A DNA stretch of 64,000 bases from a virus: positions 1 through 64,000 of the IMG/VR virus record IMGVR_UViG_3300037294_000176. One strand, written 5' to 3'. Each line of letters starts with the position of its first letter. The stretch's first letter is position 1. Under the pieces are notes generated by a model, which saw only the letters and a program-made list of their open reading frames with translations, was not told the origin of the DNA and ran no database searches. Below are positions 1 to 64,000 of the stretch, piece after piece. Made by a program: the position numbers and the translations under genes.

Positions 1-68
1 GAAAAGTAGACATAGCACGTGTCCAGTCGGTGATTATTCAATGGGACGACAGTAAGCTAGAAATTTAG
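1..68 (+). CDS. C-terminal fragment of an upstream gene (partial)
   Basis: The third reading frame is open from the window edge for 21 codons and ends in TAG at 66-68, just before the tRNA. The peptide (KVDIARVQSVIIQWDDSKLE...) looks like an ordinary folded C-terminus with alternating hydrophobic residues, while the other two frames are interrupted or low in quality. It is too short to identify. I infer that a gene of the same strand enters from the left. Confidence 0.4.
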   Translation, partial: KVDIARVQSVIIQWDDSKLEI

Positions 69-73
69 CAACA

Positions 74-150
74 GCACTCTTAGCTCAGCCGGATAGAGCA
101 ACTGACTTCTAACCAGTAGGTCACAGATTCGAGCCCTGTAGAGTGCGCCA
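74..150 (+). tRNA. tRNA-Arg (anticodon UCU), CCA encoded
   Basis: Full cloverleaf: acceptor 74-80 pairs with 140-146, discriminator G147 and an encoded CCA at 148-150. The D stem is 83-86/96-99, the anticodon stem 101-105/113-117 with loop CTTCTAA (anticodon TCT at 108-110), and the T arm 123-139 with loop TTCGAGC. It would read AGA/AGG, and AGA is visibly common in the surrounding phage genes, so it probably supplements the host pool. Two A.C mismatches close the anticodon stem (A105.C113) and the T stem (A127.C135, normally G53-C61), which may weaken the molecule. Confidence 0.93.
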
Positions 151-160
151 AAGGATTACT

Positions 161-367
161 ATGATAGACACTATTTATATTAGAAAAGCAGGAAGGCCTC
201 CGAGCTGCGTTGAATTTAGTATCGGGCATCAAACTTTCACACTACAACCGCCAACAGCGGGTCGCTACGAGACAGAGTTAGCAGCGGAGCTAGACTTTTA
301 TGTCAGCATGCTGGAGATCGCGTTCACAAAACTCCCTAACATCACAGTAGTCAAGGAAGAGCTATGA
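161..367 (+). CDS. hypothetical protein, 68 aa
   Basis: Small unknown protein directly after the tRNA. I start it at ATG 161, six bases after AAGGA at 151-155. An earlier GTG at 143 would lie inside the tRNA acceptor stem and is unlikely. The stop overlaps the next start (ATGA at 364-367), indicating translational coupling. No motif is recognised; the composition is that of a small globular protein with an acidic C-terminal half. Confidence 0.6.
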   Translation: MIDTIYIRKAGRPPSCVEFSIGHQTFTLQPPTAGRYETELAAELDFYVSMLEIAFTKLPNITVVKEEL

Positions 368-699
368 CGAATCAAGAAGCAGAAAAGAACGTCGTCTTAA
401 TGGCGATTAACGTGCTACTTGCTAGTGGATATGAAATCCTTATTCAACGCAGCGAAAACTGGTCAAAAGACTACGACGCTATCGTTGCAGAGCTGTTCGC
501 TGAAGACGAAGACCAAATTTTCCTCAGAAAAGGGAACCTCACGTCTTTTATTTTGTGTGTTTATGGTAACAGTCCACACGAAGTAATTGCTGACGCAGGG
601 GTAAGTCTAGAGTCTGTGTTGAAGCCTGTAGACGAGTTTGCAGAAGCCACTCGTGCTCGATTGGAGGGACTAGTTGAGTTTGAAAGAAGCGCTAACTAA
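364..699 (+). CDS. hypothetical protein, 111 aa
   Basis: Unknown acidic protein coupled by ATGA to the gene before it and overlapped by the gene after it. No catalytic motif or membrane segment is visible. Position in a dense run of short co-directional genes suggests one of the accessory takeover proteins typical of phage early regions, but that is only inferred from context. Confidence 0.6.
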   Translation: MTNQEAEKNVVLMAINVLLASGYEILIQRSENWSKDYDAIVAELFAEDEDQIFLRKGNLTSFILCVYGNSPHEVIADAGVSLESVLKPVDEFAEATRARLEGLVEFERSAN

Positions 700-856
700 C
701 ACGGCAGACGTCACTGAAGAACTCTTTTATCAGGCGATAAATGCCCGAGATTTAGCTTCAGGTGAAACTAAAACAAAACTTCGAAAAGTAACCAAACACT
801 TAGACGACGCGTTTGCGTCCCTAGAGAAAGCTGAAGATGCTGCAAGCGAAATCTAA
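674..856 (+). CDS. hypothetical small helical protein, 60 aa (TTG start)
   Basis: Starts at TTG 674, six bases after GGAGG at 663-667; a second TTG at 680 is possible. The product is short, charged and predicted by eye to be helical (heptad-like Leu/Ala pattern, many Lys and Glu). It overlaps both neighbours by about 20-25 bases, the usual packing here. Function unknown. Confidence 0.5.
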   Translation: MSLKEALTNTADVTEELFYQAINARDLASGETKTKLRKVTKHLDDAFASLEKAEDAASEI

Positions 857-1133
857 TCCGCAGTTGGTTTGGGATTCTCTCCCAACGTCAACACAAGAGA
901 ACATCATTGGAATACTGGCAGTAAATAGCAGAGACAGCCGTCGATATACTAAGATGGCCACAAACTTGATACTTGGTTATACAAACACTACACCCGAAGT
1001 TGCTATTGCGGTTATTGCAGCAGTCTATAGCGAGTTTGTAATACGCATGGCCGAAGAAGAACTGTTCGAGACAAGACTCAAATGGGGTCTTGCATTCAAA
1101 GGAGCCACTGCAAGATGCGCCCGAGTAAGGTAA
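837..1133 (+). CDS. hypothetical protein, 98 aa
   Basis: Unknown protein beginning at ATG 837 inside the end of the previous gene. The sequence is largely hydrophobic/helical between residues 40 and 75 but without a clear transmembrane segment. Its 3' end overlaps the glutaredoxin start by 19 bases. No family recognised. Confidence 0.55.
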   Translation: MLQAKSNPQLVWDSLPTSTQENIIGILAVNSRDSRRYTKMATNLILGYTNTTPEVAIAVIAAVYSEFVIRMAEEELFETRLKWGLAFKGATARCARVR

Positions 1134-1354
1134 TCCTCTTTACCAAAGACAAGTGTAACTGGTGTGACAAAGCTAAAACGTTGTTAAATAGCAATAACAT
1201 AAGCTTTTTGTCTTTAAATATTGACGACAGTGACACTGTATTTTACATTGCAGCGTTCCTTGAGTTCAAAACCATGCCTCAGTGCATCATTGACGGCACC
1301 TACGTCCCTGGAGGCTACGAAGGCCTCGTTAACTACCTGAAAGAAAATAAATGA
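1115..1354 (+). CDS. glutaredoxin-like thiol-disulfide oxidoreductase, 79 aa
   Basis: Small thioredoxin-fold protein. It opens with the typical first strand (KVILFTK) and the redox pair CNWC at residues 14-17, followed by the helix, and has the TMPQ cis-proline segment and a C-terminal GG(Y) turn as in glutaredoxins. Length (79) matches phage glutaredoxins. It probably recycles ribonucleotide reductase, whose large subunit is at the right end of the window, using glutathione or a host partner. ATG 1115 follows GGAG at 1101-1104; an upstream in-frame ATG at 1082 would add residues unrelated to the fold. Confidence 0.88.
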   Translation: MRPSKVILFTKDKCNWCDKAKTLLNSNNISFLSLNIDDSDTVFYIAAFLEFKTMPQCIIDGTYVPGGYEGLVNYLKENK

Positions 1355-1722
1355 TTATTCCTGTCTTCCAGACCTACCTCCGTGATGCCTCTGATCTCAC
1401 TTTTGATCAATCGTTCAAGGTTTACCGGCTATATGATAATTACGCTCGTGAAGAGGGCGTTCAACTCAAGTCTTACTGTGAAGAGCTTACACATTTCCTT
1501 GCTAGCAGCGAAAATCCAGCTCGTACAGAGCAAGTCAACGCTATTCTTGCTGAAGCTACTCAACGTTACATCCAGATGAACTCGGTAGAGGTCCTAGCTC
1601 AGACGCCTGTTGACGATGCTTCTGCTAGCGACGGTCTTGTTGACATCTCTCCAGTAGAAGAACCTGATCGATCTATGATTGACGAAGCTAAAGCTACGCT
1701 CATCAAGAAATTCAGCAAATAA
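1351..1722 (+). CDS. hypothetical protein, 123 aa
   Basis: Unknown protein coupled by ATGA to glutaredoxin. The N-terminal 80 residues look helical and globular, the next 30 are acidic and Asp/Ser/Pro-rich (probably disordered), and the C-terminus is a short basic helix. A strong intrinsic terminator follows at once, so this is the last gene of the first transcription unit. Confidence 0.6.
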   Translation: MIIPVFQTYLRDASDLTFDQSFKVYRLYDNYAREEGVQLKSYCEELTHFLASSENPARTEQVNAILAEATQRYIQMNSVEVLAQTPVDDASASDGLVDISPVEEPDRSMIDEAKATLIKKFSK

Positions 1723-1727
1723 ATCTC

Positions 1728-1756
1728 AAGGGTGGCTTTAACAGGCCACCCTTTTT
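1728..1756 (+). terminator. intrinsic terminator
   Basis: Perfect stem AAGGGTGGC / GCCACCCTT with an 8-base loop (TTTAACAG) followed by a T run at 1752-1756, a few bases after the stop codon at 1722. It ends the tRNA-glutaredoxin unit. The loop contains TTTAACAG, similar to the loop motif of other hairpins in this window. Confidence 0.88.
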
Positions 1757-1771
1757 AACAGGAATCAAGGC

Positions 1772-2290
1772 ATGGTGTTTGATTATAGAGAATTACTTAC
1801 TAACAGCGACGCGCAAGTTCGACGTCGTTCAGAGCATGACAATAGCAAGACTATTGATGGAACGTACCGTCTGTACGGTAAGAACGGAAATCCTGACATC
1901 ACTGTAAGGTACAACGTTCCTGTAACTAGCTACAAGAATGGCTACTTGAAAATACACCTTGGGAAAGGTGGCAAGTTTGCTAGGACCCTAGAAGCTGCCT
2001 TTGTAAACTTCTTAATAGCGAACAGTATAGACTTTCTTATAAACAGCCGTATTGTACGTCGTGAAGAAGTGCGTGGCATCTTTGTGTCTTACGCGATAAG
2101 CGGTGTCAGTTTATCATACGTCTTTTACGGCGATCTTGCACCAATCGGTCAGTTCTTTATGACAAAAGCCAGGGCAACACAGTGTCCTGTTACGAAAGTC
2201 GCATTTCATAATCGTTTCAAAACTGCAAAACAGCAGTACGAACACTTGAGTCCACACATCAGATCGAGAGTACAACATGACACATATTGA
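1772..2290 (+). CDS. hypothetical protein, 172 aa
   Basis: First gene after the terminator; ATG 1772 follows an AGGA-type site. It is a basic protein with a charged N-terminus, a beta-rich middle and a hydrophobic patch near residues 75-90. No motif recognised. Its stop overlaps the next gene. Confidence 0.6.
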   Translation: MVFDYRELLTNSDAQVRRRSEHDNSKTIDGTYRLYGKNGNPDITVRYNVPVTSYKNGYLKIHLGKGGKFARTLEAAFVNFLIANSIDFLINSRIVRREEVRGIFVSYAISGVSLSYVFYGDLAPIGQFFMTKARATQCPVTKVAFHNRFKTAKQQYEHLSPHIRSRVQHDTY

Positions 2291-2594
2291 GTTACCCGAG
2301 AATATTGTGAAGCTAGTTCTGAAACTTGGCGAAGGTGAGTGGTGCACAACCGAAAGACTTGACGTTGAAGATCACGTCAATATTTATAGACAAATACTCT
2401 TGCAGACAAAAAAGTCTTTCAACCAAGATGGTCCGTTACCTCTAGAGTTCATAAAGTCTACTAAAACAGGGGCTACAATCGCACTAATTGGTACAAGCCC
2501 TAAGAGTCCTGACCTGGCCGCTATTATTACTTCTATCTGGAATGTGTTATACCATCAGTGCTTGGAACAAGAATGTGAAGATACTAAAACGTAA
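2277..2594 (+). CDS. hypothetical protein, 105 aa
   Basis: Unknown small protein beginning at ATG 2277 inside the previous gene. It has an amphipathic N-terminal helix and a hydrophobic helix near the C-terminus (ALIGT... to ITSIWNVLY) that looks packed rather than membrane-spanning. Function unknown. Confidence 0.55.
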   Translation: MTHIELPENIVKLVLKLGEGEWCTTERLDVEDHVNIYRQILLQTKKSFNQDGPLPLEFIKSTKTGATIALIGTSPKSPDLAAIITSIWNVLYHQCLEQECEDTKT

Positions 2595-2847
2595 GCATTT
2601 AGATGCTTTTTTGAACTGGTGTAACCATAACGGCTACGTCACTACTAGGGGGAAAGCTGAGTATGACACAGCAAGTGTTCGTATTGGTGATCGTGACAGA
2701 CACATTCACATGAGACCTAGCGCCGTAGATGTGCAGTTAGTCACAAACTCTCGTCTGAACCCACTAGTAGAAAAGTTTTATCAACAAAGAAAGGAAGAGC
2801 ATAATGCTAAGCGAGCTAATCGAAAGGCATTTGAGAGTGATTCTTAG
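2575..2847 (+). CDS. hypothetical basic protein, 90 aa (GTG start)
   Basis: The frame is open from 2488, but the upstream codons lie over the previous gene and encode an implausible leucine run. I prefer GTG 2575, preceded by GGAA, giving a basic protein (starts MKILKRKHL) with an Arg/Lys-rich C-terminal helix. ATG 2542 is the alternative. Nucleic-acid binding is possible from charge only. Confidence 0.45.
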   Translation: MKILKRKHLDAFLNWCNHNGYVTTRGKAEYDTASVRIGDRDRHIHMRPSAVDVQLVTNSRLNPLVEKFYQQRKEEHNAKRANRKAFESDS

Positions 2848-3076
2848 ACGAAAGTACACCCAGGCACCCGGAGAGACAAAGGGTGAATACATGATCTACG
2901 AACCCACCCTCGTCTTAGCAAAAGATATTGCTGAGGAAATGACCCTTTTTATTGAGAACATCTATGAACCTGCTGCCACTAAACGACGTTCCAGCTTTTG
3001 TGAAGTGGTGTCTGAATCAGAAGATACAGCTCTTGCAGAATACGTCCCGGACGCAGCTACACTCCATCCTCGTTGA
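2804..3076 (+). CDS. hypothetical protein, 90 aa
   Basis: Begins at ATG 2804 after AAGGAAGAG. The N-terminal 15 residues are a basic amphipathic helix. The C-terminal third overlaps the next reading frame by more than 100 bases, so one of the two ends may not be as drawn. No recognised family. Confidence 0.45.
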   Translation: MLSELIERHLRVILRRKYTQAPGETKGEYMIYEPTLVLAKDIAEEMTLFIENIYEPAATKRRSSFCEVVSESEDTALAEYVPDAATLHPR

Positions 3077-3206
3077 CGGCAGAGTAGAGACCATTACCCA
3101 CAAAACAGGTACTAAGTTCACCACTATCTCAGAGGGCTTAGTGCCCGTTGTACGTGCCTACAGAGCAAGTCAATCATCACCCCGAAGAAAAGTGAAACTC
3201 AAATGA
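2964..3206 (+). CDS. hypothetical protein, 80 aa
   Basis: I choose ATG 2964; TTG 2952 is an alternative. The overlap of about 110 bases with the preceding frame is unusually long for this phage, but the C-terminal half (with beta-strand spacing around residues 45-65) extends well beyond it and couples by ATGA to the next gene. Function unknown. Confidence 0.45.
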   Translation: MNLLPLNDVPAFVKWCLNQKIQLLQNTSRTQLHSILVDGRVETITHKTGTKFTTISEGLVPVVRAYRASQSSPRRKVKLK

Positions 3207-3514
3207 CTAACTATGAACTTGCTGAGATGCTTGTCAAGATCCAAAGGAACACTGTCAAGAGGGTAATCAGCCATGAAGAAGCAAGGGCCCTAGCTGAAAT
3301 AGAAAAACGCTTACGTGTACCTGTTGTCACCCAACACAGTATCTCTAAAGTGTATACGGATCGTGCAGAAGCTGCCTTGCGGATGCGAGACAGTGCAAAA
3401 TCGGTTACGGAAGCAATGACCTATAATGACGTCCATGAGCGTAATATGCTTGAAGCATCAATCTGGAGCGAACTAGATGACAAAACCTTTGGCTACCTCA
3501 CTTACGACTACTGA
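3203..3514 (+). CDS. hypothetical protein, 103 aa
   Basis: Coupled to the preceding gene by ATGA. Mostly charged and helical with an Arg/Glu pattern suggestive of coiled coil between residues 15 and 60. No motif recognised. Confidence 0.55.
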   Translation: MTNYELAEMLVKIQRNTVKRVISHEEARALAEIEKRLRVPVVTQHSISKVYTDRAEAALRMRDSAKSVTEAMTYNDVHERNMLEASIWSELDDKTFGYLTYDY

Positions 3515-3707
3515 GCTATCGATGTCTCACCTGAAGGACGGTGTTTTTGTCGTTCAGCAGGTAGACGGTTCAATCACTGTTACCTTTACTGGGGGCCTAG
3601 AAGAGAGCCTGAACTACATTCGAGAGCGCTTTGCAGAAAAAGTAGTAAAGTATCCTTTTCCTATTCCTACAATGAAACCACTAAGCTTGGAGATTCCCTT
3701 TGACTAG
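3477..3707 (+). CDS. hypothetical protein, 76 aa
   Basis: ATG 3477 follows GGAG at 3466-3469. ATG 3522 would give a shorter version that begins at a sharper domain boundary (MSHLKDG). Residues 18-45 look like a small beta hairpin domain. Function unknown. Confidence 0.5.
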   Translation: MTKPLATSLTTTELSMSHLKDGVFVVQQVDGSITVTFTGGLEESLNYIRERFAEKVVKYPFPIPTMKPLSLEIPFD

Positions 3708-3909
3708 ATACAGAGAACTAACCCTATGCAGTGCTGAGCACGGTGGCTATGTCGTTTGGGAAAACTCACCAACGCTAGGTACGTCCAGTAACTTTCTTTT
3801 TGCAGGCGACTTATACAGCTGCACTACTTTCATATCAACTCGTATGGAAGACAGGGCTTTACTACTTACTCCTGTAACGTATGATATCGCCGACGACCTT
3901 CCGTTTTAA
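3700..3909 (+). CDS. hypothetical protein, 69 aa (TTG start)
   Basis: Starts at TTG 3700 overlapping the previous stop, eight bases after GGAG at 3689-3692. Small mixed alpha/beta protein with two Cys and a cluster of aromatic residues. It is the last gene before the GC-rich insert. Function unknown. Confidence 0.5.
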   Translation: MTRYRELTLCSAEHGGYVVWENSPTLGTSSNFLFAGDLYSCTTFISTRMEDRALLLTPVTYDIADDLPF

Positions 3910-4010
3910 CCAAGGACTGTAAAAGTTTTCTCAGTGAAACAATGGCAGAGATTGAAGAAACTTTTCACAGCAGTAATGCTTAGAATTCTATCAGCGCCGT
4001 AACATCATTA

Positions 4011-4032
4011 ACAAGGAACCCAACCAATGACC
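4011..4032 (+). repeat. duplicated translation leader, copy 1
   Basis: A 22-base stretch (ACAAGGAACC then CAACCAATGACC) contains the ribosome-binding site and start codon of the 237-aa gene. It recurs with one mismatch at 4721-4742 at the start of the next gene, so the two genes share a copied initiation region. This is seen only in the GC-rich block. Confidence 0.75.
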
Positions 4033-4740
4033 TATGCAGTCCCCGAAGAGGTAGCAGACCGCGTTATCGCAGCCTTTCTTGAAGGCCGCGCTATCCAGCG
4101 TGAGTGGCGCGAAGTCCGCAACGGCAAGGAGCTTGTCCGCGCCCTCGCCGCATTTAGTCCGAACATCAAGAGCCCCGAAGATTGCCCTGCTGAGTATATG
4201 CCAGACTGGCTAGCGCAACTGATCCCAACGCTGTACGACGGTATCGCAGCCGATCAGGTCGTCCCGTTTTTCATTGGCTTGGGAGAGCGCGCAAAGCTGT
4301 GGTCAGTCTTAGACCTTGAAGCATGGGAGCGAGTTCGCGTTGCATTCCTCTCACACTGTATTAGTGATGCGTTGGCTGAAGCTGAAAGTGTTTGCCCGCA
4401 GCCAAGACCAGTATGGTTTACGCAAGTCCGCGATGCTTGCGAGATGGTGCTGGCGGCATTGAGAGGCGAGGGTAAGTTAGCCACCGCCAATGTTGCCACC
4501 TACGCCGCTGCTCATGCCACCGCCAGTGCAACCGCCTATGCTGCTTATGCTGCCTATGCCGCCTATATCACCGCCAGTGCAACCGCCTTCGCTGCCGGAA
4601 GTACCACCGCCTATACCGCCGCCAATGTTGCCGTTACAGCTGCTGAAAACCACGCCGCTTATCAGCGTCAAGTTGATGCACTTTTCAGCGCGCTGGATGC
4701 GGAGATCACAACAGCCTCAGACAAGGAACCTAACCAATGA
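4027..4740 (+). CDS. Ala/Tyr-repeat protein, 237 aa, in GC-rich cargo block
   Basis: Residues 1-155 form an acidic-hydrophobic helical domain. Residues 156-205 are a low-complexity stretch of ATA, AYA and AAY units, followed by a charged helix. At DNA level the repeat is built from related GCC-rich hexamers, with a 19-base unit (starting CACCGCCAGTG) occurring twice. Alanine-tyrosine repeat proteins of this look occur in phages and prophages of high-GC proteobacteria, but I know no function for them. Codon choice (GCC, CGC, GAG, CTG) differs sharply from neighbouring phage genes, which suggests recent transfer. Confidence 0.7.
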   Translation: MTYAVPEEVADRVIAAFLEGRAIQREWREVRNGKELVRALAAFSPNIKSPEDCPAEYMPDWLAQLIPTLYDGIAADQVVPFFIGLGERAKLWSVLDLEAWERVRVAFLSHCISDALAEAESVCPQPRPVWFTQVRDACEMVLAALRGEGKLATANVATYAAAHATASATAYAAYAAYAAYITASATAFAAGSTTAYTAANVAVTAAENHAAYQRQVDALFSALDAEITTASDKEPNQ

Positions 4741-4742
4741 CC
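4721..4742 (+). repeat. duplicated translation leader, copy 2
   Basis: Second copy of the ribosome-binding-site and start-codon segment at 4011-4032, with one mismatch. It lies at the end of the Ala/Tyr-repeat gene and starts the 63-aa gene. Confidence 0.75.
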
Positions 4743-4928
4743 AGTGAACAGACACCCCTCAAACACGAGCGCGGACCTATGCGGCCAGTGATTTTTCACC
4801 GCGATGGCTTCTTCTATCTTCTGGAACTGCCGCTCTACGACGACCTGTCCGCCCATGCAGAATGCAATCCCGGCACGCTCAAGATCACCGATGCACTGAG
4901 CAGTGAAGTCCTCTGGGGTCTTCAATGA
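4737..4928 (+). CDS. hypothetical protein, 63 aa, GC-rich block
   Basis: Begins with ATGA coupling to the repeat protein and ends with ATGA coupling to the Ead-like gene. Small soluble protein of unknown function with a short beta-rich centre. Its codon use matches the foreign GC-rich block. Confidence 0.6.
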   Translation: MTSEQTPLKHERGPMRPVIFHRDGFFYLLELPLYDDLSAHAECNPGTLKITDALSSEVLWGLQ

Positions 4929-5266
4929 CTGCCCCCTTCGACCTCGACCGGCTGGATGAACTGCTCTTGAAGGCGACGGCGGGGAAGTGGGAATGGTGCG
5001 AAGACACCACGTGCGGCATTTTAATGCGGACCCTCTCGCCGGGCATCCTTGTGCTCGACAATGATCCCGGATGCGGGGGGCCGTGGGGAGATGATATTGA
5101 TCGCGCCAACGCCACTTTGATCGTCGAAGCCGTCAACGCCCTCCCGGCTCTAATTGCCGAGCTACGGGGTTCGAGGGAGGCATTGAAGTATACCCACGCC
5201 GCCCTGACCCGTGCCTACGACATCATTCATAAGGAGTCCGGTAATGTCGATGAGAACTTTGATTGA
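4925..5266 (+). CDS. Ead/Ea22-like protein, 113 aa
   Basis: Shows the layout of the Ead/Ea22 family found in lambdoid and proteobacterial prophages: a start LDELLLKATAGKWEW (the [AP]T.G.W element), a variable glycine-rich middle, then an AN.TLIVEAVNALPALIAEL helix. The family is common in accessory early regions; the role is not established. It is coupled by ATGA to the preceding gene and shares its GC-rich codon use. Confidence 0.75.
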   Translation: MTAPFDLDRLDELLLKATAGKWEWCEDTTCGILMRTLSPGILVLDNDPGCGGPWGDDIDRANATLIVEAVNALPALIAELRGSREALKYTHAALTRAYDIIHKESGNVDENFD

Positions 5267-5306
5267 GATCAACCATGACCATGCAGACCCAAAGTCAAGC
5301 GGATAG
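5244..5306 (+). pseudogene. 20-codon reading frame resembling the N-terminus of a common prophage protein
   Basis: ATG 5244 has a strong AAGGAG site at 5231-5236 and encodes MSMRTLIEINHDHADPKSSG before a TAG. The start MRTLIEINHD is one I recall from longer small proteins of alpha/betaproteobacterial phages, so this looks like a truncated copy. It is recognised from memory only. It could also be a genuine short peptide. Confidence 0.45.
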
Positions 5307-5318
5307 AGAGGGCTCAGA

Positions 5319-5474
5319 GTGAGAAACCCTTTCGATCCTCTTAGGTGGCCTGCCCCGAGCGCGCCACTTTGGAAAACGTCGCCGCCTTCGAAGGGTTGCA
5401 TCTGCCCGCCTCGAAGCGAGAAGACTTGCCAACTATCAGACTGCGGTCGTCGTGACAGGAGCCAAGAACGATGA
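5319..5474 (+). CDS. small protein, 51 aa (GTG start), GC-rich block
   Basis: GTG 5319 opens a 51-codon frame (begins MRNPFDPLRWPAPSA) that ends in TGA overlapping the next ATG at 5471. It has four Cys in the C-terminal half. Coupling and foreign-type codon use support translation. Function unknown; a frame damaged by insertion is also possible. Confidence 0.4.
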   Translation: MRNPFDPLRWPAPSAPLWKTSPPSKGCICPPRSEKTCQLSDCGRRDRSQER

Positions 5475-5551
5475 CTGACAAGACCTCGATTGAGCTTCCT
5501 ATGGCTGCTGTTAACAAGCAGTACACAAGAAAAAGGCTAACACATGATTAA
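5471..5551 (+). CDS. small peptide, 26 aa, at the edge of the GC-rich block
   Basis: ATG 5471 is coupled by ATGA to the preceding frame, and its stop overlaps the ATG of the next gene at 5544. The peptide is basic at the C-terminus. The composition shifts back to the normal phage type inside this frame, so it marks the right edge of the cargo block and may be a hybrid or remnant. Confidence 0.35.
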   Translation: MTDKTSIELPMAAVNKQYTRKRLTHD

Positions 5552-5792
5552 GACTTACAGAAAACTTCCTGTAGTGATTCACGCGATTCGACTGACAGCT
5601 GAAAATGGCTATAGAGTTGTAGGCTTTGTTGGTAGTTCAGCAAGAGAAGTAGCAAATGGCATGATTAAAATCACCACTCTTGAAGGCGTAATGATAGCCA
5701 ACATTGGTGACTACATCATTCGTGGTGTTGCTGGAGAGTTCTACCCCTGTAAAACTGAAATCTTCAGAGCAACATACGAGGCCATCAATTGA
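5544..5792 (+). CDS. conserved small phage protein, 82 aa
   Basis: Matches a widespread phage family that I recognise by its opening (KTYRKLPVVIHAIRL), a central LEG..IA..GDYIIRGV segment and a closing GEFYPCKTEIFRATYE. Length is typical. The function is not established. It returns to the AT-richer codon use of the phage backbone. Confidence 0.75.
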   Translation: MIKTYRKLPVVIHAIRLTAENGYRVVGFVGSSAREVANGMIKITTLEGVMIANIGDYIIRGVAGEFYPCKTEIFRATYEAIN

Positions 5793-6379
5793 GACATTTC
5801 GTAAACTTTATTTATACCTGGCTTGAAACCTACTTTACGGAGCGCAAGTTCACAAAAAGAGACAAAGAACTCTTTGAAATAGCCCATGCCGCTCAAGAAA
5901 AAGCGGATTATCCTGGCTGTAAGGCTGGGCTGTTCCACTGCCGCTCTCAGACCTGTGACTGCAATGAAACAGTTTACAGCCCTCAGTTTGTTTCAGCTAT
6001 GGTCAAGCGTCTCAGAGCGCAGGATGCAGAGGTTTACAAACCAGTCCAAGAAACGCAAGAAGTAGTGTTGAGTCTAAGCACTATTAAGGAAATGCAAGCA
6101 AATTTCATAAAGGAAGTAGAGGACGCCTACACTAGCATCCCTCAAGTCTTTACTCCCGCAATATTTGTTTTGAGGGATGGTTTAGTGATAGCATACGATG
6201 ATGTCATTGAAGAATTCATCTACGCTTGCGGCAAAAAAGATAAGAAAGCTTTGACAGAAGTAGCAGAGAAAGTCCTTGCAGTAGAAGAGTGTAGAGAAGT
6301 ACTCCTTGCAAGCTTGCGTGGCCTGGCTGATGTAGACTTCCAACTTGCAACGTACTTAAAACCTGAAAGAGTTAACTGA
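5789..6379 (+). CDS. hypothetical protein, 196 aa (TTG start)
   Basis: TTG 5789 overlaps the previous stop as TTGA. The N-terminal 40 residues are basic and aromatic; residues 44-58 hold four Cys and a His (GLFHCRSQTCDC region), which could bind metal. The remainder is helical and acidic. No family recognised. Confidence 0.6.
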   Translation: MRHFVNFIYTWLETYFTERKFTKRDKELFEIAHAAQEKADYPGCKAGLFHCRSQTCDCNETVYSPQFVSAMVKRLRAQDAEVYKPVQETQEVVLSLSTIKEMQANFIKEVEDAYTSIPQVFTPAIFVLRDGLVIAYDDVIEEFIYACGKKDKKALTEVAEKVLAVEECREVLLASLRGLADVDFQLATYLKPERVN

Positions 6380-6415
6380 TATGAACTTGAAGGCACTCAA
6401 CCGAGAGGCTACTTA

Positions 6416-6697
6416 ATGTTCCTCCCTCCTGGCCCTAAAGCGATAGCAGTACCTAAAGCGATAACAATACCTAAAGCGATAACAGTACCTAAAAAAGAAG
6501 AAGTTAAATACATTCTGGTAGAGCTAGAACCCGATCAAAAGCAAGTAATCACTCTACCACCCCACTACAACTCAGACTACCGTAATGGAGAGCCTACTAG
6601 GACCTTCATGAAATCTAGAGACCCAGCTGCTATCTTCATGTGCATTCATTGTGGTTGTCAAAATCATAATGTAGCAAAAGAAGTTATCAGAGATTAA
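6416..6697 (+). CDS. hypothetical protein with PKAI(T/A)(V/I) repeats, 93 aa
   Basis: Near the N-terminus it carries three tandem hexapeptides (PKAIAV, PKAITI, PKAITV) encoded by 18-base units at 6434-6487, an extended linker-like stretch. The C-terminal part has a CIHCGC motif and a following His-Asn, possibly a small metal site. A strong terminator follows. Function unknown. Confidence 0.6.
   Translation: MFLPPGPKAIAVPKAITIPKAITVPKKEEVKYILVELEPDQKQVITLPPHYNSDYRNGEPTRTFMKSRDPAAIFMCIHCGCQNHNVAKEVIRD
6434..6487 (+). repeat. three tandem 18-bp units
   Basis: The unit CCTAAAGCGATAACAGTA is repeated three times with two or three substitutions, in frame, giving the PKAI(T/A)(V/I) hexapeptides. 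The near-identity at DNA level suggests recent slippage expansion. Confidence 0.8.
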
Positions 6698-6701
6698 CCC
6701 A

Positions 6702-6739
6702 CCCCTCAATGACATCCTTAACTGGGCGTCATTGAGGGG
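6702..6739 (+). terminator. intrinsic terminator, 12-bp stem
   Basis: CCCCTCAATGAC (6702-6713) pairs perfectly with GTCATTGAGGGG (6728-6739). The 14-base loop contains CTTAACTG, and a T-rich stretch follows about 10 bases later. It closes the second gene run. Confidence 0.8.
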
Positions 6740-6766
6740 ATCATCCCTTTATTTTTTGGTTTTATT

Positions 6767-7018
6767 ATGGTCGATCTTGTTTTACTTACATCGTACGCTG
6801 AAGCTAAAAGAAGTGGCTTTGACAATAATATGCGACACACTACTGACAAATTCTTAGTAGCTTTTGTTGCTGGTGACTCGCTAGATAGACTTCGTGGAGT
6901 AAAGTTTAAAAAAGTCTTTCTCAGTAAGAGAGCTATGCAACAACTCACTACAAGTGAGAGAAAAGCTTTAGAAGATCAGATTTACTACGGCAATACACCA
7001 GCAGTTATTTACCTATGA
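6767..7018 (+). CDS. hypothetical protein, 83 aa
   Basis: Isolated gene between a terminator and the long non-coding region. Starts at ATG 6767; no strong Shine-Dalgarno is visible. Mixed alpha/beta protein with a basic centre (RGVKFKKVFLSKRAM). No family recognised. Confidence 0.55.
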   Translation: MVDLVLLTSYAEAKRSGFDNNMRHTTDKFLVAFVAGDSLDRLRGVKFKKVFLSKRAMQQLTTSERKALEDQIYYGNTPAVIYL

Positions 7019-7397
7019 GCAAACTAGGTAGCGTCTATGGCCTACTTATGAGCGTAGATTAGCTAACGTACAATGGTCTTAGCTTAACCCCGTTAAATTA
7101 ACCCAAAGAGGTTTCCCCAGAGGTCACTCCCCACTCCTATCTATAGACGAAAGCCGATACTAGATGCTAAGGCTATCGCTCTTGCTTAGTCGAGTATCGT
7201 CGTCATCGTTCTCGACCAAGAGACGTAAACGTCTATAACTATTCCTAAAAGATATATTTAATATACTCTTTGTGGCAGTACGTCCTCGAGTTACTTGCAG
7301 TGAAAGCATACTAAGTGCTAGAAACTGTTGGAGGTCTTTTGGGGTAGTGTTTTTACTAATCCCTGTGTACCAAGTCCGTTACCGGAGAGGTACCTCA
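7019..7397 (+). promoter_or_regulatory. long non-coding regulatory region upstream of the terminase cluster
   Basis: About 380 bases with no convincing gene. It holds the 18-bp repeat at 7087-7104, a short hairpin at 7221-7234 (AGACGT, AA, ACGTCT) and an AT-rich imperfect palindrome near 7250-7270 that could serve as a melting region. A frame open from GTG 7272 exists but lacks a ribosome site and is not scored as a gene before 7398. Confidence 0.55.
7087..7104 (+). promoter_or_regulatory. 18-bp repeat, candidate phage RNA polymerase promoter, copy 1
   Basis: ACCCCGTTAAATTAACCC, one of four copies matching ACCCCGTTRAMTTAACCC. All four are intergenic, on the same strand, and upstream of a gene cluster. 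The core GTTAANTTAAC is an interrupted palindrome. Conservation and placement fit a promoter for the T7-like polymerase encoded at 50962; an operator role is an alternative. Confidence 0.65.
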
Positions 7398-7697
7398 TTG
7401 AAAGCGAATAAAATGAATACGCTTAAGAAATTAGCTCTGTGGCTTAAACTGCTGTTTTCTCGTACAAAGAGCTATCCTGACGTAGAATTGTCAACAAGAA
7501 ATACTGCGTACTTTGATACGTCTATCAAGGTGTCTATTGATAAGCCCCAGGTCAGTTTGGAAAGAGTTGTTCTGGAAAATGGTGAGGCGTATTCCTTGAT
7601 CAGTGGCTATAAAGCCAAAGTAAACAAACGTGGTAGAACCATGTTCTTTAACAGTGGTGGTAAAGTTGTATCGAGTAAAGAAGCCTCTGGGTTTTAA
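7398..7697 (+). CDS. hypothetical protein, 99 aa (TTG start)
   Basis: I start at TTG 7398, seven bases after GGAGAGG at 7384-7390; ATG 7413 is an in-frame alternative. The first 25 residues are basic then hydrophobic (LKKLALWLKLLFS), possibly a membrane-associated helix, followed by a beta-rich domain. Function unknown. Confidence 0.5.
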   Translation: MKANKMNTLKKLALWLKLLFSRTKSYPDVELSTRNTAYFDTSIKVSIDKPQVSLERVVLENGEAYSLISGYKAKVNKRGRTMFFNSGGKVVSSKEASGF

Positions 7698-7713
7698 CTG
7701 GGTGTCAAGACCT

Positions 7714-7881
7714 ATGCCTACTGACGAGAACATTCATGTTATACCGCTTAACGATCTCCGTGAGCATGATGATAGTGTTCTCTGTTGGTGTTCACCTAAA
7801 CAAGACATCTTAGAGCCTTCCGTCTGGGTGCATAGTAGCGCCGATCGTCGAGAGGTTCACGAGAAAGGAATTATTAATTGA
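7714..7881 (+). CDS. conserved small phage protein (NDLREH family), 55 aa
   Basis: Recognised by the motif HVIPLNDLREHDDSVLCWC followed by a (V)HSSADRRE segment, the two halves of a short protein seen in many phages. ATG 7714 is chosen because it gives the family length; the frame is open further upstream over the previous gene. The conserved Cys and His residues may bind metal. Function not established. Confidence 0.7.
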   Translation: MPTDENIHVIPLNDLREHDDSVLCWCSPKQDILEPSVWVHSSADRREVHEKGIIN

Positions 7882-8306
7882 CAGTTCAACCGCATCCTAG
7901 TGGCGGCTTAACAGCTAGTGCTAGACATGCTGCTGGAGGAGTCAAAGCTAAACAACGGCTCGCAATGCTAGGCTTTGATCCTATCCAAGAGCTAGTAGAC
8001 CAGTATCGTGCACTTCAAGGCGAGCTGTTGTATCAAGAAGGCCGTCGTGATGGAGTTATTAAAGAATTTCTAGCAGACGGTATAAAGGAGCGTTCTTACA
8101 ACGCTGAATACCATTTAGCCATCTATGATAAGTTGACTGGCATTGCTGACAAGCTGCTGAGGTATGGTTATGGGCGTGTCCCAGAAACCACGGTCTTAGA
8201 GACCCTGCAGAAGACACCAATGATCATCAACTTGACAAAGAAAGGTGCTACTCACGTAATCAATCCTACAGATTTTGAGGAACCACATGATAACCTTCCA
8301 GACTGA
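7878..8306 (+). CDS. putative terminase small subunit, 142 aa (TTG start)
   Basis: TTG 7878 follows AAAGGAA and overlaps the preceding stop. The helical core (FDPIQELVDQYRAL ... KLLRYGYGRVPET) resembles small terminase-type proteins that sit just before the large subunit and recognise DNA for packaging. The C-terminal segment is extended. Assignment rests on position and this core pattern, not on a firm family match. Confidence 0.5.
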   Translation: MTVQPHPSGGLTASARHAAGGVKAKQRLAMLGFDPIQELVDQYRALQGELLYQEGRRDGVIKEFLADGIKERSYNAEYHLAIYDKLTGIADKLLRYGYGRVPETTVLETLQKTPMIINLTKKGATHVINPTDFEEPHDNLPD

Positions 8307-8586
8307 GAAGGGCAAGAAGCTCTTAGAATTTCTTGAAGAAGAGTACGGGCTACCCACTAACACGAAAAGTTTTAGTCTGGAAATGGGTGTAGATACCGCT
8401 CTTACGATTGATTGCGTCTTTTATCCCGTGGACAGCGTAAGTAAGAGCACTTTTGAACAACTTAAAGAAGAACTCAGCAAAAAGCCTATTAGACTCCCTT
8501 GCAAAGAAAAGTTCGTTAAGACAGCTACTCTCACATTCGATACTGATACCGTTGCTGAAGACACTAGCCCTCCGTGGGTTGAGTGA
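8287..8586 (+). CDS. hypothetical protein, 99 aa
   Basis: ATG 8287 is preceded by GAGGAA at 8277-8282 and overlaps the end of the putative small terminase. Small alpha/beta protein with a C-terminal acidic tail. Its stop overlaps the TerL start (TGATG). Function unknown. Confidence 0.55.
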   Translation: MITFQTEKGKKLLEFLEEEYGLPTNTKSFSLEMGVDTALTIDCVFYPVDSVSKSTFEQLKEELSKKPIRLPCKEKFVKTATLTFDTDTVAEDTSPPWVE

Positions 8587-9932
8587 TGGCTATTGAGCTT
8601 CATCCAGGACAGTCTGAAGTCTACGAAGACATGTTCATCAATAACGTGATGAAATATGGTGTAGTGTGTTGTTCGCGAGGGTGGGGTAAGAGCTATGAGG
8701 CCGGAGTTGCTGCCACAACAGCTATCTTTGAATTAATGGAGTTAGCACCCTGGGTGCCCCATAAGACGGTATACGTCATTGCACCCACCTACGACCAAGT
8801 CACTGAGATCTATTATCCCTTGCTTGCTTATGAGCTTGGGCTAGAGGCATATGCAATAAAGTCGTCCATGAGTGAAGGCCGATTCATATTTGAGAATAAC
8901 ATTGAACTACGACTTATTTCTTATGAGTCAATTGAGCGTATGCGTGGTAAAGGTGCCTACTTTGTAGTGTGGGATGAGGTCTCTTCATGTAAGAAGGGGC
9001 TGAATCCTAAAGAAGCTTGGCAGTCGATTATTCAACCGTGTATCGTGACTCGCTGGTCCCCAGAACGTGCCAAAGCCTATGGTTCTAAGCACTCTGGTAG
9101 GGCCTTGATGATTAGCACACCTAAGGGATACAATTTCTTTTACGAGCTATTTAACAAGCAGGATAAGAACGACGACTGGAAGTCTTATCACTTCGATTAT
9201 CACTCATCCCCATACCTAGACGTAAACGAGATCAAGAAAATTCAGCAGGACATTGATCCTATTGAGTTTGCATCTGAGTACTTAGCCTCTTTCGAAGACT
9301 CAGGTAATAACGTGTTCTACATGTTTAGTCGGAAAGACCACGTTAACAGAGAGATCGAGGATTTCTTTCTTCCCGAAGACGGTCAACAAGGCGAAGTAGT
9401 TCATGCGGCTATCGACTTCAACGTTGGTATCCAAGCAACAACTCTCTTTGCCGTTCGAGGAAACAAGATTGAGATAATTGATCAGATGAAGGGTCATCCA
9501 GATACGGAGACTCTCGCTATTGCCTTGAGCACTAAGTATAAAGGGCACAAGATTATTGCCTATCCAGATCCTTCCGGACGCGCTCGTAAAACCAGTGCCG
9601 CAGTGGGAGTCACCGACTTCAATATTTTGGAGCACTATGGGATACGCTGCTTGGCGCATAACAAGGCTCCTCCTATTATTGATTCAGTGCAAGCTGTCAA
9701 CGCTAAGTTGAAGAACGCGGCTGGAACTATCAGTATAACTGTTCATCCACGCTGCGAAGGGGTTATTCAATCTCTAGAGCGGACTAAGTGGGTGGATAGC
9801 AATCCTGATACAGCAACAATTGACAAGAAAGAAGGTATTGAGCACTTTTCAGATGGCATTCGCTATGCTGTAGAGTACTTGTATCCTGTGAGGAACAGCA
9901 AGAAGCGAGCCGCTCGTGGTTTTAGCTTTTAA
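8586..9932 (+). CDS. terL: terminase large subunit, 448 aa
   Basis: DNA-packaging motor ATPase/nuclease. Walker A is CSRGWGKS at residues 29-36 (K35); Walker B is VVWDE with D130-E131. The C-terminal nuclease has the expected acidic residues: D277 in AIDFNVG, D328 in the YPDPSGR segment and D423 in HFSDGIRYA. Length is typical. ATG 8586 overlaps the previous TGA; a GTG one codon earlier is possible. It docks on the portal and translocates DNA into the prohead. Confidence 0.93.
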   Translation: MAIELHPGQSEVYEDMFINNVMKYGVVCCSRGWGKSYEAGVAATTAIFELMELAPWVPHKTVYVIAPTYDQVTEIYYPLLAYELGLEAYAIKSSMSEGRFIFENNIELRLISYESIERMRGKGAYFVVWDEVSSCKKGLNPKEAWQSIIQPCIVTRWSPERAKAYGSKHSGRALMISTPKGYNFFYELFNKQDKNDDWKSYHFDYHSSPYLDVNEIKKIQQDIDPIEFASEYLASFEDSGNNVFYMFSRKDHVNREIEDFFLPEDGQQGEVVHAAIDFNVGIQATTLFAVRGNKIEIIDQMKGHPDTETLAIALSTKYKGHKIIAYPDPSGRARKTSAAVGVTDFNILEHYGIRCLAHNKAPPIIDSVQAVNAKLKNAAGTISITVHPRCEGVIQSLERTKWVDSNPDTATIDKKEGIEHFSDGIRYAVEYLYPVRNSKKRAARGFSF

Positions 9933-9941
9933 AGGACAACA

Positions 9942-10295
9942 ATGGAAGCTCAAGGCTTACTTGATATTGCGTATGGTATCATTAGCTTGCTGGCTGGTTG
10001 GATGTTCAAGCGTCTGTCGGACGATCTTAAAGAACTGAAGACTGCTGTCAAGGACGCAGACGACAAAGTAGATGTTGTAGCTTTGAATCTTGCTACTTAC
10101 TACCAAAAGAAAGAGGAGTTTGACAATATTGTCAGAACTTTTAATGAGAAGCTAGATAAGCTTGCAGGGCTTGAGGTCTTGTTGGCCACTAACTATGTAA
10201 CTCATAAAGCTCATGAGCGTGGACTAGATGACACGTTTACCCGTTTAGACCGTATTGAAAACAAACTTGACAATAAGGTGGACAAAACTAAATGA
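9942..10295 (+). CDS. membrane-anchored coiled-coil protein, 117 aa
   Basis: ATG 9942 follows AAAGGA. Residues 8-22 form a hydrophobic segment (IAYGIISLLAGWMF), then the chain becomes a highly charged coiled coil to the C-terminus. Such proteins next to terminase are often annotated as holin-like or structural accessory proteins, but the real holin candidate is at 46561. Function unknown. Confidence 0.55.
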   Translation: MEAQGLLDIAYGIISLLAGWMFKRLSDDLKELKTAVKDADDKVDVVALNLATYYQKKEEFDNIVRTFNEKLDKLAGLEVLLATNYVTHKAHERGLDDTFTRLDRIENKLDNKVDKTK

Positions 10296-10786
10296 GGACA
10301 TGTCAGTGTGGGAACACCCAATATCAGGAAAGTGGTATGTACCCTGCATCATGTGTAGGCTGTGACAATTGTAAAACTACAGTTACAACACCTCATGAGA
10401 AACCTACGGAGCATGTTTGGCGGCTCCGTTATAGTATGACAACGGGTAAGCCCGAAAGCCAAGAATGCGTAAACTGCTACAAGCGAGATCGAATTATGAC
10501 TGATCAGTTAACTCTAAACCTTGTTGAAGAACAGCCTCATCCACGAGTGACTAAAGACCATCTGCATAGCATCATCGCTAAGTCAACCTACCTTCACCAT
10601 GATCTCTTGACTATCTGTGTACTCACCCTCACTAACGGCTTTACTGTCACTGGCGAGAGTGCTTGCGCTAGTCCCGAGAACTATGATCGCCATGTTGGTG
10701 AGACGTATGCCTACGAAGACGCCTTTAAGAAGCTATGGCCACTTGAAGGGTACCTCTTGAAGCAACGACTCTACAACAAAACCTAA
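10292..10786 (+). CDS. Gp49-like phage protein with N-terminal Cys-rich extension, 164 aa
   Basis: The C-terminal 90 residues match the Gp49/Gp66 phage family: VTKDHLHSIIAKSTY, then LTLTNGFTVTGESAC, a D...G...A..DAF..LWPLEGYLLKQRL ending. The N-terminal 70 residues hold several Cys in CxC and CxxC-like pairs (CQCGN, CVGCDNC, CVNC), likely one or two zinc knuckles, which I do not associate with the usual short family members. Coupled by ATGA to the gene before. Confidence 0.8.
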   Translation: MRTCQCGNTQYQESGMYPASCVGCDNCKTTVTTPHEKPTEHVWRLRYSMTTGKPESQECVNCYKRDRIMTDQLTLNLVEEQPHPRVTKDHLHSIIAKSTYLHHDLLTICVLTLTNGFTVTGESACASPENYDRHVGETYAYEDAFKKLWPLEGYLLKQRLYNKT

Positions 10787-10794
10787 GGGCTAGT

Positions 10795-11391
10795 ATGGCT
10801 AGAGCAAAACTTACAGCTACTTCTAATGACCTAGTCACTGACTCAGGTTCTGTGCTCTGGTCACTTGTCAAAGGCGAGCAGCTAGAGTACCCTATTCTTT
10901 TAGACTTCATGACAGACGCCACGGTGCAAGGTTACATCTTCGAGGCTGTTGTTATTGAAGCTTTCAATCTAGAAGGTCAACTTGACAGACCTTCTGTCGT
11001 AAGACCCTTTGGTGCTAAAACCACTTTAGGTGTTCGTAGACCTAACTTTGTAGGTGTTTGGAGTCCTATTCAACAGTATAACTTTGAAAATGTTGTGTTG
11101 TATATGGGTCTTTATTACAAGCTACTCACAGGAGCAGCAAGAGTAAATGCAGAGCCACCCGTTACTGACAGTGCGTGGGAAGAAACCGCGCTCAATATTG
11201 TTAACTTGCAGTTCCCACTCAGCCTTGGCGATGACTGGAGTGTTAAACCAACCGTCAACAGTCCAGCCTATGGTTTCTTCGAGCTTCGCGTAAAAGAGCC
11301 TAACAATAGCATCTTTGTGCGTACCTGGAAACCTATCAGGGGTATGGTAGAGTTACATTACTCCCCTACTGACGAAGTAGTGGATGTGTAA
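10795..11391 (+). CDS. putative virion structural protein, 198 aa
   Basis: Beta-rich protein at the start of the block of structural genes between terminase and portal. A segment VVLYMGLYYKLL followed by aromatic residues resembles small carbohydrate-binding modules in phage tail proteins, though this is only a pattern impression. No Cys and no membrane segment. Likely part of the receptor-binding apparatus. Confidence 0.5.
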   Translation: MARAKLTATSNDLVTDSGSVLWSLVKGEQLEYPILLDFMTDATVQGYIFEAVVIEAFNLEGQLDRPSVVRPFGAKTTLGVRRPNFVGVWSPIQQYNFENVVLYMGLYYKLLTGAARVNAEPPVTDSAWEETALNIVNLQFPLSLGDDWSVKPTVNSPAYGFFELRVKEPNNSIFVRTWKPIRGMVELHYSPTDEVVDV

Positions 11392-11393
11392 TC

Positions 11394-12845
11394 ATGGTCA
11401 GGCGGGTGGATATCAAACTATCCTTTGCTTCCGTTGTTGCAAGGATAGCCAAAGCTAGTCCTGTAGCAAGTAAGACTGCTAAACCAGTTACTGCTTCGCT
11501 CACAGGCTCAGCGCTCACGAATACAGCTGTTGGTAACCTTAGCCTCAAGCTGAATATTGATAACGCAAACCAGCGTGAAGGTTTGTTCATTGAATACTAC
11601 GAGAGAACTACACCTGTTGAGGTGTTTAGCTTTGAGATTGCTTCTCTTAGAGTTGACACTTTACAGGCGTACTATAGCTTCTCGGCTACATTTACAAAGG
11701 TCATTGCGGAAACAGCATCTTTTGTAAGTGACACGTATTTGAGCTTCTTGACAGCTAGGCAAGACGCATCAATCCTGACAGCTAGCATTAGCTTGCAACC
11801 GCATAAATTATTTTTCGAAATCGTCACTTACCTTGATACGTTTGCAATTGTACCGACTAAGGGCGTTAACGAACTACTAATTCCGGCTGAAGCTCTACGC
11901 TTTAATGTTAGCGCCACCCTTATTGAGTTTTTCACAGCAACCGATGATATTCTCGGCGAAGCGTCTATCGATGATGAGCAAACAGCCTCAGTCGGTAAGT
12001 TTCTTGTGGACTACTATGGCTTGTCAGAGAGTATTGGTCTCTCTGTTGGCTTTATTCGCGATCAAATCACGGATACCTTCTCGCAGTCGGAATTAGTTAG
12101 TCTAGTTCCGAACAAAGGCGTACAAGATTATGTAGGCTCAGTTGAGTACTACGAGAAGGTTATAGGTAAGAACCCAGAAGACGTTCTTGCCCCGTCTGAA
12201 GTATTAGTGCGAGATATTTCTACAGTTCTTGCCCAAGACAGCTTTCTATATTCGGAAGTTGTCTTGGTGTCACAAGGTTACAGCCGAGACTTTGAAGACT
12301 TTATTTATCCTGTTGGGTTTGCTGAAATTGTCTACATCAAAGCAAACTTCAACATTCTACCGCAAGACTACGTTGTCTATCCAGAAACACTGATCTATAA
12401 TCTGGACAGAGTCATGGCTGAGTCAGTTGTTATACAGGCTCCCGTTTACTTGACTGTTTCTAGGCCAGTAGAAGACAGTGTTTCAGGCTATGATTCCTTA
12501 GTATTCTCTGCCAGTCTTAGACCTACGGATGGCTTTGGTTGGGTTGAAGTTAGAACCGTTACTGTGTCTACGATAAAGACTGAGTTGACAACACTCAGCG
12601 AAGATTTCAATAAATTGGTTGAAAGTGTTATCTCTGAGCTAGTTGGCTCACAAGATAACCTGGCGAATTCTGCCAAGAAAGTTTTAGTAGATAACTCGGA
12701 CTTGATTGAAGCTGTGAGTGCTTCCATGAATATCTCTGTAAATAACGTTAGTGCGATGGTTGAGGCTGTTGCCGCCACTATCTCTAATTACTTTGCAGCT
12801 GATTACACAGAGCCCGACTACGTCGGTTCTACCACCTATTTCTAA
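11394..12845 (+). CDS. repetitive putative structural protein, 483 aa
   Basis: Built from degenerate repeats of roughly 40-60 residues, each with a Ser/Glu-rich helix and an aromatic strand (for example DTFAIVPTKGVNE and LVSLVPNKGVQDY). It ends in ADYTEPDYVGSTTYF, a closing motif I associate with phage structural proteins. Such architecture suits an extended fibre or spacer. It starts two bases after the previous stop. Confidence 0.5.
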   Translation: MVRRVDIKLSFASVVARIAKASPVASKTAKPVTASLTGSALTNTAVGNLSLKLNIDNANQREGLFIEYYERTTPVEVFSFEIASLRVDTLQAYYSFSATFTKVIAETASFVSDTYLSFLTARQDASILTASISLQPHKLFFEIVTYLDTFAIVPTKGVNELLIPAEALRFNVSATLIEFFTATDDILGEASIDDEQTASVGKFLVDYYGLSESIGLSVGFIRDQITDTFSQSELVSLVPNKGVQDYVGSVEYYEKVIGKNPEDVLAPSEVLVRDISTVLAQDSFLYSEVVLVSQGYSRDFEDFIYPVGFAEIVYIKANFNILPQDYVVYPETLIYNLDRVMAESVVIQAPVYLTVSRPVEDSVSGYDSLVFSASLRPTDGFGWVEVRTVTVSTIKTELTTLSEDFNKLVESVISELVGSQDNLANSAKKVLVDNSDLIEAVSASMNISVNNVSAMVEAVAATISNYFAADYTEPDYVGSTTYF

Positions 12846-12854
12846 GGAAACTTT

Positions 12855-13307
12855 ATGATTAACGAAAAGATGCTGCTTAAGGGTACCTTGACCCTAACGC
12901 TCACTGACGCAAACGGCCAGATTGTCTCCCATCATGCTGAAAACATGATTGTCACGACTGGACTGTCGTACATTGCGTCTCGTATGAGAGATGCCACGGC
13001 TACTGTAATGTCGCACATGGCTATCGGTTCTGGAACGGTCGCTGCTGCTACTGCTAACAGCGGACTCGGTACCGAACTCGGTCGCACCGCTTTGACTGGT
13101 ACAACAATTGTTACGACAAATGTCGCTAATGATAGTGTTCAGTATGCTGCTACGTTTGGTGCAGGTGTTGGTACCGGTGCCGTTACTGAGGCTGGCCTTT
13201 TTAACGCTGCGTCTGCCGGTGTGATGCTCAGCCGTACTGTCTTCCCGGTCATCAACAAGGGTGCTCTTGATACCCTTACTGTGACCTGGAAAGTTACAGC
13301 GCAGTAA
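12855..13307 (+). CDS. conserved phage structural protein, 150 aa
   Basis: Matches a common phage pattern: an N-terminal strand domain, SHMAIGSGT, a Gly/Ala/Thr-rich middle, FGAGVGTGAVTEAGLFNA, then a final strand TVTWKVTAQ. Proteins with this signature usually lie next to tail fibre genes and are thought to be tail or fibre components. AAGGAAAC precedes ATG 12855. Confidence 0.6.
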   Translation: MINEKMLLKGTLTLTLTDANGQIVSHHAENMIVTTGLSYIASRMRDATATVMSHMAIGSGTVAAATANSGLGTELGRTALTGTTIVTTNVANDSVQYAATFGAGVGTGAVTEAGLFNAASAGVMLSRTVFPVINKGALDTLTVTWKVTAQ

Positions 13308-13316
13308 GAGACACCC

Positions 13317-13514
13317 TTGATGGTTGACATTACTACACGCCAAGTTTCGGGTGGCCCTGGAGTTACCGTCAAGGGCGGACCTCTAACAAACGAAGAAATG
13401 GACGCTAACTTTATCAGTCTTCAAGAAGCCACGCAGAGGCCAGCAGCCGATGCTGACAGGGCTATCTTTGAGATACTAGGTATGAGCGCCATTTATAATC
13501 TCACAACCGCCTGA
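13317..13514 (+). CDS. tail-fibre N-terminal adaptor-like protein, 65 aa
   Basis: Contains VKGGPLTNEEMDANFISLQEA, close to the KG.PLT..E.DANF.NL element found at the N-terminus of many phage tail fibres. Here it is a separate 65-residue protein ending ten bases before the TTG of the large spike/fibre gene. It may join the fibre to the virion. A split of an ancestral fibre gene is an inference. Confidence 0.55.
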   Translation: MMVDITTRQVSGGPGVTVKGGPLTNEEMDANFISLQEATQRPAADADRAIFEILGMSAIYNLTTA

Positions 13515-13524
13515 GGAGGGCATA

Positions 13525-15240
13525 TTGACAACTACAGTAGCTGCCATCCAGTCGCTGATCAATAAGATCAACGCGCTAGTTACGGATCCAACTTTCGTCA
13601 AAGACAATGCCACAATGGTGGCGCTCCTGGCAAATGCCTCGACGCAACTTCAAGGTGGTGCTTCTCTTGAAGGGGAGATTCTAGCAAATATCCAAGTGAT
13701 TTTGGATACCTTTGACGCACAAACTAACACCGCTACTGTCGCACTTAACACCGCTACTGGCAACCAAACTACACTTATCACTGCTGCCCGTGATGCTGTT
13801 GTTGTAGCAAAGGATGCACTCATTGCTGCAACAGAAACTATCAACGGAATCAGTGTTAATACGACGTCTATCAAAACAACCGTAGAAACGTCCGGGGGAT
13901 TTATTACTGAGCTAGCCAGTCGCAAAAGCCCGTTACTAGCAAGACCTTTAGGTTTTCCGTCGCTACAGTTAGTGCCTGAGTCGGCAACCAGTGGTTACCA
14001 ATCTCAAAACTATGTCGCTGCTATCAATCTCTCTATCCTTGACCGACGCACAAGCAAAGTCTGGGCTGGTGGTATTCGCCCAGCTGGTGGAACGAATGTA
14101 AACGAACCTCGGCGCTTTGTATGTTCTTTTGACATTCCAACAAAGCAGTGGACAGTACACCTCGAAGTGTACCAGCCCGGCGCTGCAGTGATGCCAACCG
14201 TTTTAATGCTTCCTATGGCACGGTCAGCAGCAGACAACACTACGGTTATCGCTAACACGTTCATTAACGATTGGTCAATGAGCGGCAGTTTTGACACCAT
14301 TAGTCCTACCACCATGCTTGTCTCAAATTCTGATAACTCGTTTACCACAGCGACTACAGTAAACTCTACCAACAATCGTCCACAAGTGTTAGGTTACATG
14401 ACTTACGATCGAGTTAACAAGACTTTGGTGTATATTGCCAACACAAGTGGTAATTGGACCATAAGTGGCGCACCCAGCGCAACCAGCCAAGTTCGCGAGC
14501 TGTTTGGGGACGGTACAACGCGCCAAGTTACGGGTAACATCGTGGGTCCGGTAGCCTACATGAACTATGTTCTCACCAATCCTGAACGTTTTTACATTCT
14601 GTCTGCGCCAGACTTGGATACAGCAACTACCTCCCCAGGCCTTAGTGCCCCTCGTAGGCGCACAGCTCTGAAGCACCCAGGCCCAGAAATATTGCAGTAC
14701 CGGCAAGGCTACAATAGTAGCTATGCCCACAACGTTGGCAATGAAGGTTCGTACAAGTTTCTTTACGGCGCTCACCAGCATAATATGCTACTAAATGATC
14801 CAAGAACCCTTCAGTATACGCTTGGTCATGGGCTTCGTACGCCGCAATGGGTCATAAACGCTGATGGATCCGTTTCATTTCAAACGACATACTACTCACC
14901 AATCACTGAGACCTACAACCAGCCTAACAGTTCAGCAACTGACAGTAACTCCGGCTTCAATTTAATCAACGATGGCTACGAGTTTGTCACAGTAAACTCT
15001 TTGGAAGACACCGTCCTGGCTGTTGGTAGAGTTAAGCCGCAGTACTCAGAAGCCTTTAAAACAACCTTCGTTCAAAGCCGGCTTGGCATTGGTGCTTACT
15101 TTCCATGGTGTGTTGATTCGGTAACTAACACTGTTTTCTCATTCTGCGGCGAACGAGCCGCAGTCGTCGACAGTTCGAGCTCTACTACGGGCAATCCCTG
15201 GTGCAATCAGGCTGCCATCTCTGTTCAAAAGCTAGTTTAG
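13525..15240 (+). CDS. putative receptor-binding tail fibre/spike, 571 aa (TTG start)
   Basis: TTG 13525 has a very strong site (GAGGAGGG at 13513-13520). Residues 1-125 are helical with Ala/Thr heptads (a likely trimeric coiled coil), and the rest is a long beta-rich domain with many aromatic and Asn/Ser/Thr residues typical of receptor-binding domains. It follows the fibre-adaptor gene. No hydrolase motif recognised. Assignment rests on architecture and context. Confidence 0.55.
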   Translation: MTTTVAAIQSLINKINALVTDPTFVKDNATMVALLANASTQLQGGASLEGEILANIQVILDTFDAQTNTATVALNTATGNQTTLITAARDAVVVAKDALIAATETINGISVNTTSIKTTVETSGGFITELASRKSPLLARPLGFPSLQLVPESATSGYQSQNYVAAINLSILDRRTSKVWAGGIRPAGGTNVNEPRRFVCSFDIPTKQWTVHLEVYQPGAAVMPTVLMLPMARSAADNTTVIANTFINDWSMSGSFDTISPTTMLVSNSDNSFTTATTVNSTNNRPQVLGYMTYDRVNKTLVYIANTSGNWTISGAPSATSQVRELFGDGTTRQVTGNIVGPVAYMNYVLTNPERFYILSAPDLDTATTSPGLSAPRRRTALKHPGPEILQYRQGYNSSYAHNVGNEGSYKFLYGAHQHNMLLNDPRTLQYTLGHGLRTPQWVINADGSVSFQTTYYSPITETYNQPNSSATDSNSGFNLINDGYEFVTVNSLEDTVLAVGRVKPQYSEAFKTTFVQSRLGIGAYFPWCVDSVTNTVFSFCGERAAVVDSSSSTTGNPWCNQAAISVQKLV

Positions 15241-15252
15241 GGAACCACGACA

Positions 15253-15702
15253 ATGATTCTTACTGATGGAGGTCTGGAAGTGAACGGGGCAATTTACCCC
15301 TATCATCCCAGCACGTTTGAGCCGTGGACTCTTGAAACCGCTGAGGAATTTCTCGCGCAAGTACAACTACCGCCAGCGGCAGAACAGGTGGCGATCATTG
15401 AGCCTGTTCGAGTGTCTAAGGCTCGTTTTGGCGATCTCTTTACAACAGCCGAACATCGAGCAATGAACTTGATTCGTTGGCAAATAACGCAACTTACGCT
15501 AGACGATCGCGTTAACGCAGCAAATCCGCTGCCCGACGTGGAAGTTCTTTTTCAGAAGTTTGACTTACCAGCAGAGTTTATTGAGCTAGATAACGCTTTG
15601 ACAGTTCAAGGTATTTCTGTTCTTGGCATGCTCGGTATTTTTGGCGGAAACGCCGTCACGCGGATTGAGGCAATTCTGTCTAATACCCTGCCTGAGGGCT
15701 AA
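15253..15702 (+). CDS. hypothetical protein, 149 aa, fibre cluster
   Basis: Follows the fibre gene by 12 bases. Acidic, mostly helical, with a proline-containing N-terminal segment. Its place suggests a fibre chaperone or small structural subunit, but no family is recognised. Confidence 0.5.
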   Translation: MILTDGGLEVNGAIYPYHPSTFEPWTLETAEEFLAQVQLPPAAEQVAIIEPVRVSKARFGDLFTTAEHRAMNLIRWQITQLTLDDRVNAANPLPDVEVLFQKFDLPAEFIELDNALTVQGISVLGMLGIFGGNAVTRIEAILSNTLPEG

Positions 15703-15703
15703 A

Positions 15704-16075
15704 ATGATAACCCATTCAAAGGTAGAGCTAGTACAGCTTAGCAAAAATAGGTTCACACCTTCTGTCCCTATTGTGTATCAGCTAAACGGCTACCCTTTGA
15801 CTACTGTCAATCCTGGGTTTGTCACTGACAAGACATCCTGGCCAGCAATTTTAAAAGCGTTGCTAGGCTGGACCCCAAAAGTGAAGCGATGGCTGAAAGA
15901 TGAGCGTTATACTCCGGCAGCTATTCTTCACGATGCCCTTCTTGTGGATGGCAGCTTTTCAAAGGCTGAAATTGATTGGCTTTACATGGCAGCATTAAAA
16001 GAGGCTGGTGTTCCCTCATTTGAGGCTCATCTATTCTTTCTTGCTGTAAGATCAAAACGTAACCCAAGGATATAA
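15704..16075 (+). CDS. DUF1353 family protein, 123 aa
   Basis: Shows the DUF1353 order: a first strand domain, (G)FVTDKTS, a helical Trp/Pro-rich stretch, then YTPAAILHDALL, SKAEIDWLYMAALKEAGVP and a final aromatic helix. The conserved HD in ILHDALL is the family hallmark. DUF1353 proteins are common near phage structural and lysis genes; the function is not established. ATG 15704 comes directly after the preceding stop. Confidence 0.82.
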   Translation: MITHSKVELVQLSKNRFTPSVPIVYQLNGYPLTTVNPGFVTDKTSWPAILKALLGWTPKVKRWLKDERYTPAAILHDALLVDGSFSKAEIDWLYMAALKEAGVPSFEAHLFFLAVRSKRNPRI

Positions 16076-16076
16076 A

Positions 16077-16298
16077 ATGGACCTCCCTAAGTTAGATAGC
16101 AACGAGGAAACTATTGTTGACTCTCCTCCAGTAGTTTCGTCATCCGTAGACGTTGGGACGAGCGTATTTGAAAATTGCGTACCAGCCAACTGGAATATCT
16201 CTGAAATTGAAGACGGTATTGTCTCTGCGGTCAACAACGTCTCTGGTGAAACATTCCAGGGCAATCTCTCGGACTTCAACAAAGCGCTGAGAGGCTAA
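16077..16298 (+). CDS. hypothetical acidic protein, 73 aa
   Basis: Short acidic protein directly before the portal gene. The first 30 residues are Ser/Val/Asp-rich, then a small helical part. Possibly a head accessory factor by position only. Confidence 0.5.
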   Translation: MDLPKLDSNEETIVDSPPVVSSSVDVGTSVFENCVPANWNISEIEDGIVSAVNNVSGETFQGNLSDFNKALRG

Positions 16299-16301
16299 TA
16301 G

Positions 16302-17864
16302 ATGACTGTCGTTAACGCTGCTACAGCGTCAGTCAAGACAGTATCAGACCCTAACGCCGTCTACGAGACCCTTAAACCTCTGTGGCTCAAGAGTCGTGCT
16401 GCTTGCAGTGGTGAGCGGTTCGTTAAGGACTATGATGCCGCAATAGACGTTATTAATTTTAAAAACTTACTTATTCCCTTCTCGCCTTCAATGAGCGATA
16501 ACCAGTATAAGTTTTACAAAGCTGAAGCAGAATGGCCTGGGATCACTGCTCAGTACTCTAAAATGCTTGTAGGTGGTCTTCTCAGGAAGCCTCCTCAACT
16601 CACTCTCCCAGAAGGTGCTCCTGCTAACGCGAAAAACTGGATTTTATCCGAGTTCGGTAGAGACGATAGCTCGCTAATTTCTTTTCTAGAAGACGCGCTT
16701 GTAGAAGAAATTCAAACAAGTGGGCCTTGGATATTTGTTGACCATCCAAAGGTTGATAATGCAGACGCACTTAGCACTGAAGAACGAGAGGCTTTAAAGC
16801 CGTACCCTATTCTTCAACCAGCAGAATCGGTTATCAACTGGCGCTTCAGTGATAAAAAGTTTGGCAAATCAGTCTTAGACCGTGTTATTGTCAGAGGCCT
16901 CAGGGAGTCTTACACTAAGAATGAGTTCCACCCTACAATGTATGATGTGGCTAACGTTCACGAGTTAAACGAAGCGGGCCACTACCAGATACGAGTTTTT
17001 GAGCGTGTGTCCCCAATTACAAACTTGCCTGTGGTTGCGGGAAAGACTCAACAAGTTATTAATGATAATTCAGAATTTGTCTACAAAGAGACAATTGAGT
17101 TTCTTGTAAACGACAAGCCCCTCACATACATTCCCGCATGGCCTGTCAACGGTGCAATTGCGCCCACTGAGCCTATTCTTAGTGCGCTTATCGACAAAGA
17201 AGTTGCGCTGTACAATAAGATGAGTCGTCGTAACCACCTCATGTACGGCGCTGCGACATACACCCCTGTAATCTCGTCTAATATGGATGACGAGGCGTTT
17301 CAGACGGTCGTTAACAGCGGTCTTGGCAGTTGGCTACACCTCCAAAACGGAGACACAGCAACTGTACTCCCTACTCCAAGTGAACCCCTTGAGGATATGG
17401 AAAAGACCATTGCCGCCTCAATTGAAGAGATGGCTAAGCTAGGTATCAGAATGCTATCACCAGAAACGGCTCAGTCTGGTGTCGCGCTAGAGTTACGTAA
17501 TGCGTCCCAAACCGCGCAGCTAGGTACGCTCAATACTCGTATTAGCGAGGTGATGACTCAAATCATCACGTTCATGTTGAATTGGCGATACGACTTAAAG
17601 CTTAACCCTACTGAAGTTACCTTTGCCCTGTCTTCTGACTTTAATTCGACACCGCTTGGTGCAGACTGGCTCAGATTGGCTACTGAGTGGTATGAAGGAG
17701 GTCTCATTCCTCGTTCTGTATGGCTTACTATGCTGAAAATGAACGACATGATTCCACCCGACTACGACGATAAGCGAGGTCAAGAAGAAATTACGGCTGA
17801 CGAGACTATTCAGCCTAAACGTGACCTAGACTACAACCCTAAACCTCCTGTAGAGCCTGAGTAA
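16302..17864 (+). CDS. portal protein (DUF4055 type), 520 aa
   Basis: Dodecameric channel at the capsid vertex through which DNA and ejected proteins pass. The length, the N-terminal helical region with QYSKMLVGGLLRKPP, the long internal helix pattern and the C-terminal Pro/Asp-rich tail match DUF4055 portal-like proteins. It lies directly upstream of the MuF gene, the standard portal-MuF order. AGGAGTACC then ATG starts the next gene nine bases later. Confidence 0.8.
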   Translation: MTVVNAATASVKTVSDPNAVYETLKPLWLKSRAACSGERFVKDYDAAIDVINFKNLLIPFSPSMSDNQYKFYKAEAEWPGITAQYSKMLVGGLLRKPPQLTLPEGAPANAKNWILSEFGRDDSSLISFLEDALVEEIQTSGPWIFVDHPKVDNADALSTEEREALKPYPILQPAESVINWRFSDKKFGKSVLDRVIVRGLRESYTKNEFHPTMYDVANVHELNEAGHYQIRVFERVSPITNLPVVAGKTQQVINDNSEFVYKETIEFLVNDKPLTYIPAWPVNGAIAPTEPILSALIDKEVALYNKMSRRNHLMYGAATYTPVISSNMDDEAFQTVVNSGLGSWLHLQNGDTATVLPTPSEPLEDMEKTIAASIEEMAKLGIRMLSPETAQSGVALELRNASQTAQLGTLNTRISEVMTQIITFMLNWRYDLKLNPTEVTFALSSDFNSTPLGADWLRLATEWYEGGLIPRSVWLTMLKMNDMIPPDYDDKRGQEEITADETIQPKRDLDYNPKPPVEPE

Positions 17865-17872
17865 GGAGTACC

Positions 17873-20800
17873 ATGGCTGTCAATGCTAATACTGAAATTT
17901 ATGACAACATAGTTAATAGAGCGGCTATGATCCGGCTCTATGAAAGACGTGTCAATGGTAAAGTAGATCTTGTGCTTGACGGCCACAGAGTTCGCCTAGA
18001 TACCCTGGTTAAAGAAGCTAACATGTCCCCTAGAGGACTGGCTAGACTTCGGGAAGCTGTAGATCAAGAATTAGTGAAGACTTACAAGGAGGCGTTCTTT
18101 GCCTCTAAGCAGTCTTTGCTTTCTCTTGCTGCAGACCAGGTATCTTTTGCTTATCAAACTCTAGAGACGTCTGTTGGAGAAATCTGGCGCACAAAACGAC
18201 CTACTAGACGCGTTGCAGAGGAGCTAGTCCTAGAAAGACCCCTATTCAATGATATGACTCTTGAGCAGGGCTGGTCTGGGATCAGCAAATCTGAAAGAAT
18301 TCGTATTGAAATTATGATCCGGAAGGGAATAGCAAGTGGTGACAGTCCTGAAAAACTAGCCTTGGCTATTCGCAAAGGAAACATTCATAACATCTCTAGG
18401 AATAGCTCTCAAGGGCTCGTGGTTACAGCCATTACAAGTGTAACAACTCAGGCTGACCACGCGGTTTACGAGAGCAACGAGAAGGCCCTGCAGGGCTGGC
18501 AGTATGTAGCCGTCCTGGACAGCAGGACCACGCCTGTCTGCGTTCACCGTGACGGCCATATCTATGTGATCGGCGAGCGCCGGTACCTCCCACCGGCCCA
18601 CTTTAGGTGTCGTTCTACTACGCTCCCTGTTTTTAAATCCTGGGAAGATATTTCTAAACTAGAGGGTGTGGCTGAAGTACGTCGTAGAAACTTAGAAAGG
18701 CTTACTGATAAGCAGAAAGCTTTCTACGATGGTCAAACACCTATGAAGGAAAGTTACGACACTTGGCTAAGACGTCAGTCAACTGTTGTACAAACAAGAC
18801 ACTTAGGTGACTATCAAAAAGTCCAGCTGTTTAATTCTGGGGCACTGACTGTTGATAAATTTACGAACGCAGAAGGTAACTCTATAGGTATTCGTCAACT
18901 TCGTGCAATGACGGACTCCGGCTACGTGATTCCCAATGACACTCGTAAGTTTGCAGCAGCAAAACAGAAGTTAGACAGTATGCAGCTTGGAGCCTCTAGT
19001 CCAGAGGACTTTTATAATAATCCAAAGCTCAAGAAGACGTTAGTTGATTACTACATTCTTCAAGCAGGTGAGCTAGACGGTACTCTAGCTCTGACAAACT
19101 ACCGAGGCACGTTGATACCATCTAAATCGGCAGTAAAAAAGCGCGTCCTGACTTCTCCCCCAAGAGATGATCAACTTGTTTTTAACCCACATACAGGGCG
19201 ATACGAAGATGTTAGACTCTACCAACCGAATCCAGCAGTCCTTGAAAACAACCTCAAGCGCGTTAGAACAAGTGAGGCACTTAGAAAAGAGGACAGAGAC
19301 TTCATTGAAGATATCTCAAACACTCTTTCTTCAAAGATGTCTATTAACCAGCGTGCAGTGGTTGTTGATAATCTTCGGATTATATTCACTCGGGCGAGGT
19401 CTGATGGAAAGCCTTGGAATAATTTTAAGGCCGTAGTTCAGGCTCAATTAAAGTTTGACATTATGAATACGTCAGACTACATTGAGACACAGCTTAGACG
19501 CAACACGGATGTGCTAAAAAAGCTACTTCAGGATAACTACGTCGACCCCGTGCTAGGTACAGTGCAGCTCGATGATCTAAGTAAGAATTTTGTTAAAAAC
19601 ATTCGTGAGAGAAACAGATGGGAAGACGCTGTTGCGCCTAAAATTGCCAGAGAGCTTCGGCCTCTTATCAGTAGTGAACTGCCTCTTGTTATTAGCGCTA
19701 GGCTTTCTAATGCTGATCTGCACCAATTTTACCTTAGGTTCGCACATCGACTGGCTCTTAATGACGGGCCAGATAGGGACCAATTGGCTGTTGCCCTAGG
19801 GCGCGATCTCTACAACCTTGCAAATCTTAACGGGAGCCGTACCCAGTGGTATGAAACCGGTCTTAAAATTCTGAGCAGCAAAAAGGTAGAGAAGTTCTAC
19901 AAGGTTGAAACTTTTGGCGTTCAAAAACGCCGAATGAAGAGCCAACTGAGTGGTAGCTATTTTGGACCTTACTACGACACTTTGGCCTACAATATACGTG
20001 TCACAGACCCTCGTATCCAGCGCTATTCAAAGCTTTCTAGAAGTGTTGATCTGGGTTTACGTGTAGGTGTTATTCAAAAAGATAATCGATTGATCTTTAG
20101 ACAGGGTTTTAAAACCTACTTCATCGATCGAGGGGTTCTTGGACTAGAGGATACAAGAATACCTATTACCTCTACCAACTCGTTTTCGGATTTTCCAGAA
20201 GAGCTTGTTGATAAGGATTTAGTGGATGCCTTGACTTGGGCGTCCGCCTCAGAATATCGCATTGATGAGGATTACTATGACTTTGTTAAGAAATTACTCT
20301 ATTTTGAAGATGATAAAGGCTCTGCAAAGTTTTACAATGATGCTAACGAATATCGTAAGTATATTGCTTCTCGTGGTGATGCTTACGAGCGATTCAAAGC
20401 TATGGACTGGCTTCGAGTTTCAAATCGCGCCTTTTCTAATCACGCCTTTGTTGATCATCGCGCTCGTATCTATGAACGTGGCCTCATTGGCCCTCAGGCA
20501 GGTGAAACTTTCCGACCCTTCTTAAACACTGTAACTAGTAAAAAGTTTGATCCCGAGGGTTTTAAAAACTATGAAGATCAGATTGGATCGTTCTTAGGTG
20601 GCCTTGACGACTACTTTGAGGGTAGAAACAGCTCGTTGACAATAACGGGGCGTCAAAAAATTGCAGAACGACTCCGACCTGAACTGGTGAAGATTGGCAA
20701 CCACATGTTACGTGGCAAACCAGCTGACATCAGAGCAGTGTTAGAGTCCCCTGTTGCATCACGTATTCATGGCGAAGAGCTAGGAAAGTTTTACCGGTTT

Positions 20801-22501
20801 GCTATCGAGTCTGCTAAGATTGACACCTACTTAAAGGGTGACTACTCTAGACGGTCTTTAGAGCGGCTACGAGACTATGACATAAGTCTTGCCCTTGAGC
20901 AGGATGCATCGTCGTCTGGTGCTCAAATTATTGCGTTAACCACACGTAATAAGCAGCTTGCTGAACTAAGCAATGTTGTACCTACAACTCAAAAGCGTCG
21001 TCTCTATGATGAGATTGCAGCGTCTACTTACAATGATCCTCGCTTCAGAAAACTTAACGAGAGGCTTGGTCTTACAGAGATTGATCTGCGTAAGGCAGCT
21101 AAGGCGCAGAACATGGTAACATTTTATGGCGCTGGTGAGAAAACTGGAATACTGAGCGTTGAAGGTAAACTAGCTAAGATCTTGTCCAAAGACGGCAACA
21201 CGTTAGTCGTAAAGGCTAGCGACCGAGACATTGTTTTGAACGACATCGATGCAAGAATTGCGCGTGTAGCTAGGTTCGATAAAGAAGGTGCGGAAGAGCT
21301 GAAGGCCCTCAGACAAAACGTTCGAGACATCTTTAACAAAGGACTTGATCCTGGGGACGACATCATGGAAGAACTATACTTCTTAGACCCCAAAACTAAA
21401 GACTTAGTCAACAAGATGAGCCAAAACTACGAAAGAGTCGTTACACCAGACGACTTCAAACTTATAGCTAGGATCATGAGCGAACAACTTGCTGAGCAAG
21501 TCCCTATTCTCAAAGACTTTACAAAGTTTTTTGGCAGACTCGCTGAAGCTTACTTGTTAAATGCTAAACCAGCTAAAGCTGACTTTGACTGGTTGTCTAT
21601 AGGTAAGACGGCAGTCCTTGGCAGTAAGCGAAAAGGCTATACGTTGCCTAAAGAGGCGAGTGAGCTGTTAGGTATTAAGTCTAATGAACCACTGTCTGAA
21701 AAGCTTTTAAAACGACTTGCTTTTTGGAACCCTAAAGGTAACCTACGAGACATCATTTATGGCGTTGACAGTCCTGCTGCTAGACGTACAGGCGGTAAAT
21801 ACTTTAAAGTTGAATTCTTAGACCTTGTCAAGCTTAACGAGATTGAAATCTTCTACGCTAACAAGCTTCCGAAATCTTGGACAACTGTACCCTGGGTAAA
21901 CTTCGATGGAAAAACAATTGAACAACGTTTCACACAATCTTTCGAGGAAAGACTTAGCTACAAAGATGTTAACGGTAACTATGTTAACAATATCCTTCAA
22001 GTGTCTCAGAAGACCGAGGCGACTTGGTGGGAACAGGTTATCAATAAAGATGGCAAGATCAATGACATTGCGGATGCAACTAAAGCCCGTACCGCGTATG
22101 CCGTTAATGGAAACCACTCAAACGATGCTACCCTAGTCAAACAGTTTCATCTCTATGGCAAGGCTACTAATGTTCAAACTTCCACTATTCACGACGCCTT
22201 TTTCACTAATGCTGCTGACATGCTTGAGTCACGTAAGGCATTACGAAAAATCTACGCTCGTTCGCTTGAGGCTGAGTCAATCAAGAAGACCCTTGATGAG
22301 ATGCGTGCAAGAGGCTTACCCGAGGAAATTTATAAAAAGTTTCTCGAAGAAGCTATTGTTTCAGGACTAATTCCTGTTGCAGGTAAGTCAAGAGTCGGTG
22401 GAAGACTTCTAACCAAAGATGATATACTGACCGTTGAAGAAATTTTAAGGGAAGTTCCTACAGGTTTCCGAGATGATTATGGTTGGTATGGTGTTGGCTA
22501 A
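17873..22501 (+). CDS. MuF minor head protein fused to a T7/N4-type single-subunit RNA polymerase, 1542 aa
   Basis: N-terminal part: a helical segment then a MuF domain at about residues 180-250 (C223-VHRDG, PPAHF, C246-RS). The C-terminal half carries the full motif set of single-subunit RNA polymerases. DHRARIY at 861-867 followed by GPQAGE equals the T7 DWRGRVY/NPQGND element. Motif A is DASSSGAQ at 1011-1018 (D1011 = T7 D537). Motif B is R1073, K1077, M1081, Y1085-G (= R627, K631, M635, Y639 with identical spacing). HSND at 1415-1418 equals the T7 HSQD block. Motif C is HDAF with D1441 (= D812). All catalytic residues are intact. MuF proteins reside inside the capsid near the portal, so I infer a packaged, injected polymerase for first-wave transcription. 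The MuF segment 18487-18606 has GC-rich codons unlike its flanks. A polymorphic toxin, usual for long MuF tails, is not indicated. Confidence 0.85.
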   Translation: MAVNANTEIYDNIVNRAAMIRLYERRVNGKVDLVLDGHRVRLDTLVKEANMSPRGLARLREAVDQELVKTYKEAFFASKQSLLSLAADQVSFAYQTLETSVGEIWRTKRPTRRVAEELVLERPLFNDMTLEQGWSGISKSERIRIEIMIRKGIASGDSPEKLALAIRKGNIHNISRNSSQGLVVTAITSVTTQADHAVYESNEKALQGWQYVAVLDSRTTPVCVHRDGHIYVIGERRYLPPAHFRCRSTTLPVFKSWEDISKLEGVAEVRRRNLERLTDKQKAFYDGQTPMKESYDTWLRRQSTVVQTRHLGDYQKVQLFNSGALTVDKFTNAEGNSIGIRQLRAMTDSGYVIPNDTRKFAAAKQKLDSMQLGASSPEDFYNNPKLKKTLVDYYILQAGELDGTLALTNYRGTLIPSKSAVKKRVLTSPPRDDQLVFNPHTGRYEDVRLYQPNPAVLENNLKRVRTSEALRKEDRDFIEDISNTLSSKMSINQRAVVVDNLRIIFTRARSDGKPWNNFKAVVQAQLKFDIMNTSDYIETQLRRNTDVLKKLLQDNYVDPVLGTVQLDDLSKNFVKNIRERNRWEDAVAPKIARELRPLISSELPLVISARLSNADLHQFYLRFAHRLALNDGPDRDQLAVALGRDLYNLANLNGSRTQWYETGLKILSSKKVEKFYKVETFGVQKRRMKSQLSGSYFGPYYDTLAYNIRVTDPRIQRYSKLSRSVDLGLRVGVIQKDNRLIFRQGFKTYFIDRGVLGLEDTRIPITSTNSFSDFPEELVDKDLVDALTWASASEYRIDEDYYDFVKKLLYFEDDKGSAKFYNDANEYRKYIASRGDAYERFKAMDWLRVSNRAFSNHAFVDHRARIYERGLIGPQAGETFRPFLNTVTSKKFDPEGFKNYEDQIGSFLGGLDDYFEGRNSSLTITGRQKIAERLRPELVKIGNHMLRGKPADIRAVLESPVASRIHGEELGKFYRFAIESAKIDTYLKGDYSRRSLERLRDYDISLALEQDASSSGAQIIALTTRNKQLAELSNVVPTTQKRRLYDEIAASTYNDPRFRKLNERLGLTEIDLRKAAKAQNMVTFYGAGEKTGILSVEGKLAKILSKDGNTLVVKASDRDIVLNDIDARIARVARFDKEGAEELKALRQNVRDIFNKGLDPGDDIMEELYFLDPKTKDLVNKMSQNYERVVTPDDFKLIARIMSEQLAEQVPILKDFTKFFGRLAEAYLLNAKPAKADFDWLSIGKTAVLGSKRKGYTLPKEASELLGIKSNEPLSEKLLKRLAFWNPKGNLRDIIYGVDSPAARRTGGKYFKVEFLDLVKLNEIEIFYANKLPKSWTTVPWVNFDGKTIEQRFTQSFEERLSYKDVNGNYVNNILQVSQKTEATWWEQVINKDGKINDIADATKARTAYAVNGNHSNDATLVKQFHLYGKATNVQTSTIHDAFFTNAADMLESRKALRKIYARSLEAESIKKTLDEMRARGLPEEIYKKFLEEAIVSGLIPVAGKSRVGGRLLTKDDILTVEEILREVPTGFRDDYGWYGVG
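18487..18606 (+). other. GC-rich island inside the MuF domain
   Basis: About 120 bases encoding residues 206-244 use CTG, CAG, GCC, GTC, GGC and CGC almost exclusively, while both flanks use AT-ending codons. The reading frame is continuous and the island covers the most conserved MuF residues. A gene-conversion patch from a GC-rich MuF homologue would explain it. Confidence 0.65.
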
Positions 22502-22507
22502 AACGTG

Positions 22508-22525
22508 ACCCCGTTAAATTAACCC
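22508..22525 (+). promoter_or_regulatory. 18-bp repeat, candidate phage promoter, copy 2 (capsid genes)
   Basis: ACCCCGTTAAATTAACCC, identical to copy 1, in the 126-base gap between the MuF-polymerase gene and the scaffold gene. It is followed by a potential hairpin (AGCGG..GTG / CAC.CCGCT, about 22529-22563) ending in TTTT, which may act as a 5' stabiliser or attenuator in the leader of the capsid mRNA. Confidence 0.65.
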
Positions 22526-22627
22526 AGGAGCGGTAGTGGGTAGTTGTACTATTCACTCCGCTTTTGATTTACATTACGAGATTGTATCTCTTATCACCTA
22601 CTAGGCTGTGCCTGAAGGAATCAAAAT

Positions 22628-23332
22628 ATGTCTACCGACCTCGAATTGACCGCTGAAGAACAGACCAACATCGATGCTGGCTTGAACAAAAACGGTACGC
22701 CTAAAGAACCAAGGACGATCCTTACTGAAGAAGAAAAGATCGAAGCTGCAGTAGCCGCTCGTGTCGCTAAAGCTAAAGAGAGCTTAGACAAAGCGTTTGC
22801 TGAACGTGACGATGCCCGCAAGCAAGTAGCTGCCTTCGAAGAGAAAGAAAGACAAGCTGAACTCAAACGTTTGGAAGAAGCTGGTGAATACCAGAAAGCC
22901 GCCCAACTACGTGTTGATGCCGCTGAAGCAAAAGCTGCTGAGATTCAAGCACGCTTAGACGCTTCGGAGGCTAGGACTGTTGAACTTACTCGCGATAATT
23001 CTCTACGTGCTGCAATGTCCACTTACACTTTCCGCTCAGAGAAGGCTCACAGAATGGCCTTTGACGATATCGTTGAACAACTGGTCAAAGATAAGGATAA
23101 CAACTGGGTTCATAAATCTTCTATTAGTATCGAAGCTGCCGTCAAGGCTTTCGCTGATGACGAAGCTAACTCCTTCTTGTTCAAGGCTAAGACCTCATCC
23201 GGGTCCGGTGACACAGCTGTGAAAAAGACAGATGTCGAGAAGAAACCTACTTCTCTGTTCCAAATGTCTCAAGCTGATGTTCTTGCTGCCGCTGCGAAGG
23301 GCTCTCTTAGGAAAGAGAGACGCCCTCGTTAA
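22628..23332 (+). CDS. capsid scaffolding protein, 234 aa
   Basis: Lies directly before the major capsid gene. Residues 25-120 are a charged Ala/Glu/Lys/Arg coiled coil, followed by a helical hydrophobic stretch, a flexible linker and a basic C-terminus (RKERRPR), the usual arrangement for scaffolds that bind capsid protein through a basic C-terminal tail. No protease motif is visible. AAGGAATCAAAAT precedes the ATG. Confidence 0.8.
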   Translation: MSTDLELTAEEQTNIDAGLNKNGTPKEPRTILTEEEKIEAAVAARVAKAKESLDKAFAERDDARKQVAAFEEKERQAELKRLEEAGEYQKAAQLRVDAAEAKAAEIQARLDASEARTVELTRDNSLRAAMSTYTFRSEKAHRMAFDDIVEQLVKDKDNNWVHKSSISIEAAVKAFADDEANSFLFKAKTSSGSGDTAVKKTDVEKKPTSLFQMSQADVLAAAAKGSLRKERRPR

Positions 23333-23348
23333 ATTTAAAGGAATATGA

Positions 23349-24536
23349 ATGACTGTTATTACTGACCTGCCGGGCGCAACTAACGACGTCCTGCAGAGCG
23401 CTCTCTCGGGTTACTCCGATGAAGCGTACACGAATGCTCGTAAACTTTCGGGTACTGGGATTGTTGGTTCCAACCCTGACATTGACGTCAACACCGAAAC
23501 CTATATTGGTCAGGTCCGTTGGCACAAGCCTCTGAACCCTGTCGTCAACGTTGCCTCGCTGACAAACTCCGCAGATGGTGCGCGTACTGGTTACGCCTCC
23601 GACTACCTGCGTTACGTCAAGAGTGTCCGTACGCACGGTGCAGAAAAAGTTAACATGGCGCAGGTTGTTACCCGCGTTGATGGACTAGCTAAAATCGGTC
23701 GTGACTTTGGTGAAACCAAGGCTCAAGACGAACACGACGCTATCCTGTCGGTTCTCAAAGGCGTTGCTGTCTCTGAGGCCCTGGCTGGTGGTGCTCAAGG
23801 CACCGGCCAAGTCGGTCTTGGTGGCCAAACGTTTGATAACGATCCAACGAACAAGCGTCATGGTTTCTACGTTGACCTCGGTGTTGACAAAACCGTAGTT
23901 GGAGCCACGGCTTCGGTTCAGGGCGCTGCTCGTGCTGAGTCGTTCCTCCGTGCCTTTGGCATGGCCTACAAGGATTACGAGCCCTCGTTCGCGTACCTTG
24001 TTACGTCGCCTGAGACCATGGCCTCGCTGCGTTCGGCTAACCTGGTTGACCAGGATCGTGTTGTTGACGGTACGGTTGAATTCCAGACGATCTTTGACGG
24101 CAAGTTCCGTTTGGTCTCGACTCGTGCAAACCAGTCAATGTCTTCTGCTGATCTGGCTAAAGTTAACAGCGGACCCGGTGTTGATATTGTTGGTACCAAG
24201 ACTTCCTTCATTGTGCTTCCAGGCGCGCTGGCAATGGAAGGTCTTGAAGTTCCAATGGAGACTGAGATTGAACGTGATGCTGCCTCCTTCATGGGTGGTG
24301 GTACGACTGAAATCTGGTACCGTTGGGGTTACGTTATTGCACCCGCTGGTTACGACTGGCAGGGTAGTGAGCAAGAGTTTGCTTCAAACGGCGCTTACAT
24401 GGGTGTCAATAACGCTGCTACCGACGATAACACGACGCTGGCTGCTGCTGGTCTCATCACTGACATCCGTGGTAACTGGAAGCGTAAGACTGCCTCGGCT
24501 CTGTCGCTTGGCATTCTGCCTATCTTCCACGGCTAA
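23349..24536 (+). CDS. major capsid protein, 395 aa
   Basis: Position after scaffold, length and composition (Gly/Ala/Val-rich, even distribution, RWGYVIAP-type strand near residue 320, many small strands) fit a major capsid protein. Codons are strongly biased to C-ending and G-ending optimal forms compared with neighbouring genes, as expected for the most abundant product. AAAGGAATATG precedes the start. The fold is probably HK97-like, as for all tailed phages. Confidence 0.87.
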   Translation: MTVITDLPGATNDVLQSALSGYSDEAYTNARKLSGTGIVGSNPDIDVNTETYIGQVRWHKPLNPVVNVASLTNSADGARTGYASDYLRYVKSVRTHGAEKVNMAQVVTRVDGLAKIGRDFGETKAQDEHDAILSVLKGVAVSEALAGGAQGTGQVGLGGQTFDNDPTNKRHGFYVDLGVDKTVVGATASVQGAARAESFLRAFGMAYKDYEPSFAYLVTSPETMASLRSANLVDQDRVVDGTVEFQTIFDGKFRLVSTRANQSMSSADLAKVNSGPGVDIVGTKTSFIVLPGALAMEGLEVPMETEIERDAASFMGGGTTEIWYRWGYVIAPAGYDWQGSEQEFASNGAYMGVNNAATDDNTTLAAAGLITDIRGNWKRKTASALSLGILPIFHG

Positions 24537-24546
24537 GAAAATAATT

Positions 24547-25026
24547 ATGGCTTTAGCTAAAACTGTTAACTGCTATGTTACGGTATCTGAAGCTGATACT
24601 TATTTCGAGGATCGTTTAGATGTGGCCGCTTGGTTCGATGCGCCTCCCGAAGAAAGAGCTAAAGCACTAGTCACAGCTACGGCTAGACTTGATGCTCTCA
24701 ACTGGACAGGTTACGCTTCAAGCTCGGCACAACCTCTTGCTTTCCCTCGTATTGGTGAATATTTGGACCCTCGGTTAGGAAGACTTGTTAGCTTCAGTGC
24801 TAATGGGTTTCCTGATCGAGTGGTCAAAGCTACTTATGAGCTTGCATATCATTTTCTGAACAATGACGGTCTAATGGACCAGACTGGTAGTGTAACTAAC
24901 CTTGCTCTTGCCGGAATCTCCTTGACTGAAATTAGAGCAACGCCCGAGATACCTTCTGTTGTTATGCGTCTCGTTCGGCCTATGTTGGTCAACGCCGGTG
25001 CTAACAGCTGGTGGAGGGCAAACTAG
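24547..25026 (+). CDS. DnaT-like / head-tail connector protein, 159 aa
   Basis: Starts VTVSEADTYFEDRLD, then an AW..A....KA..L..AT..LD.L.W.G repeat-like helix pair and AFPR, the pattern of the putative DnaT-like family that occupies the first connector position after the capsid gene. It likely forms the ring under the portal. I take ATG 24547, in the short gap after the capsid stop. Confidence 0.72.
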   Translation: MALAKTVNCYVTVSEADTYFEDRLDVAAWFDAPPEERAKALVTATARLDALNWTGYASSSAQPLAFPRIGEYLDPRLGRLVSFSANGFPDRVVKATYELAYHFLNNDGLMDQTGSVTNLALAGISLTEIRATPEIPSVVMRLVRPMLVNAGANSWWRAN

Positions 25027-25379
25027 TGAGTTACAATTCCTTAATCGATTCTCAGCTTAAAAGAGCGTTTAACTTGCTTAAGGACTTAGCTGTAGATGCA
25101 ACCTTCCAAAAGAAGAATGTAACAGGCTTTGATTTTAACACTAGTACGGCAACTTTGGCAGTAGCCCCTGATGTAGTTACAAAAATAGTTATTACAGGTG
25201 AGCTAAAGAAAACCAAAGAGTCTAAAGTCATTACTAAGACGATTATGTGTAAGTCCAAGGATATGGGTTCACTTAATTCTTATTCGACAGTTGTCATTGA
25301 TGGTGTCGTCTGGAGATTAGGCGACCCTATCAAAGATAGCGGTTACATTCTAGTCACTACTATGATTAAGGAGGTCTGA
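25026..25379 (+). CDS. putative head-tail neck protein, 117 aa (GTG start)
   Basis: GTG 25026 overlaps the preceding TAG and follows GGAGGGC at 25013-25019. Small beta-rich protein with a helical N-terminus, in the position of a stopper/neck subunit. No direct family recognised. Confidence 0.55.
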   Translation: MSYNSLIDSQLKRAFNLLKDLAVDATFQKKNVTGFDFNTSTATLAVAPDVVTKIVITGELKKTKESKVITKTIMCKSKDMGSLNSYSTVVIDGVVWRLGDPIKDSGYILVTTMIKEV

Positions 25380-25786
25380 TGGGAAAGTATACAAAGGTCG
25401 AAAGATCAGTGTTTTCTATCTTCGGTCAGAACTCCTGGAAAAACGAGAGCATTAACACGTGGCCCGCTGATTTCGTACCTGATACGGCTGGAGCGGAATA
25501 TGTACGTGTTAACATTATTTCAAACGGTGCTGGTTTAAATAAGACGTCAGTATCTGGTATTCTCATCATAGACATATTTACAGCTGCAGGTAGTGGACCA
25601 ACGCGCCAAAACTTTATTGCAGACAAGTTAGACGGCTACTTAGAGAACAAATCTATTCCTACCCTAGCAGGTGTTACACAGTTGCAAAACAGTGCTTTAC
25701 GACCTCTTGGGCTGGATAAGGCAAACACTAACCTTAGTCGTGCTAGCTATGAAATACCTTTTCACTTTTACGGAGTGACCATTTAA
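25379..25786 (+). CDS. tail terminator-like protein (DUF4128 type), 135 aa
   Basis: The segment VRVNIISNGAGLNKTSVSGILIIDIF and the following TRQNFIADKLDGYLENK helix match DUF4128/tail terminator proteins, which cap the tail tube and join it to the head. It overlaps the previous stop and is coupled by TAATG to the tube gene, the usual order. Confidence 0.68.
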   Translation: MGKYTKVERSVFSIFGQNSWKNESINTWPADFVPDTAGAEYVRVNIISNGAGLNKTSVSGILIIDIFTAAGSGPTRQNFIADKLDGYLENKSIPTLAGVTQLQNSALRPLGLDKANTNLSRASYEIPFHFYGVTI

Positions 25787-26385
25787 TGGCACACATTAAC
25801 TCTATCGGCGCTGGCATGTTCTCGGACCTGTCGGTGGCCACGCCTCTGGCTCCCCTCTCGATTGCCGCCCTGGCTGCTCTCGATACCGCTGTTGAATTCC
25901 AGGCGCTGTTTGCTACCGAGATTCCTTCGATTGGTGGCACTGCAGCCGCTGGTGCGTTTGTTCGTATCCGCGACGTTCGTGAATTCCCTGCAATGGGTAC
26001 CCCACCTAACGTTGTAAACGTCCCCACCTATGGCTCGAAGACCTCGCGTCAGATCCAAGGTCAGGCCGACGCTCCTTCGATGGAGCTCACGCTGAACTAC
26101 GTGCCTTCCAACTGGGCAAGAGAGTCCGGTAACCTTCTGGGTAACATGGTTGGCGATGGCGTTCAACGCGTCTTCCGCTTCTCCCTGCTAAACTCGGAGC
26201 CTACCGCTTCGGGTGCAACTGCTTACGCCTCGACCGCTTCTGGTCTGGGTGTCGTTCAGAACAGCCAGTTCTACTGGATCGGCAAGCTGGAAGCCCTTCA
26301 GGTTTCGCCTCAGCTTACCGATGCTAACACGGCCACGATCACGATTACGATCCAGTCGGACTTCTATGGTGCTTACACCATCTAA
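25786..26385 (+). CDS. major tail tube protein, 199 aa
   Basis: Beta-sandwich-type protein between the terminator protein and the assembly chaperones. It has the same highly biased GC-rich codons as the capsid gene, indicating very high expression, and is followed directly by a transcription terminator. Residues 80-115 contain the loop-rich region typical of tube subunits; the C-terminus TITIQSDFYGAYTI is a strand. Hundreds of copies are expected for so long a tail. Confidence 0.78.
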   Translation: MAHINSIGAGMFSDLSVATPLAPLSIAALAALDTAVEFQALFATEIPSIGGTAAAGAFVRIRDVREFPAMGTPPNVVNVPTYGSKTSRQIQGQADAPSMELTLNYVPSNWARESGNLLGNMVGDGVQRVFRFSLLNSEPTASGATAYASTASGLGVVQNSQFYWIGKLEALQVSPQLTDANTATITITIQSDFYGAYTI

Positions 26386-26393
26386 GTAAAATG

Positions 26394-26427
26394 AGAGGGA
26401 GGTTACGTAGACTAGCCTCCCTCTTTT
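26394..26427 (+). terminator. intrinsic terminator after the tail tube gene
   Basis: AGAGGGAGG (26394-26402) pairs with CCTCCCTCT (26416-26424) around a 13-base loop, followed by TTTTC. It separates the highly expressed capsid-tube unit from the chaperone and tape measure genes and probably sets their stoichiometry. Confidence 0.85.
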
Positions 26428-26447
26428 CATTAATTAAGGTATATTAC

Positions 26448-26681
26448 ATGGAAGATATCCAAAAGCCGTTTAGTGTCGGCTACGTTCTTCGAACCACTGT
26501 CAAGCACATGCGTCGCAGTGTTGAGATTAGTATTCGAAAGACCGTTGAACGCATTGCTGAGTTTGATGGCGATAGCGATAAGTCCGCTGAGGTGTTAAAG
26601 ACACTTTCAGCTTTACATCAAATGCGGGCTCAACTGGACGCGTTCCAGGAAGCCCACTCAGAACATTTTCTCGGAGAGTAA
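26448..26681 (+). CDS. hypothetical protein, 77 aa, tail cluster
   Basis: I start at ATG 26448, after the terminator; an upstream ATG in the stem is excluded. Charged helical protein with possible coiled coil. It precedes the chaperone pair and may assist tail assembly; no family recognised. Confidence 0.55.
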   Translation: MEDIQKPFSVGYVLRTTVKHMRRSVEISIRKTVERIAEFDGDSDKSAEVLKTLSALHQMRAQLDAFQEAHSEHFLGE

Positions 26682-26684
26682 TAC

Positions 26685-27032
26685 ATGACTGATATTCAAA
26701 TTGCAGCGGCCAAGACCGGTATCATGGGTCTCGTGAACAAGCGCATGACGAAAAAGATTAAATTCTTAGGAACTGATATCGAAATCGCTAAGCTGACTGT
26801 TCAAGAAGTCATGGAAATTCAAGCTGGCGCTACTGCAGCTGAAACTGCAGAGGATAAGACTGACTCTGGCCTTGACACACTTCGTAGCGTCATCCGCATC
26901 TCGGTCACGGACGCTAAGAATCTGTCTGACGAAGACTTCATGGGTTGGCCTATGGACGATCTGTCAGAACTCGTCAATCAGATCATGAAATACTCGGGTA
27001 TTGGTGCCTCAGCTGAGGGAAAGGCTCCTTAA
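26685..27032 (+). CDS. tail assembly chaperone (lambda gpG-like), 115 aa
   Basis: Small protein between the tube and tape measure genes. Its last codons contain the slippery heptamer G GGA AAG at 27017-27023, ten bases before the stop region, so most ribosomes end here and a minority shift -1 into the downstream frame. The short and extended forms would coat the tape measure during tube polymerisation, as lambda gpG and gpGT do. Confidence 0.82.
   Translation: MTDIQIAAAKTGIMGLVNKRMTKKIKFLGTDIEIAKLTVQEVMEIQAGATAAETAEDKTDSGLDTLRSVIRISVTDAKNLSDEDFMGWPMDDLSELVNQIMKYSGIGASAEGKAP
27017..27023 (+). promoter_or_regulatory. -1 programmed frameshift site GGGAAAG
   Basis: The heptamer reads G GGA AAG in the gpG-like frame and is the same slippery sequence used by lambda G-T. 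The -1 frame has a stop at 27014-27016 just upstream and is then open to 27355, so a productive shift must happen between there and the zero-frame stop at 27030-27032. The site lies exactly in that window. Confidence 0.9.
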
Positions 27033-27355
27033 CTGACGAGCAGCTCTCACTTCATGAAGTGGCGTACGCGCTAGGTAAGACCGTAAGAGAGATTAAAGAA
27101 CTTGATTACGATGAACTCCTAGATTGGTACGAGTACTTTAGAATGAGACCACAGGGTTGGAGAGACGACGATCGAGCTGCTAAACTAATTCAGGCGCAAG
27201 GTGTAAAAGCCAAGCCCTGGGAGCTGTTCCCCTCCTTGAAGGGAATCTACAATAGCTCACCAAGCGATAAGGATAGTGCAATCAAGAGTCTACAGGGCTC
27301 ACTGATGCTCCACAAAATGCTTGGTGCGAAAGGTGGTGATAAGTTAGACTTATGA
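27023..27355 (+). CDS. tail assembly chaperone extension (gpT-like part of gpGT, DUF4035-like)
   Basis: Read only as a -1 fusion to the gpG-like protein, giving about 223 residues. The first residues after the shift (GSLTDEQLSLHEVAYALGK) continue naturally into a DUF4035-like block (ALGKTVREIKELDYDELLDWYEYF). There is no convincing independent start; a GTG at 27059 lies inside the domain. The product would recruit tube subunits to the chaperone-coated tape measure. Confidence 0.85.
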   Translation, partial: GSLTDEQLSLHEVAYALGKTVREIKELDYDELLDWYEYFRMRPQGWRDDDRAAKLIQAQGVKAKPWELFPSLKGIYNSSPSDKDSAIKSLQGSLMLHKMLGAKGGDKLDL

Positions 27356-27648
27356 TACGGATTAAAGTAAACATAAACCTGACTGATGTCGTCAATAAAG
27401 AAATAGCGGCTATCAAGGCTAAGAAAATAGCCGAGATGGTAGCTGGCCTTAAAGAAGCTACACCAATCGACACAGGGGAAGCCCGTGACGGCTGGAGAGC
27501 TGAAAAGAATGCTATCGTAAACGATGTGGATCACATTGATGATTTGAACAGAGGTACGTCTAAACAGGCCCCTGCTCTATTCATCGAACAATCGTTGTTA
27601 ACACATACGGGTGTACGCCCTAGTGGAACAATTGTGAAGGCATCATGA
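27352..27648 (+). CDS. HK97 gp10-like tail completion protein, 98 aa
   Basis: Shows the gp10-like pattern: a long basic helix, LKEATPIDTGEARDGWR, then a V.N....LN.GTS.QAPA.FIEQ ending. Such proteins join or complete the tail at the neck. It is coupled by ATGA to the chaperone extension, an uncommon place, since the family normally sits before the tube gene. Confidence 0.7.
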   Translation: MIRIKVNINLTDVVNKEIAAIKAKKIAEMVAGLKEATPIDTGEARDGWRAEKNAIVNDVDHIDDLNRGTSKQAPALFIEQSLLTHTGVRPSGTIVKAS

Positions 27649-27651
27649 CCT

Positions 27652-27683
27652 AACCCGCTAGACGTACAATCTAGCGGGTTTTA
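27652..27683 (+). terminator. intrinsic terminator before the tape measure gene
   Basis: AACCCGCTAGA (27652-27662) pairs perfectly with TCTAGCGGGTT (27670-27680) around a 7-base loop, followed by TTTAAA. It lies in the 54-base gap before the tape measure gene, so read-through or a later promoter must supply that transcript. Confidence 0.85.
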
Positions 27684-27702
27684 AATCAAACAAGGAGACA
27701 GT

Positions 27703-30700
27703 ATGTCAGGAGTCATTATTGACGTTGACACAAAGGCGGATGGTGCTAAACGCGACCTAGTCAGCCTTAATAGAAGTCTTGCCTCCATGGTCACAAACGC
27801 CAACAAAACAAAAGGTGCTGTTGGCGGCGTTTCAGGTAACAACTTCAAAGATCTGACTAAAAACGTTCGAGAGTCTAACATAGCGCTCAACTCGTTTGGC
27901 AATAACAAGGCTTTAACTAACGTTGCAGCTAACACTCGCAGCTTGTCTAACGATATGCGTGGACTAAAGCTTGCAGCTGTGGGTGCCGGTATTGCTTTTG
28001 CTTCTGCTTTTGCTGGTGCTAAGCTAAATAAGGTAGCTGACGATCTTACAAACATTCAAAACAGGCTTAAGCTTGTAACTGAAAGCTCTGATGAGCTCCT
28101 GCTCCGTCAACGACAGTTGTTTGATATTTCTATCAAAACAAGAACCTCTTTCGCAGGGGCCGCTAGCGTTTACGTAGACCTGAGCAAGTCTATGAAACTG
28201 GCAGGGGGTTCGGCGGAGGAGACCCTCAAAGCAGTGACCACGCTGCAGCAGGCAGGGGCGCTGTCAGGCAGCAGTGTCGAGGGGCTGAATGCCGCCATGA
28301 TCCAGCTCGGACAGGGCCTCAGTAGTGGCACTTTAAGAGGCGAAGAGCTTAGCTCTGTCTTGGAACAAATGAAGTACTTTGGGGATGGACTTGCCAAATC
28401 CTTGAAGGTTACAAAGGGTGAATTGCGTGAGCTGGCAGCTGAAGGTAAGCTTACTCCAGAGGTTGTACTTAAAGCTCTCAGGGAGATGTCAGAGGGGACA
28501 GCAAAAGATTTTGCTAAAAGCAATGCTACAGTAGCTGCTTCGACGGCGACACTCAGACAGGCAATTGCTTATACCGTCGCTGATGTTAATCAGTATCTCG
28601 GGTTATCAAACAGTATTGCTAGAGGTATTTTAAAGAACGCTAACGGAATGGTCGGGGCTAGTGATAACATTATCACCAGCTTAGAGCTCATCAGACGTAC
28701 TACGAAGAACTACCTTAGAGAAGTTTCAACTGAGAATCCTTTCAAGTCTACTCTTGTTGCAGCTCTTACCCTAAAGATCAACCCTTTAGACAGTTTTGCA
28801 AAGGCTCAAGCAACGTCTAAGGTACAAGAGTTTGTCAGGCAAGTCCAAAAGTTGCTTGGCAAGGACGACACTGAAATTGAGGTCAAAGCTAAACCAACTG
28901 GCCTCGACAAGATGTTCAGTCGCTTCCGCATGTTCACTTCTAAAGGTGATGAAGCTGCTAAGGCTATTAGCGCCTCTGACAAGATGGGAGAGCGGGTTGA
29001 AAACGCTGCAAGACTGAGTGCAGCTATTTTTGATACAATTAAGACCACGGCTAACGAGTTTAGCAGACTCCTTCCTATCATTCAGAAACCACTCAACACT
29101 TTTTACAATCAGCTTTTTGAGTACGTCGTTATCCAAGACAACCTTGGTGATACGATGGTCATTAAGCTTCTACGACCCTTCCAGAGGGCCGCTGAAGGTG
29201 TTCAGGAAACGCTGACGTTGTTTGCTTCTGGCGATACTCGCATGGAGCGTGCTTACGTCAAGCTTTTTAGCTCTGATAGTCTAGTCACATTTACAGACAA
29301 CCTCTTTAAGCTTAACCGAGTCAGAGAAAGTACACGGTTTGATAACAAGAGCTTCCTTGGCCAGAACTTTATCTTCAACTTCCGAAAAAGCTCGCAAGAA
29401 GTAGAAAACTTCTTAGTTCAACTTGGTCTTATGAAGAACGAGCTGGACATTGAGTTTCCTGTTGCTAGGATTGCTAAAGAATTCCAGACTTTTGGCAGAG
29501 TTGTTGTACGCGTGTACGATGATCTTATTGCACCCGATCTTGAGCCAGCTATCCGTAGCATCAAACGCCAACTGAAAAACCTCAAGAAAGCTGTTGTAAG
29601 CGCTATTAAGAACACCTTTACACAGGTTGAAGGCCAGAAGATTGGTAACGCAATTGCCGGTGGTATCACTAAGGCTATTACTAGCGTGTTTGACTTCTGG
29701 GAGGCTAGCGAAAGCTTCAGTCTTGTCAAGATGTTCAACACGGATGCCCTGGTTGAATCCTTTATTAACGCGTTTAAAGCAATTGGCAAGTTTGTAAGTG
29801 GTTTCTTTTCAGGCTTGTTCTCAGGTCTCAAAGGTACCCTTTCTGATGACTTCATTGGGCAGATGTTTGGCAGTATCGAGAAGGTGGCAAAGAGTAAACT
29901 TCGAGCAGTAGAAAAACGGATTGATGACTTTGGCAAAAATGTTAAAGGAACCTTCTTTGATATCTACGACGCGGTTGTTGGTAACTCTTACTGGCCTGAT
30001 ACGATTGACGGAGTTGTCGATTACACTAGTCGGCTGTTTAATGCTAAAGGCCCTATCAAAGATTTTAAGAACTTTGTGTTGTCAACCTTCGACGGCCTTA
30101 CACAAACAGTGGACAAGCGCCTAGCCCTTGCTAAGCGTAGAAACTTTCAGGCAATCTACACGCTTCAAAAGATTAAAAAGGACCCTGGTAATACTGTTGA
30201 CATTGTCAAGAAATACGCCAAAGGCTCTCTTGTAAAGTCGGTCATTGAGTACGAGCTAAATTTCAACAAGAGCTCGTTTGACAAAGCCGCTGGATATGCC
30301 GCTAAAACGTCCCTTAAGATTCTCAACTACGTTGAAAAGGGTCTGCCTAAGTCTACGCGTGTGGTTGAGCGTTTTGCCAAGAGGACTAAGGAAGCGTTCT
30401 TTGATATCTACGACGCGGTTGTTGGAAACTCTTACTGGCCTGATACGATTGACGGAGTTGTTGGGTATACTAGCAACATCTTCAAGACTAACAGCACGCT
30501 TGAAGAATTTAAGCGTAGAACCTTAAATACTTTTAAGACAATTTTTAAAGACTTAAACGCTAGCTTCGGTGGTGGTGGACTTTTTGATGGATTTGCAAAG
30601 CAGCTCCAGTCAGTTGATTGGGGTCAAGCCTTCAAAACGCTAACTGGGTCTCTTGGGGCTTCTCTTTTAGCCACGCTATTCCTAGTGTTTGGCAACGTTC

Positions 30701-33700
30701 AGATGAAGTTAACTGCTGCCAGTTACTTCTTCTCTTTATTGAACGTCTCGTTGAATGGCGCTCTTACTGCTCTTGCTCCGGTCCTTGGAACGTCCGCAGG
30801 TGTGCTTGGGGCGCAGTTCGTTGAGCAATTTGTCAAAGGTCTACTTAAGACTTTTGATGCACTGGCTTCGTCTTTACCTTTACTGCTAGAGTCTTTCTTA
30901 AAGGAGCTTGTACCGTTCGGCCTGTTTGACTCGTTGTTTGGCACAATCTTCAAAAGTATTCCAATACTGTCAAACAATCTTGTTTACGGCATTCTTGCTG
31001 TTGCCGCTGCTTACGCCTTTTTGTTCAAGAAAACAGGTGCAGGTACTATCATGGACCTGGTGTTTGGATCTCGTGCTAGAGGCAAGGAAGGCACCAAAAC
31101 TTACAAAGCCGCAACTGATGGTATTTTACCCTACGTCAAAGCTATGGCAGTAGGTTGGATACCTGGTTACGTTACTGCAGTAGGTCCCGCGCTGGCGAAA
31201 GCTAGTGGTGGTGCTGCTTTTACAAGTTACTTTGGTCAACTTTTCGGTAATCCAAAACTGGCGCTCCTTGGGGCTGCTGCACTTTCAACCTCAATGCTTA
31301 AAAGCGTTAGCATCTTCGAAGCGGCATTCGTAGGTGTTCCTCTCTTAGCTTCAGCGATTCTTGGTAAGGCTGGCGGCTTAAGGTTTTTAACAGAGTCTAC
31401 AGGTCTCATTAGTAGTATTGGCTTAAATATAGCAAAAGCTATGCAGAGCTCAATACTCAAGAACGCACCTGAAGGTGGCATGCTCGCTAGCTTCGTCAGT
31501 GGTGCTATGTTCAAGGGCGAAGAGGTTCAGACAAAAGTCCCAGGGCCAGTTGCAGATGCATTTGGTACGCTGTTCAGCAATCTTGCACAGTTACCAATTA
31601 ACCTTGCTAAGAATAAAAATCTGTATGGGTCTGGTAAGCTCGGCTTCATGGCAGCGTTGTTGACGCAGCAAATTGAAGGGACTAAGCCTGACGACTTTAT
31701 AGGTCCAATGAATAAGAAGACTGTGAGTCTTAGAAAGTCGCTGCAAGACGCTGTAGGTAAAATCCTTGACTTTGACATAGGTGGCAGGGGTTCGTTAAGA
31801 GGTCGCTTTGCAGCTGTCAGTACCGCACTTGCACTTGAAATGGGCAACGTTAGAGCGCTGTTCAGCAGAAACGTGGGCGTTGGAAACAAGTTTGCTACAG
31901 GACTAAACACGGCGCTTACAAGTCTTGCAGTTGTTGGTGGTAAGGCCCTAGGAGCGTTTGCAAGAGTTGTCGTTAGTGTAATGGGTCTGCTGAAGAACCA
32001 GTTTGTGCTTATTGCGTTGTTCAGTCTGTTGTTCACTGGGGTGGCTGTTGCTGCAGAGACCTCAGGCAGTGCTGTAAACGGTATTGGCGCGGCATTTGGA
32101 GGTATTGGTCTTACAATAACGTCAGCTGCTCTTGCGTTAGTAGCCTTCGGTGTAGCATTCAAGTCTATCAGTAAATTCAAGACAGGACGGGACTCGTTTA
32201 TAGGTGAGGCAACACGTGAGAAGCTTCAAGCGTTCGAAGAGGACCTTCTTGGAAAAGCCGCCGACAAGGTAGCAAGTTTCAAGGGACCTAAAAAGAAAAA
32301 GAAAGCATTAGATGCGTCGTTATCGTCAGATGTAGTTCGACAGGTTGCAGCCCAAACAGAGTTGCTTCGAGCTGAGGGTGTACCAGGAGCTAACAAGGCA
32401 GGTATTGAAGCTGCTGGCGCGTATCTTAAGGGTCTTGCCAGCAAGGGAAAAGAGGGCTTTATAGCTTCGTTCAAGAGAGGTACCGAAGTCGTAAAAGGCA
32501 ACGGAGAAGAAAAGAGCAGTCCCTTTGCCGCTACTCAGGCTGCTGCCGTTGGCCTTTCATCTGCATTTGAAGCGTTCAGCGGTGATAAGACCAAGGCCAA
32601 GCTGGGCGGCGTCTTCAAGCAGTTCAGCGTAACAGGTGTACTAGCTTTCAAAGACGCAGGAGCAGCTTTAACTAGCTTTAAGACTGTTGGTAAAGCTACA
32701 GACGGTGTGCTTGTTGCTGTTCTACGCCTTTTGAGTGGTGTCATAGCCGCTGCCGTAACAGGCTTCAGAGCGCTGGCTGTGACGATTTGGACTGCAATTG
32801 CCCCATTTGCTGCTATCATTGGTATTGTGACAGCGGTCGTTGCTGGTGTCGGTCTTCTTGGTGTGATGATCTTTGGTAAAGGCAACACCTTTTTCGACAA
32901 GTTAGCGTTTGCGTATGACAAGATCAGGCAAATTCTTGGCTTGAGTGCGGTCACAGGCACCGGTCGCAGAGAACTCTTAAGCAATACGTTAAAAGACGTC
33001 AAAGTCGGTGATCAAACATTCGACTTCAGTGGCTCTATTGAAAACACTGATTTTGAGTCGATGGGCAAAGACACCTTTGGTATTGTTTCTGAACAGGCCA
33101 AAGAAACTGCTGAGGCCCTCAAAGAGCTCAACAAGCAATTTATCAAACGTGGCTTCTTGACTGACGCTGAAAAGGCTGAGGCAGAGGCGCTTGCAACTAC
33201 GCAACGCGAATTGCTAGCCAGACAGAAACAAAAGCCTGAAAGAAGTATCAGAGAACGGGCCGATGACGCTCAGAAAGAGCTAAACACTGTAGACAACTCT
33301 CTGGGTCAACGTATTCAGAATATGCTGGGCGGGCCAGGAAGTGATGTCAACAGAGCTCTTGCATTAGGCTCAAGTGGTTTAGACTTGTTCTTTAGAGGTA
33401 TCGGAGACAGTTTAAAACCTGTTGATACGGCGCTGAAGTCGTTTGGGTCTGCACTACATAAAGGCTCAGACGTGTTTAAAACTTTCTTCAGGAACACGTA
33501 TCGTGCGGCTTCTATCGTTCTTAGAAAAGCTGATCAGGGCGTAAATAGTGCGCTTGGAGGTAGAGGCAGAAGTCAACGTCAGGTCACTGCAGCGCAAGCA
33601 GTTAAAGACTCTGCGGACAGAGTTGCTCCTTTCGAAGCTTTTCTAGAGCCGGAAGAGCTTGAGGCCTACAACAAAGCGGTAGCTGAGTTCAGAGATGCAC

Positions 33701-36700
33701 AGACAGCTGCCAACGCCGCTGAGCTACGCTTTACGGGTTTTGATCGAGATGGTAACGTAGAAACACGTGTAGAGTATGAGAAGCGTCGAGTAAAATTAAT
33801 TGCCGAAGCTTCTAAGGAAATGAAAGAGTTTGCCGCTGCAACTGAGAAAGCTGAAAAAGCCGGTCAGAAAGCTGCGGATATCAAGATTCTTACTGACAAG
33901 CTGACAATCGGTTCTGCCAACATTAAGGATCAACTGGGAATTGATCTTGGGGACAAGGGTCAAAAGTTTTTAGGCAATAAAGAGCAATTTGATAGACTGA
34001 CTAATAGTGCCAGTCTAGTGGCTGGTCTTAACGCAAAAATCCTAGTAGGAGTGAGCCTCTCTGAGAGGGCAACTAACGCAGCAAGAGTTCTTAGTGAAGT
34101 AGCTGCAGCAAACGCCGAGTCAACTAGAATACAGGCTGCGGCTTTATCTGGTACAGCGTTTGATCTTTACGCCGAGATATCCGGATCTAACGCAACTGAC
34201 GTTGGCAACTTATTTAAAGTTGACCCTGAGGCTTACAAAGAGTTTACTAAGACTGCAGATTCGCTAGATCAGACCAGGACAGCGCTCGCTAACGTAGTGT
34301 TGACTACTCCTGGTGCAAGAGAAGAACTTGCACGTCTTCAGGGAGAGATAAAAACCCTGGGGGAAGAGCTTGTTTCGCTGACTCCTAAGGCTGGCAGTTT
34401 AGAGTCGATAAACGACAAGTTTCAGGAGTTTAAGATTGCAGAAATTGACTTAGGCCAATTTGTGTACATGTCTCCTGGATCTGTCAACAGCATTAGGGAC
34501 TCCTTCAAGCATGTAGCGAAGGCTACTATTGACGTCAACGCTAAACTCTCCAGGCTTGGTGATGACGATAAGAGTCTTCAAAACTACATTGATGCTCTTC
34601 GTCGACTACGTGGGGAAATTGAGGCGGTTCAATCAGCTGCTAGCCATGCAAGAAATGAATCAGTTCAAAGGGCGTTATTCGAAAACGCTGATGATCCTGT
34701 AAAGAGGGCGTTAGCAGTAGGTAGAGCCGCCGGTAGGATTCCTAACGATTACGTGCTTAGTAGTGCTGATAGATCGGCACGGTTCAGTCAAGACACATTT
34801 GAGTACGTAAACGCTACGGCAAACGTAGATGACCAGTTTGCTTCTGGATCTACCATTTCTGAAGCAGCTGGCAGAAGACTTGCTGCAGAGAGAAGACTTG
34901 GAACATATGATAGCGCCCCTTCAGCTAACAAGGAAAAGAAAACAGACACTCCCCTCAAGCTGTCGGATGCTCTTGGCGCACTGTCAAACTCTGGTATTGC
35001 TATTGCAGCTGCTAGCTTCAGTCGTCTTGGTGCAATTGCTCGTAGTAGCCTCTCTGCTATCGGTATTGATATTGCTAAGCTCGATAAGCGGATTGAAGAC
35101 GCTCCTCCAGGTGCCGATCTAGCCAGTATATTTGATCAACGCAAAGCGCTGTTTGACCGGGCTAGAGAGCAGCTTCTAAACTCCTTGTACACTACAGGTC
35201 AGGGAATTTCTGAAGCTCTCGGTAGGTTAGGCGTTGAGGGTTCGGCTATCATCAGCCGTATGAACGCCACTCAACTTGAAGGTCTTCTTGAGATTGACAA
35301 GTCTACAGAGAGGTTAAAGTCTCAGCTGCTGGACACCACCGATCTTGAAGAGATTGTCAAGCTAAATGCCGAACTTGCTGACATTGAGCTAGAGCGGAAC
35401 AGAGCCCTACAGAAAACTAACGCTGCGTTTGAAACCAGATTAGAAACAGTGAATGAGCTGTTTGGATCATCGCTTGACACAAACTCGTTTGCTTTCTTTG
35501 GTAATGAGCTTACTTTACAGTTGTTTAGAATTGCAAGTGCAGCCAAGGCAACGATGGAGGAGTTCTTTAGAAACGGTGCTACTAAAACTGAAGACCAGGT
35601 AAGAGTTTTCTTCAGCAGTATGCGTAAGATGGCTCAACAGGGTGAAGTCCTGGACATCTTCAACACCTTTTCTCAAGGAATGGCAGATGCGCTAGAGCGT
35701 GGTGCTAAGAGTGGTTTTGAGAGGTTCCAAGAGCTTTTCGATGGTGCAACTTTCAGAGATTACCTGAATATTGATGCAGGTACACGAAGAGGCATTTCTC
35801 AAGAAGCCGTGAGTAAACAAGCCTTAGTCAGTCTCTCAGACGCCCCTGGTCTGTCTAAAGCGATGGCGGATATCATCAACAGGGAGTACGGTGAAAACGG
35901 AAGATCGGCGACAGAAGTTATGAGACTTCTAGAAGGTCTTCCTGGCTTTGCTGAGACAATGGCTACCCCGCTTCAAGCTGTCACCACGTCACTGGACCGT
36001 GTAACCGCATCTAACATTGAAGTGGCTAGGTCAAACAGAGGTCTCCCTGAGATCTTAGGTGCTGCAATTGCTGATAACACTGACGTGACCGCTTTCGATT
36101 CAATTGAAGTTCGTGCTGACAGAGCTGTAGATCCCGCATTATTTGAGAGAGGCTCTGTTACTAGTGCTGTTGATGCGCGTCTGGCAACTCCTGACACTAC
36201 CGCTCAAACTGCAGCTGCAGCTGCTGCTACTAGCGTTCAAGACACTCTGAGGTTACTGCTGGCTAACCTCAATATTGGCATTGACCCTGAGACAATCAAT
36301 CTTGCTAGCTCTAGACAGCTAGCCCAAATCGATGCACTTGCTGGAAGGTTCGCTTTTTATCAAGCAGAGATTGCGTCGTTGTTGGCGGGTGAGGGCGACC
36401 TCGACTCAGAGGCTAGAACGTTACGTATTCAAGAGCTCAGTACCGCAAGTAAGCTACTACAAGACAACGTAGATGACCTTGCCACAGCGATTGAAGATGC
36501 AGCGTTCAGGGCAACTGAAGCGGGAGACAACCTTGCTGATGGTGTCAGAAGTGACTTTACAGCCTCGTTGAAAGACTTTGCTAAAGGCAAGGCCACTTTC
36601 AGTGAAGCTGCCGAAGGGCTGTTAGATAACCTTACCAGCAGTATCGTAGATACGTTTATTGACGGTCTTACTAACTCTCTTATGGGTGAAGGTAGCTTGT

Positions 36701-37527
36701 TTGAGCGTTTCTTCAGTGCTCTCGGTACCTCGTTATTTGGTGCCGGTGAACTGGCTGCTGGCAATAAGTCTAACAAAGAACGCAACCAAGGACCTCTTGG
36801 TGCTTTCTTTGGTCTCGGTTCGTCACTTGCAACTGCACCTGGACAAATCAACAAGAAATCGGACAAAGCGTTTACAGCACCGTTGAGTCAAGCGGCTAAC
36901 GCGATTGCAAGTACTAAAGCACCTTTCTCCATGGTCAGTGAGAGCGTAGAGGGTAACTTCCCGGCATTGACTAAAGCTTTTGACACCTTAGGTGGCGAAA
37001 ACGGCCCTCTCAAAGGTCTAACCTCGATGTTAGGTGGAGGTGCTGGTGGAGGAGGTGGCGGAGCAGGTGGTCTGATGAGTCTCTTTGGAGGCGGCGGAGC
37101 AGGTATGTGGGGTGCCCTTGGTGGTATCTTCGGCTCTCTCATTGGAGGACTGTTTGCAGAAGGCGGTATGATCACTGGCCCAGGCACTAGTACGTCTGAC
37201 TCTATTCTTGCAAGAGTATCTAAAGGCGAGTATGTCATTAACGCGGCGTCTACTCGTAAGCACTCGGGTCTCCTGAGAGCAATTAACGAGAACAAGCTTG
37301 GTGACATGCCTAAGTTTGCTCAGGGTGGTATGGTGTCTGATTCACTCATTGCTACAATGCCTATATCGTCTGTGAATGCTGCTGCACCGACTTCTGTCAA
37401 ATCCAGTTCAACTACTGTTAACCTGGGTATTACTGGGGACATTTCTAAACAAACTAGAGCGGAAATCTTCCGTATGCTTCCTAGCATTGCAAATGGTGTC
37501 AATGCTCAAAATCGAGAGAGAGGATAA
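27703..37527 (+). CDS. tape measure protein, 3274 aa
   Basis: Sets tail length and is ejected ahead of the DNA. Residues about 140-300 are the conserved tape-measure N-terminal domain (SFAGAASVY ... GALSGSSVEGLNAAMIQL ... LRGEELSSVLEQ). Several hydrophobic segments follow between residues 990 and 1730, then long coiled-coil stretches. The Gly-rich C-terminus contains GGMITGPGTSTSDSI and RVSKGEYVINA, the usual end motif. At roughly 0.15 nm per residue the tail would be near 0.5 micrometre, far above common siphoviruses. A 22-residue motif (FFDIYDAVVGNSYWP...) is duplicated at residues 751 and 899. Residues 166-207 are encoded by a GC-rich patch. No lytic enzyme motif was recognised. Confidence 0.95.
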   Translation: MSGVIIDVDTKADGAKRDLVSLNRSLASMVTNANKTKGAVGGVSGNNFKDLTKNVRESNIALNSFGNNKALTNVAANTRSLSNDMRGLKLAAVGAGIAFASAFAGAKLNKVADDLTNIQNRLKLVTESSDELLLRQRQLFDISIKTRTSFAGAASVYVDLSKSMKLAGGSAEETLKAVTTLQQAGALSGSSVEGLNAAMIQLGQGLSSGTLRGEELSSVLEQMKYFGDGLAKSLKVTKGELRELAAEGKLTPEVVLKALREMSEGTAKDFAKSNATVAASTATLRQAIAYTVADVNQYLGLSNSIARGILKNANGMVGASDNIITSLELIRRTTKNYLREVSTENPFKSTLVAALTLKINPLDSFAKAQATSKVQEFVRQVQKLLGKDDTEIEVKAKPTGLDKMFSRFRMFTSKGDEAAKAISASDKMGERVENAARLSAAIFDTIKTTANEFSRLLPIIQKPLNTFYNQLFEYVVIQDNLGDTMVIKLLRPFQRAAEGVQETLTLFASGDTRMERAYVKLFSSDSLVTFTDNLFKLNRVRESTRFDNKSFLGQNFIFNFRKSSQEVENFLVQLGLMKNELDIEFPVARIAKEFQTFGRVVVRVYDDLIAPDLEPAIRSIKRQLKNLKKAVVSAIKNTFTQVEGQKIGNAIAGGITKAITSVFDFWEASESFSLVKMFNTDALVESFINAFKAIGKFVSGFFSGLFSGLKGTLSDDFIGQMFGSIEKVAKSKLRAVEKRIDDFGKNVKGTFFDIYDAVVGNSYWPDTIDGVVDYTSRLFNAKGPIKDFKNFVLSTFDGLTQTVDKRLALAKRRNFQAIYTLQKIKKDPGNTVDIVKKYAKGSLVKSVIEYELNFNKSSFDKAAGYAAKTSLKILNYVEKGLPKSTRVVERFAKRTKEAFFDIYDAVVGNSYWPDTIDGVVGYTSNIFKTNSTLEEFKRRTLNTFKTIFKDLNASFGGGGLFDGFAKQLQSVDWGQAFKTLTGSLGASLLATLFLVFGNVQMKLTAASYFFSLLNVSLNGALTALAPVLGTSAGVLGAQFVEQFVKGLLKTFDALASSLPLLLESFLKELVPFGLFDSLFGTIFKSIPILSNNLVYGILAVAAAYAFLFKKTGAGTIMDLVFGSRARGKEGTKTYKAATDGILPYVKAMAVGWIPGYVTAVGPALAKASGGAAFTSYFGQLFGNPKLALLGAAALSTSMLKSVSIFEAAFVGVPLLASAILGKAGGLRFLTESTGLISSIGLNIAKAMQSSILKNAPEGGMLASFVSGAMFKGEEVQTKVPGPVADAFGTLFSNLAQLPINLAKNKNLYGSGKLGFMAALLTQQIEGTKPDDFIGPMNKKTVSLRKSLQDAVGKILDFDIGGRGSLRGRFAAVSTALALEMGNVRALFSRNVGVGNKFATGLNTALTSLAVVGGKALGAFARVVVSVMGLLKNQFVLIALFSLLFTGVAVAAETSGSAVNGIGAAFGGIGLTITSAALALVAFGVAFKSISKFKTGRDSFIGEATREKLQAFEEDLLGKAADKVASFKGPKKKKKALDASLSSDVVRQVAAQTELLRAEGVPGANKAGIEAAGAYLKGLASKGKEGFIASFKRGTEVVKGNGEEKSSPFAATQAAAVGLSSAFEAFSGDKTKAKLGGVFKQFSVTGVLAFKDAGAALTSFKTVGKATDGVLVAVLRLLSGVIAAAVTGFRALAVTIWTAIAPFAAIIGIVTAVVAGVGLLGVMIFGKGNTFFDKLAFAYDKIRQILGLSAVTGTGRRELLSNTLKDVKVGDQTFDFSGSIENTDFESMGKDTFGIVSEQAKETAEALKELNKQFIKRGFLTDAEKAEAEALATTQRELLARQKQKPERSIRERADDAQKELNTVDNSLGQRIQNMLGGPGSDVNRALALGSSGLDLFFRGIGDSLKPVDTALKSFGSALHKGSDVFKTFFRNTYRAASIVLRKADQGVNSALGGRGRSQRQVTAAQAVKDSADRVAPFEAFLEPEELEAYNKAVAEFRDAQTAANAAELRFTGFDRDGNVETRVEYEKRRVKLIAEASKEMKEFAAATEKAEKAGQKAADIKILTDKLTIGSANIKDQLGIDLGDKGQKFLGNKEQFDRLTNSASLVAGLNAKILVGVSLSERATNAARVLSEVAAANAESTRIQAAALSGTAFDLYAEISGSNATDVGNLFKVDPEAYKEFTKTADSLDQTRTALANVVLTTPGAREELARLQGEIKTLGEELVSLTPKAGSLESINDKFQEFKIAEIDLGQFVYMSPGSVNSIRDSFKHVAKATIDVNAKLSRLGDDDKSLQNYIDALRRLRGEIEAVQSAASHARNESVQRALFENADDPVKRALAVGRAAGRIPNDYVLSSADRSARFSQDTFEYVNATANVDDQFASGSTISEAAGRRLAAERRLGTYDSAPSANKEKKTDTPLKLSDALGALSNSGIAIAAASFSRLGAIARSSLSAIGIDIAKLDKRIEDAPPGADLASIFDQRKALFDRAREQLLNSLYTTGQGISEALGRLGVEGSAIISRMNATQLEGLLEIDKSTERLKSQLLDTTDLEEIVKLNAELADIELERNRALQKTNAAFETRLETVNELFGSSLDTNSFAFFGNELTLQLFRIASAAKATMEEFFRNGATKTEDQVRVFFSSMRKMAQQGEVLDIFNTFSQGMADALERGAKSGFERFQELFDGATFRDYLNIDAGTRRGISQEAVSKQALVSLSDAPGLSKAMADIINREYGENGRSATEVMRLLEGLPGFAETMATPLQAVTTSLDRVTASNIEVARSNRGLPEILGAAIADNTDVTAFDSIEVRADRAVDPALFERGSVTSAVDARLATPDTTAQTAAAAAATSVQDTLRLLLANLNIGIDPETINLASSRQLAQIDALAGRFAFYQAEIASLLAGEGDLDSEARTLRIQELSTASKLLQDNVDDLATAIEDAAFRATEAGDNLADGVRSDFTASLKDFAKGKATFSEAAEGLLDNLTSSIVDTFIDGLTNSLMGEGSLFERFFSALGTSLFGAGELAAGNKSNKERNQGPLGAFFGLGSSLATAPGQINKKSDKAFTAPLSQAANAIASTKAPFSMVSESVEGNFPALTKAFDTLGGENGPLKGLTSMLGGGAGGGGGGAGGLMSLFGGGGAGMWGALGGIFGSLIGGLFAEGGMITGPGTSTSDSILARVSKGEYVINAASTRKHSGLLRAINENKLGDMPKFAQGGMVSDSLIATMPISSVNAAAPTSVKSSSTTVNLGITGDISKQTRAEIFRMLPSIANGVNAQNRERG
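28199..28323 (+). other. GC-rich island inside the tape measure gene
   Basis: About 125 bases encoding residues 166-207 use CTG, CAG, GCC, GGG and GTC codons, whereas both flanks use the AT-ending codons typical of the gene. The frame is continuous. The island covers the most conserved block of the tape-measure domain, the same situation as the MuF island. Confidence 0.65.
29953..30017 (+). repeat. 65-bp internal duplication in the tape measure gene, copy 1
   Basis: This segment is repeated with a single mismatch at 30397-30461, 444 bases downstream and in frame. It encodes the FFDIYDAVVGNSYWPDTIDG motif. Flanking sequences are not similar at this level, so the conservation is confined to the motif. 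Confidence 0.9.
30397..30461 (+). repeat. 65-bp internal duplication in the tape measure gene, copy 2
   Basis: Second copy of the segment at 29953-30017 with one substitution (GGAAAC for GGTAAC). It encodes the same motif at residues 899-920. Confidence 0.9.
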
Positions 37528-37530
37528 TAA

Positions 37531-38121
37531 ATGAGCTATGGTATCTATGAGGGCGGAACACTTGTTGCGGGCTTAGTGGCTCCTGTCACTATGCGTTCTA
37601 ACAGGCCGATTTTCGCCTCAGATACCCTCTCGTTAAAGAGGAAGACAACTGGTAGAGGGGCTCAGCGTTGGGAAATTGAAACCAATCTTGAGCCTCTCAC
37701 TACCAACGCAAATGGGTTGCTTGTCTACTTAGTAACGAAAGGGGAGTCTGGAACAGTAACACTCAAGGTACCACAGAACTATGGGGTAATTTCCACTAGG
37801 ACTTCTGTGAGTACACCTACTGCCACCGGTGCTGCTGGTGCCAGCACTGTAACCGTTGTAAACAACTCAGGCCTGATTCCTACAGGCACCTTTATTAGAT
37901 TTGCATCGCACAGCAAGATCTACATGCTGACTCAGGACTTGCGTAATAGCGGAACAATGCATCTGTTTCCTCCGCTGAGAGCCAGCGTTAACCACACGTT
38001 TACCCACAGGGATGACGTCTTCATGCCTACCCTCTTCGATAGCGATACTGTAAAAGGTATGGTTTACACAGATGGTATTGTGATGGACGTTGGAACTGTC
38101 AAAATGATAGAGAAGTTATGA
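37531..38121 (+). CDS. distal tail / minor tail protein, 196 aa
   Basis: First of the tail tip genes after the tape measure. Residues 80-155 include a TATGAAGASTVTVVNNSG..P.GTFIRF module that resembles a small beta domain of distal tail proteins. Length and position match the protein that closes the tube before the hub. Coupled by ATGA to the next gene. Confidence 0.62.
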   Translation: MSYGIYEGGTLVAGLVAPVTMRSNRPIFASDTLSLKRKTTGRGAQRWEIETNLEPLTTNANGLLVYLVTKGESGTVTLKVPQNYGVISTRTSVSTPTATGAAGASTVTVVNNSGLIPTGTFIRFASHSKIYMLTQDLRNSGTMHLFPPLRASVNHTFTHRDDVFMPTLFDSDTVKGMVYTDGIVMDVGTVKMIEKL

Positions 38122-38711
38122 TGAGAAAGTTGAGCTCTAATATCACTGCTCTTATGCAATCTGGTGAGACAGCTGAGACAATATATTTAATTCGTATTAC
38201 AGACAAAATAGGCACGCTTGTCTATGCCGACACTACGCACACGTCTGACGTAACTCTGAGCAACGGGTTTGTATACCCTGCAAACGGAAATCTTGTCAGT
38301 GCCGATCCGCCTCAACAGAGTACAACAGTAGACAGAGAGCAGTACAAGATTGTGATTGCTGATCCTGAAATGCTGTTAGGCGCACTAGCTGAAAGTAATT
38401 TTGTAGGTAAACGGTTAGAGGTTCGTATTGGTTTTCTTAACCCAAACACAGGACTTCCGTATACGACTGTTGACGATACCTTTATAATCTACGCAGGTTC
38501 TGTTGATAGCGCTTCCTACAAGGTCAGTACTGAAGAGTACGGGGAATCTCTCTTTCAAGTGTCAGGCGTTAGTCCAATTGTGAGTTTAGACATGAAACGA
38601 GGGTTATACTTGAGCAAGGATGCTGTTCGTCAGCGTAATCCACAAGACAGCTGCTGCGATCAGATTTACGAGGGGTCCGGAACCTCTGTTCTAAAGTGGG
38701 GTAAAGGCTGA
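38118..38711 (+). CDS. minor tail / baseplate hub protein (DUF2163-like), 197 aa
   Basis: Beta-rich N-terminus (YLIRITDKIGTLVYADTT, (L)SNGFVYPANGNL) with a C-terminal DSCCDQIYEGSGTSVLKWGK, the Cys-containing ending I associate with lambda gpL/DUF2163-type hub proteins that can bind an Fe-S cluster or metal. It couples directly (TGATGG) to the J-like gene. Confidence 0.6.
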   Translation: MMRKLSSNITALMQSGETAETIYLIRITDKIGTLVYADTTHTSDVTLSNGFVYPANGNLVSADPPQQSTTVDREQYKIVIADPEMLLGALAESNFVGKRLEVRIGFLNPNTGLPYTTVDDTFIIYAGSVDSASYKVSTEEYGESLFQVSGVSPIVSLDMKRGLYLSKDAVRQRNPQDSCCDQIYEGSGTSVLKWGKG

Positions 38712-41700
38712 TGGCAGCATTATCTACAGTTATTGCGGTGGCGGCTTTCACAATCTCCGCTGTCAGCGCCGCGTATCAAGTGGTCCAGGCAAAGAAAGCA
38801 GCGTCTAAAGCAGAAGAAGCTGCTGAAGCAAGACGCGGTTTTGAGCTGGTTCTCGAAGGTGAAGCCAGTGACCTCCCTCTCGCTTACGGTAGGAATCTCA
38901 TCGGTGGTGTCAGAGTTTGGCATGCTACGAGTACTGACTTCAGACACACTACTACCAACGCTGATAACGTATTCCAAACTGGTGCTGATGGTGTTCCCGG
39001 TAGAACGATCAGTTACGAGGGCTGGGTAAATATTCCAAGCCCAATTGTCAACGCAATTATGCAACAGTTCAACACTGACATTGGCGCTCTTGATAGTGGC
39101 TACCTTTCAAGCAGTCAGAGTGGCACCGCTAATGAATACTTGTTCTTTCAGCAAGCTCTTTGTGCCGGTCCTATTAACGGTGTTATTGACGTTGTTGTCG
39201 ACGGATCTAGGTATCTAGACGATCCTTCGTTAGGTAGCTTTGGTCAGAGCGAATCTGACAAGCGCACACGTGTCAAAGCGGCTATGCGTGTTGATTGTCA
39301 CTACGGTAACACGGCAGTGGCAGATAACATTGCAAAGAATAACTTTGCAGAACGTAAAGATGCCGTATTTCAAGACATGGCCTACGCTTCAACTGTTGTA
39401 AGGATTGACAGAGACGATCCCCAGTTCAGTAACGTACCTAATCTTCAATTCATTGTAGAAGGTCGAAAGGTACCAGACGTCGTTTCTGGTGCTTTTGTTG
39501 CGACAAAATCATATAGTACAAACCCTGCTCGATGCCTTCTAGACTACCTCACTGATACCGTCTTAGGAAAGGGTATTTCTCTCTCAGAGATTGACTTGCC
39601 ATCTTTTGAAGCTGGTAAGGTTGTCTGTAACACAATTGTACAAGAGGGCGTAATTGTAGGAGGTAAGTACTATCAGCCTACTAACAAGTCTAGAAACATT
39701 ACGAATATTAACATTCCTTTATACGAGTGTAATATACTACTGGACCCGAAGAAGCCAGCAAGAGACAACATTGAGTCTATCCTTTCAACTATGGGTGACG
39801 CTCGCCTCGTTTGGTCTGCTGGCAAGTACAGGCTCAATCTTCAGTACCCGACTGTATTGTCGTCACTAGAGATTGCTGAGACGCTCAACGATGACAACCT
39901 TGTTCTTGACCAAGAAGTTCAGATCTCTTGGCCTACTGCCTCAGAGCGACTTAATAACTGTAGAGTTCGCTTTAGTAACGAGTTTGAGGGATTTAAAGAG
40001 GACAGTGTAAGTTGGCCTCCTAAAGTTACCGCAAGTTTTGCCAAAGGTGTAGGTGGGACTAGGTATCCTAACGTCACTGATTCGTTTGACGATGCTCGTC
40101 CCGGTGGTAGACTCTTAAATAGTCTCGGAGTTTGGGACGGAACGTCAAACACTACATCACTCACTTGGTTGATGCAAGTCAGTGGTGATAAGGCAGGCAG
40201 TTACACCGTATCTTACACGGGTGATGACACTTCTAACGTGACGATCGTCGAGACAAAGCTTCCTGGCGCTGATGTTCAAGTCTTTTCTAGTTCTCATAAT
40301 GACTGGAGAAGTGTGAAAACAGGAACGATCACTCTAGGCCAAGCGTCTGTCACTAAGTACTACCGCATCACAGCTAACGTTACTAACACCGGAGGAAAGA
40401 AAGGCTTTGCAATCAGGCTTGAGAACGCTACAAACGTTCTCTGGACAAGCCGTGAACCCACTTACTCTGATTTTGTTCAATACGATTATAGCTCGGCTGT
40501 TTATGATGCCATGCTTCTCGAGGATGGCAACCTTGATCTTCCTAGTGAAGTGTTTGCAGAGGGTGTCACTGATCCTTACCATGCGCTTGCTAAAGCAGAA
40601 GAGTTAGTTAGAACTTCTCGTAGTGCTTTTACAATCACGCTTAAGTACAACACTACAGACACACTATTAGAACCTGGAGACTTCATTCAACTCTCTAGCG
40701 AAACGTTAAAGCTAGGGTTAGACGTTCCTTTGTATTTCAGAGTGTCATCAGCAAAACTTGATGAAAATCGAGTGTGTGAAGTGACAGCTAGCAGATTTGA
40801 GCTAAGCCAGCTTGCGTGGAACGTCAAAGATGACGCCTACGTAAATGTACCAGCTATTTACAACAACAGAATCTTAGAGCCTTCTGAGCTAGTATACAAC
40901 CCTCCCGTTGACTCTAACATTGAGAGTTCCGGTTCCTTGACGTGGGGTACACCCCCAGGATACGAGGTAGCTGGCTACGTTGTGTACATGCATAACCCTA
41001 TGGTAGACGGGCTAGACAGTCAACTCCAACCTGTATACAGCGAAGTTGGACGTTCAAGAAACACAAGCTTTGAACTGCCTAAGATTAATGCAGCATCCGC
41101 TTTGTTCGGAGTTAGAGCTTTAGGCATTAATGGCCGTATGTCAGTAATGACAACAATCTCTAACACTTCTGCCACTCGTCTTTCCCACAACTGGTTGCAA
41201 GGTCTCAACATCTCTTCAACCGCGTTAGGTTTCTACAGACCTAAAACGGATCTAGTTGTTGTACCCGCGTCAATCACACTTACGGCAAATGCTGTAAACA
41301 TTGTGAGACCGTTATACACGTGGTATGTAGATGGTGTATTGATTAATGGTGCTAACGTCCATACTCTTGTTATTCTCAAACCTACATTAAGTAGCACAAA
41401 CAAGACGTATAGCGTCGTGGTACAGGCGTCTTCGATTCTTGGGGTTCCAGAAGGTCCTACCTACGAGGCATCTAAACTCTTAACCTACATTGAGGAGGGT
41501 GTAGATGCTGGTGCTATTCAGACATCGGCTACCAGAAACACTTTTACTCTGTCGTCTGTAGGTGAACTCCTCCCAAGCCAGAGCTCTGTTAGCGTTAGAG
41601 TAATGACACAAAACGTAGGCGGTGTGACGTGGACAATTAAAGACGCTGCCGGGACCGCTCTCCCAGCTGGTGCTTACCTGTTGCCAAACGGTCTTACAGA

Positions 41701-44700
41701 GGTGTCAATCTCCCCAAGCGCGTTTATGCTTGCCTCAGGGGCAACAGATGGAGTTGTAATTACTGCAACAGCGATAAAGTATGGCCAAGAGCTGTTCTCA
41801 TCTGTCACTATCCTAAAAGTTAGAAACGGATCAGAGGCGCTTACTGCATTCCTTACAAACGAGTCGCATACAGTTCCTTGCGACAGCTCTGGAAACCCTC
41901 TCTCCTACGTAGGTGCAAACGGTCAGTTCAAGGTGTACCATGGTGCAGAAGACGTAACTAATAACTGCACATTCGTTCGAATTAATGACTACGGTGTTAA
42001 CTCAGTCATCAACGTTGGGGGCGTCAAAGGCGCCTATCTAGTGGATGTGATTGGTGTTGATGTAGGTTACGCTACTTTTAGGGCTACTTACAATCCCGGC
42101 AACGGTGCGATTACTGTTGACAAGACTTTTAGCGTTGTTAAGAGTAAGGCTGGATTCAGTCCCCCCTTGATAACACTAAATACTGATAAGCAGACCGTTG
42201 GATACAGCGCGGCAGGGCTTTTATTACCGTCTCAGCTTGTTACCTTCACGGCTGTGCGCTTGAATAGTACAGAGGCTGTTGAATGGCACCTAAGAGACTT
42301 TAATGGAAACTTCAGAATTGGGTTTCTTTCTGTAAGCGGTCTAACAGCAACCTTGACAGCAGCTAACTTTGAAGCTGCTAGGAACGGTACGGCGGGGGTG
42401 ATTGCTCAAGTAGTCATGGGTTCGTTATCAGACTCCTCATCTATCTTGAGGGTGCAGGATGGGGCTAATGCTTTGACTGCGTATTTAACTAACGAAGCCC
42501 ATGTCCTTCCTGCAGATAGTGCAGGAAATGTTGGGACGTACACAGGCGCAAGCGGTGCCTTTCGGGTCTACTATGGTACGTCAGATGTAACTAATGCCTG
42601 CACTTTTGAGAAAGGAGCAGAGCTAAACGTTGTCGGTGCAATTGCTCCTAATGGGGGTTACAACGTTAGTCAAATGGTACTTGCAGCCACTAGTGGTTCT
42701 GTTAAATTTACTGCTAGCTACAATCCTGGCAACGGCTTGATGACTGTTGAAAAAGAATTCAGTCTTACAAAGAGCAAGTCTGGAATCAACGCAAAGAGTT
42801 TGACAATAGCCTCCGACAAGCAAACTCTCAGATACGCCGCTGATGATACACCTTTACCTCTTCAAAGCGTGTCTTTCTCTACACAACTGTCTAATATTTC
42901 AGGTACTGTGGTTTGGACAATCTCTGATTTTGGAGGTAACGCATCTTCTGGACTATCAGTTGCCGGTGGTACAGCCACCCTTAGTGAAGCCAACTTCGCT
43001 ACAGCTAGAAACTCTACAACTGGTGTTATCGTAAAAGCCGCTTTAACGTTTGAAGGTGTGGAGTACTCAGACCAAATCTCGGTTATTAGACTTAGAGATG
43101 GCACTAACTCTCTCACTGCATTCCTTACTAACGAAGCTCATACTATCCCTTGCGACAGTTCTGGGACACCACTATCTTACGCCGGGGCTTCAGGACAGTT
43201 TAAAGTCTTTTACGGCACGTCAGATGTAACTAATGATTGCACTTTTAGCAGGATTGGCGACAACGGTGCTAGGTCTGTTGTAGACGTCAATAACGTCAAG
43301 GGTGCGTACCTAGTTGATCTAGTCAGTATTCCTGTCAGTTCTGCCACATTTCGAGCTACTTACAACGTACCTGGGGTAGGCAGCATTAACATTGATAGAG
43401 TGTTTTCTCTTACAAAGAGCAATGCTGGTGTTAACGCAAAGTCAATATCACTAACTTCTAACAGACAAGTAATCACTTACAATGCGACAGACGTTATTGT
43501 TGGCGGTCAGGATACTACGTTCACTGTTCAGAAGTCTAATACGACAGACGCTGTAACGTGGTACATGGAAGACTTTGCAGGTGCTGAAGTTGGCGGTCAA
43601 CTGCAAGTGAATGGTGACACTGCAACGTTGAGCGGAGCCCAGTTTGACGTGTCTCGCAGAGGTACTTCTGGTGTTATTGTAAGGGCGTCTGTTGTTGGCG
43701 CTGGATCGGATAGCATTTCAATAGTCAAGGTCCGCGACGGCACAATAGGCACTAACGGCTTAGCTGCCATATCAGTGACAAAATCCAAATCAACAATTGC
43801 AATCCCCGCTGACACAAATGGGCTAAACGCTGTTTTCACTAGCTCTGGGTACGATCTAGTAGTCAGAGAAGGTAGCGAAATTATCAAGTTCTCAACAGGT
43901 GTGAACACTGCCACTGTTGTGCCTGGTTATTGGTTTTTGAACGGATATTACGGATTTAACGAAGTAGACGTTCCCGCTGACCGTTTTGTAGACACTGGTG
44001 ACGCGCTTTCGGTAGGCAATTTAGCAGCAATGCCAGGAAATGTTGGTAGATTAAATATTGGCATCTATGGTAAGCGTTTTGATGGTACGCCTTTTTACGT
44101 AGAGAGTTTGCAGACGTATACTAAGGTGTTAGGTGGCTACATTGACTTTACACCGCCTAGTGTTCCTATATTCACCGGCGACCCAACATACGCAGTCATA
44201 ACTCTCGCCAGTGGCAATACGGTAGTTAACGCCACTGTAGCGTGGACTACTCCTGCAAACGGCGCTGCTGACTTAGATTACTATGAGCTGGGTGTTAAAC
44301 TTACAACAAGCGCCACTTACAGCTATGTTCAAACCAGCGCTAACAGTCACACATTTCCAATTCTCCCAAACAGGACGTACGACTACTCGGTAAGAGCTAT
44401 TGACAAGAACCAGAACAAGAGTGGGTTTGGCTATCTCTACAGTAGAACATCTGGTCGCGATGAGAGTATTCCGGGAGCTCCTACTGGACTTACAGCTACA
44501 AGCTCTATTAGAAACATTTATCTCAAGTGGACTAACACTTTATCAGATGACCTTGCTAAGGTAGAAGTCAGAGAAGCTGTAAGACCTATAGGAGCGGTTT
44601 ACGATATTCCCTACAACCTGATAGCCACAGTTAACGGTTCCCCAGGTCAAACCGGTGGATACACTCGTGGAAGTATAGATCCCGCAATGGAGTACTACTA

Positions 44701-45973
44701 CGTTGTAGAGTCTATTGATAGCTCTGGCAATCGCTCAGGCTGGTCTCAATATTTTGGACCTGTAGTATCTTCAAAGCTTGTAGATGACGATGTTACGGCT
44801 GGAACCTTGAATGCAGACAGACTAAGGTCTAACACATCTTTACCAGGTTCACTCTTGATTAGTAATCAAGGTTTTGATTTGAACACATTGGGGGGATGGT
44901 CCTCTAACCCTGCTGCTAGAATCAACAACGGACCAACAACCAGAATTGATCCAGGTAAGATACAGATTACCGGTGAATTCAGTCTTGCCAATTGGAAAGC
45001 TGGACCTAATTCCACTGAAATAAATGGCGGAAATATCGCTGCCAGCTCAATTAGGACTCAGTCACTCGATGTTGGGAATAGAGGCATTGAGCAGGTTGGG
45101 CTTGTTTTTGAAGTAGTTTACTCCAACGGCGCGCCTACCAATCAAGTAGTGTGGACTAGTGGGAACTTTATCTACATTGACGATAACGGCAATCCTGCAG
45201 CTCCGCCAGGTGGGGTAAGCGCAGGTACAGCCACATGGGTGGGCGGTGTGCTATACTTTTACTGGCCAAGAGATTCGTCAGCTATCTTAACGACAACTGC
45301 CGCCGGCATTGCATATGGACCAAATAACATTGTATTAGGCACTTACACTGGCGCAATCGGTCTTATCATGACTTATGGTAAAACTAAGGTTTCTGGTGAT
45401 GAGATTACCGTGGATTCATTGCATGGAAATCGTATTAGAGCTAATACAATTCTAGCAGACCGTATAGACACGCGTAATCTCACGATCAAAGACGCCGCCG
45501 GTAACGTTGCATTCAGCGCCTCCGGAGGCTTAGACTTTTCATACTTGAGAAATGTAAATATTGTAAACGCAAACATTCAAAACCTGACCATTGGGACTGA
45601 TAAGCTTGCTTTAAACTCTGTCAGTGAGATTGACGCGGCAACATTACCCGCAATGGTAGCAGGTAATGGTGCAAACCAAGATGTTATCAACTACGTTCTC
45701 ACAGTGCAAAGGCCGTGTAAGCTGATTGTTATGATAACAGGTGGGCAAAGCTACCTTAGCGGACCAGGTATTTGGAACGTTCAGGCTGTGATCGACAGTA
45801 CAGTAATCGGTAACACTGGTGGTGCAGGTGCAATATCTGACACTATCAGTTTGACGAGCTATTGGAACTTTGAAGGTGCCGGAAGTTATACAATCAGGAT
45901 GCGGTGGTTTGGCTATAACAACACGCTCAGACTGGCAAATGCGACAATGGTTGTCATGGCGGTATACAGATGA
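38711..45973 (+). CDS. tail tip attachment protein, lambda J-like, 2420 aa
   Basis: Central tip protein that likely contacts the receptor. The N-terminus has a hydrophobic helix (residues 4-25) and then EASDLPLAYGRNLIGGVRV. The next 650 residues follow the J/TipJ hub pattern (SWPTASERLNNCRVRF region, DPYHALAKAEELVR). Residues about 935-1676 form tandem Ig-like modules of about 212 residues, repeated three times with a partial copy. Two fibronectin type III-like domains start near 1816 and 1920. The last 400 residues are a beta-rich receptor-binding end. It is about twice the length of lambda J (1132). Confidence 0.88.
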   Translation: MAALSTVIAVAAFTISAVSAAYQVVQAKKAASKAEEAAEARRGFELVLEGEASDLPLAYGRNLIGGVRVWHATSTDFRHTTTNADNVFQTGADGVPGRTISYEGWVNIPSPIVNAIMQQFNTDIGALDSGYLSSSQSGTANEYLFFQQALCAGPINGVIDVVVDGSRYLDDPSLGSFGQSESDKRTRVKAAMRVDCHYGNTAVADNIAKNNFAERKDAVFQDMAYASTVVRIDRDDPQFSNVPNLQFIVEGRKVPDVVSGAFVATKSYSTNPARCLLDYLTDTVLGKGISLSEIDLPSFEAGKVVCNTIVQEGVIVGGKYYQPTNKSRNITNINIPLYECNILLDPKKPARDNIESILSTMGDARLVWSAGKYRLNLQYPTVLSSLEIAETLNDDNLVLDQEVQISWPTASERLNNCRVRFSNEFEGFKEDSVSWPPKVTASFAKGVGGTRYPNVTDSFDDARPGGRLLNSLGVWDGTSNTTSLTWLMQVSGDKAGSYTVSYTGDDTSNVTIVETKLPGADVQVFSSSHNDWRSVKTGTITLGQASVTKYYRITANVTNTGGKKGFAIRLENATNVLWTSREPTYSDFVQYDYSSAVYDAMLLEDGNLDLPSEVFAEGVTDPYHALAKAEELVRTSRSAFTITLKYNTTDTLLEPGDFIQLSSETLKLGLDVPLYFRVSSAKLDENRVCEVTASRFELSQLAWNVKDDAYVNVPAIYNNRILEPSELVYNPPVDSNIESSGSLTWGTPPGYEVAGYVVYMHNPMVDGLDSQLQPVYSEVGRSRNTSFELPKINAASALFGVRALGINGRMSVMTTISNTSATRLSHNWLQGLNISSTALGFYRPKTDLVVVPASITLTANAVNIVRPLYTWYVDGVLINGANVHTLVILKPTLSSTNKTYSVVVQASSILGVPEGPTYEASKLLTYIEEGVDAGAIQTSATRNTFTLSSVGELLPSQSSVSVRVMTQNVGGVTWTIKDAAGTALPAGAYLLPNGLTEVSISPSAFMLASGATDGVVITATAIKYGQELFSSVTILKVRNGSEALTAFLTNESHTVPCDSSGNPLSYVGANGQFKVYHGAEDVTNNCTFVRINDYGVNSVINVGGVKGAYLVDVIGVDVGYATFRATYNPGNGAITVDKTFSVVKSKAGFSPPLITLNTDKQTVGYSAAGLLLPSQLVTFTAVRLNSTEAVEWHLRDFNGNFRIGFLSVSGLTATLTAANFEAARNGTAGVIAQVVMGSLSDSSSILRVQDGANALTAYLTNEAHVLPADSAGNVGTYTGASGAFRVYYGTSDVTNACTFEKGAELNVVGAIAPNGGYNVSQMVLAATSGSVKFTASYNPGNGLMTVEKEFSLTKSKSGINAKSLTIASDKQTLRYAADDTPLPLQSVSFSTQLSNISGTVVWTISDFGGNASSGLSVAGGTATLSEANFATARNSTTGVIVKAALTFEGVEYSDQISVIRLRDGTNSLTAFLTNEAHTIPCDSSGTPLSYAGASGQFKVFYGTSDVTNDCTFSRIGDNGARSVVDVNNVKGAYLVDLVSIPVSSATFRATYNVPGVGSINIDRVFSLTKSNAGVNAKSISLTSNRQVITYNATDVIVGGQDTTFTVQKSNTTDAVTWYMEDFAGAEVGGQLQVNGDTATLSGAQFDVSRRGTSGVIVRASVVGAGSDSISIVKVRDGTIGTNGLAAISVTKSKSTIAIPADTNGLNAVFTSSGYDLVVREGSEIIKFSTGVNTATVVPGYWFLNGYYGFNEVDVPADRFVDTGDALSVGNLAAMPGNVGRLNIGIYGKRFDGTPFYVESLQTYTKVLGGYIDFTPPSVPIFTGDPTYAVITLASGNTVVNATVAWTTPANGAADLDYYELGVKLTTSATYSYVQTSANSHTFPILPNRTYDYSVRAIDKNQNKSGFGYLYSRTSGRDESIPGAPTGLTATSSIRNIYLKWTNTLSDDLAKVEVREAVRPIGAVYDIPYNLIATVNGSPGQTGGYTRGSIDPAMEYYYVVESIDSSGNRSGWSQYFGPVVSSKLVDDDVTAGTLNADRLRSNTSLPGSLLISNQGFDLNTLGGWSSNPAARINNGPTTRIDPGKIQITGEFSLANWKAGPNSTEINGGNIAASSIRTQSLDVGNRGIEQVGLVFEVVYSNGAPTNQVVWTSGNFIYIDDNGNPAAPPGGVSAGTATWVGGVLYFYWPRDSSAILTTTAAGIAYGPNNIVLGTYTGAIGLIMTYGKTKVSGDEITVDSLHGNRIRANTILADRIDTRNLTIKDAAGNVAFSASGGLDFSYLRNVNIVNANIQNLTIGTDKLALNSVSEIDAATLPAMVAGNGANQDVINYVLTVQRPCKLIVMITGGQSYLSGPGIWNVQAVIDSTVIGNTGGAGAISDTISLTSYWNFEGAGSYTIRMRWFGYNNTLRLANATMVVMAVYR
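41515..43740 (+). repeat. tandem Ig-like modules in the J-like gene, about 637 bp period
   Basis: The block LTAFLTNESHTVPCDSSG recurs as LTAYLTNEAHVLPADSAG and LTAFLTNEAHTIPCDSSG, starting near 41840, 42472 and 43108. Each is preceded by a LLPSQ..V.W.I.D half-module. Nucleotide identity is still visible in places, so the modules arose by duplication and are candidates for recombination that alters host range. Confidence 0.8.
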
Positions 45974-46311
45974 TATACGCAATCGGTATACCTGGACAAA
46001 CGCCTAGACTCTACGTAAACAGTCCAAAACTCGCTAATATCTTGCAACAAGTGCAAGCGGGTGAGACTGCGCTTCAAATTTTTGGAATACCAACGCCTAG
46101 GGCCGTTACAGACATCGCAAGCGCAAGAGCGTTAATAGCGTCTGATGCTAACGATGCTCAAAACCCTTCTGCAGACTTGACTATTGCGGAAAGAGACGCA
46201 TGGACAAACTATAGCAGCAGCGTTCAATCGACGGACCCTAACGCTAGCGGTGGTTGGGGAAATTCTCCAGCCTACGTCCAAGCACTTGAGGTGTCCCCTG
46301 AAAACCCGTAA
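45970..46311 (+). CDS. hypothetical tail-associated protein, 113 aa
   Basis: Coupled by ATGA to the J-like gene and last in the structural block. Begins MIYAIGIPGQTPRLYV; residues 55-85 are Asp/Ala-rich. Small proteins here are often fibre assembly factors, but no family is recognised. Confidence 0.5.
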   Translation: MIYAIGIPGQTPRLYVNSPKLANILQQVQAGETALQIFGIPTPRAVTDIASARALIASDANDAQNPSADLTIAERDAWTNYSSSVQSTDPNASGGWGNSPAYVQALEVSPENP

Positions 46312-46560
46312 TCTCCCAGTGAAGGTTTGTCCAGGACAAGCAACTTGAGCGAGGCGAGGGGACGATCATCGACGCAACTCGGAGGTCGTCCCTGGACCGC
46401 GCTATTTCGTGTTGGTAAAGAGAATAACGCTGCTAAAGTATCGGGCATAACTGTTACGCAGACCCCGTTGACTTAACCCCTTTAGACGCCCTCCCTTACT
46501 AAGGCGATAGACGAACCTACTAAGCGTAAAGTTCTTCTCATTACCACCTAAAGGAAATTC
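46312..46560 (+). promoter_or_regulatory. intergenic region with promoter candidate and hairpin
   Basis: 249 bases without a gene between the tail and lysis clusters. It contains a potential stem GGACGA (46360-46365) with TCGTCC about 25 bases later, which could act as a structured terminator without a T run, and the third 18-bp repeat at 46462-46479. Confidence 0.5.
46462..46479 (+). promoter_or_regulatory. 18-bp repeat, candidate phage promoter, copy 3 (lysis genes)
   Basis: ACCCCGTTGACTTAACCC, differing from copy 1 at two positions (G for A, C for A). It lies 82 bases before the holin start. Position ahead of the lysis cluster fits late transcription by the phage polymerase. Confidence 0.6.
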
Positions 46561-47097
46561 ATGATAAATGTAATTGTAGCAGGTCTAGCCAAGAAGGGTC
46601 TAGACTTGATTGCTGGAGCGGTTGCGAAAAAAGGCACTGACTTCATTAAAGAAAAGACAGGTATTGACCTCTCGTCCGTTCGTAGCGAAGATGACATTGG
46701 GGACCAAGAAATTGAGCTTCTGAGAGAATACCAAGAAACTAACAGAGCAGAAATCTTAGCCTACCTTACCGAGAGAGACAAGACTGCTCTCGCAAGAACA
46801 AAGCTGACATTTGACGACACTGTCAACGCAAGAGAGATGCAAGTCTCTACGATGAAATCAAATAAAGTAGCTGGGATGTTTGTTTATATTCTTTCTAGCT
46901 ACTTAATGATTGTATCTACTGCGTACATCGCGTTTATTACTTTTGGCACTATTCCTCCACAGAACGTTCGCTTTGCAGACGTCATTCTGGGCTTTGTTAT
47001 GGGTACAATTGTTAGTGCTATTCTTAACTTTTATTTCGGGTCGTCTAGATCTTCGCAAGCCAAAGACGATACAATCTCGAGGGCATTAAATGGTTGA
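46561..47097 (+). CDS. holin (GTA_holin_3TM-like), 178 aa
   Basis: Residues 1-25 are a small hydrophobic/amphipathic helix, followed by a charged helical region (EIELLREYQETNRAEI, acidic/basic). Two clear membrane segments follow at about residues 105-127 and 137-160, with the GSSRSS(S/Q)AKD tail. This is the order of the three-TM holin family known from gene transfer agents and many proteobacterial phages. It would form the membrane lesions that release the endolysin encoded immediately downstream. Confidence 0.75.
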   Translation: MINVIVAGLAKKGLDLIAGAVAKKGTDFIKEKTGIDLSSVRSEDDIGDQEIELLREYQETNRAEILAYLTERDKTALARTKLTFDDTVNAREMQVSTMKSNKVAGMFVYILSSYLMIVSTAYIAFITFGTIPPQNVRFADVILGFVMGTIVSAILNFYFGSSRSSQAKDDTISRALNG

Positions 47098-47725
47098 GCG
47101 CCTCCACAACTATGACTACGACGAGAGCAACCTCTTTGTCATCATTCGGCAGCTACTAGGTCGTGGCCTTACCCCTTCTGAAGTAAGACAGATTCAGTCA
47201 GCAAGACTTAAAGAAGTTGTCACGGCCTCTGTGGTTGCTGGTATTCAACCTTCGATGCGTATCATCAAGTTCCTACACGAGTTTGAGAGTCTGAGACTCA
47301 CTCCTTATAAAGATCCGGGTTCAATTAACGGGCTTCCTATTACGTGTGGGTGGGGTTCTACGACTCACCTAGACGGTCGTAAAATTCAGCTGGGTGAAGT
47401 TGCCTGGACGAAAGACTACGCAGATAAAGTTTTTGAAAAAGATTTAAAGGTATTTACAGCTGGTGTAAATTTCCTTATTGGAAAGTCGCCTACTACACAA
47501 AATCAGTTTGACGCGATGTTTAGCTTCGCTTACAATTGCGGTCTAGATATTGATGAAGATACTAAGGCTGAAGGTCTTGGTGACAGTACGTTGCTTCGTA
47601 AGCACCTCGCAAGAGATTACGCAGGAGCACAAGCCCAGTTTAAAAGCTGGAACAAAAATGATGGTAAGGTCCTAGCTGGTCTTACCCGTCGTCGTGAAGC
47701 AGAAGCCGTAATCTACGGTTCCTGA
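47090..47725 (+). CDS. endolysin, GH24 lysozyme (muramidase), 211 aa
   Basis: Hydrolyses the MurNAc-GlcNAc bond of peptidoglycan. Catalytic triad as in T4 lysozyme: E66 (HEFESLRL), D75 (YKD) and T85 (ITCGWG). Further GH24 marks are QFDAMFSFAYNCG and LTRRREAEAVIY at the end. No signal peptide or SAR segment, so it needs the holin. The first 55 residues form an additional charged helical extension of unknown use. The start overlaps the holin by 8 bases. Confidence 0.9.
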   Translation: MVERLHNYDYDESNLFVIIRQLLGRGLTPSEVRQIQSARLKEVVTASVVAGIQPSMRIIKFLHEFESLRLTPYKDPGSINGLPITCGWGSTTHLDGRKIQLGEVAWTKDYADKVFEKDLKVFTAGVNFLIGKSPTTQNQFDAMFSFAYNCGLDIDEDTKAEGLGDSTLLRKHLARDYAGAQAQFKSWNKNDGKVLAGLTRRREAEAVIYGS

Positions 47726-47731
47726 TCACAA

Positions 47732-47764
47732 GGCCTGAGACATGCCTTTAAACTGTCTCTTTTA
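47732..47764 (+). terminator. hairpin element 1 (terminator-like)
   Basis: GAGACA (47738-47743) pairs with TGTCTC (47754-47759) around the loop TGCCTTTAAAC, followed by TTTT. The sequence CCTGAGACATGCC-TTAAACTG is shared with two further hairpins at 50654 and 50705, with compensating changes in the stem. It lies just after the endolysin stop. Confidence 0.7.
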
Positions 47765-47789
47765 ATTTGCGGGAAACGAGGTATCTTAT

Positions 47790-48176
47790 ATGAAACCTCA
47801 GAAAGGATATCCAATGGTTTACAATGCTATACAGTCACCTGTAACCGCAACTCTAATTGACGCTAGAAAGCTTCTATCTAATGGTTGGACTAAGTACACG
47901 CATGCGGTTAACCAAGAAGGTGAATCCGTGCCTGTCGACGCTGAAGATGCTTGTAGCTTTTGTATCACAGGGGCTATTAAAAGGAGCTCTCTCGCAAGTG
48001 TCGCTTTTGGCTATGATGCGGGAGTCGCTGCAAGAACCGCCGTGAGATCTGTACTCTATCAAAACCTAGGCAATCCTAGTATTGTGGAGTTTAACGATTC
48101 AGAGTTAACCACGAAGAACGGGGTACTAAACGTTATCTCTGCTGCAATTGCGCTGAGTAAAAAGGAAACAACATGA
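47790..48176 (+). CDS. DUF6197-like phage protein, 128 aa
   Basis: Shows ARKLLSNGWTKYTHAV, then a DAEDACSFCITGAIKR block and a final V..FND....T..GVLNVISAAIALS helix, the order of DUF6197 proteins common in phages. ATG 47814 has a better site (AAAGGAT) and would remove eight residues; ATG 47790 follows GAGGT. Function unknown. Confidence 0.65.
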   Translation: MKPQKGYPMVYNAIQSPVTATLIDARKLLSNGWTKYTHAVNQEGESVPVDAEDACSFCITGAIKRSSLASVAFGYDAGVAARTAVRSVLYQNLGNPSIVEFNDSELTTKNGVLNVISAAIALSKKETT

Positions 48177-48232
48177 TTGTGTTCATCGCGTACAGTGTAA
48201 TTGCTACGCTAGTGTTGAAGGCTATGAAATGA
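48173..48232 (+). CDS. 19-residue hydrophobic peptide
   Basis: ATG 48173 overlaps the previous stop (ATGA) and has AAAGGAAA just upstream. The product is a single hydrophobic helix (MIVFIAYSVIATLVLKAMK) long enough to insert in a membrane. It could be a real small membrane peptide or only a coupling leader. Confidence 0.4.
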   Translation: MIVFIAYSVIATLVLKAMK

Positions 48233-48419
48233 GCAGAACTAGGCTTATAAAGAGAGCTCCGTGAAGTCAAAAAATATGTTAAGCTCAGCTGAGCTAAAGC
48301 TGCAAATGGTAAGCCTGCTTCGCCAACAAGTCTGACTGCTACTACGACTACATCTTTCAAGGAAAGAAAGATTCAGACCTCGTTTCTAGAGACTTAACCC
48401 AGTAACCACAGGAAAACAG
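48233..48419 (+). pseudogene. probable frameshifted remnant of a small gene
   Basis: No intact frame longer than 24 codons, yet coding-like stretches appear in successive frames: ELREVKKYVKLS, then AELKLQM and, in a third frame, ANKSDCYYDYIFQGKKDS ending in TAA at 48403-48405. The switch between frames suggests one or two small indels in a former gene. A sequencing error could produce the same picture. Confidence 0.35.
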
Positions 48420-48776
48420 ATGATCAGCCTCCTACTCGCAGCAATGCTAGACTTCACTTCAGTTACTAGTAAGTGCGCCGTACAGTTGGATGAAGTTAGG
48501 GTTGGCCCTATTGACTGCCGAGTTGCTTCTTATAAACTCGGCGACCAGCGACACGTGGTATTCAATGTAAGCGGTATCGAGTATTCGTTTACAGGTGTTG
48601 ACTTCATTGGTGATACAATGAGCGTTAGTCACATCAGTATCACAACAAACGGTCGCACCTCAACAACACGTGCAGCTAGAAGATCTTTCTGCAAGCTTGA
48701 AACAGGCTTTGTCAGCTGCTCAGCAAAAGGACGTGACGTTAGTTTCTCGCTTGATACAATGGCAACACGTGAGTAA
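48420..48776 (+). CDS. hypothetical protein, possibly exported, 118 aa
   Basis: Starts with a hydrophobic stretch (MISLLLAAML) that could be a short signal peptide, then a beta-rich domain with four Cys that might form disulfides. ACAGGAAAACAG precedes the ATG. In the post-lysis cluster, but not recognisable as a spanin. Function unknown. Confidence 0.5.
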   Translation: MISLLLAAMLDFTSVTSKCAVQLDEVRVGPIDCRVASYKLGDQRHVVFNVSGIEYSFTGVDFIGDTMSVSHISITTNGRTSTTRAARRSFCKLETGFVSCSAKGRDVSFSLDTMATRE

Positions 48777-49044
48777 ACCTCAGATATGGGAAGTCGGTGA
48801 AGAAGTAGTTTACATCGGCCACGCTAAAGTTCCCTTTGTCTTCAGCACTGGGTCAAAACACAGGATAACGAGGACTGAGAGTCCTCTTACATGTTGTGTC
48901 CACGGGCCTTCACAGGGTGTACAAGTAGACACATTCCACGCTGTGTTGACCAATAACATGTTTCTTTGTGCCCACTCGTTCCGAAAGCCCATTAATTTCA
49001 AAGAGCTCTTGAATGTAGAAGAAAGAGCGCTTGAATCAATCTAA
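48769..49044 (+). CDS. hypothetical protein, 91 aa (GTG start)
   Basis: The frame is open from 48670, but that portion overlaps the previous gene. GTG 48769, eight bases inside it, begins a plausible domain (MSKPQIWEVGEEVVYIG) resembling a small beta-barrel. Start uncertain; function unknown. Confidence 0.5.
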   Translation: MSKPQIWEVGEEVVYIGHAKVPFVFSTGSKHRITRTESPLTCCVHGPSQGVQVDTFHAVLTNNMFLCAHSFRKPINFKELLNVEERALESI

Positions 49045-49053
49045 GAGGAAGAT

Positions 49054-49704
49054 ATGAATAAGTTAGCCGCAGAGATTGGAGTGTACAAGATGTCAGTCAG
49101 AGACACTGACAAGGCAATCGTTATTTTTAGATTTCCTCAAAACAAGTACGCTACGTTCTGTGAGGGTCTCCAAATACCAAAGAACAAAAACACACGTTTC
49201 AAGCTGACAGTGTACACAGAAAAGGAAATGACTTACGCGGTAGTGACGCCCTTCGAATTCGGAGCTAAGCTCCTTGAGCGGGATTCTCGTCACTATGACA
49301 TTATGTTTAGCACAGCAGATGCAGTAGACGTAGGTAAGTTCTGCAGCTTTACAAAAGCGTCTAACTTAGCGTTCAGAAATGGCGTTTTGTATTTCCAGCT
49401 AAGTTCAATGCGGAAGCCAGTCAGAAGAGCTAAGAACAGCATAAGCGTTGCACCGCTCGACAAATCTAAGCCACCAAAGAGAACAGTCTCCCTTAGAGAG
49501 CAAAGACGCACTTGCACTTTATCTTACAGTGAGGTGCTAAAAGTGTATGAGAAAGTGCCTAGCCGACTTACGAGAGAAGCCTGGGAGTTACTCTCTACCG
49601 TGGGTCTAGGTAGCTGCCTTTTGGAAGAAAAGCAAGTAGAGTACCAAGCTGCCATCCTTGAGTTGCATTCCGCGCTCAAGCATCAAAGGATACTAGTCAA
49701 ATGA
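49054..49704 (+). CDS. hypothetical protein, 216 aa
   Basis: ATG 49054 follows GAGGAAG. The N-terminal 130 residues look alpha/beta, then a basic Pro-rich linker (residues about 130-150) and a C-terminal helical part. No family recognised. Coupled by ATGA to the next gene. Confidence 0.6.
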   Translation: MNKLAAEIGVYKMSVRDTDKAIVIFRFPQNKYATFCEGLQIPKNKNTRFKLTVYTEKEMTYAVVTPFEFGAKLLERDSRHYDIMFSTADAVDVGKFCSFTKASNLAFRNGVLYFQLSSMRKPVRRAKNSISVAPLDKSKPPKRTVSLREQRRTCTLSYSEVLKVYEKVPSRLTREAWELLSTVGLGSCLLEEKQVEYQAAILELHSALKHQRILVK

Positions 49705-49940
49705 ACTATCTAGTCTTTGCAATTCTGTTTCGCATCTCACTTTTTACGAAGGGGTGCCACGTGCGTGTGTTGAGCGCCAAGTTCAATTTTTACAACGAAA
49801 TGTCTGACTTGCTTCTTGCCAAAGGTAGCAGGAAAGCTTTCAAGTGGTTTGATCGTAAAGCACAAAAGGCAGCTCAACGCTGCTATGAGCTTGAAGCAGA
49901 CATGAATACGCTAAACATGCTGTTGGAAACACTCGTCTAA
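49701..49940 (+). CDS. hypothetical membrane-anchored protein, 79 aa
   Basis: The first 15 residues are hydrophobic (NYLVFAILFRISLF), the rest a basic then acidic helix. Such an N-anchored charged helix could be an inner-membrane lysis accessory, but there is no matching outer-membrane partner, so I do not call it a spanin. Confidence 0.5.
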   Translation: MNYLVFAILFRISLFTKGCHVRVLSAKFNFYNEMSDLLLAKGSRKAFKWFDRKAQKAAQRCYELEADMNTLNMLLETLV

Positions 49941-49970
49941 TTGTAGCTACCTAAACCCAAGAGGAATTAA

Positions 49971-50102
49971 ATGGTCTACGTTATCAGTGCACTGGCGCTC
50001 CTTGGCGCTTTCTCACTCATCAAGTTTGTGCTTCTTCTTGTAGTTCTCGTAGCTACTGAGATGAGAGCACAACGACACAAGAAAGCACTTTCAAATGACT
50101 GA
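49971..50102 (+). CDS. small single-TM protein, 43 aa
   Basis: ATG 49971 follows AAGAGGAA. Residues 4-29 are a strong transmembrane helix, with a basic C-terminus (MRAQRHKKAL). The stop overlaps the next gene. One of several tiny membrane proteins in this cluster; function unknown. Confidence 0.6.
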   Translation: MVYVISALALLGAFSLIKFVLLLVVLVATEMRAQRHKKALSND

Positions 50103-50334
50103 GCTAAACCTCAACAATGTCGTCAAATTCAAAATGACGGCTACCGGTATGCAAATGCTGAAAGAGCAGCACGAGCTGCTTTATGGCACTCGTAAGCCGT
50201 TTAAACAACCCTTAGCGGACGCTGACGGTTGTAATACTATGGCACTGTGGGACCTGATGAACACTTTTGGATCAAAGATGTTTATTGGTAACGCCAACTT
50301 GCCGATCGAAACTAGACTCACCGTGGTCAAGTAA
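50095..50334 (+). CDS. hypothetical protein, 79 aa
   Basis: Starts inside the previous gene. Soluble, with a segment MTATGMQMLKEQHELLYGTRKP and a short C-terminal domain. No family recognised with certainty. Confidence 0.55.
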   Translation: MTELNLNNVVKFKMTATGMQMLKEQHELLYGTRKPFKQPLADADGCNTMALWDLMNTFGSKMFIGNANLPIETRLTVVK

Positions 50335-50357
50335 GACCTCATCAAAGGAATATCCTA

Positions 50358-50648
50358 ATGCAAAAGCCAACTTTTACTAAGCCAGTCGTTCAAGAAACCG
50401 AAGATAATCAGGTTACTATCTTGAGCAAAGCAGGTATGCTTTCCCTGACAATCATCTCTGTTGTCTTCTTCGTCATCATGTCGATGAAGGTTCCAGGGTT
50501 CTTCGGCTTTGTTAAAATCTCTGGAGACGTGATCGCAAATTATAAGATCGCATTTATTGTGCTAACGTTGGTCCTATGGATTGGCTTCAACGCCAAAAAG
50601 CAGCCAACTCGTACTAAGCCGTCCGTTCGGTATACCGAGAAGACTTAA
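50358..50648 (+). CDS. two-TM membrane protein, 96 aa
   Basis: AAAGGAATATCCT precedes ATG 50358. Two hydrophobic helices at about residues 27-45 and 62-78, a soluble N-terminal tail and a basic C-terminus. Its topology and location after the endolysin could suit an antiholin or holin accessory, which is inference only. Confidence 0.6.
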   Translation: MQKPTFTKPVVQETEDNQVTILSKAGMLSLTIISVVFFVIMSMKVPGFFGFVKISGDVIANYKIAFIVLTLVLWIGFNAKKQPTRTKPSVRYTEKT

Positions 50649-50653
50649 CCACA

Positions 50654-50682
50654 CGACCTGAACATGTCGCTAAACTGTTTTC
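50654..50682 (+). terminator. hairpin element 2
   Basis: GAACA (50660-50664) pairs with TGTTT around loop TGTCGCTAAAC (first pair G.T). It shares CGACCTGAACATGTCG.TAAACTGTT with element 3, 51 bases downstream, and the pattern with element 1 at 47732. Its role as terminator or RNA processing site is inferred. Confidence 0.55.
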
Positions 50683-50704
50683 ACATGAAGTTTAAAACCC
50701 CTCC

Positions 50705-50740
50705 GACCTGAACATGTCGTTAAACTGTTCACGGCCTTTT
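50705..50740 (+). terminator. hairpin element 3 (terminator-like)
   Basis: GAACA (50711-50715) pairs with TGTTC (50727-50731) around loop TGTCGTTAAAC; a T-rich tract (TTTTATTTTT) follows after six bases. Direct repeat of element 2. It lies upstream of the small membrane protein and RNA polymerase genes. Confidence 0.6.
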
Positions 50741-50786
50741 ATTTTTCTTTGTCAAGTGATATACATCATCACTCAGTAAAAACAAA

Positions 50787-50948
50787 ATGAAAGACCCTGC
50801 TATGACGCGAAGAACGAAAGTTAGCCCTTGGTTGCAAGTTGCATTTCTATTCCTTGCATTTTGCTTAATAATCAAGAGTATCGCAGTAGCAGGTGTATTT
50901 ATAGCCGCTTACCTGGTGTTGGTATACGGTAAGAAATTTTTCAGATAG
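50787..50948 (+). CDS. small two-TM protein, 53 aa
   Basis: Basic N-terminus (KDPAMTRRTK), then two adjacent hydrophobic helices at residues 16-30 and 32-48 and a basic end. No obvious Shine-Dalgarno at ATG 50787; ATG 50802 is an alternative. It ends 13 bases before the RNA polymerase gene. Function unknown. Confidence 0.5.
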   Translation: MKDPAMTRRTKVSPWLQVAFLFLAFCLIIKSIAVAGVFIAAYLVLVYGKKFFR

Positions 50949-50961
50949 CAAAGGCGAACTG

Positions 50962-53214
50962 ATGAAAGCAGCGTTACGAGACTCTTTTATAGAAAGGCTG
51001 CACAAGGAGCTTGCCCCTCAAAACCCTGTAGTGTACTTGAAAAAATTTGCTGTAGAAGAATATCTTGACATTGTGATATCGATTGTCTACTTGTATACAC
51101 GCCCTAAACGTGGTACAACAAAAACAACGATATACATGGCTGAGGTGATATCCGCAATAGGTCACGCTGTTCGAACAAAACTGCGTCAGAAGAAAGACTC
51201 CGGTCTTGCAGCAAAAAGTGGAGCTTTCCTTCTATACACGTTTGAGCAGTTTGGGTTAATTCAAATTGTGCTCGGTCAAGGCTCTAAAGGCCACGCAGCG
51301 TACATAGTCCAAGTCTTAGATGACGATCTTATCTGCGAGCTATGGTCTAACGTTGACCCTAGCAAAGTTGAAAAATTACCCTCTACCACTCCTTACGAGC
51401 CCTGGACAAGCACCCGTCATTTTACTGGTGCGGGTCTGATCAAGACAAATAATCGAGACGTGCTAGAAGCTGTGAAACCTGAAACGCATCCTATTGTGTT
51501 TGACTGTGTAAACAAAGCGCAAACTCAAGGTTGGCAAGTCAACGAAGAACTCTATCGAATTCACTTGTGGGCTCTTCGTAATAAGACAGACGCGTTTGCA
51601 GACATCTGGGAACAACAGAACGCAGAGGCAAGAATCACTAAACTCCGAGAGGCAAAAGCAATCGGGGATATTGCAAGAAGATTCTTAGGAAAGACCTTTT
51701 ACCACCTTTACTATTTTGACTTCAGAGGTCGTAAGTATCCTACAACAGCCTACCTCCACGAGCAAGGTTCAGACCTAGCAAGAGGTCTTCTTCTTCGTTC
51801 TGATAAAAAGTCAATTGGGCAACCAGGTTTCTTCTGGTTGTTAGTGTCAATTGCTTCTAACTGGGCTGGAGATGCAGGTAGAGAAGACGGGCTAAAGACA
51901 GACAAAATCCCTTTAGCCGACAGATTTCTTTGGGCGATGGACAACGAAGAAATTCTCCTTGACTACGCTGCAAATCCTAAAGTCTCTCAAGGCTGGATGA
52001 AAGCAGACAAGCCCTGGCAGTTTCTTGCAGCTTGTCTAGAACTCAAGAATCTACGTGAGTGGCAGTTCACCTACGGAGATAGGACAGAGAATATCTTTGA
52101 AGACTATTCTTACGAGTCTCATCTGGAAGCTTACATTGATGGTTCCAATAACGGTAGTCAACACCTGTCTGCTTTGACTAAGGACGAAATCACTGCTCCG
52201 CACGTAAACCTTGTACCTCAAGATCTTCCTGGTGACCTTTACAGGTACGTAGCCGATCACGTCTGGTTGCGCCTTGAAGAGCAAATGGCTGAGTTAGGAC
52301 AAGAAGCGATTGAAGACTGTAACAAGTTTATCGACACGTTGATAGACTTGAAACGTCAGATCATGGCTGCTCAGCCCAAAAGTGAGATACGAGAGCGACT
52401 AGTAGAGCAGATTAAAGCGTTCAAGGACAATAACAGTGAAGTTGCTTCAATCGCAGGTCCCGTTTACTGGCTTAGAATTAGAGATCAGAAACACCGTCGC
52501 AAGATCGTGAAGCGCAATGTTATGACATTGCCGTATGGTGGCACTGCGTATGGCCTAGGGCAGCAACAGATTGACGATGCTAAGAAGCATGGCATTGATC
52601 AACTGATGTATTTAGAACACAAGTGGGGCTCATTCCTCGGTCGAGAGATATTCGATGACTGTAGAATATCGTTAGCTAGACCAATGCGACTGCTTACTGT
52701 GTTTGAAAGTGCAGGCAAGCGTGCAGAACAGCGTGGAGAGTTCCTAAAATGGACTGTCCCTATTACTAACTTTCCTGTGGTTCAACACTATACAGAAGGT
52801 GTAGTGAAAAAGCTGTGGATTCAGTACGGGCCTCCAAAGGGCGATCGTAAAAGTACAGGCTACTACGAGAACACTTTACAGTTAGCAATCTGCTTTATTG
52901 AAACAGTGGTCCCGTCTAAGAACAAGCAAGCCCAAGGTGCAAGCCCTAACGCTATTCACAGCCTTGATGCTGGACATTTAGCAATTGCAGTTCACAGATC
53001 TGACTTCTCCGTTACAACCATCCATGACTCTTTTGGTTGTCTTCTTGCCGATATGCCTGAGCTCTTTATTAAAGTTCGTGAGACGTTTGTTGAGTTGTAC
53101 TCAGCTGATCCTCTCACTTCCCTAATGAAAGATATTGATGGTGATATCAGTCTTGTTGAGATTGGCAATCTTGACGTAACCCTGGTGCTCGAATCCGAGT
53201 ACTGTTTCGCATAG
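50962..53214 (+). CDS. T7-like single-subunit RNA polymerase, 750 aa
   Basis: DNA-dependent RNA polymerase for phage promoters. Motifs: DFRGRKY at 253-259 (T7 DWRGRVY), motif A DGSNNGSQH with D393 (T7 D537), motif B R513, K517, M521, Y525-G (T7 R627, K631, M635, Y639 with identical spacing), HSLD in SPNAIHSLDAGH, and motif C HDSF with D689 (T7 D812). The C-terminus (LESEYCFA) parallels the T7 foot ending. At 750 against 883 residues it is shorter, mostly before the first motif (252 against about 420 residues), so the N-terminal promoter-binding domain is reduced or different. The likely targets are the four 18-bp intergenic repeats. Confidence 0.95.
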   Translation: MKAALRDSFIERLHKELAPQNPVVYLKKFAVEEYLDIVISIVYLYTRPKRGTTKTTIYMAEVISAIGHAVRTKLRQKKDSGLAAKSGAFLLYTFEQFGLIQIVLGQGSKGHAAYIVQVLDDDLICELWSNVDPSKVEKLPSTTPYEPWTSTRHFTGAGLIKTNNRDVLEAVKPETHPIVFDCVNKAQTQGWQVNEELYRIHLWALRNKTDAFADIWEQQNAEARITKLREAKAIGDIARRFLGKTFYHLYYFDFRGRKYPTTAYLHEQGSDLARGLLLRSDKKSIGQPGFFWLLVSIASNWAGDAGREDGLKTDKIPLADRFLWAMDNEEILLDYAANPKVSQGWMKADKPWQFLAACLELKNLREWQFTYGDRTENIFEDYSYESHLEAYIDGSNNGSQHLSALTKDEITAPHVNLVPQDLPGDLYRYVADHVWLRLEEQMAELGQEAIEDCNKFIDTLIDLKRQIMAAQPKSEIRERLVEQIKAFKDNNSEVASIAGPVYWLRIRDQKHRRKIVKRNVMTLPYGGTAYGLGQQQIDDAKKHGIDQLMYLEHKWGSFLGREIFDDCRISLARPMRLLTVFESAGKRAEQRGEFLKWTVPITNFPVVQHYTEGVVKKLWIQYGPPKGDRKSTGYYENTLQLAICFIETVVPSKNKQAQGASPNAIHSLDAGHLAIAVHRSDFSVTTIHDSFGCLLADMPELFIKVRETFVELYSADPLTSLMKDIDGDISLVEIGNLDVTLVLESEYCFA

Positions 53215-53221
53215 GTGTCTA

Positions 53222-53680
53222 ATGCAAGTGTATAATACCGTACAAGAGATGAGAGTCGACAGCATCGATCCTTTGCTGTCCGAGTACATGTATGCTATAA
53301 TGACGTATTTTCCAGGGCAAGAGTTGGAAGAGTTTGACGCTGCTCTTGGAGGTCAAGTCCACATTGTAGAAACTAACGAGGACCTGCGCCAAATTGCTCT
53401 TCCACAAGAGAGCACTCTGCCACTAGAGAACCGACCAAGTCACGGCTGGTCAACTCCGCTAGAGAGTGCAACAGGTACAGATCAGGCTGCTTATCTCTAC
53501 GGCAGCCAGTGGATGATTATCTGGACAGCTTGGAATGACTCAGGAGGTCCAACTTTTTTCATCCCTAAGGCTGTTTTTGATACTGTTCCTAACCTTGACG
53601 CAATTGTCAAACTAAGCAGTTCCTCGAACAATGACACGTTTAGTCGCTTTCCGGGAGATGAAAATGTTAGTGAAGCGTAG
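53222..53680 (+). CDS. hypothetical protein, 152 aa
   Basis: Follows the RNA polymerase by seven bases. Acidic alpha/beta protein with a Trp-rich centre (SQWMIIWTAWND) and a Ser/Asp-rich C-terminus. No family recognised. Confidence 0.6.
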   Translation: MQVYNTVQEMRVDSIDPLLSEYMYAIMTYFPGQELEEFDAALGGQVHIVETNEDLRQIALPQESTLPLENRPSHGWSTPLESATGTDQAAYLYGSQWMIIWTAWNDSGGPTFFIPKAVFDTVPNLDAIVKLSSSSNNDTFSRFPGDENVSEA

Positions 53681-53855
53681 CTCAATCCTTACTGGCGTTG
53701 AGCGAGAAATAGAGCTTGACATAACAGAAGAAAGACTAACGGCTTACTGTAAAGGTCAGCTGGGCCTAATTCAAACAGCATTTCCACATCTAACTGACAA
53801 TGAACGAGAGTTCATAATGACAGGTATCACACAAGACGAATGGGAGAAAATGTGA
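53664..53855 (+). CDS. conserved small phage protein, 63 aa
   Basis: Matches a short protein widespread in phages: LVKRSSILTGVEREIELDI, then E.L.AY..G...IQ.AFPHLT..EREFIMTGIT..EW at the end. The function is not established. ATG 53664 lies six bases after GGGAG; upstream in-frame codons overlap the previous gene. Confidence 0.78.
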   Translation: MLVKRSSILTGVEREIELDITEERLTAYCKGQLGLIQTAFPHLTDNEREFIMTGITQDEWEKM

Positions 53856-53911
53856 GCAACTCTAACAACCAATACACGTCAGCTACAAATAAAGGGTCTA
53901 TAAAGGAGTGT

Positions 53912-54226
53912 ATGGCAGAAGATAGAATGAAAAATACTTTTATTTTGCTAGGTTCTGACGTTTACATTCCTTACTCAGAAGTTGTATTAGAGGCTCTCAC
54001 AAGCAGCTATATCTTAGAGTCAGCTTATAACGTTGATTACGACTCTCTGCTTATCATTACAAGTAGAAGACCTTCTGTCAAGGTAATGAACAAAGACGTG
54101 ATTACCCCGAAGTACGCAACTCCAGAAGCAGTTGCAAAACACAATAAAGCGCAGCTCAATCGAATGGAAGCAGACCTTGAGCAGTTGCAAAAAGATATCG
54201 AACTTGCGCGTGAAGCAGTAGCGTAG
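53912..54226 (+). CDS. hypothetical protein, 104 aa
   Basis: I choose ATG 53912, which has AAAGGAG at 53902-53908. GTG 53852, overlapping the previous stop, would add a low-complexity Asn/Ser N-terminus. The product has an alpha/beta N-terminal half and a C-terminal coiled coil (AQLNRMEADLEQLQKDIELA). Function unknown. Confidence 0.55.
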   Translation: MAEDRMKNTFILLGSDVYIPYSEVVLEALTSSYILESAYNVDYDSLLIITSRRPSVKVMNKDVITPKYATPEAVAKHNKAQLNRMEADLEQLQKDIELAREAVA

Positions 54227-54239
54227 TTCTAGTTCAACA

Positions 54240-54257
54240 ACCCCGTTAACTTAACCC
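54240..54257 (+). promoter_or_regulatory. 18-bp repeat, candidate phage promoter, copy 4 (replication genes)
   Basis: ACCCCGTTAACTTAACCC, one change from copy 1. It lies 43 bases before the SSB start codon. A possible hairpin follows (GTTGAGGTTA at 54261-54270 with TAACCAAC about 12 bases later), like the one after copy 2. Confidence 0.65.
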
Positions 54258-54299
54258 TCTTGTTGAGGTTAACACAAGTTCTAACCAACAGGTAATTAA

Positions 54300-54887
54300 A
54301 TGGCTATCATTAAAGACGCAGAAATCTGGTTTCTAAAGGCTGACCCTAAGCGCCCAAACAAGCGCTTTAACAAGGCAAATCCCACTTGGGAAGTGCAACT
54401 TCGAACAACCGATATCGCTCAAAAGAAAGTGTGGGAATCTCAACACCTCCAGCCGAAGCCTATTACAGACGAGGAAACTGGAACGCGACTGTACTGGAAA
54501 GTTAACCTCCGTCGCAAATCTGTGAAAGAAGACGGTACTGCAAGTACTGTGCCAGAGGTTAAAGACGGTGACCTTGAACCAGTAGATCCTAACACAGTCG
54601 GTAACGGATCGGTGGCTAACATCCAAGTCTTCCAATACGAGTACGATCTGGAGACTGGAGGCAAAGGTATTGCTAACGTGTTTATGGGTCTCCAGCTCAT
54701 TAAGCATGTCGTGTACAAGCCTAAACCACGTGAAGATGAGTTCAAGCAAATCAAAACTGAACGAGTCGAGGCTGAGAGTACTAGCGAAGAAGATGAGATG
54801 GAAAGTGGTGACGATGACAACACTGTTGTTGAATCAGAAGCTCCCAAAACATCAAGCGTCGGTGTACCTAAAATCACGGGCTTTTAA
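54300..54887 (+). CDS. gp2.5-like single-stranded DNA-binding protein, 195 aa
   Basis: Coats ssDNA and organises the replisome. The OB-fold part includes WEVQLRTTD, VNLRRKS and the GNGSVANIQVFQYEY ... FMGLQLIKHVVY segment seen in T7 gp2.5-type proteins. The C-terminal 40 residues are strongly acidic (EEDEMESGDDD) and the chain ends in an aromatic residue (ITGF), the hallmark tail that contacts polymerase and primase-helicase. It heads the replication unit behind promoter copy 4. Confidence 0.85.
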   Translation: MAIIKDAEIWFLKADPKRPNKRFNKANPTWEVQLRTTDIAQKKVWESQHLQPKPITDEETGTRLYWKVNLRRKSVKEDGTASTVPEVKDGDLEPVDPNTVGNGSVANIQVFQYEYDLETGGKGIANVFMGLQLIKHVVYKPKPREDEFKQIKTERVEAESTSEEDEMESGDDDNTVVESEAPKTSSVGVPKITGF

Positions 54888-54894
54888 TTGAAAC

Positions 54895-54926
54895 AAAGGG
54901 CTACTCTGAAATACGGGTAGCCCTTT
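54895..54926 (+). terminator. intrinsic terminator after SSB
   Basis: AAAGGGCTAC (54895-54904) pairs perfectly with GTAGCCCTTT (54917-54926) around a 12-base loop; the T run is short (TTT, then AAAT). It would raise SSB transcript over the downstream replication genes. Confidence 0.78.
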
Positions 54927-54940
54927 AAATCGAGGTACAG

Positions 54941-55642
54941 ATGTTTATCTACGAAAAGTACATTGGAAGCGTTCGTGCTGACACCGAGATAAGAATTCGT
55001 TACGTTAACTACGTAGAGTTTTTAGAGCAGTCAGCAGACCACAGCATTTCTGTTAGTGAAGGCACGGGCGACAGACTACCAGTTGCCTCAATCCAAACTA
55101 GACAAGACCTTCTTAAGTGGCTAGTAAATCACCCTAGTGAAGTACTTTCAATGATGGGGAAACCTTCGCCTCACTCAGCGTTAGAGATTGAGCTAGCGAC
55201 TTACCTGAACAAGTCAAAAGGGAAAGAGCTGGTAGACAAGAACCTAAAAACAGCAGCAGCTGTAGGTAAGCCAGGTATTAGCGCAGTTCCTGTTATTGCG
55301 TTTGTGGCTCTCGGTGAAGCGATGGCTGACGGTGCTAAGAAGTATGGTGCCTTCAACTGGAGGGACACAGGAGTGACTGCAAGTGTGTTTGAAGAAGCAA
55401 TCTTCAGGCACTTTATGGATTACTTCGGAAACAGGAACGACTATGCTAAAGACAGCGGCATTCACCATCTTGCTCACCTTATGGCGTCTTGTGCCATTCT
55501 TTTAGACGCACAGGTCTATGGCATGCTAAATGATGATCGCGATAACGTAGATCAAGAAATCGACATCTACAAAATGGTCGAGACAATTAGGAACTATCAA
55601 TGTCGAGATACTGCTATGACGTCGAAACAGACGGTCTCCTAA
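54941..55642 (+). CDS. DUF5664 dATP/dGTP diphosphohydrolase-like protein (MazZ-related), 233 aa
   Basis: Residues about 105-195 match the DUF5664 pattern: GEAMADGAKKYGAFNWRD, FEEAIFRHFMDYFGNRND, DSGIHHLAHLMASCAILL. Members include MazZ, which hydrolyses dATP and dGTP in phages with 2-aminoadenine DNA, but the family is also common in ordinary phages. An N-terminal extension of about 95 residues is unassigned. The 3' end overlaps the DNA polymerase start by 43 bases. No PurZ is visible in the window. Confidence 0.72.
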   Translation: MFIYEKYIGSVRADTEIRIRYVNYVEFLEQSADHSISVSEGTGDRLPVASIQTRQDLLKWLVNHPSEVLSMMGKPSPHSALEIELATYLNKSKGKELVDKNLKTAAAVGKPGISAVPVIAFVALGEAMADGAKKYGAFNWRDTGVTASVFEEAIFRHFMDYFGNRNDYAKDSGIHHLAHLMASCAILLDAQVYGMLNDDRDNVDQEIDIYKMVETIRNYQCRDTAMTSKQTVS

Positions 55643-57636
55643 AAACTGCTTCAAGGATGCATATCTTGTATCTTGAGGACCTTGATACAGGAGAAATGGA
55701 GTACTTCCTAGAAGGCGACCTTCGTTGGCAACAAAAGTTAGATAACGCCACACTACTCGTAGGTCACAAAATAGCTGACTTTGATAACATGATTCTCAGA
55801 AAGCTATTCAACTACAAGATTCCAAAAGCTTGCTCAATGGTTGACACGCTGATTTTGTCCAGGGTTTTAAACTACCGTAGGTTCGGAGACCAAGGTCACG
55901 GTCTTCATCTGTGGGGCGACTACTTTGGTTTTCCAAAAGGGGACCACACCGACTGGACTCAGTATTCTGAAGAGATGCGTGTTTACTGTAAGCGAGATGT
56001 TAATCTAAATGTGAAAGTCTATAATCATCTCTGGCAAGAATTCCTTGAGGCGTATGAAACTGAGCCTATGATTGCTGATTACATCCGTGCTGAGCATGCT
56101 CTAGCTACTTGGTGTGGACTGGCTGAGCTTTACGGATGGCCTTTTGACAAGCCAGCTGCAATTGAGTTGAGTGCGGCGCTAGAAGCCGAGATGCAGAAGG
56201 CGTATGACGAGCTAGTCCCTCAGCTAGGCAAGAAAGCTGTCGCCCTAGATAAAGATGGGGGTGTAGTTGTACCTAAGCGGATGCAGTACACTATGAAAGG
56301 TCTGTACTACGCCCACATGGCTGATTACTTTGAAGTAGACCCTTACGAAGGCATGCTTGAGCCTGAAGAGCGTGAGTTTAACTTTGTAGGTGAGTTTTGT
56401 AGAGTTCAATTCAAAGACTTAAGTCTTGATTCGCATGACGACGTTAAACTCTTTCTTTTGAGAAACGGTTGGGCCCCTACAGAGTACAATTACAAAAAGG
56501 ATCCTAAGACCAAGCGAAAGACAAAAGAAAAAAGCTCGCCAAAAATCACTGAAGACAGCCTTGACATGCTAGGCCCTAAAGGTGCTTTGTATCCTGAGTT
56601 CCTTACTGCCAAGTCTAGGTTTAGTATCTTAAAGACCTGGATTGAAGAGACTGATTCAGACGGCATGCTTCACGGTGATTGTATTACAATTGGTACGCCG
56701 TCTATGAGAGCTACCCATAAGACTATTGTTAACGTGCCTTCATCAGACAGTCCTTGGGGGCGAGAGATGAGAAGCTTGTTCAAGAGTCTTCCTGGTTGGA
56801 CTCTCATCGGTTGCGACTCGTCTGGTAATCAGGCCAGAGGTCTTGCCTATTTTCTAGGCGATGAAGAGTTCATCGACGTACTCGTCAACGGTGATGTTCA
56901 CGCTTTTAATGCAAAACTTTTAGACGAGAGCTTGGCAAGAATGGGTCATGACTGGACCGAGTATGTCGTGAGGAACAATAAGTTTCAGCTCAAAGGTAAA
57001 CTTCAAAGGTGGCTCGACAACCATGGTTTCACTAAGAGGCAGTATGTTGAGTCGAGGTTAAAGGCTAACCGACAAGGGGCTCGAATTTGGGCAGAGAAAT
57101 CAGTGTTTGCAGTCAAAAGGGCAGCAGCTAAACGTATTCTGTATGCCTTCCTTTTTGGAGCAGCAGGCCCTAAACTCTGGTCGTACATCTATGGAACAAC
57201 TGACGTTGAAAACGGACGAGAACTCAAGTCTAAGTTTACTCAAGCTGTTCCAGGATTTGAAGAGCTTCTGGAACGGTTGTCTAAAATTTACAAAAAGACA
57301 AGCAAAGTTGGTGATGGATATATTCCCGGTATTGCCGGTAACCGTATTTACGTAGACAGCACTCACAAGCTTTTAGTCTATCTGCTCCAGTCTACAGAAA
57401 AGGCAACATGTTCAGCCGCGCTCATGTTAACTATGGAACGACTGGATGAAAAAGGTATTCCTTTTAGGCCATGTATTATGATGCATGATGAGATTGATTT
57501 CCTCGTTCCTGATGAGCATGCTGAAGCAGCTATGGCAATCGGTAAAAAAGCTTTTGAAGACGGTCCTAAGCTCTTCGGGATTAATTTTATGAGTGGCTCA
57601 GGCAAATCTGGTCAAACATGGTATGATGTGCACTAA
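55600..57636 (+). CDS. T7-like family A DNA polymerase with 3'-5' exonuclease, 678 aa
   Basis: Replicative polymerase. The exonuclease domain opens with YDVETDGL, then GHKIADFDNMIL, and ends with YCKRDVNLN (DEDD-type residues). Polymerase motif A is D406-SSGNQ, the O helix is K511-RILY515-AFLFG, and motif C is MHDEI with D630. At the T7 E480 (steric gate) position this enzyme has Q411. Y515 matches T7 Y526, so it should accept dideoxynucleotides. Size is close to T7 gp5 (704), but no distinct thioredoxin-binding insertion is obvious. Confidence 0.93.
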   Translation: MSRYCYDVETDGLLKTASRMHILYLEDLDTGEMEYFLEGDLRWQQKLDNATLLVGHKIADFDNMILRKLFNYKIPKACSMVDTLILSRVLNYRRFGDQGHGLHLWGDYFGFPKGDHTDWTQYSEEMRVYCKRDVNLNVKVYNHLWQEFLEAYETEPMIADYIRAEHALATWCGLAELYGWPFDKPAAIELSAALEAEMQKAYDELVPQLGKKAVALDKDGGVVVPKRMQYTMKGLYYAHMADYFEVDPYEGMLEPEEREFNFVGEFCRVQFKDLSLDSHDDVKLFLLRNGWAPTEYNYKKDPKTKRKTKEKSSPKITEDSLDMLGPKGALYPEFLTAKSRFSILKTWIEETDSDGMLHGDCITIGTPSMRATHKTIVNVPSSDSPWGREMRSLFKSLPGWTLIGCDSSGNQARGLAYFLGDEEFIDVLVNGDVHAFNAKLLDESLARMGHDWTEYVVRNNKFQLKGKLQRWLDNHGFTKRQYVESRLKANRQGARIWAEKSVFAVKRAAAKRILYAFLFGAAGPKLWSYIYGTTDVENGRELKSKFTQAVPGFEELLERLSKIYKKTSKVGDGYIPGIAGNRIYVDSTHKLLVYLLQSTEKATCSAALMLTMERLDEKGIPFRPCIMMHDEIDFLVPDEHAEAAMAIGKKAFEDGPKLFGINFMSGSGKSGQTWYDVH

Positions 57637-57866
57637 TGACAAACTATAGACTATCTAAAGGCGTGTTTATTCCTGAACGCTCCTCTGTAAAATATGAAAA
57701 GTCAGACACGAGTCACGAACCAACGGCGTCTATTCTTCTTGCACATCCAAGGAGTAACAGTATCGAGGTAACAATGAGTTGGAAAGACGCACTTCTGCAT
57801 GGTTTCATTGAACCGTGTCACACAGAAGATGGTCGTAGAGGAGAAATAGGCTATGACATCTTCTAA
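57636..57866 (+). CDS. hypothetical protein, 76 aa
   Basis: Begins at the last base of the polymerase stop (TAATG). Small mixed protein with two Cys and two His in the C-terminal part (LLHGFIEPCHTEDG). No family recognised. Confidence 0.55.
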   Translation: MTNYRLSKGVFIPERSSVKYEKSDTSHEPTASILLAHPRSNSIEVTMSWKDALLHGFIEPCHTEDGRRGEIGYDIF

Positions 57867-57996
57867 GGGTTACAAGTGGAAAGTCTTTGACGCTTGGTGG
57901 GCTCCACAGTTTGCAATTGGCTGGCAAGTACAAAATGATGCCTGTCGTATCTACCTTGGCTTTTACTGTGTAGAGTTGGAAAAGATAGTTGGCTGA
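57853..57996 (+). CDS. small aromatic-rich protein, 47 aa
   Basis: ATG 57853 lies within the end of the previous gene. The product is rich in Trp and Tyr (DAWWAPQFAIGWQVQ, YLGFYCVELEK) and looks like a small beta-sheet protein. The stop overlaps the TTG of the oxygenase gene. Function unknown. Confidence 0.55.
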   Translation: MTSSKGYKWKVFDAWWAPQFAIGWQVQNDACRIYLGFYCVELEKIVG

Positions 57997-58549
57997 CGTC
58001 TGGGAAACAGAAAACGTATTGAGTGAGAACCTTATTAGCGAGCTCGACAGAATTGCTCGTATCTCAAGGTACTTAGCGATACCTCAGGGTGGCGGTATGT
58101 GTTTGTACGGGGCTAAAGTTCCTACTTACATTGACTGCTACCTGAGTGAAGCGATGGAAGAGGCATCTAATACTCGCCTCAAACCTATCATTTCTTTCTT
58201 ACGTCTGAATAGTGCCAATCATGACACTGAGTTTCGTGTTCATTCTGACACTGTCATTTTGGGGCAGTTGCCCACTCACGCATCCGTGTTTTACTTAGAA
58301 ACATCTAAAGACAGCGGTACAGCATTCTTTGAGCACCCGGTTCACGGTTGCAAAGACCCTTCTAAGTCACTAATCTTCACACAGGATGATGGCCTTTGGG
58401 TGCCCTACAAGAAATATAACGCTAAGAGAAACTCACTCTTGACTTATCGTTCCGAATTGTTTCATGGAAGGTTCCCATGGAAGGCAAGGGGAAACAGTCG
58501 CAAAGATGGTAGAATTGTTATTGTAAAGTTCATGGAGCAAGCACTATGA
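57989..58549 (+). CDS. 2-oxoglutarate/Fe(II)-dependent oxygenase-like protein, 186 aa (TTG start)
   Basis: The double-stranded beta-helix signature is present: FRVHSD with H85 and D87, FFEHPVHG, SLLTYRSELFHG with H159, and R175 in DGRIVIVKF as the likely 2-oxoglutarate anchor. This is the prolyl-4-hydroxylase-like type common in large phages. The substrate is unknown; location among replication genes leaves both protein hydroxylation and base modification open. TTG 57989 is coupled to the preceding stop. Confidence 0.78.
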   Translation: MADVWETENVLSENLISELDRIARISRYLAIPQGGGMCLYGAKVPTYIDCYLSEAMEEASNTRLKPIISFLRLNSANHDTEFRVHSDTVILGQLPTHASVFYLETSKDSGTAFFEHPVHGCKDPSKSLIFTQDDGLWVPYKKYNAKRNSLLTYRSELFHGRFPWKARGNSRKDGRIVIVKFMEQAL

Positions 58550-58737
58550 CACACGAATTCAGAATACAAAAGGAAAATACAAACACATTGTATCGCTTGC
58601 AACCCTCAGAAGATGGTTACGAAATGGTCACCCTAAACGGTGACACAGATGAGGTGTTAGCAACTAATAAAATTGACGTCTCAACAGAAGAAGAGGCGTT
58701 GATCATCTTTAACAGCTTCGAGAGCACAATCACATGA
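58546..58737 (+). CDS. hypothetical protein, 63 aa
   Basis: Coupled by ATGA at both ends. Acidic small beta-rich protein (YEMVTLNGDTDEVLATN). No family recognised. Confidence 0.6.
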   Translation: MTHEFRIQKENTNTLYRLQPSEDGYEMVTLNGDTDEVLATNKIDVSTEEEALIIFNSFESTIT

Positions 58738-59021
58738 TGACAAGAGAGCAGCTAGTCTATCTGTGTATAGCAGAAGAGCTTGGCGAAGTTGCTAAAGAGT
58801 TTTCTAAAGCAATCCGCTTTGGGCTACACGACACGGCGCATGAAGGTCGTAGTAACCTAGCACGTATTAACGAGGAGTGGTCTCAAGTCAATGCCTTGCT
58901 CGACATTTTGTCGTCAGAGTATGGCGTAACGCTCGAAGTATCAGAATTCGAGAAAGAGAAAAAGTACGCCAGATTTGAACAGTACTACGCTTACTCTCAA
59001 GGAGCAGGCCGGGTATGTTAG
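58734..59021 (+). CDS. MazG-like nucleotide pyrophosphohydrolase, 95 aa
   Basis: All-alpha NTP-PPase: EELGE at residues 14-18 supplies the EExxE metal-binding helix, and the second helix NEEWSQVNALLDIL gives the ExxxD-type partner. Single-domain MazG-like enzymes of this size are common in phages and hydrolyse non-canonical (d)NTPs or alter alarmone levels. The substrate cannot be told from sequence. It could act with the DUF5664 protein on the nucleotide pool. Confidence 0.72.
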   Translation: MMTREQLVYLCIAEELGEVAKEFSKAIRFGLHDTAHEGRSNLARINEEWSQVNALLDILSSEYGVTLEVSEFEKEKKYARFEQYYAYSQGAGRVC

Positions 59022-59860
59022 CAATCATAGACGGCGACGTGCTGGCCTATCAAGCATGTAAAACGCGATGGGGTAACTCTGTCCACCAGCAAGGTTCTGA
59101 CATTCGTGTCATTCCTGTTGACCCAGACGGAAATAAGATTATTCCAGAGTTTAGTAGAGAAGAGGACACAGAGTACCGTCAAGAGTGTTGGAGAAACTTT
59201 AACCAAGACTTAGACAGACTACTCAATAAGCTCTACTGCACTGACTATATTATGGCAGTAAAAGGTCAAGGAGACTTCCGAAAAATACTCTACCCTGAGT
59301 ACAAGATGAACAGACACAAACCAGATGCGCCACACCGCTATCTTAATGACTTTGTTCCGTCTATTCGAAAGCTCGCTATCTTTGAGAATCTTGCAATTGC
59401 AGCCAATGACTGTGAAGCTGATGACCTTATTCGAATCTGGGCAGAAGAAGCAAGGGCGTATAATCAAGAGTACATTGTTTGTTCTATTGATAAAGACTTG
59501 AGATGCATTCCTGGACGTCACTATGTTATGCACTACGATCCTAGTAAACAACGGATTTTGAATATAACAGAAGACGCAGCAAAGCGTTTCTACTACGAGC
59601 AACTCCTTAAAGGAGATCCTACGGACAACATACCTGGAGTGCCACGAGTGGGCGAGGTAAAAGCTGCAAAGCTGTTGGCTGAGTGCGAAACCGAAGAACA
59701 AATGCAAGAGACTGTTGTAGAACAGTATCTCTTAGCTTACGGTCCTGACGAGTGGTACCATCACTTTCTTATCAACGGAAAGCTTATCCATCTTCAGACG
59801 CATTACAACGACTACTTTGAATGCCAAAAAGACTGGCCAATCATCAAAGAACTGTTGTAG
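59015..59860 (+). CDS. 5'-3' exonuclease (T7 gp6 / flap nuclease type), 281 aa
   Basis: Removes RNA primers and degrades DNA 5'-3'. Begins with the catalytic strand (LAIIDGDVLAYQ), followed by FRKILYPEYKMNR, then ANDCEADDLI (acidic cluster), VCSIDKDLRCIPG and GDPTDNIPGVPRVGEVKAAKLL, the helix-hairpin-helix that grips DNA. All acidic metal ligands expected of FEN-type nucleases are visible. ATG 59015 overlaps the previous stop. Confidence 0.9.
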   Translation: MLAIIDGDVLAYQACKTRWGNSVHQQGSDIRVIPVDPDGNKIIPEFSREEDTEYRQECWRNFNQDLDRLLNKLYCTDYIMAVKGQGDFRKILYPEYKMNRHKPDAPHRYLNDFVPSIRKLAIFENLAIAANDCEADDLIRIWAEEARAYNQEYIVCSIDKDLRCIPGRHYVMHYDPSKQRILNITEDAAKRFYYEQLLKGDPTDNIPGVPRVGEVKAAKLLAECETEEQMQETVVEQYLLAYGPDEWYHHFLINGKLIHLQTHYNDYFECQKDWPIIKELL

Positions 59861-59869
59861 GATATTGTA

Positions 59870-60355
59870 ATGAGCTTTACCGGTACTATACCGAAATTTG
59901 ACAAAGTGGTTGTATCTAAATTCCTAAACGGCCACTGGAACTTCCATAAACAAATGGGAGAACGAGGGTACGTAGGTTTCATCTATGTCATTTATGATAA
60001 AGTTATGAACCGAGCGTATCTCGGGAAAAAGCTTTACTATGGTACCGGTCAAGTGAATAAAGGTGTTGAAAGCAACTGGCGGCGTTATATGTCGTCGTCA
60101 GAAGTACTCAAGGCTCACTTTAAGGAGAGACCTCTCAGTGAGTTTGAGTTCTATTGTGTAGAAGAATACAGAACAAAAGGGACACTTAGCTACGCTGAGA
60201 GTTGGTCTTTGTTCTATGTTGAAGCACCTACGAGTAAAATATTCTACAATACCATGATCGAAAAGGTATGTTGGAAAGTGACAGAACCTATTTCTGAGGC
60301 GCATAAGACGCGTCTGGTAGAGCTATTAGAAAGACTTGAAAATGGCGTTGGTTAA
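59870..60355 (+). CDS. Seg-like GIY-YIG endonuclease, 161 aa
   Basis: Begins its core with GFIYVIYDKVMNRAYLGKKLYYG, in which (G)FIY...YLGK stands for GIY...YIG. It continues with ESNWRRYMSSSEVLKAH, (F)EFYCVEEYRTKGTLSYAESW and a final NTMIEKVCW, the pattern of the SegE-type GIY-YIG proteins of large phages. Possibly a homing nuclease or a replication/recombination nuclease. It sits as a free-standing gene between exonuclease and primase-helicase. Confidence 0.72.
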   Translation: MSFTGTIPKFDKVVVSKFLNGHWNFHKQMGERGYVGFIYVIYDKVMNRAYLGKKLYYGTGQVNKGVESNWRRYMSSSEVLKAHFKERPLSEFEFYCVEEYRTKGTLSYAESWSLFYVEAPTSKIFYNTMIEKVCWKVTEPISEAHKTRLVELLERLENGVG

Positions 60356-60503
60356 AAATCTTATCATTGCAGCAGGGCTGTCGTTGCTGTTGGCAGCTTT
60401 TTTTATGTGGCTTCCGACTGTGACAACAGTAAGTCAGTTACTTTTGATTGCATCAATAATGCTGGCAGTAGGTGTTCTTATTGACGTAAAGGAGAAATCT
60501 TGA
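60342..60503 (+). CDS. small two-TM protein, 53 aa
   Basis: ATG 60342 lies inside the end of the nuclease gene. Two hydrophobic helices at residues 5-23 and 31-48 with a charged end (DVKEKS). The stop overlaps the TTG of the primase-helicase. A membrane protein here is unusual; function unknown. Confidence 0.6.
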   Translation: MALVKNLIIAAGLSLLLAAFFMWLPTVTTVSQLLLIASIMLAVGVLIDVKEKS

Positions 60504-62380
60504 GCGCATTCAACAAAAGCAGAAACAAGAGCAAAGCACTAAGTAAGCAGCCTTGTATCAATCCAGAATGCGGTTCGAGTGATGGACGGCAGGTATATGA
60601 AGATAACACTTCATTCTGTTTCTCCTGCAACAAATTCTTTCCTGCTATTCAAGGCGATTTTACAAAAGCTAAAACAAGGACTGAAGAGGTGCAAAAGTAT
60701 GAAGGCAAGAAATCGATTGCAGGTATTCAAAACTTAGGTTCAAGATTTCTTAAAGATAGAAAAATTAGCCTTCAAGTTTGCGAGTTCTTTGGTATTAAGG
60801 TCTCCGTAGACAATCTTACTGGTGAGATAACGACTCATTACTATCCTTACGAGAACGAAAACGCGTACAAGGTTCGTGAAGTCGCAAACAAACGCTTTTC
60901 TTGGATAGGACACTCAAAAGATCTGTTTGGGCGTGACAAGTTTAACGGTGGCGGCAAGCGAGTCATCATTGTAGAGGGCGAATTAGATGTAGGTGCCGTA
61001 GCTCAAGCGTCGCAGGACAAGTACGGTAAAATCTATCCGGTAGTTGGTCTGTCATCAGGAGTGATGCTTGAGTCTATTATTGAAAACAGAGAGTGGTTAC
61101 GTAGCTTTGAAGAGATTGTTCTGTTTTTTGACCAGGATAAAGTAGGCCAAAAGGCTCTGAAAGAAGCTCTTAAAATACTTGGCAATGACAAATGTAAGAT
61201 TGTAAAAACTTCTTACAAAGACGCTAATGAAGTTCTAATGCTGACCAATGACAGCAAGAACATCATGAACTTGATCTATGAGGCAGCCCCTTATATTCCT
61301 TCAGGAATGATCAAGAAAGAAGAAATCTGGGCGGCAATCGTTAGCAGCCAGAATCAAGTGGTTATTCCTTATCCTCCCTGTGTACAAGGTCTAAACACTA
61401 AGCTCAAGGGCATGAAAGGTGGAGAAATTACACTCTTTATCTCTGGAACAGGCTCCGGCAAGACCACGCTTATGAAGGAAACCTCACTACACTTGATTGC
61501 TTTTCAACCTCAGCTTCAAGTAATCATTGATACGGTAAACTCTAAACTAGAGCCGGAGCAAGAAGAAGTCCACACCTTCAAAATCAAGGTTGGTGTTGTT
61601 AGTCTAGAAGAACCACCGCATGAAACCGGCAAAAAGTTTGCAGCAATGGCTCTTTGTAAGAACCTCGGAGAGGAAGAAATTCCTCTGAGTGAGCTTCGGC
61701 GTGGCTTTGACATGGTTTTTGATGATGAAGCTATTATGCTTCTTGACCATCAGGGCTCAATGAATGATACGTCTATCATTGAAAAGCTAGAGTACATGAT
61801 CTTAATGGGTTGCACTCACTTGTTTATTGACCACATCACAATTCTCGTCTCAGAAGGCGCTGAAGGTCTAACCGGCAATGAGGCTCAGGATAAGGTGATG
61901 AATGACCTTCTGAAGCTTGTAACTAAGTACCCACATGTTTGGATTGGACTTGTGTCGCACTTACGCAAGACTCAAAATAACAAGCCGTTTGAAGCCGGTA
62001 ACATGCCTACAATTGATGACATCAAGGGTTCAGGCTCTATCAAGCAAATTTCGTTTGATATTGTTGCCTTCTGCAGGGACATGACGGCTGAAGATGAGGA
62101 TCAACGTAACACAATTGAGATGGCAATTCTCAAGTGTCGCAGAACAGGTCTCACTGGAACAGTTCCAGGCTCCAAGTACGACCACAAAACAGGTCGTTTG
62201 CTATATCTAAAAGACGCGGTCAACCAAGAAGCCTTTTCTCTACGCGACACTAAAACAGTTCGAGTGGAAGAAGTCGCTAAGGTTGAGCGAAAGAAGCCAA
62301 ACCCAATCATCACAAACAAATCACCAATTGCTCCTGGCAACATTGTGATTACGCCTAAAGCTGCACCTAAAGGGTTTTAA
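60500..62380 (+). CDS. T7 gp4-like primase-helicase, 626 aa (TTG start)
   Basis: Bifunctional replication protein. Zinc-binding domain with C19, C24, C40 and C43; TOPRIM primase with VIIVEGELDVGA (about residue 155) and VLFFDQDKVGQKA (about 207); RecA-like helicase with Walker A SGTGSGKTT (K321), Walker B-type LFIDH and a later GSGSIKQISFD motif. It unwinds DNA and primes lagging strands with the polymerase and SSB encoded nearby. TTG 60500 follows AAAGGAG and overlaps the preceding stop. The C-terminus is Pro/Lys-rich rather than strongly acidic. Confidence 0.93.
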   Translation: MSAFNKSRNKSKALSKQPCINPECGSSDGRQVYEDNTSFCFSCNKFFPAIQGDFTKAKTRTEEVQKYEGKKSIAGIQNLGSRFLKDRKISLQVCEFFGIKVSVDNLTGEITTHYYPYENENAYKVREVANKRFSWIGHSKDLFGRDKFNGGGKRVIIVEGELDVGAVAQASQDKYGKIYPVVGLSSGVMLESIIENREWLRSFEEIVLFFDQDKVGQKALKEALKILGNDKCKIVKTSYKDANEVLMLTNDSKNIMNLIYEAAPYIPSGMIKKEEIWAAIVSSQNQVVIPYPPCVQGLNTKLKGMKGGEITLFISGTGSGKTTLMKETSLHLIAFQPQLQVIIDTVNSKLEPEQEEVHTFKIKVGVVSLEEPPHETGKKFAAMALCKNLGEEEIPLSELRRGFDMVFDDEAIMLLDHQGSMNDTSIIEKLEYMILMGCTHLFIDHITILVSEGAEGLTGNEAQDKVMNDLLKLVTKYPHVWIGLVSHLRKTQNNKPFEAGNMPTIDDIKGSGSIKQISFDIVAFCRDMTAEDEDQRNTIEMAILKCRRTGLTGTVPGSKYDHKTGRLLYLKDAVNQEAFSLRDTKTVRVEEVAKVERKKPNPIITNKSPIAPGNIVITPKAAPKGF

Positions 62381-62384
62381 CTAA

Positions 62385-64000
62385 ATGATCAACCGGAAAC
62401 ACATCAAGGTCGATTATTCTCGTGATGCCTTGTTTGACGAAATGGGACTGCGTCGTCTCAAGGATTCTTACATGGCACCTAACGAGAAGTCGCCTCAAGA
62501 TCGTTTCTCTTACGTTGCTAGAGCGTTGTCCACAGACGCTGCTATGGCACAACGTATCTACGACTATATTAGTCAACACTGGCTAAGCTTAGCCACACCA
62601 ATACTTTCATACGGAGCCTCCAAGAAAGGGCTTCCTATTTCATGCTACCTTGCTTTTGTTGATGACACGGCAGACGCTCTTGTCAACACGCAAGCCGAAG
62701 CCAACTGGTTGTCAATGCTTGGTGGTGGCGTTGGTCTGGGGATTGGTATTCGCTCTGAAGACCACAGGTCTGTAGGTGTGATGCCTCACCTGAAGACGTA
62801 CGAGGCTAACTCACTGGCCTACCGTCAAGGAAAAACACGTAGAGGCTCGTTTGCGGCCTACCTAAGCATCAGTCACCCTAACGTCAAGCAGTTCATTGAT
62901 ATGAGAAAGCCTACAGGTGATGCTAATATGCGTTGTCTGGAGCTCCATCATGGTGTCAATATCACAGACGATTTCATGCAACTAATTAAGCGTTGTATGC
63001 AAGATACTAACGCTGACGACAGCTGGGACTTGATTGATCCTCACTCAGGGAAGGTCAAAGAAACAGTCTCCGCAAGAGAACTTTGGACTTCAATCCTCGA
63101 AACCCGCATGCGAACTGGTGAACCATACATTCATTACATTGATGCGAGCAACCGAGGTCTTCCTGACTTTCAAAAGAAGCTCGGTCTTAAAGTCCAACAG
63201 TCAAACATTTGTACTGAAATTACTCTAGCAACTGATGCAGACCGTACTGCAGTATGCTGTCTCGCCTCAGGTAATCTTGAGTACTGGGATAAGTGGAAAG
63301 ACAATTATCAGTTTCACAGAGACATTGCTGAGCTTCTTGATAATGTTCTCACCTTATTTATCAAGAAAGCACCTAAGGAAATTTCGAGAGCTGCTTTCTC
63401 AGCCACGCGTGAGAGAGCTATCGGTTTTGGTGCACTTGGTTGGCATGCCTTGCTACAGCAGAAATCTATCGCTTGGGAGTCAGCCACAGCTGTTTCCCTG
63501 AACAAGCGTATCTTCAAGCGTATCAGAGAGTTTTTTGATCGTGCCAGCTACGAACTTGCTATTGAGCGTGGTCCCTGTCCAGACGCAGCTGACAGTGGTG
63601 TTATGGAACGGTTTAGTCACAAGCTGGCGATTGCTCCAAACGCATCCACTTCAATCATCATGGGTAACACGTCAGCCTCCACTGAGGCCTTCCGTGCCAA
63701 CGCGTATCGCCAAGACACTTTATCAGGCTTGTTCCTCAACAAGAATAAGTACCTTGATGCTATACTTAAGCTTCGTTGCAGTGATGCAGAGTACGTCAAG
63801 GCCTGGCAGGTCATTGTAACTTCTTCCGGCTCATGCCAGAGCCTAGACTGCCTGACCAATCATGAAAAAGAAGTGTTCAAAACCGCCTCTGAGATTGATC
63901 AGCTATGGACAATCCAACACGCTGCAGATAGACAAGAGTTTATCGATCAATCCCAATCTGTTAACCTGTTCTTCAAAGCCGACGTCTCTGTTGGCTACCT
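62385..64000 (+). CDS. nrdA: ribonucleotide reductase large subunit (class I type), partial, at least 538 aa
   Basis: Makes dNTPs from ribonucleotides. Open from ATG 62385 to the window end with no stop. Signatures: LATPILSYG ... ISCYL (first redox Cys), LGGGVGLGIG, QQSNICTEITL (the catalytic NxCxE element) and a following CCLASGNL, then APNASTSIIMGNTSASTEAF and DQSQSVNLFFKADVS. No ATP-cone is visible at the N-terminus. The beta subunit is presumably beyond the window. The glutaredoxin at 1115 is a likely reductant. Confidence 0.92.
   Translation, partial: MINRKHIKVDYSRDALFDEMGLRRLKDSYMAPNEKSPQDRFSYVARALSTDAAMAQRIYDYISQHWLSLATPILSYGASKKGLPISCYLAFVDDTADALVNTQAEANWLSMLGGGVGLGIGIRSEDHRSVGVMPHLKTYEANSLAYRQGKTRRGSFAAYLSISHPNVKQFIDMRKPTGDANMRCLELHHGVNITDDFMQLIKRCMQDTNADDSWDLIDPHSGKVKETVSARELWTSILETRMRTGEPYIHYIDASNRGLPDFQKKLGLKVQQSNICTEITLATDADRTAVCCLASGNLEYWDKWKDNYQFHRDIAELLDNVLTLFIKKAPKEISRAAFSATRERAIGFGALGWHALLQQKSIAWESATAVSLNKRIFKRIREFFDRASYELAIERGPCPDAADSGVMERFSHKLAIAPNASTSIIMGNTSASTEAFRANAYRQDTLSGLFLNKNKYLDAILKLRCSDAEYVKAWQVIVTSSGSCQSLDCLTNHEKEVFKTASEIDQLWTIQHAADRQEFIDQSQSVNLFFKADVSVGY

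What the first reader, a model, noticed from the sequence alone, without database searches (positions are those of the whole stretch)
17873..22501. MuF capsid protein fused to a complete single-subunit RNA polymerase: a candidate virion RNA polymerase in a siphovirus
Seen: one uninterrupted 1542-residue frame with an N-terminal MuF domain (C223-VHRDG ... C246-RS). Further along it has DHRARIY (861-867) plus GPQAGE, DASSSGAQ (D1011), R1073/K1077/M1081/Y1085-G, HSND (1415-1418) and HDAF (D1441). These reproduce the T7 elements DWRGRVY, DGSCSGIQ, R627/K631/M635/Y639, HSQD and HDSF in the right order, and within motif B the spacing is identical. Known: phage N4 packages a T7-family polymerase that enters with the DNA and transcribes early genes; MuF proteins sit inside the capsid at the portal. 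Inference: this phage carries its own early polymerase on a MuF protein. I know of no described MuF-polymerase fusion.
Basis: partly seen in the sequence, partly recalled or inferred. Interest (0 to 1): 0.95.

Follow-up and report, generated by a model that had tools for sequence, protein, structure and literature searches.

The report
Capsid protein fused to RNA polymerase
A widespread group of long-tailed bacterial viruses carries a complete T7-type RNA polymerase joined to the protein that sits inside the virus head at the DNA exit, so the virus probably delivers its own transcription enzyme with its DNA, a delivery route for such an enzyme that I did not find described.

Summary
Window 17873-22501 is one 1542-residue frame with an N-terminal MuF/SPP1-gp7 minor-capsid domain and a C-terminal T7-family RNA polymerase. 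Both domains pass curated cut-offs. The polymerase part models well (pLDDT 86) and its best solved matches are all T7 and mitochondrial RNA polymerases (E about 1e-15 to 1e-19). The fusion is not a one-off: at least 558 IMG/VR stretches encode relatives, as do EBPR siphovirus 1 and the dU-DNA roseophages DSS3_VP1/PM1, annotated only as 'head' proteins. The same phages carry a second, free-standing T7-like polymerase, as N4 does. The MuF polymerase belongs to the T7/mitochondrial branch, not N4's vRNAP family. Two promoter-like elements were found: class I before late and replication operons, class II only before the second polymerase cluster and at the right end. Best reading: a MuF-anchored virion polymerase starting a two-polymerase cascade. 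Packaging, injection and early transcription are inferred, not shown. No description of such a fusion was found.

The parts
17873..22501 (+). MuF-RNAP fusion gene, 1542 aa
   Evidence: 80 distinct uninterrupted homologous fusions
18305..18622 (+). MuF / SPP1 gp7 domain, residues 145-250 (PHROG 241 match spans residues 1-346)
   Evidence: PF04233 E 7e-11, TIGR01641 E 4.5e-16; D216 C223 H243 C246 R247 invariant in 80/80
18929..22498 (+). single-subunit RNA polymerase part, residues 353-1542
   Evidence: AF2 pLDDT 86, pTM 0.81; Foldseek to T7/mitochondrial RNAP E 4e-19 to 1e-15, probability 1.00
20453..20473 (+). D861-H-R863-A-R865-I-Y867, counterpart of the T7 DxxGR motif
   Evidence: D861, R863, R865, Y867 80/80 invariant; aligned to T7 DWRGRVY by profile
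20897..20926 (+). Motif A, E1009-Q-D1011-A-S-S-S-G-A-Q1018 (catalytic D1011 = T7 D537)
   Evidence: invariant D1011 80/80; profile alignment to T7
21083..21136 (+). Motif B / O helix, D1071...K1077...M1081...Y1085-G (K1077 = T7 K631, Y1085 = T7 Y639)
   Evidence: invariant K1074, K1077, M1081, Y1085, G1086 80/80; R1073 variable; predicted helix at model residues 717-733 ends at Y1085; group I introns in relatives sit here
22106..22129 (+). N1412-G-N-H1415-S-N-D1418-A, counterpart of T7 HSQD (H784)
   Evidence: H1415, N1417, D1418 80/80; S1416 79/80
22184..22204 (+). Motif C, T-I-H1440-D1441-A-F-F (D1441 = T7 D812)
   Evidence: H1440, D1441, A1442, F1443 80/80
16302..17864 (+). portal protein, directly upstream
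   Evidence: PHROG 145 E 6e-56
22628..23332 (+). scaffold protein
   Evidence: PHROG 206 E 2.5e-7
23349..24536 (+). major capsid protein
   Evidence: PHROG 247 E 8.9e-15
50962..53214 (+). second, free-standing T7-like RNA polymerase (RNAP2), 750 aa
   Evidence: PF00940 E 1.3e-62; hits T7 RNAP in PDB E 1e-37; every tested contig of 49.8 kb or more has one
7087..7107 (+). class I promoter-like element before the terminase cluster
   Evidence: ACCCCGTTAAATTAACCCAGG, 2 mismatches
22508..22528 (+). class I element directly after MuF-RNAP, before scaffold/capsid genes
   Evidence: exact consensus; kept at this place in most relatives
46462..46482 (+). class I element before lysis genes
   Evidence: 5 mismatches; syntenic in relatives
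54240..54260 (+). class I element between RNAP2 and the ssDNA-binding protein gene
   Evidence: 4 mismatches; syntenic in relatives
47769..47793 (+). class II promoter-like element GCGGGAAACGAGGTATCTTATATGA, first element of the RNAP2 cluster
   Evidence: consensus from 21 sites in the window genome and 12 relatives; 13-mer GTATCTTATATGA nearly invariant
50653..50729 (+). tandem copies of CGACCTGAACATGTCG(C/T)TAAACTGTT about 0.25-0.3 kb before RNAP2, with inverted repeat GAACA/TGTTC
   Evidence: third copy at G000 69826 and two in relative G003 show compensated changes GAGCA/TGCTC and GAGTA/TACTC

Best explanation
The protein is a virion RNA polymerase made by joining a MuF (SPP1 gp7-type) portal-binding minor capsid protein to a T7-family single-subunit RNA polymerase. 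The MuF part would carry one or a few copies into the procapsid beside the portal (inferred from SPP1 gp7). On infection the protein would enter the cell with the first DNA and transcribe the early region, including the gene for a second, free T7-like polymerase (RNAP2), which then transcribes replication, packaging, capsid and lysis operons from class I promoters. Class II elements before the RNAP2 cluster are the best candidates for the virion polymerase's promoters. Shown here: the fusion, an intact polymerase fold and active-site residues, family-wide conservation, the second polymerase, and two promoter-like classes with different placement. Inferred: packaging, injection, early timing, and which polymerase reads which promoter.
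For: Domains and fold. Catalytic D1011/K1077/D1441 and both ribose-selecting positions (Y1085 = T7 Y639, H1415 = T7 H784) invariant in 80/80 sequences down to 30% identity. Purifying selection in all three segments, dN/dS 0.03-0.13. The gene keeps the portal / MuF / scaffold / capsid order. A second T7-like polymerase is present in every contig of 49.8 kb or more tested, as in N4. Class I: 5-7 sense-strand sites in four of five window-type genomes (two in G009), before terminase, capsid, lysis, ssb and right-end genes, with about 0.1 expected by chance. Class II: between lysis genes and RNAP2, plus copies near the right end. Of 13 contigs of 50 kb or more picked by the class II DNA pattern alone, 12 encode MuF-RNAP. 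No excess of sigma-70-type sites around RNAP2 (12 found, 10.7 expected). SPP1 gp7 is portal-bound inside the procapsid in one or two copies and supports initiation of infection (PMC6316719, PMC5576092).
Against: No proteomics, structure or activity is available; presence in the virion is deduced from MuF alone. Class II cannot be assigned to a polymerase by association, because RNAP2 occurs in the same contigs (13/13). In most relatives a terminator-like hairpin with a T-run lies between the class II sites and RNAP2, so RNAP2 would need read-through or another promoter. The separate tandem repeat 0.25-0.3 kb before RNAP2 is a competing candidate promoter. R1073 is not conserved.
Confidence: 0.68

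Rival explanations
1. The fusion is a real, active polymerase but works only inside the infected cell late in infection; the MuF part merely brings it to procapsids or DNA during packaging, and early genes are read by host RNA polymerase as in T7.
For: Its gene lies in the late structural block; the phage has its own RNAP2 that could be started by host RNAP, as in T7.
Against: MuF/gp7 proteins are internal virion components that support initiation of infection. Class II elements do not look like sigma-70 sites: a contiguous 13-mer is fixed and the -35 region is not TTGACA-like. No excess of sigma-70 sites near RNAP2.
Confidence: 0.17
2. The polymerase part acts mainly as a DNA-pulling motor or ejection aid: transcription from the first DNA draws the genome in, and specific early mRNA is secondary.
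For: In N4 early transcription is tied to genome entry (PMC4496689); SPP1 gp7 affects the fraction of virions that start infection.
Against: Two distinct conserved promoter-like classes argue for promoter-specific transcription. This reading is compatible with the main one rather than exclusive.
Confidence: 0.08
3. The C-terminal part has changed function (inactive, or an enzyme other than an RNA polymerase) and is kept as a structural domain.
For: The T7 R627 counterpart is lost in 18 of 80; overall identity to T7 is low; there is a long insertion between motifs B and C relative to T7.
Against: All other catalytic residues and both ribose-selecting positions are invariant; strong purifying selection; best fold matches are all RNA polymerases; mobile introns target its conserved motifs, as they commonly do in active enzymes.
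Confidence: 0.05
4. A sub-rival on promoters, compatible with a virion polymerase: class II elements are read by RNAP2 itself or by host RNAP with a special factor, so the virion polymerase has another target (for example the tandem CGACCTGAACATGTCG repeats).
For: Tandem repeats with compensated inverted repeats sit closest to RNAP2; a terminator-like structure follows the class II genes; RNAP2 co-occurs with class II in 13/13 contigs.
Against: The tandem repeat before RNAP2 was not found at that place in the relatives, whereas class II is.
Confidence: 0.3

Closest known systems
N4 virion RNA polymerase (gp50, Schitoviridae)
   Same: T7-superfamily single-subunit polymerase built into a large virion protein; the phage also has a second T7-like polymerase (N4 RNAPII); same logic of an injected early enzyme (PMC4496689).
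   Different: N4 vRNAP sits between an N-terminal injection region and a C-terminal encapsidation region with no MuF domain; podovirus; hairpin promoters. No profile similarity between the two polymerase parts (probability 0.2). The polyvalent-protein survey found N4-like vRNAP modules only in N4-like phages (PMC5512222).
P23-45 gp96 tape-measure-fused virion RNAP plus gp64 nvRNAP
   Same: Siphovirus; virion polymerase fused to a structural protein; a second, non-virion polymerase; a separate promoter motif for each (PMC10770324).
   Different: Two-barrel (DPBB) polymerases related to cellular RNAP, fused to the tape measure, not to MuF; here a T7-type right-hand polymerase.
SPP1 gp7 and MuF proteins with C-terminal toxins or enzymes
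   Same: Same MuF domain and gene position, and the same plan of hanging a cargo enzyme on the C-terminus (PMC5576092, PMC5512222).
   Different: The cargo domains found described there (ADP-ribosyltransferases, RNases, RelA/SpoT and other toxins) do not include an RNA polymerase.
EBPR siphovirus 1 (JF412302) and Noahvirus DSS3_VP1 / DSS3_PM1
   Same: Direct homologues of the whole fusion (59% and 31% identity) in the same gene order; DSS3_VP1 also has a separate RNA polymerase gene.
   Different: Annotated only as head protein, head morphogenesis or minor head protein; the polymerase part went unrecognised. DSS3_VP1 has dU-DNA (PMC12697855).
Pelagibacter phage Kolga
   Same: Related MuF protein (residues 9-352 of the window protein) and a separate RNA polymerase gene.
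   Different: Its MuF protein is 633 aa and its match to the window protein ends at residue 352, so the fusion is lineage-specific.

Membership tests
MuF / SPP1 gp7 minor capsid protein | PF04233 or TIGR01641 domain over curated cut-off | tested here: met
   43.3 vs 29.6 bits; 59.2 vs 39.65 bits; PF04233 also met in four diverged relatives
MuF / SPP1 gp7 minor capsid protein | gene between portal and scaffold/capsid genes | tested here: met
   window 16302-24536; same in five genomes
MuF / SPP1 gp7 minor capsid protein | portal-bound, internal to the virion, few copies | not testable with these tools
   known for SPP1 gp7
MuF / SPP1 gp7 minor capsid protein | shared fold with a solved MuF protein | tested here: inconclusive
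   confident model (pLDDT 84) but no PDB match below E 0.001
T7-type single-subunit RNA polymerase | PF00940 over cut-off | tested here: met
   41.9 vs 22 bits; also in DSS3_VP1, L066, L162, L182
T7-type single-subunit RNA polymerase | right-hand polymerase fold | tested here: met
   T7 RNAP and mitochondrial RNAP E 1e-15 to 4e-19, probability 1.00; T7 TM up to 0.57 by target length
T7-type single-subunit RNA polymerase | DxxGR, motifs A, B and C with catalytic D, K, Y, D | tested here: met
   invariant in 80/80; R627 counterpart variable
T7-type single-subunit RNA polymerase | promoter-dependent RNA synthesis | not testable with these tools
   needs purified protein
N4-type virion RNA polymerase | sequence kinship with mini-vRNAP (N4 gp50 998-2103) | tested here: not met
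   hhalign probability 0.2 against 94.9 for T7; single-sequence target, so a weak test of deep kinship
N4-type virion RNA polymerase | hairpin promoters (N4 early promoters) | tested here: inconclusive
   no genome-wide excess of 3-nt-loop hairpins; class II is a linear element; but the virion polymerase's promoter is not known
N4-type virion RNA polymerase | second T7-like polymerase in the same phage | tested here: met
Two-barrel phage virion RNAP (P23-45, phiKZ, AR9 type) | DxDxD double-psi barrel core | tested here: not met
   no such Pfam match; fold matches are T7-type

The most novel reading that the evidence does not exclude
A globally common siphovirus lineage, including dU-DNA phages, evolved virion transcription independently of N4 and of the two-barrel virion RNAPs by loading a T7-type polymerase on the portal-bound MuF protein. 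This polymerase reads a linear class II promoter to switch on a second T7-type polymerase with class I promoters, giving a two-step cascade that needs little or no host RNA polymerase.
Probability: 0.42. Interest if true: 0.92.

Novelty: new variant of a known kind. Interest (0 to 1): 0.87.

Why it matters
Virion RNA polymerases are known in few settings: N4-like podoviruses, giant phages, and the tape-measure fusion of P23-45. A T7-type enzyme on a MuF protein would be a further independent solution, in a large group of environmental siphoviruses and in cultivated phages (DSS3_VP1/PM1) where it can be tested at once. It would extend MuF cargo from toxins to the transcription machinery, offer a polymerase-promoter pair (class II) to test in vitro, and give a possible answer to how a dU-DNA phage starts transcription.

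Tried and rejected
Sequence-only PDB search with the single protein gave only one spurious hit, to PH1932; the profile search gave weak T7 hits. N4-like hairpin promoters: 3-nt-loop hairpins before the scaffold gene looked promising but are not enriched genome-wide and were seen mainly in that one leader. Conservation of the CGACCTGAACATGTCG repeat upstream of RNAP2 in relatives: not found there, though a diverged form occurs elsewhere in G003. Inteins as the cause of in-frame insertions: no Hint or homing domain in Pfam. Class I and II were not found in DSS3_VP1, which has its own ATAGGKTRCGTTAAAGAGGGG class I-like sites and one exact 25-bp pair, GAGAAAACTAAGGCATCTATAATGA. MuF fold search: no solved counterpart. 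Prophage or host origin: only two contigs of one metagenome-assembled Gammaproteobacteria bin matched in 84,980 genomes. Recent duplication of RNAP2 as the source of the MuF polymerase: profile similarity between the two is lower than either has to T7. The Vibrio phage Peru-2 paper (PMC13320782) describes a second T7-like RNAP, but as a separate gene.

Full report
**What is there.** Window 17873-22501 is a single 1542-codon frame. Its N-terminal third is a MuF/SPP1 gp7 minor capsid protein by three independent libraries (Pfam; PHROGs; NCBIfam). It lies directly behind the portal gene and ahead of scaffold and major capsid genes. The rest scores as a T7-type RNA polymerase.

**Polymerase test.** AlphaFold2 on residues 353-1542 with 58 sequences in the alignment gave pLDDT 86 and pTM 0.81. 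The best solved matches are all T7 and mitochondrial RNA polymerases, E 4e-19 to 1e-15 with probability 1.00. In the viral model library a 1463-residue protein (27% identity over the whole model, the length of the DSS3_VP1 fusion) comes first, then free T7-like polymerases, then N4-type virion polymerases. A profile-profile comparison aligns residues 840-1526 with T7 394-877 (probability 95%), whereas N4 mini-vRNAP gives no signal. In 80 distinct uninterrupted fusions, which reach down to 30% identity with the window protein, the DxxRxR/Y motif, motif A aspartate, motif B K1077 and Y1085, H1415 and D1418, and H1440-D1441 are invariant. Y1085 and H1415 correspond to T7 Y639 and H784, which by general knowledge select ribonucleotides, so an RNA rather than a DNA polymerase is expected. 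All three segments are under purifying selection, dN/dS 0.03-0.13.

**Distribution.** Among named phages only EBPR siphovirus 1 and the roseophages DSS3_VP1/PM1 match over the whole length, and all are annotated as head proteins. Pelagibacter phage Kolga has a related MuF protein with no match beyond residue 352 and a separate polymerase gene. In 84,980 cellular genomes only two contigs of one metagenome bin match, which suggests a lytic lifestyle (inference).

**A second polymerase.** Window 50962-53214 is a free T7-like RNA polymerase. Of the 18 contigs first tested, every one of 49.8 kb or more has one, and those without are 47 kb or shorter; 13 of 13 further contigs have one. DSS3_VP1 has one as well. 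This is the N4 gene plan, vRNAP plus RNAPII (PMC4496689), and that of P23-45 (PMC10770324), built from different parts.

**Two promoter-like classes.** Class I, ACCCCGTTAAATTAACCC, occurs 5 to 7 times on the sense strand in four of five window-type genomes (two sites in G009), against about 0.1 expected. It lies before the terminase cluster, directly after MuF-RNAP, before lysis, between RNAP2 and ssb, and near the right end. Class II, GCGGAAAANNNNGTATCTTATATGA, lies between the lysis genes and RNAP2, with further copies near the right end; the 13-mer GTATCTTATATGA is almost fixed over the sites collected. Contigs of 50 kb or more found through the class II pattern alone encode MuF-RNAP in 12 of 13 cases. 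This does not tell which polymerase reads it, because RNAP2 is there too. Class II is not sigma-70-like, and sigma-70-like sites are not in excess there. DSS3_VP1 has a different class I-like element at 11 sites and one exact 25-bp pair before its RNA polymerase cluster.

**Mechanism proposed.** MuF places the fusion at the portal; it enters with the DNA; it transcribes the early region from class II or another early promoter; RNAP2 is made; RNAP2 reads class I. Steps shown: protein anatomy, conservation, gene content, element placement. Steps inferred: packaging (from SPP1 gp7, one or two copies at the portal), injection, timing and promoter assignment. Against the simple form: a terminator-like structure between class II and RNAP2 in most relatives, and a separate tandem repeat nearer RNAP2 in the window phage.

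**Known or new.** The polyvalent-protein survey lists N4-type virion RNAP modules only in N4-like phages, and MuF fusions to other enzymes (PMC5512222). The MuF toxin survey does not mention a polymerase (PMC5576092). Searches of 5.4 million open papers gave no MuF-RNAP fusion. Subscription papers, including the original roseophage description, could not be read, so priority is not certain. I file it as a new variant of a known kind: a virion RNA polymerase by a new fusion route.

Noticed in passing
L058, L060, L065, L067, L072, L077 (relatives); L085 29081-29761: The polymerase part of the fusion gene is repeatedly split by group I introns (RF00028 over gathering score in six of seven loci tested), at the motif B site (residue 1082/1083) and other conserved sites; in EBPR siphovirus 1 an HNH gene sits in the split.
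   Followed up: partly
L049, L051, L052, L068, L080 (relatives): In-frame insertions of roughly 100-280 residues at residue ~988 or ~1106 of the fusion protein, with no intein or homing domain in Pfam; possibly accessory domains.
   Followed up: partly
window 22578-22590 and 22603-22613, and the same leader in relatives: Short hairpins with a 3-nt NGT loop and freely covarying stems (GAGT-TGT-ACTC, AGAT-TGT-ATCT, GGGC-TGT-GCCC) between MuF-RNAP and the scaffold start in nearly all relatives, including DSS3_VP1 types; a conserved signal of unknown role.
   Followed up: partly
window 50653-50679, 50703-50729; G000 69826; G003 54949 and 54984: Repeated element GACCTGARYATGTCNNNAAACTRYTC whose inverted repeat changes in a compensated way between copies (GAACA/TGTTC, GAGCA/TGCTC, GAGTA/TACTC).
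   Followed up: partly
G000 65183-65620 (L084 5183-5617) and window 54941-55639: A dCMP-deaminase-like protein 30% identical to the dCTP deaminase of dU-DNA phage DSS3_VP1, and a dATP/dGTP diphosphohydrolase domain protein; a modified-base genome is possible but untested.
   Followed up: partly
window 27703-37527: Very large (3274 aa) protein at the tape-measure position, with matches to the tape-measure proteins of DSS3_VP1 and EBPR siphovirus 1, implying an unusually long tail.
   Followed up: no
DSS3_VP1 (L086) 2249-46558: Eleven copies of ATAGGKTRCGTTAAAGA-type sites, probably the promoter set of its free T7-like polymerase.
   Followed up: partly
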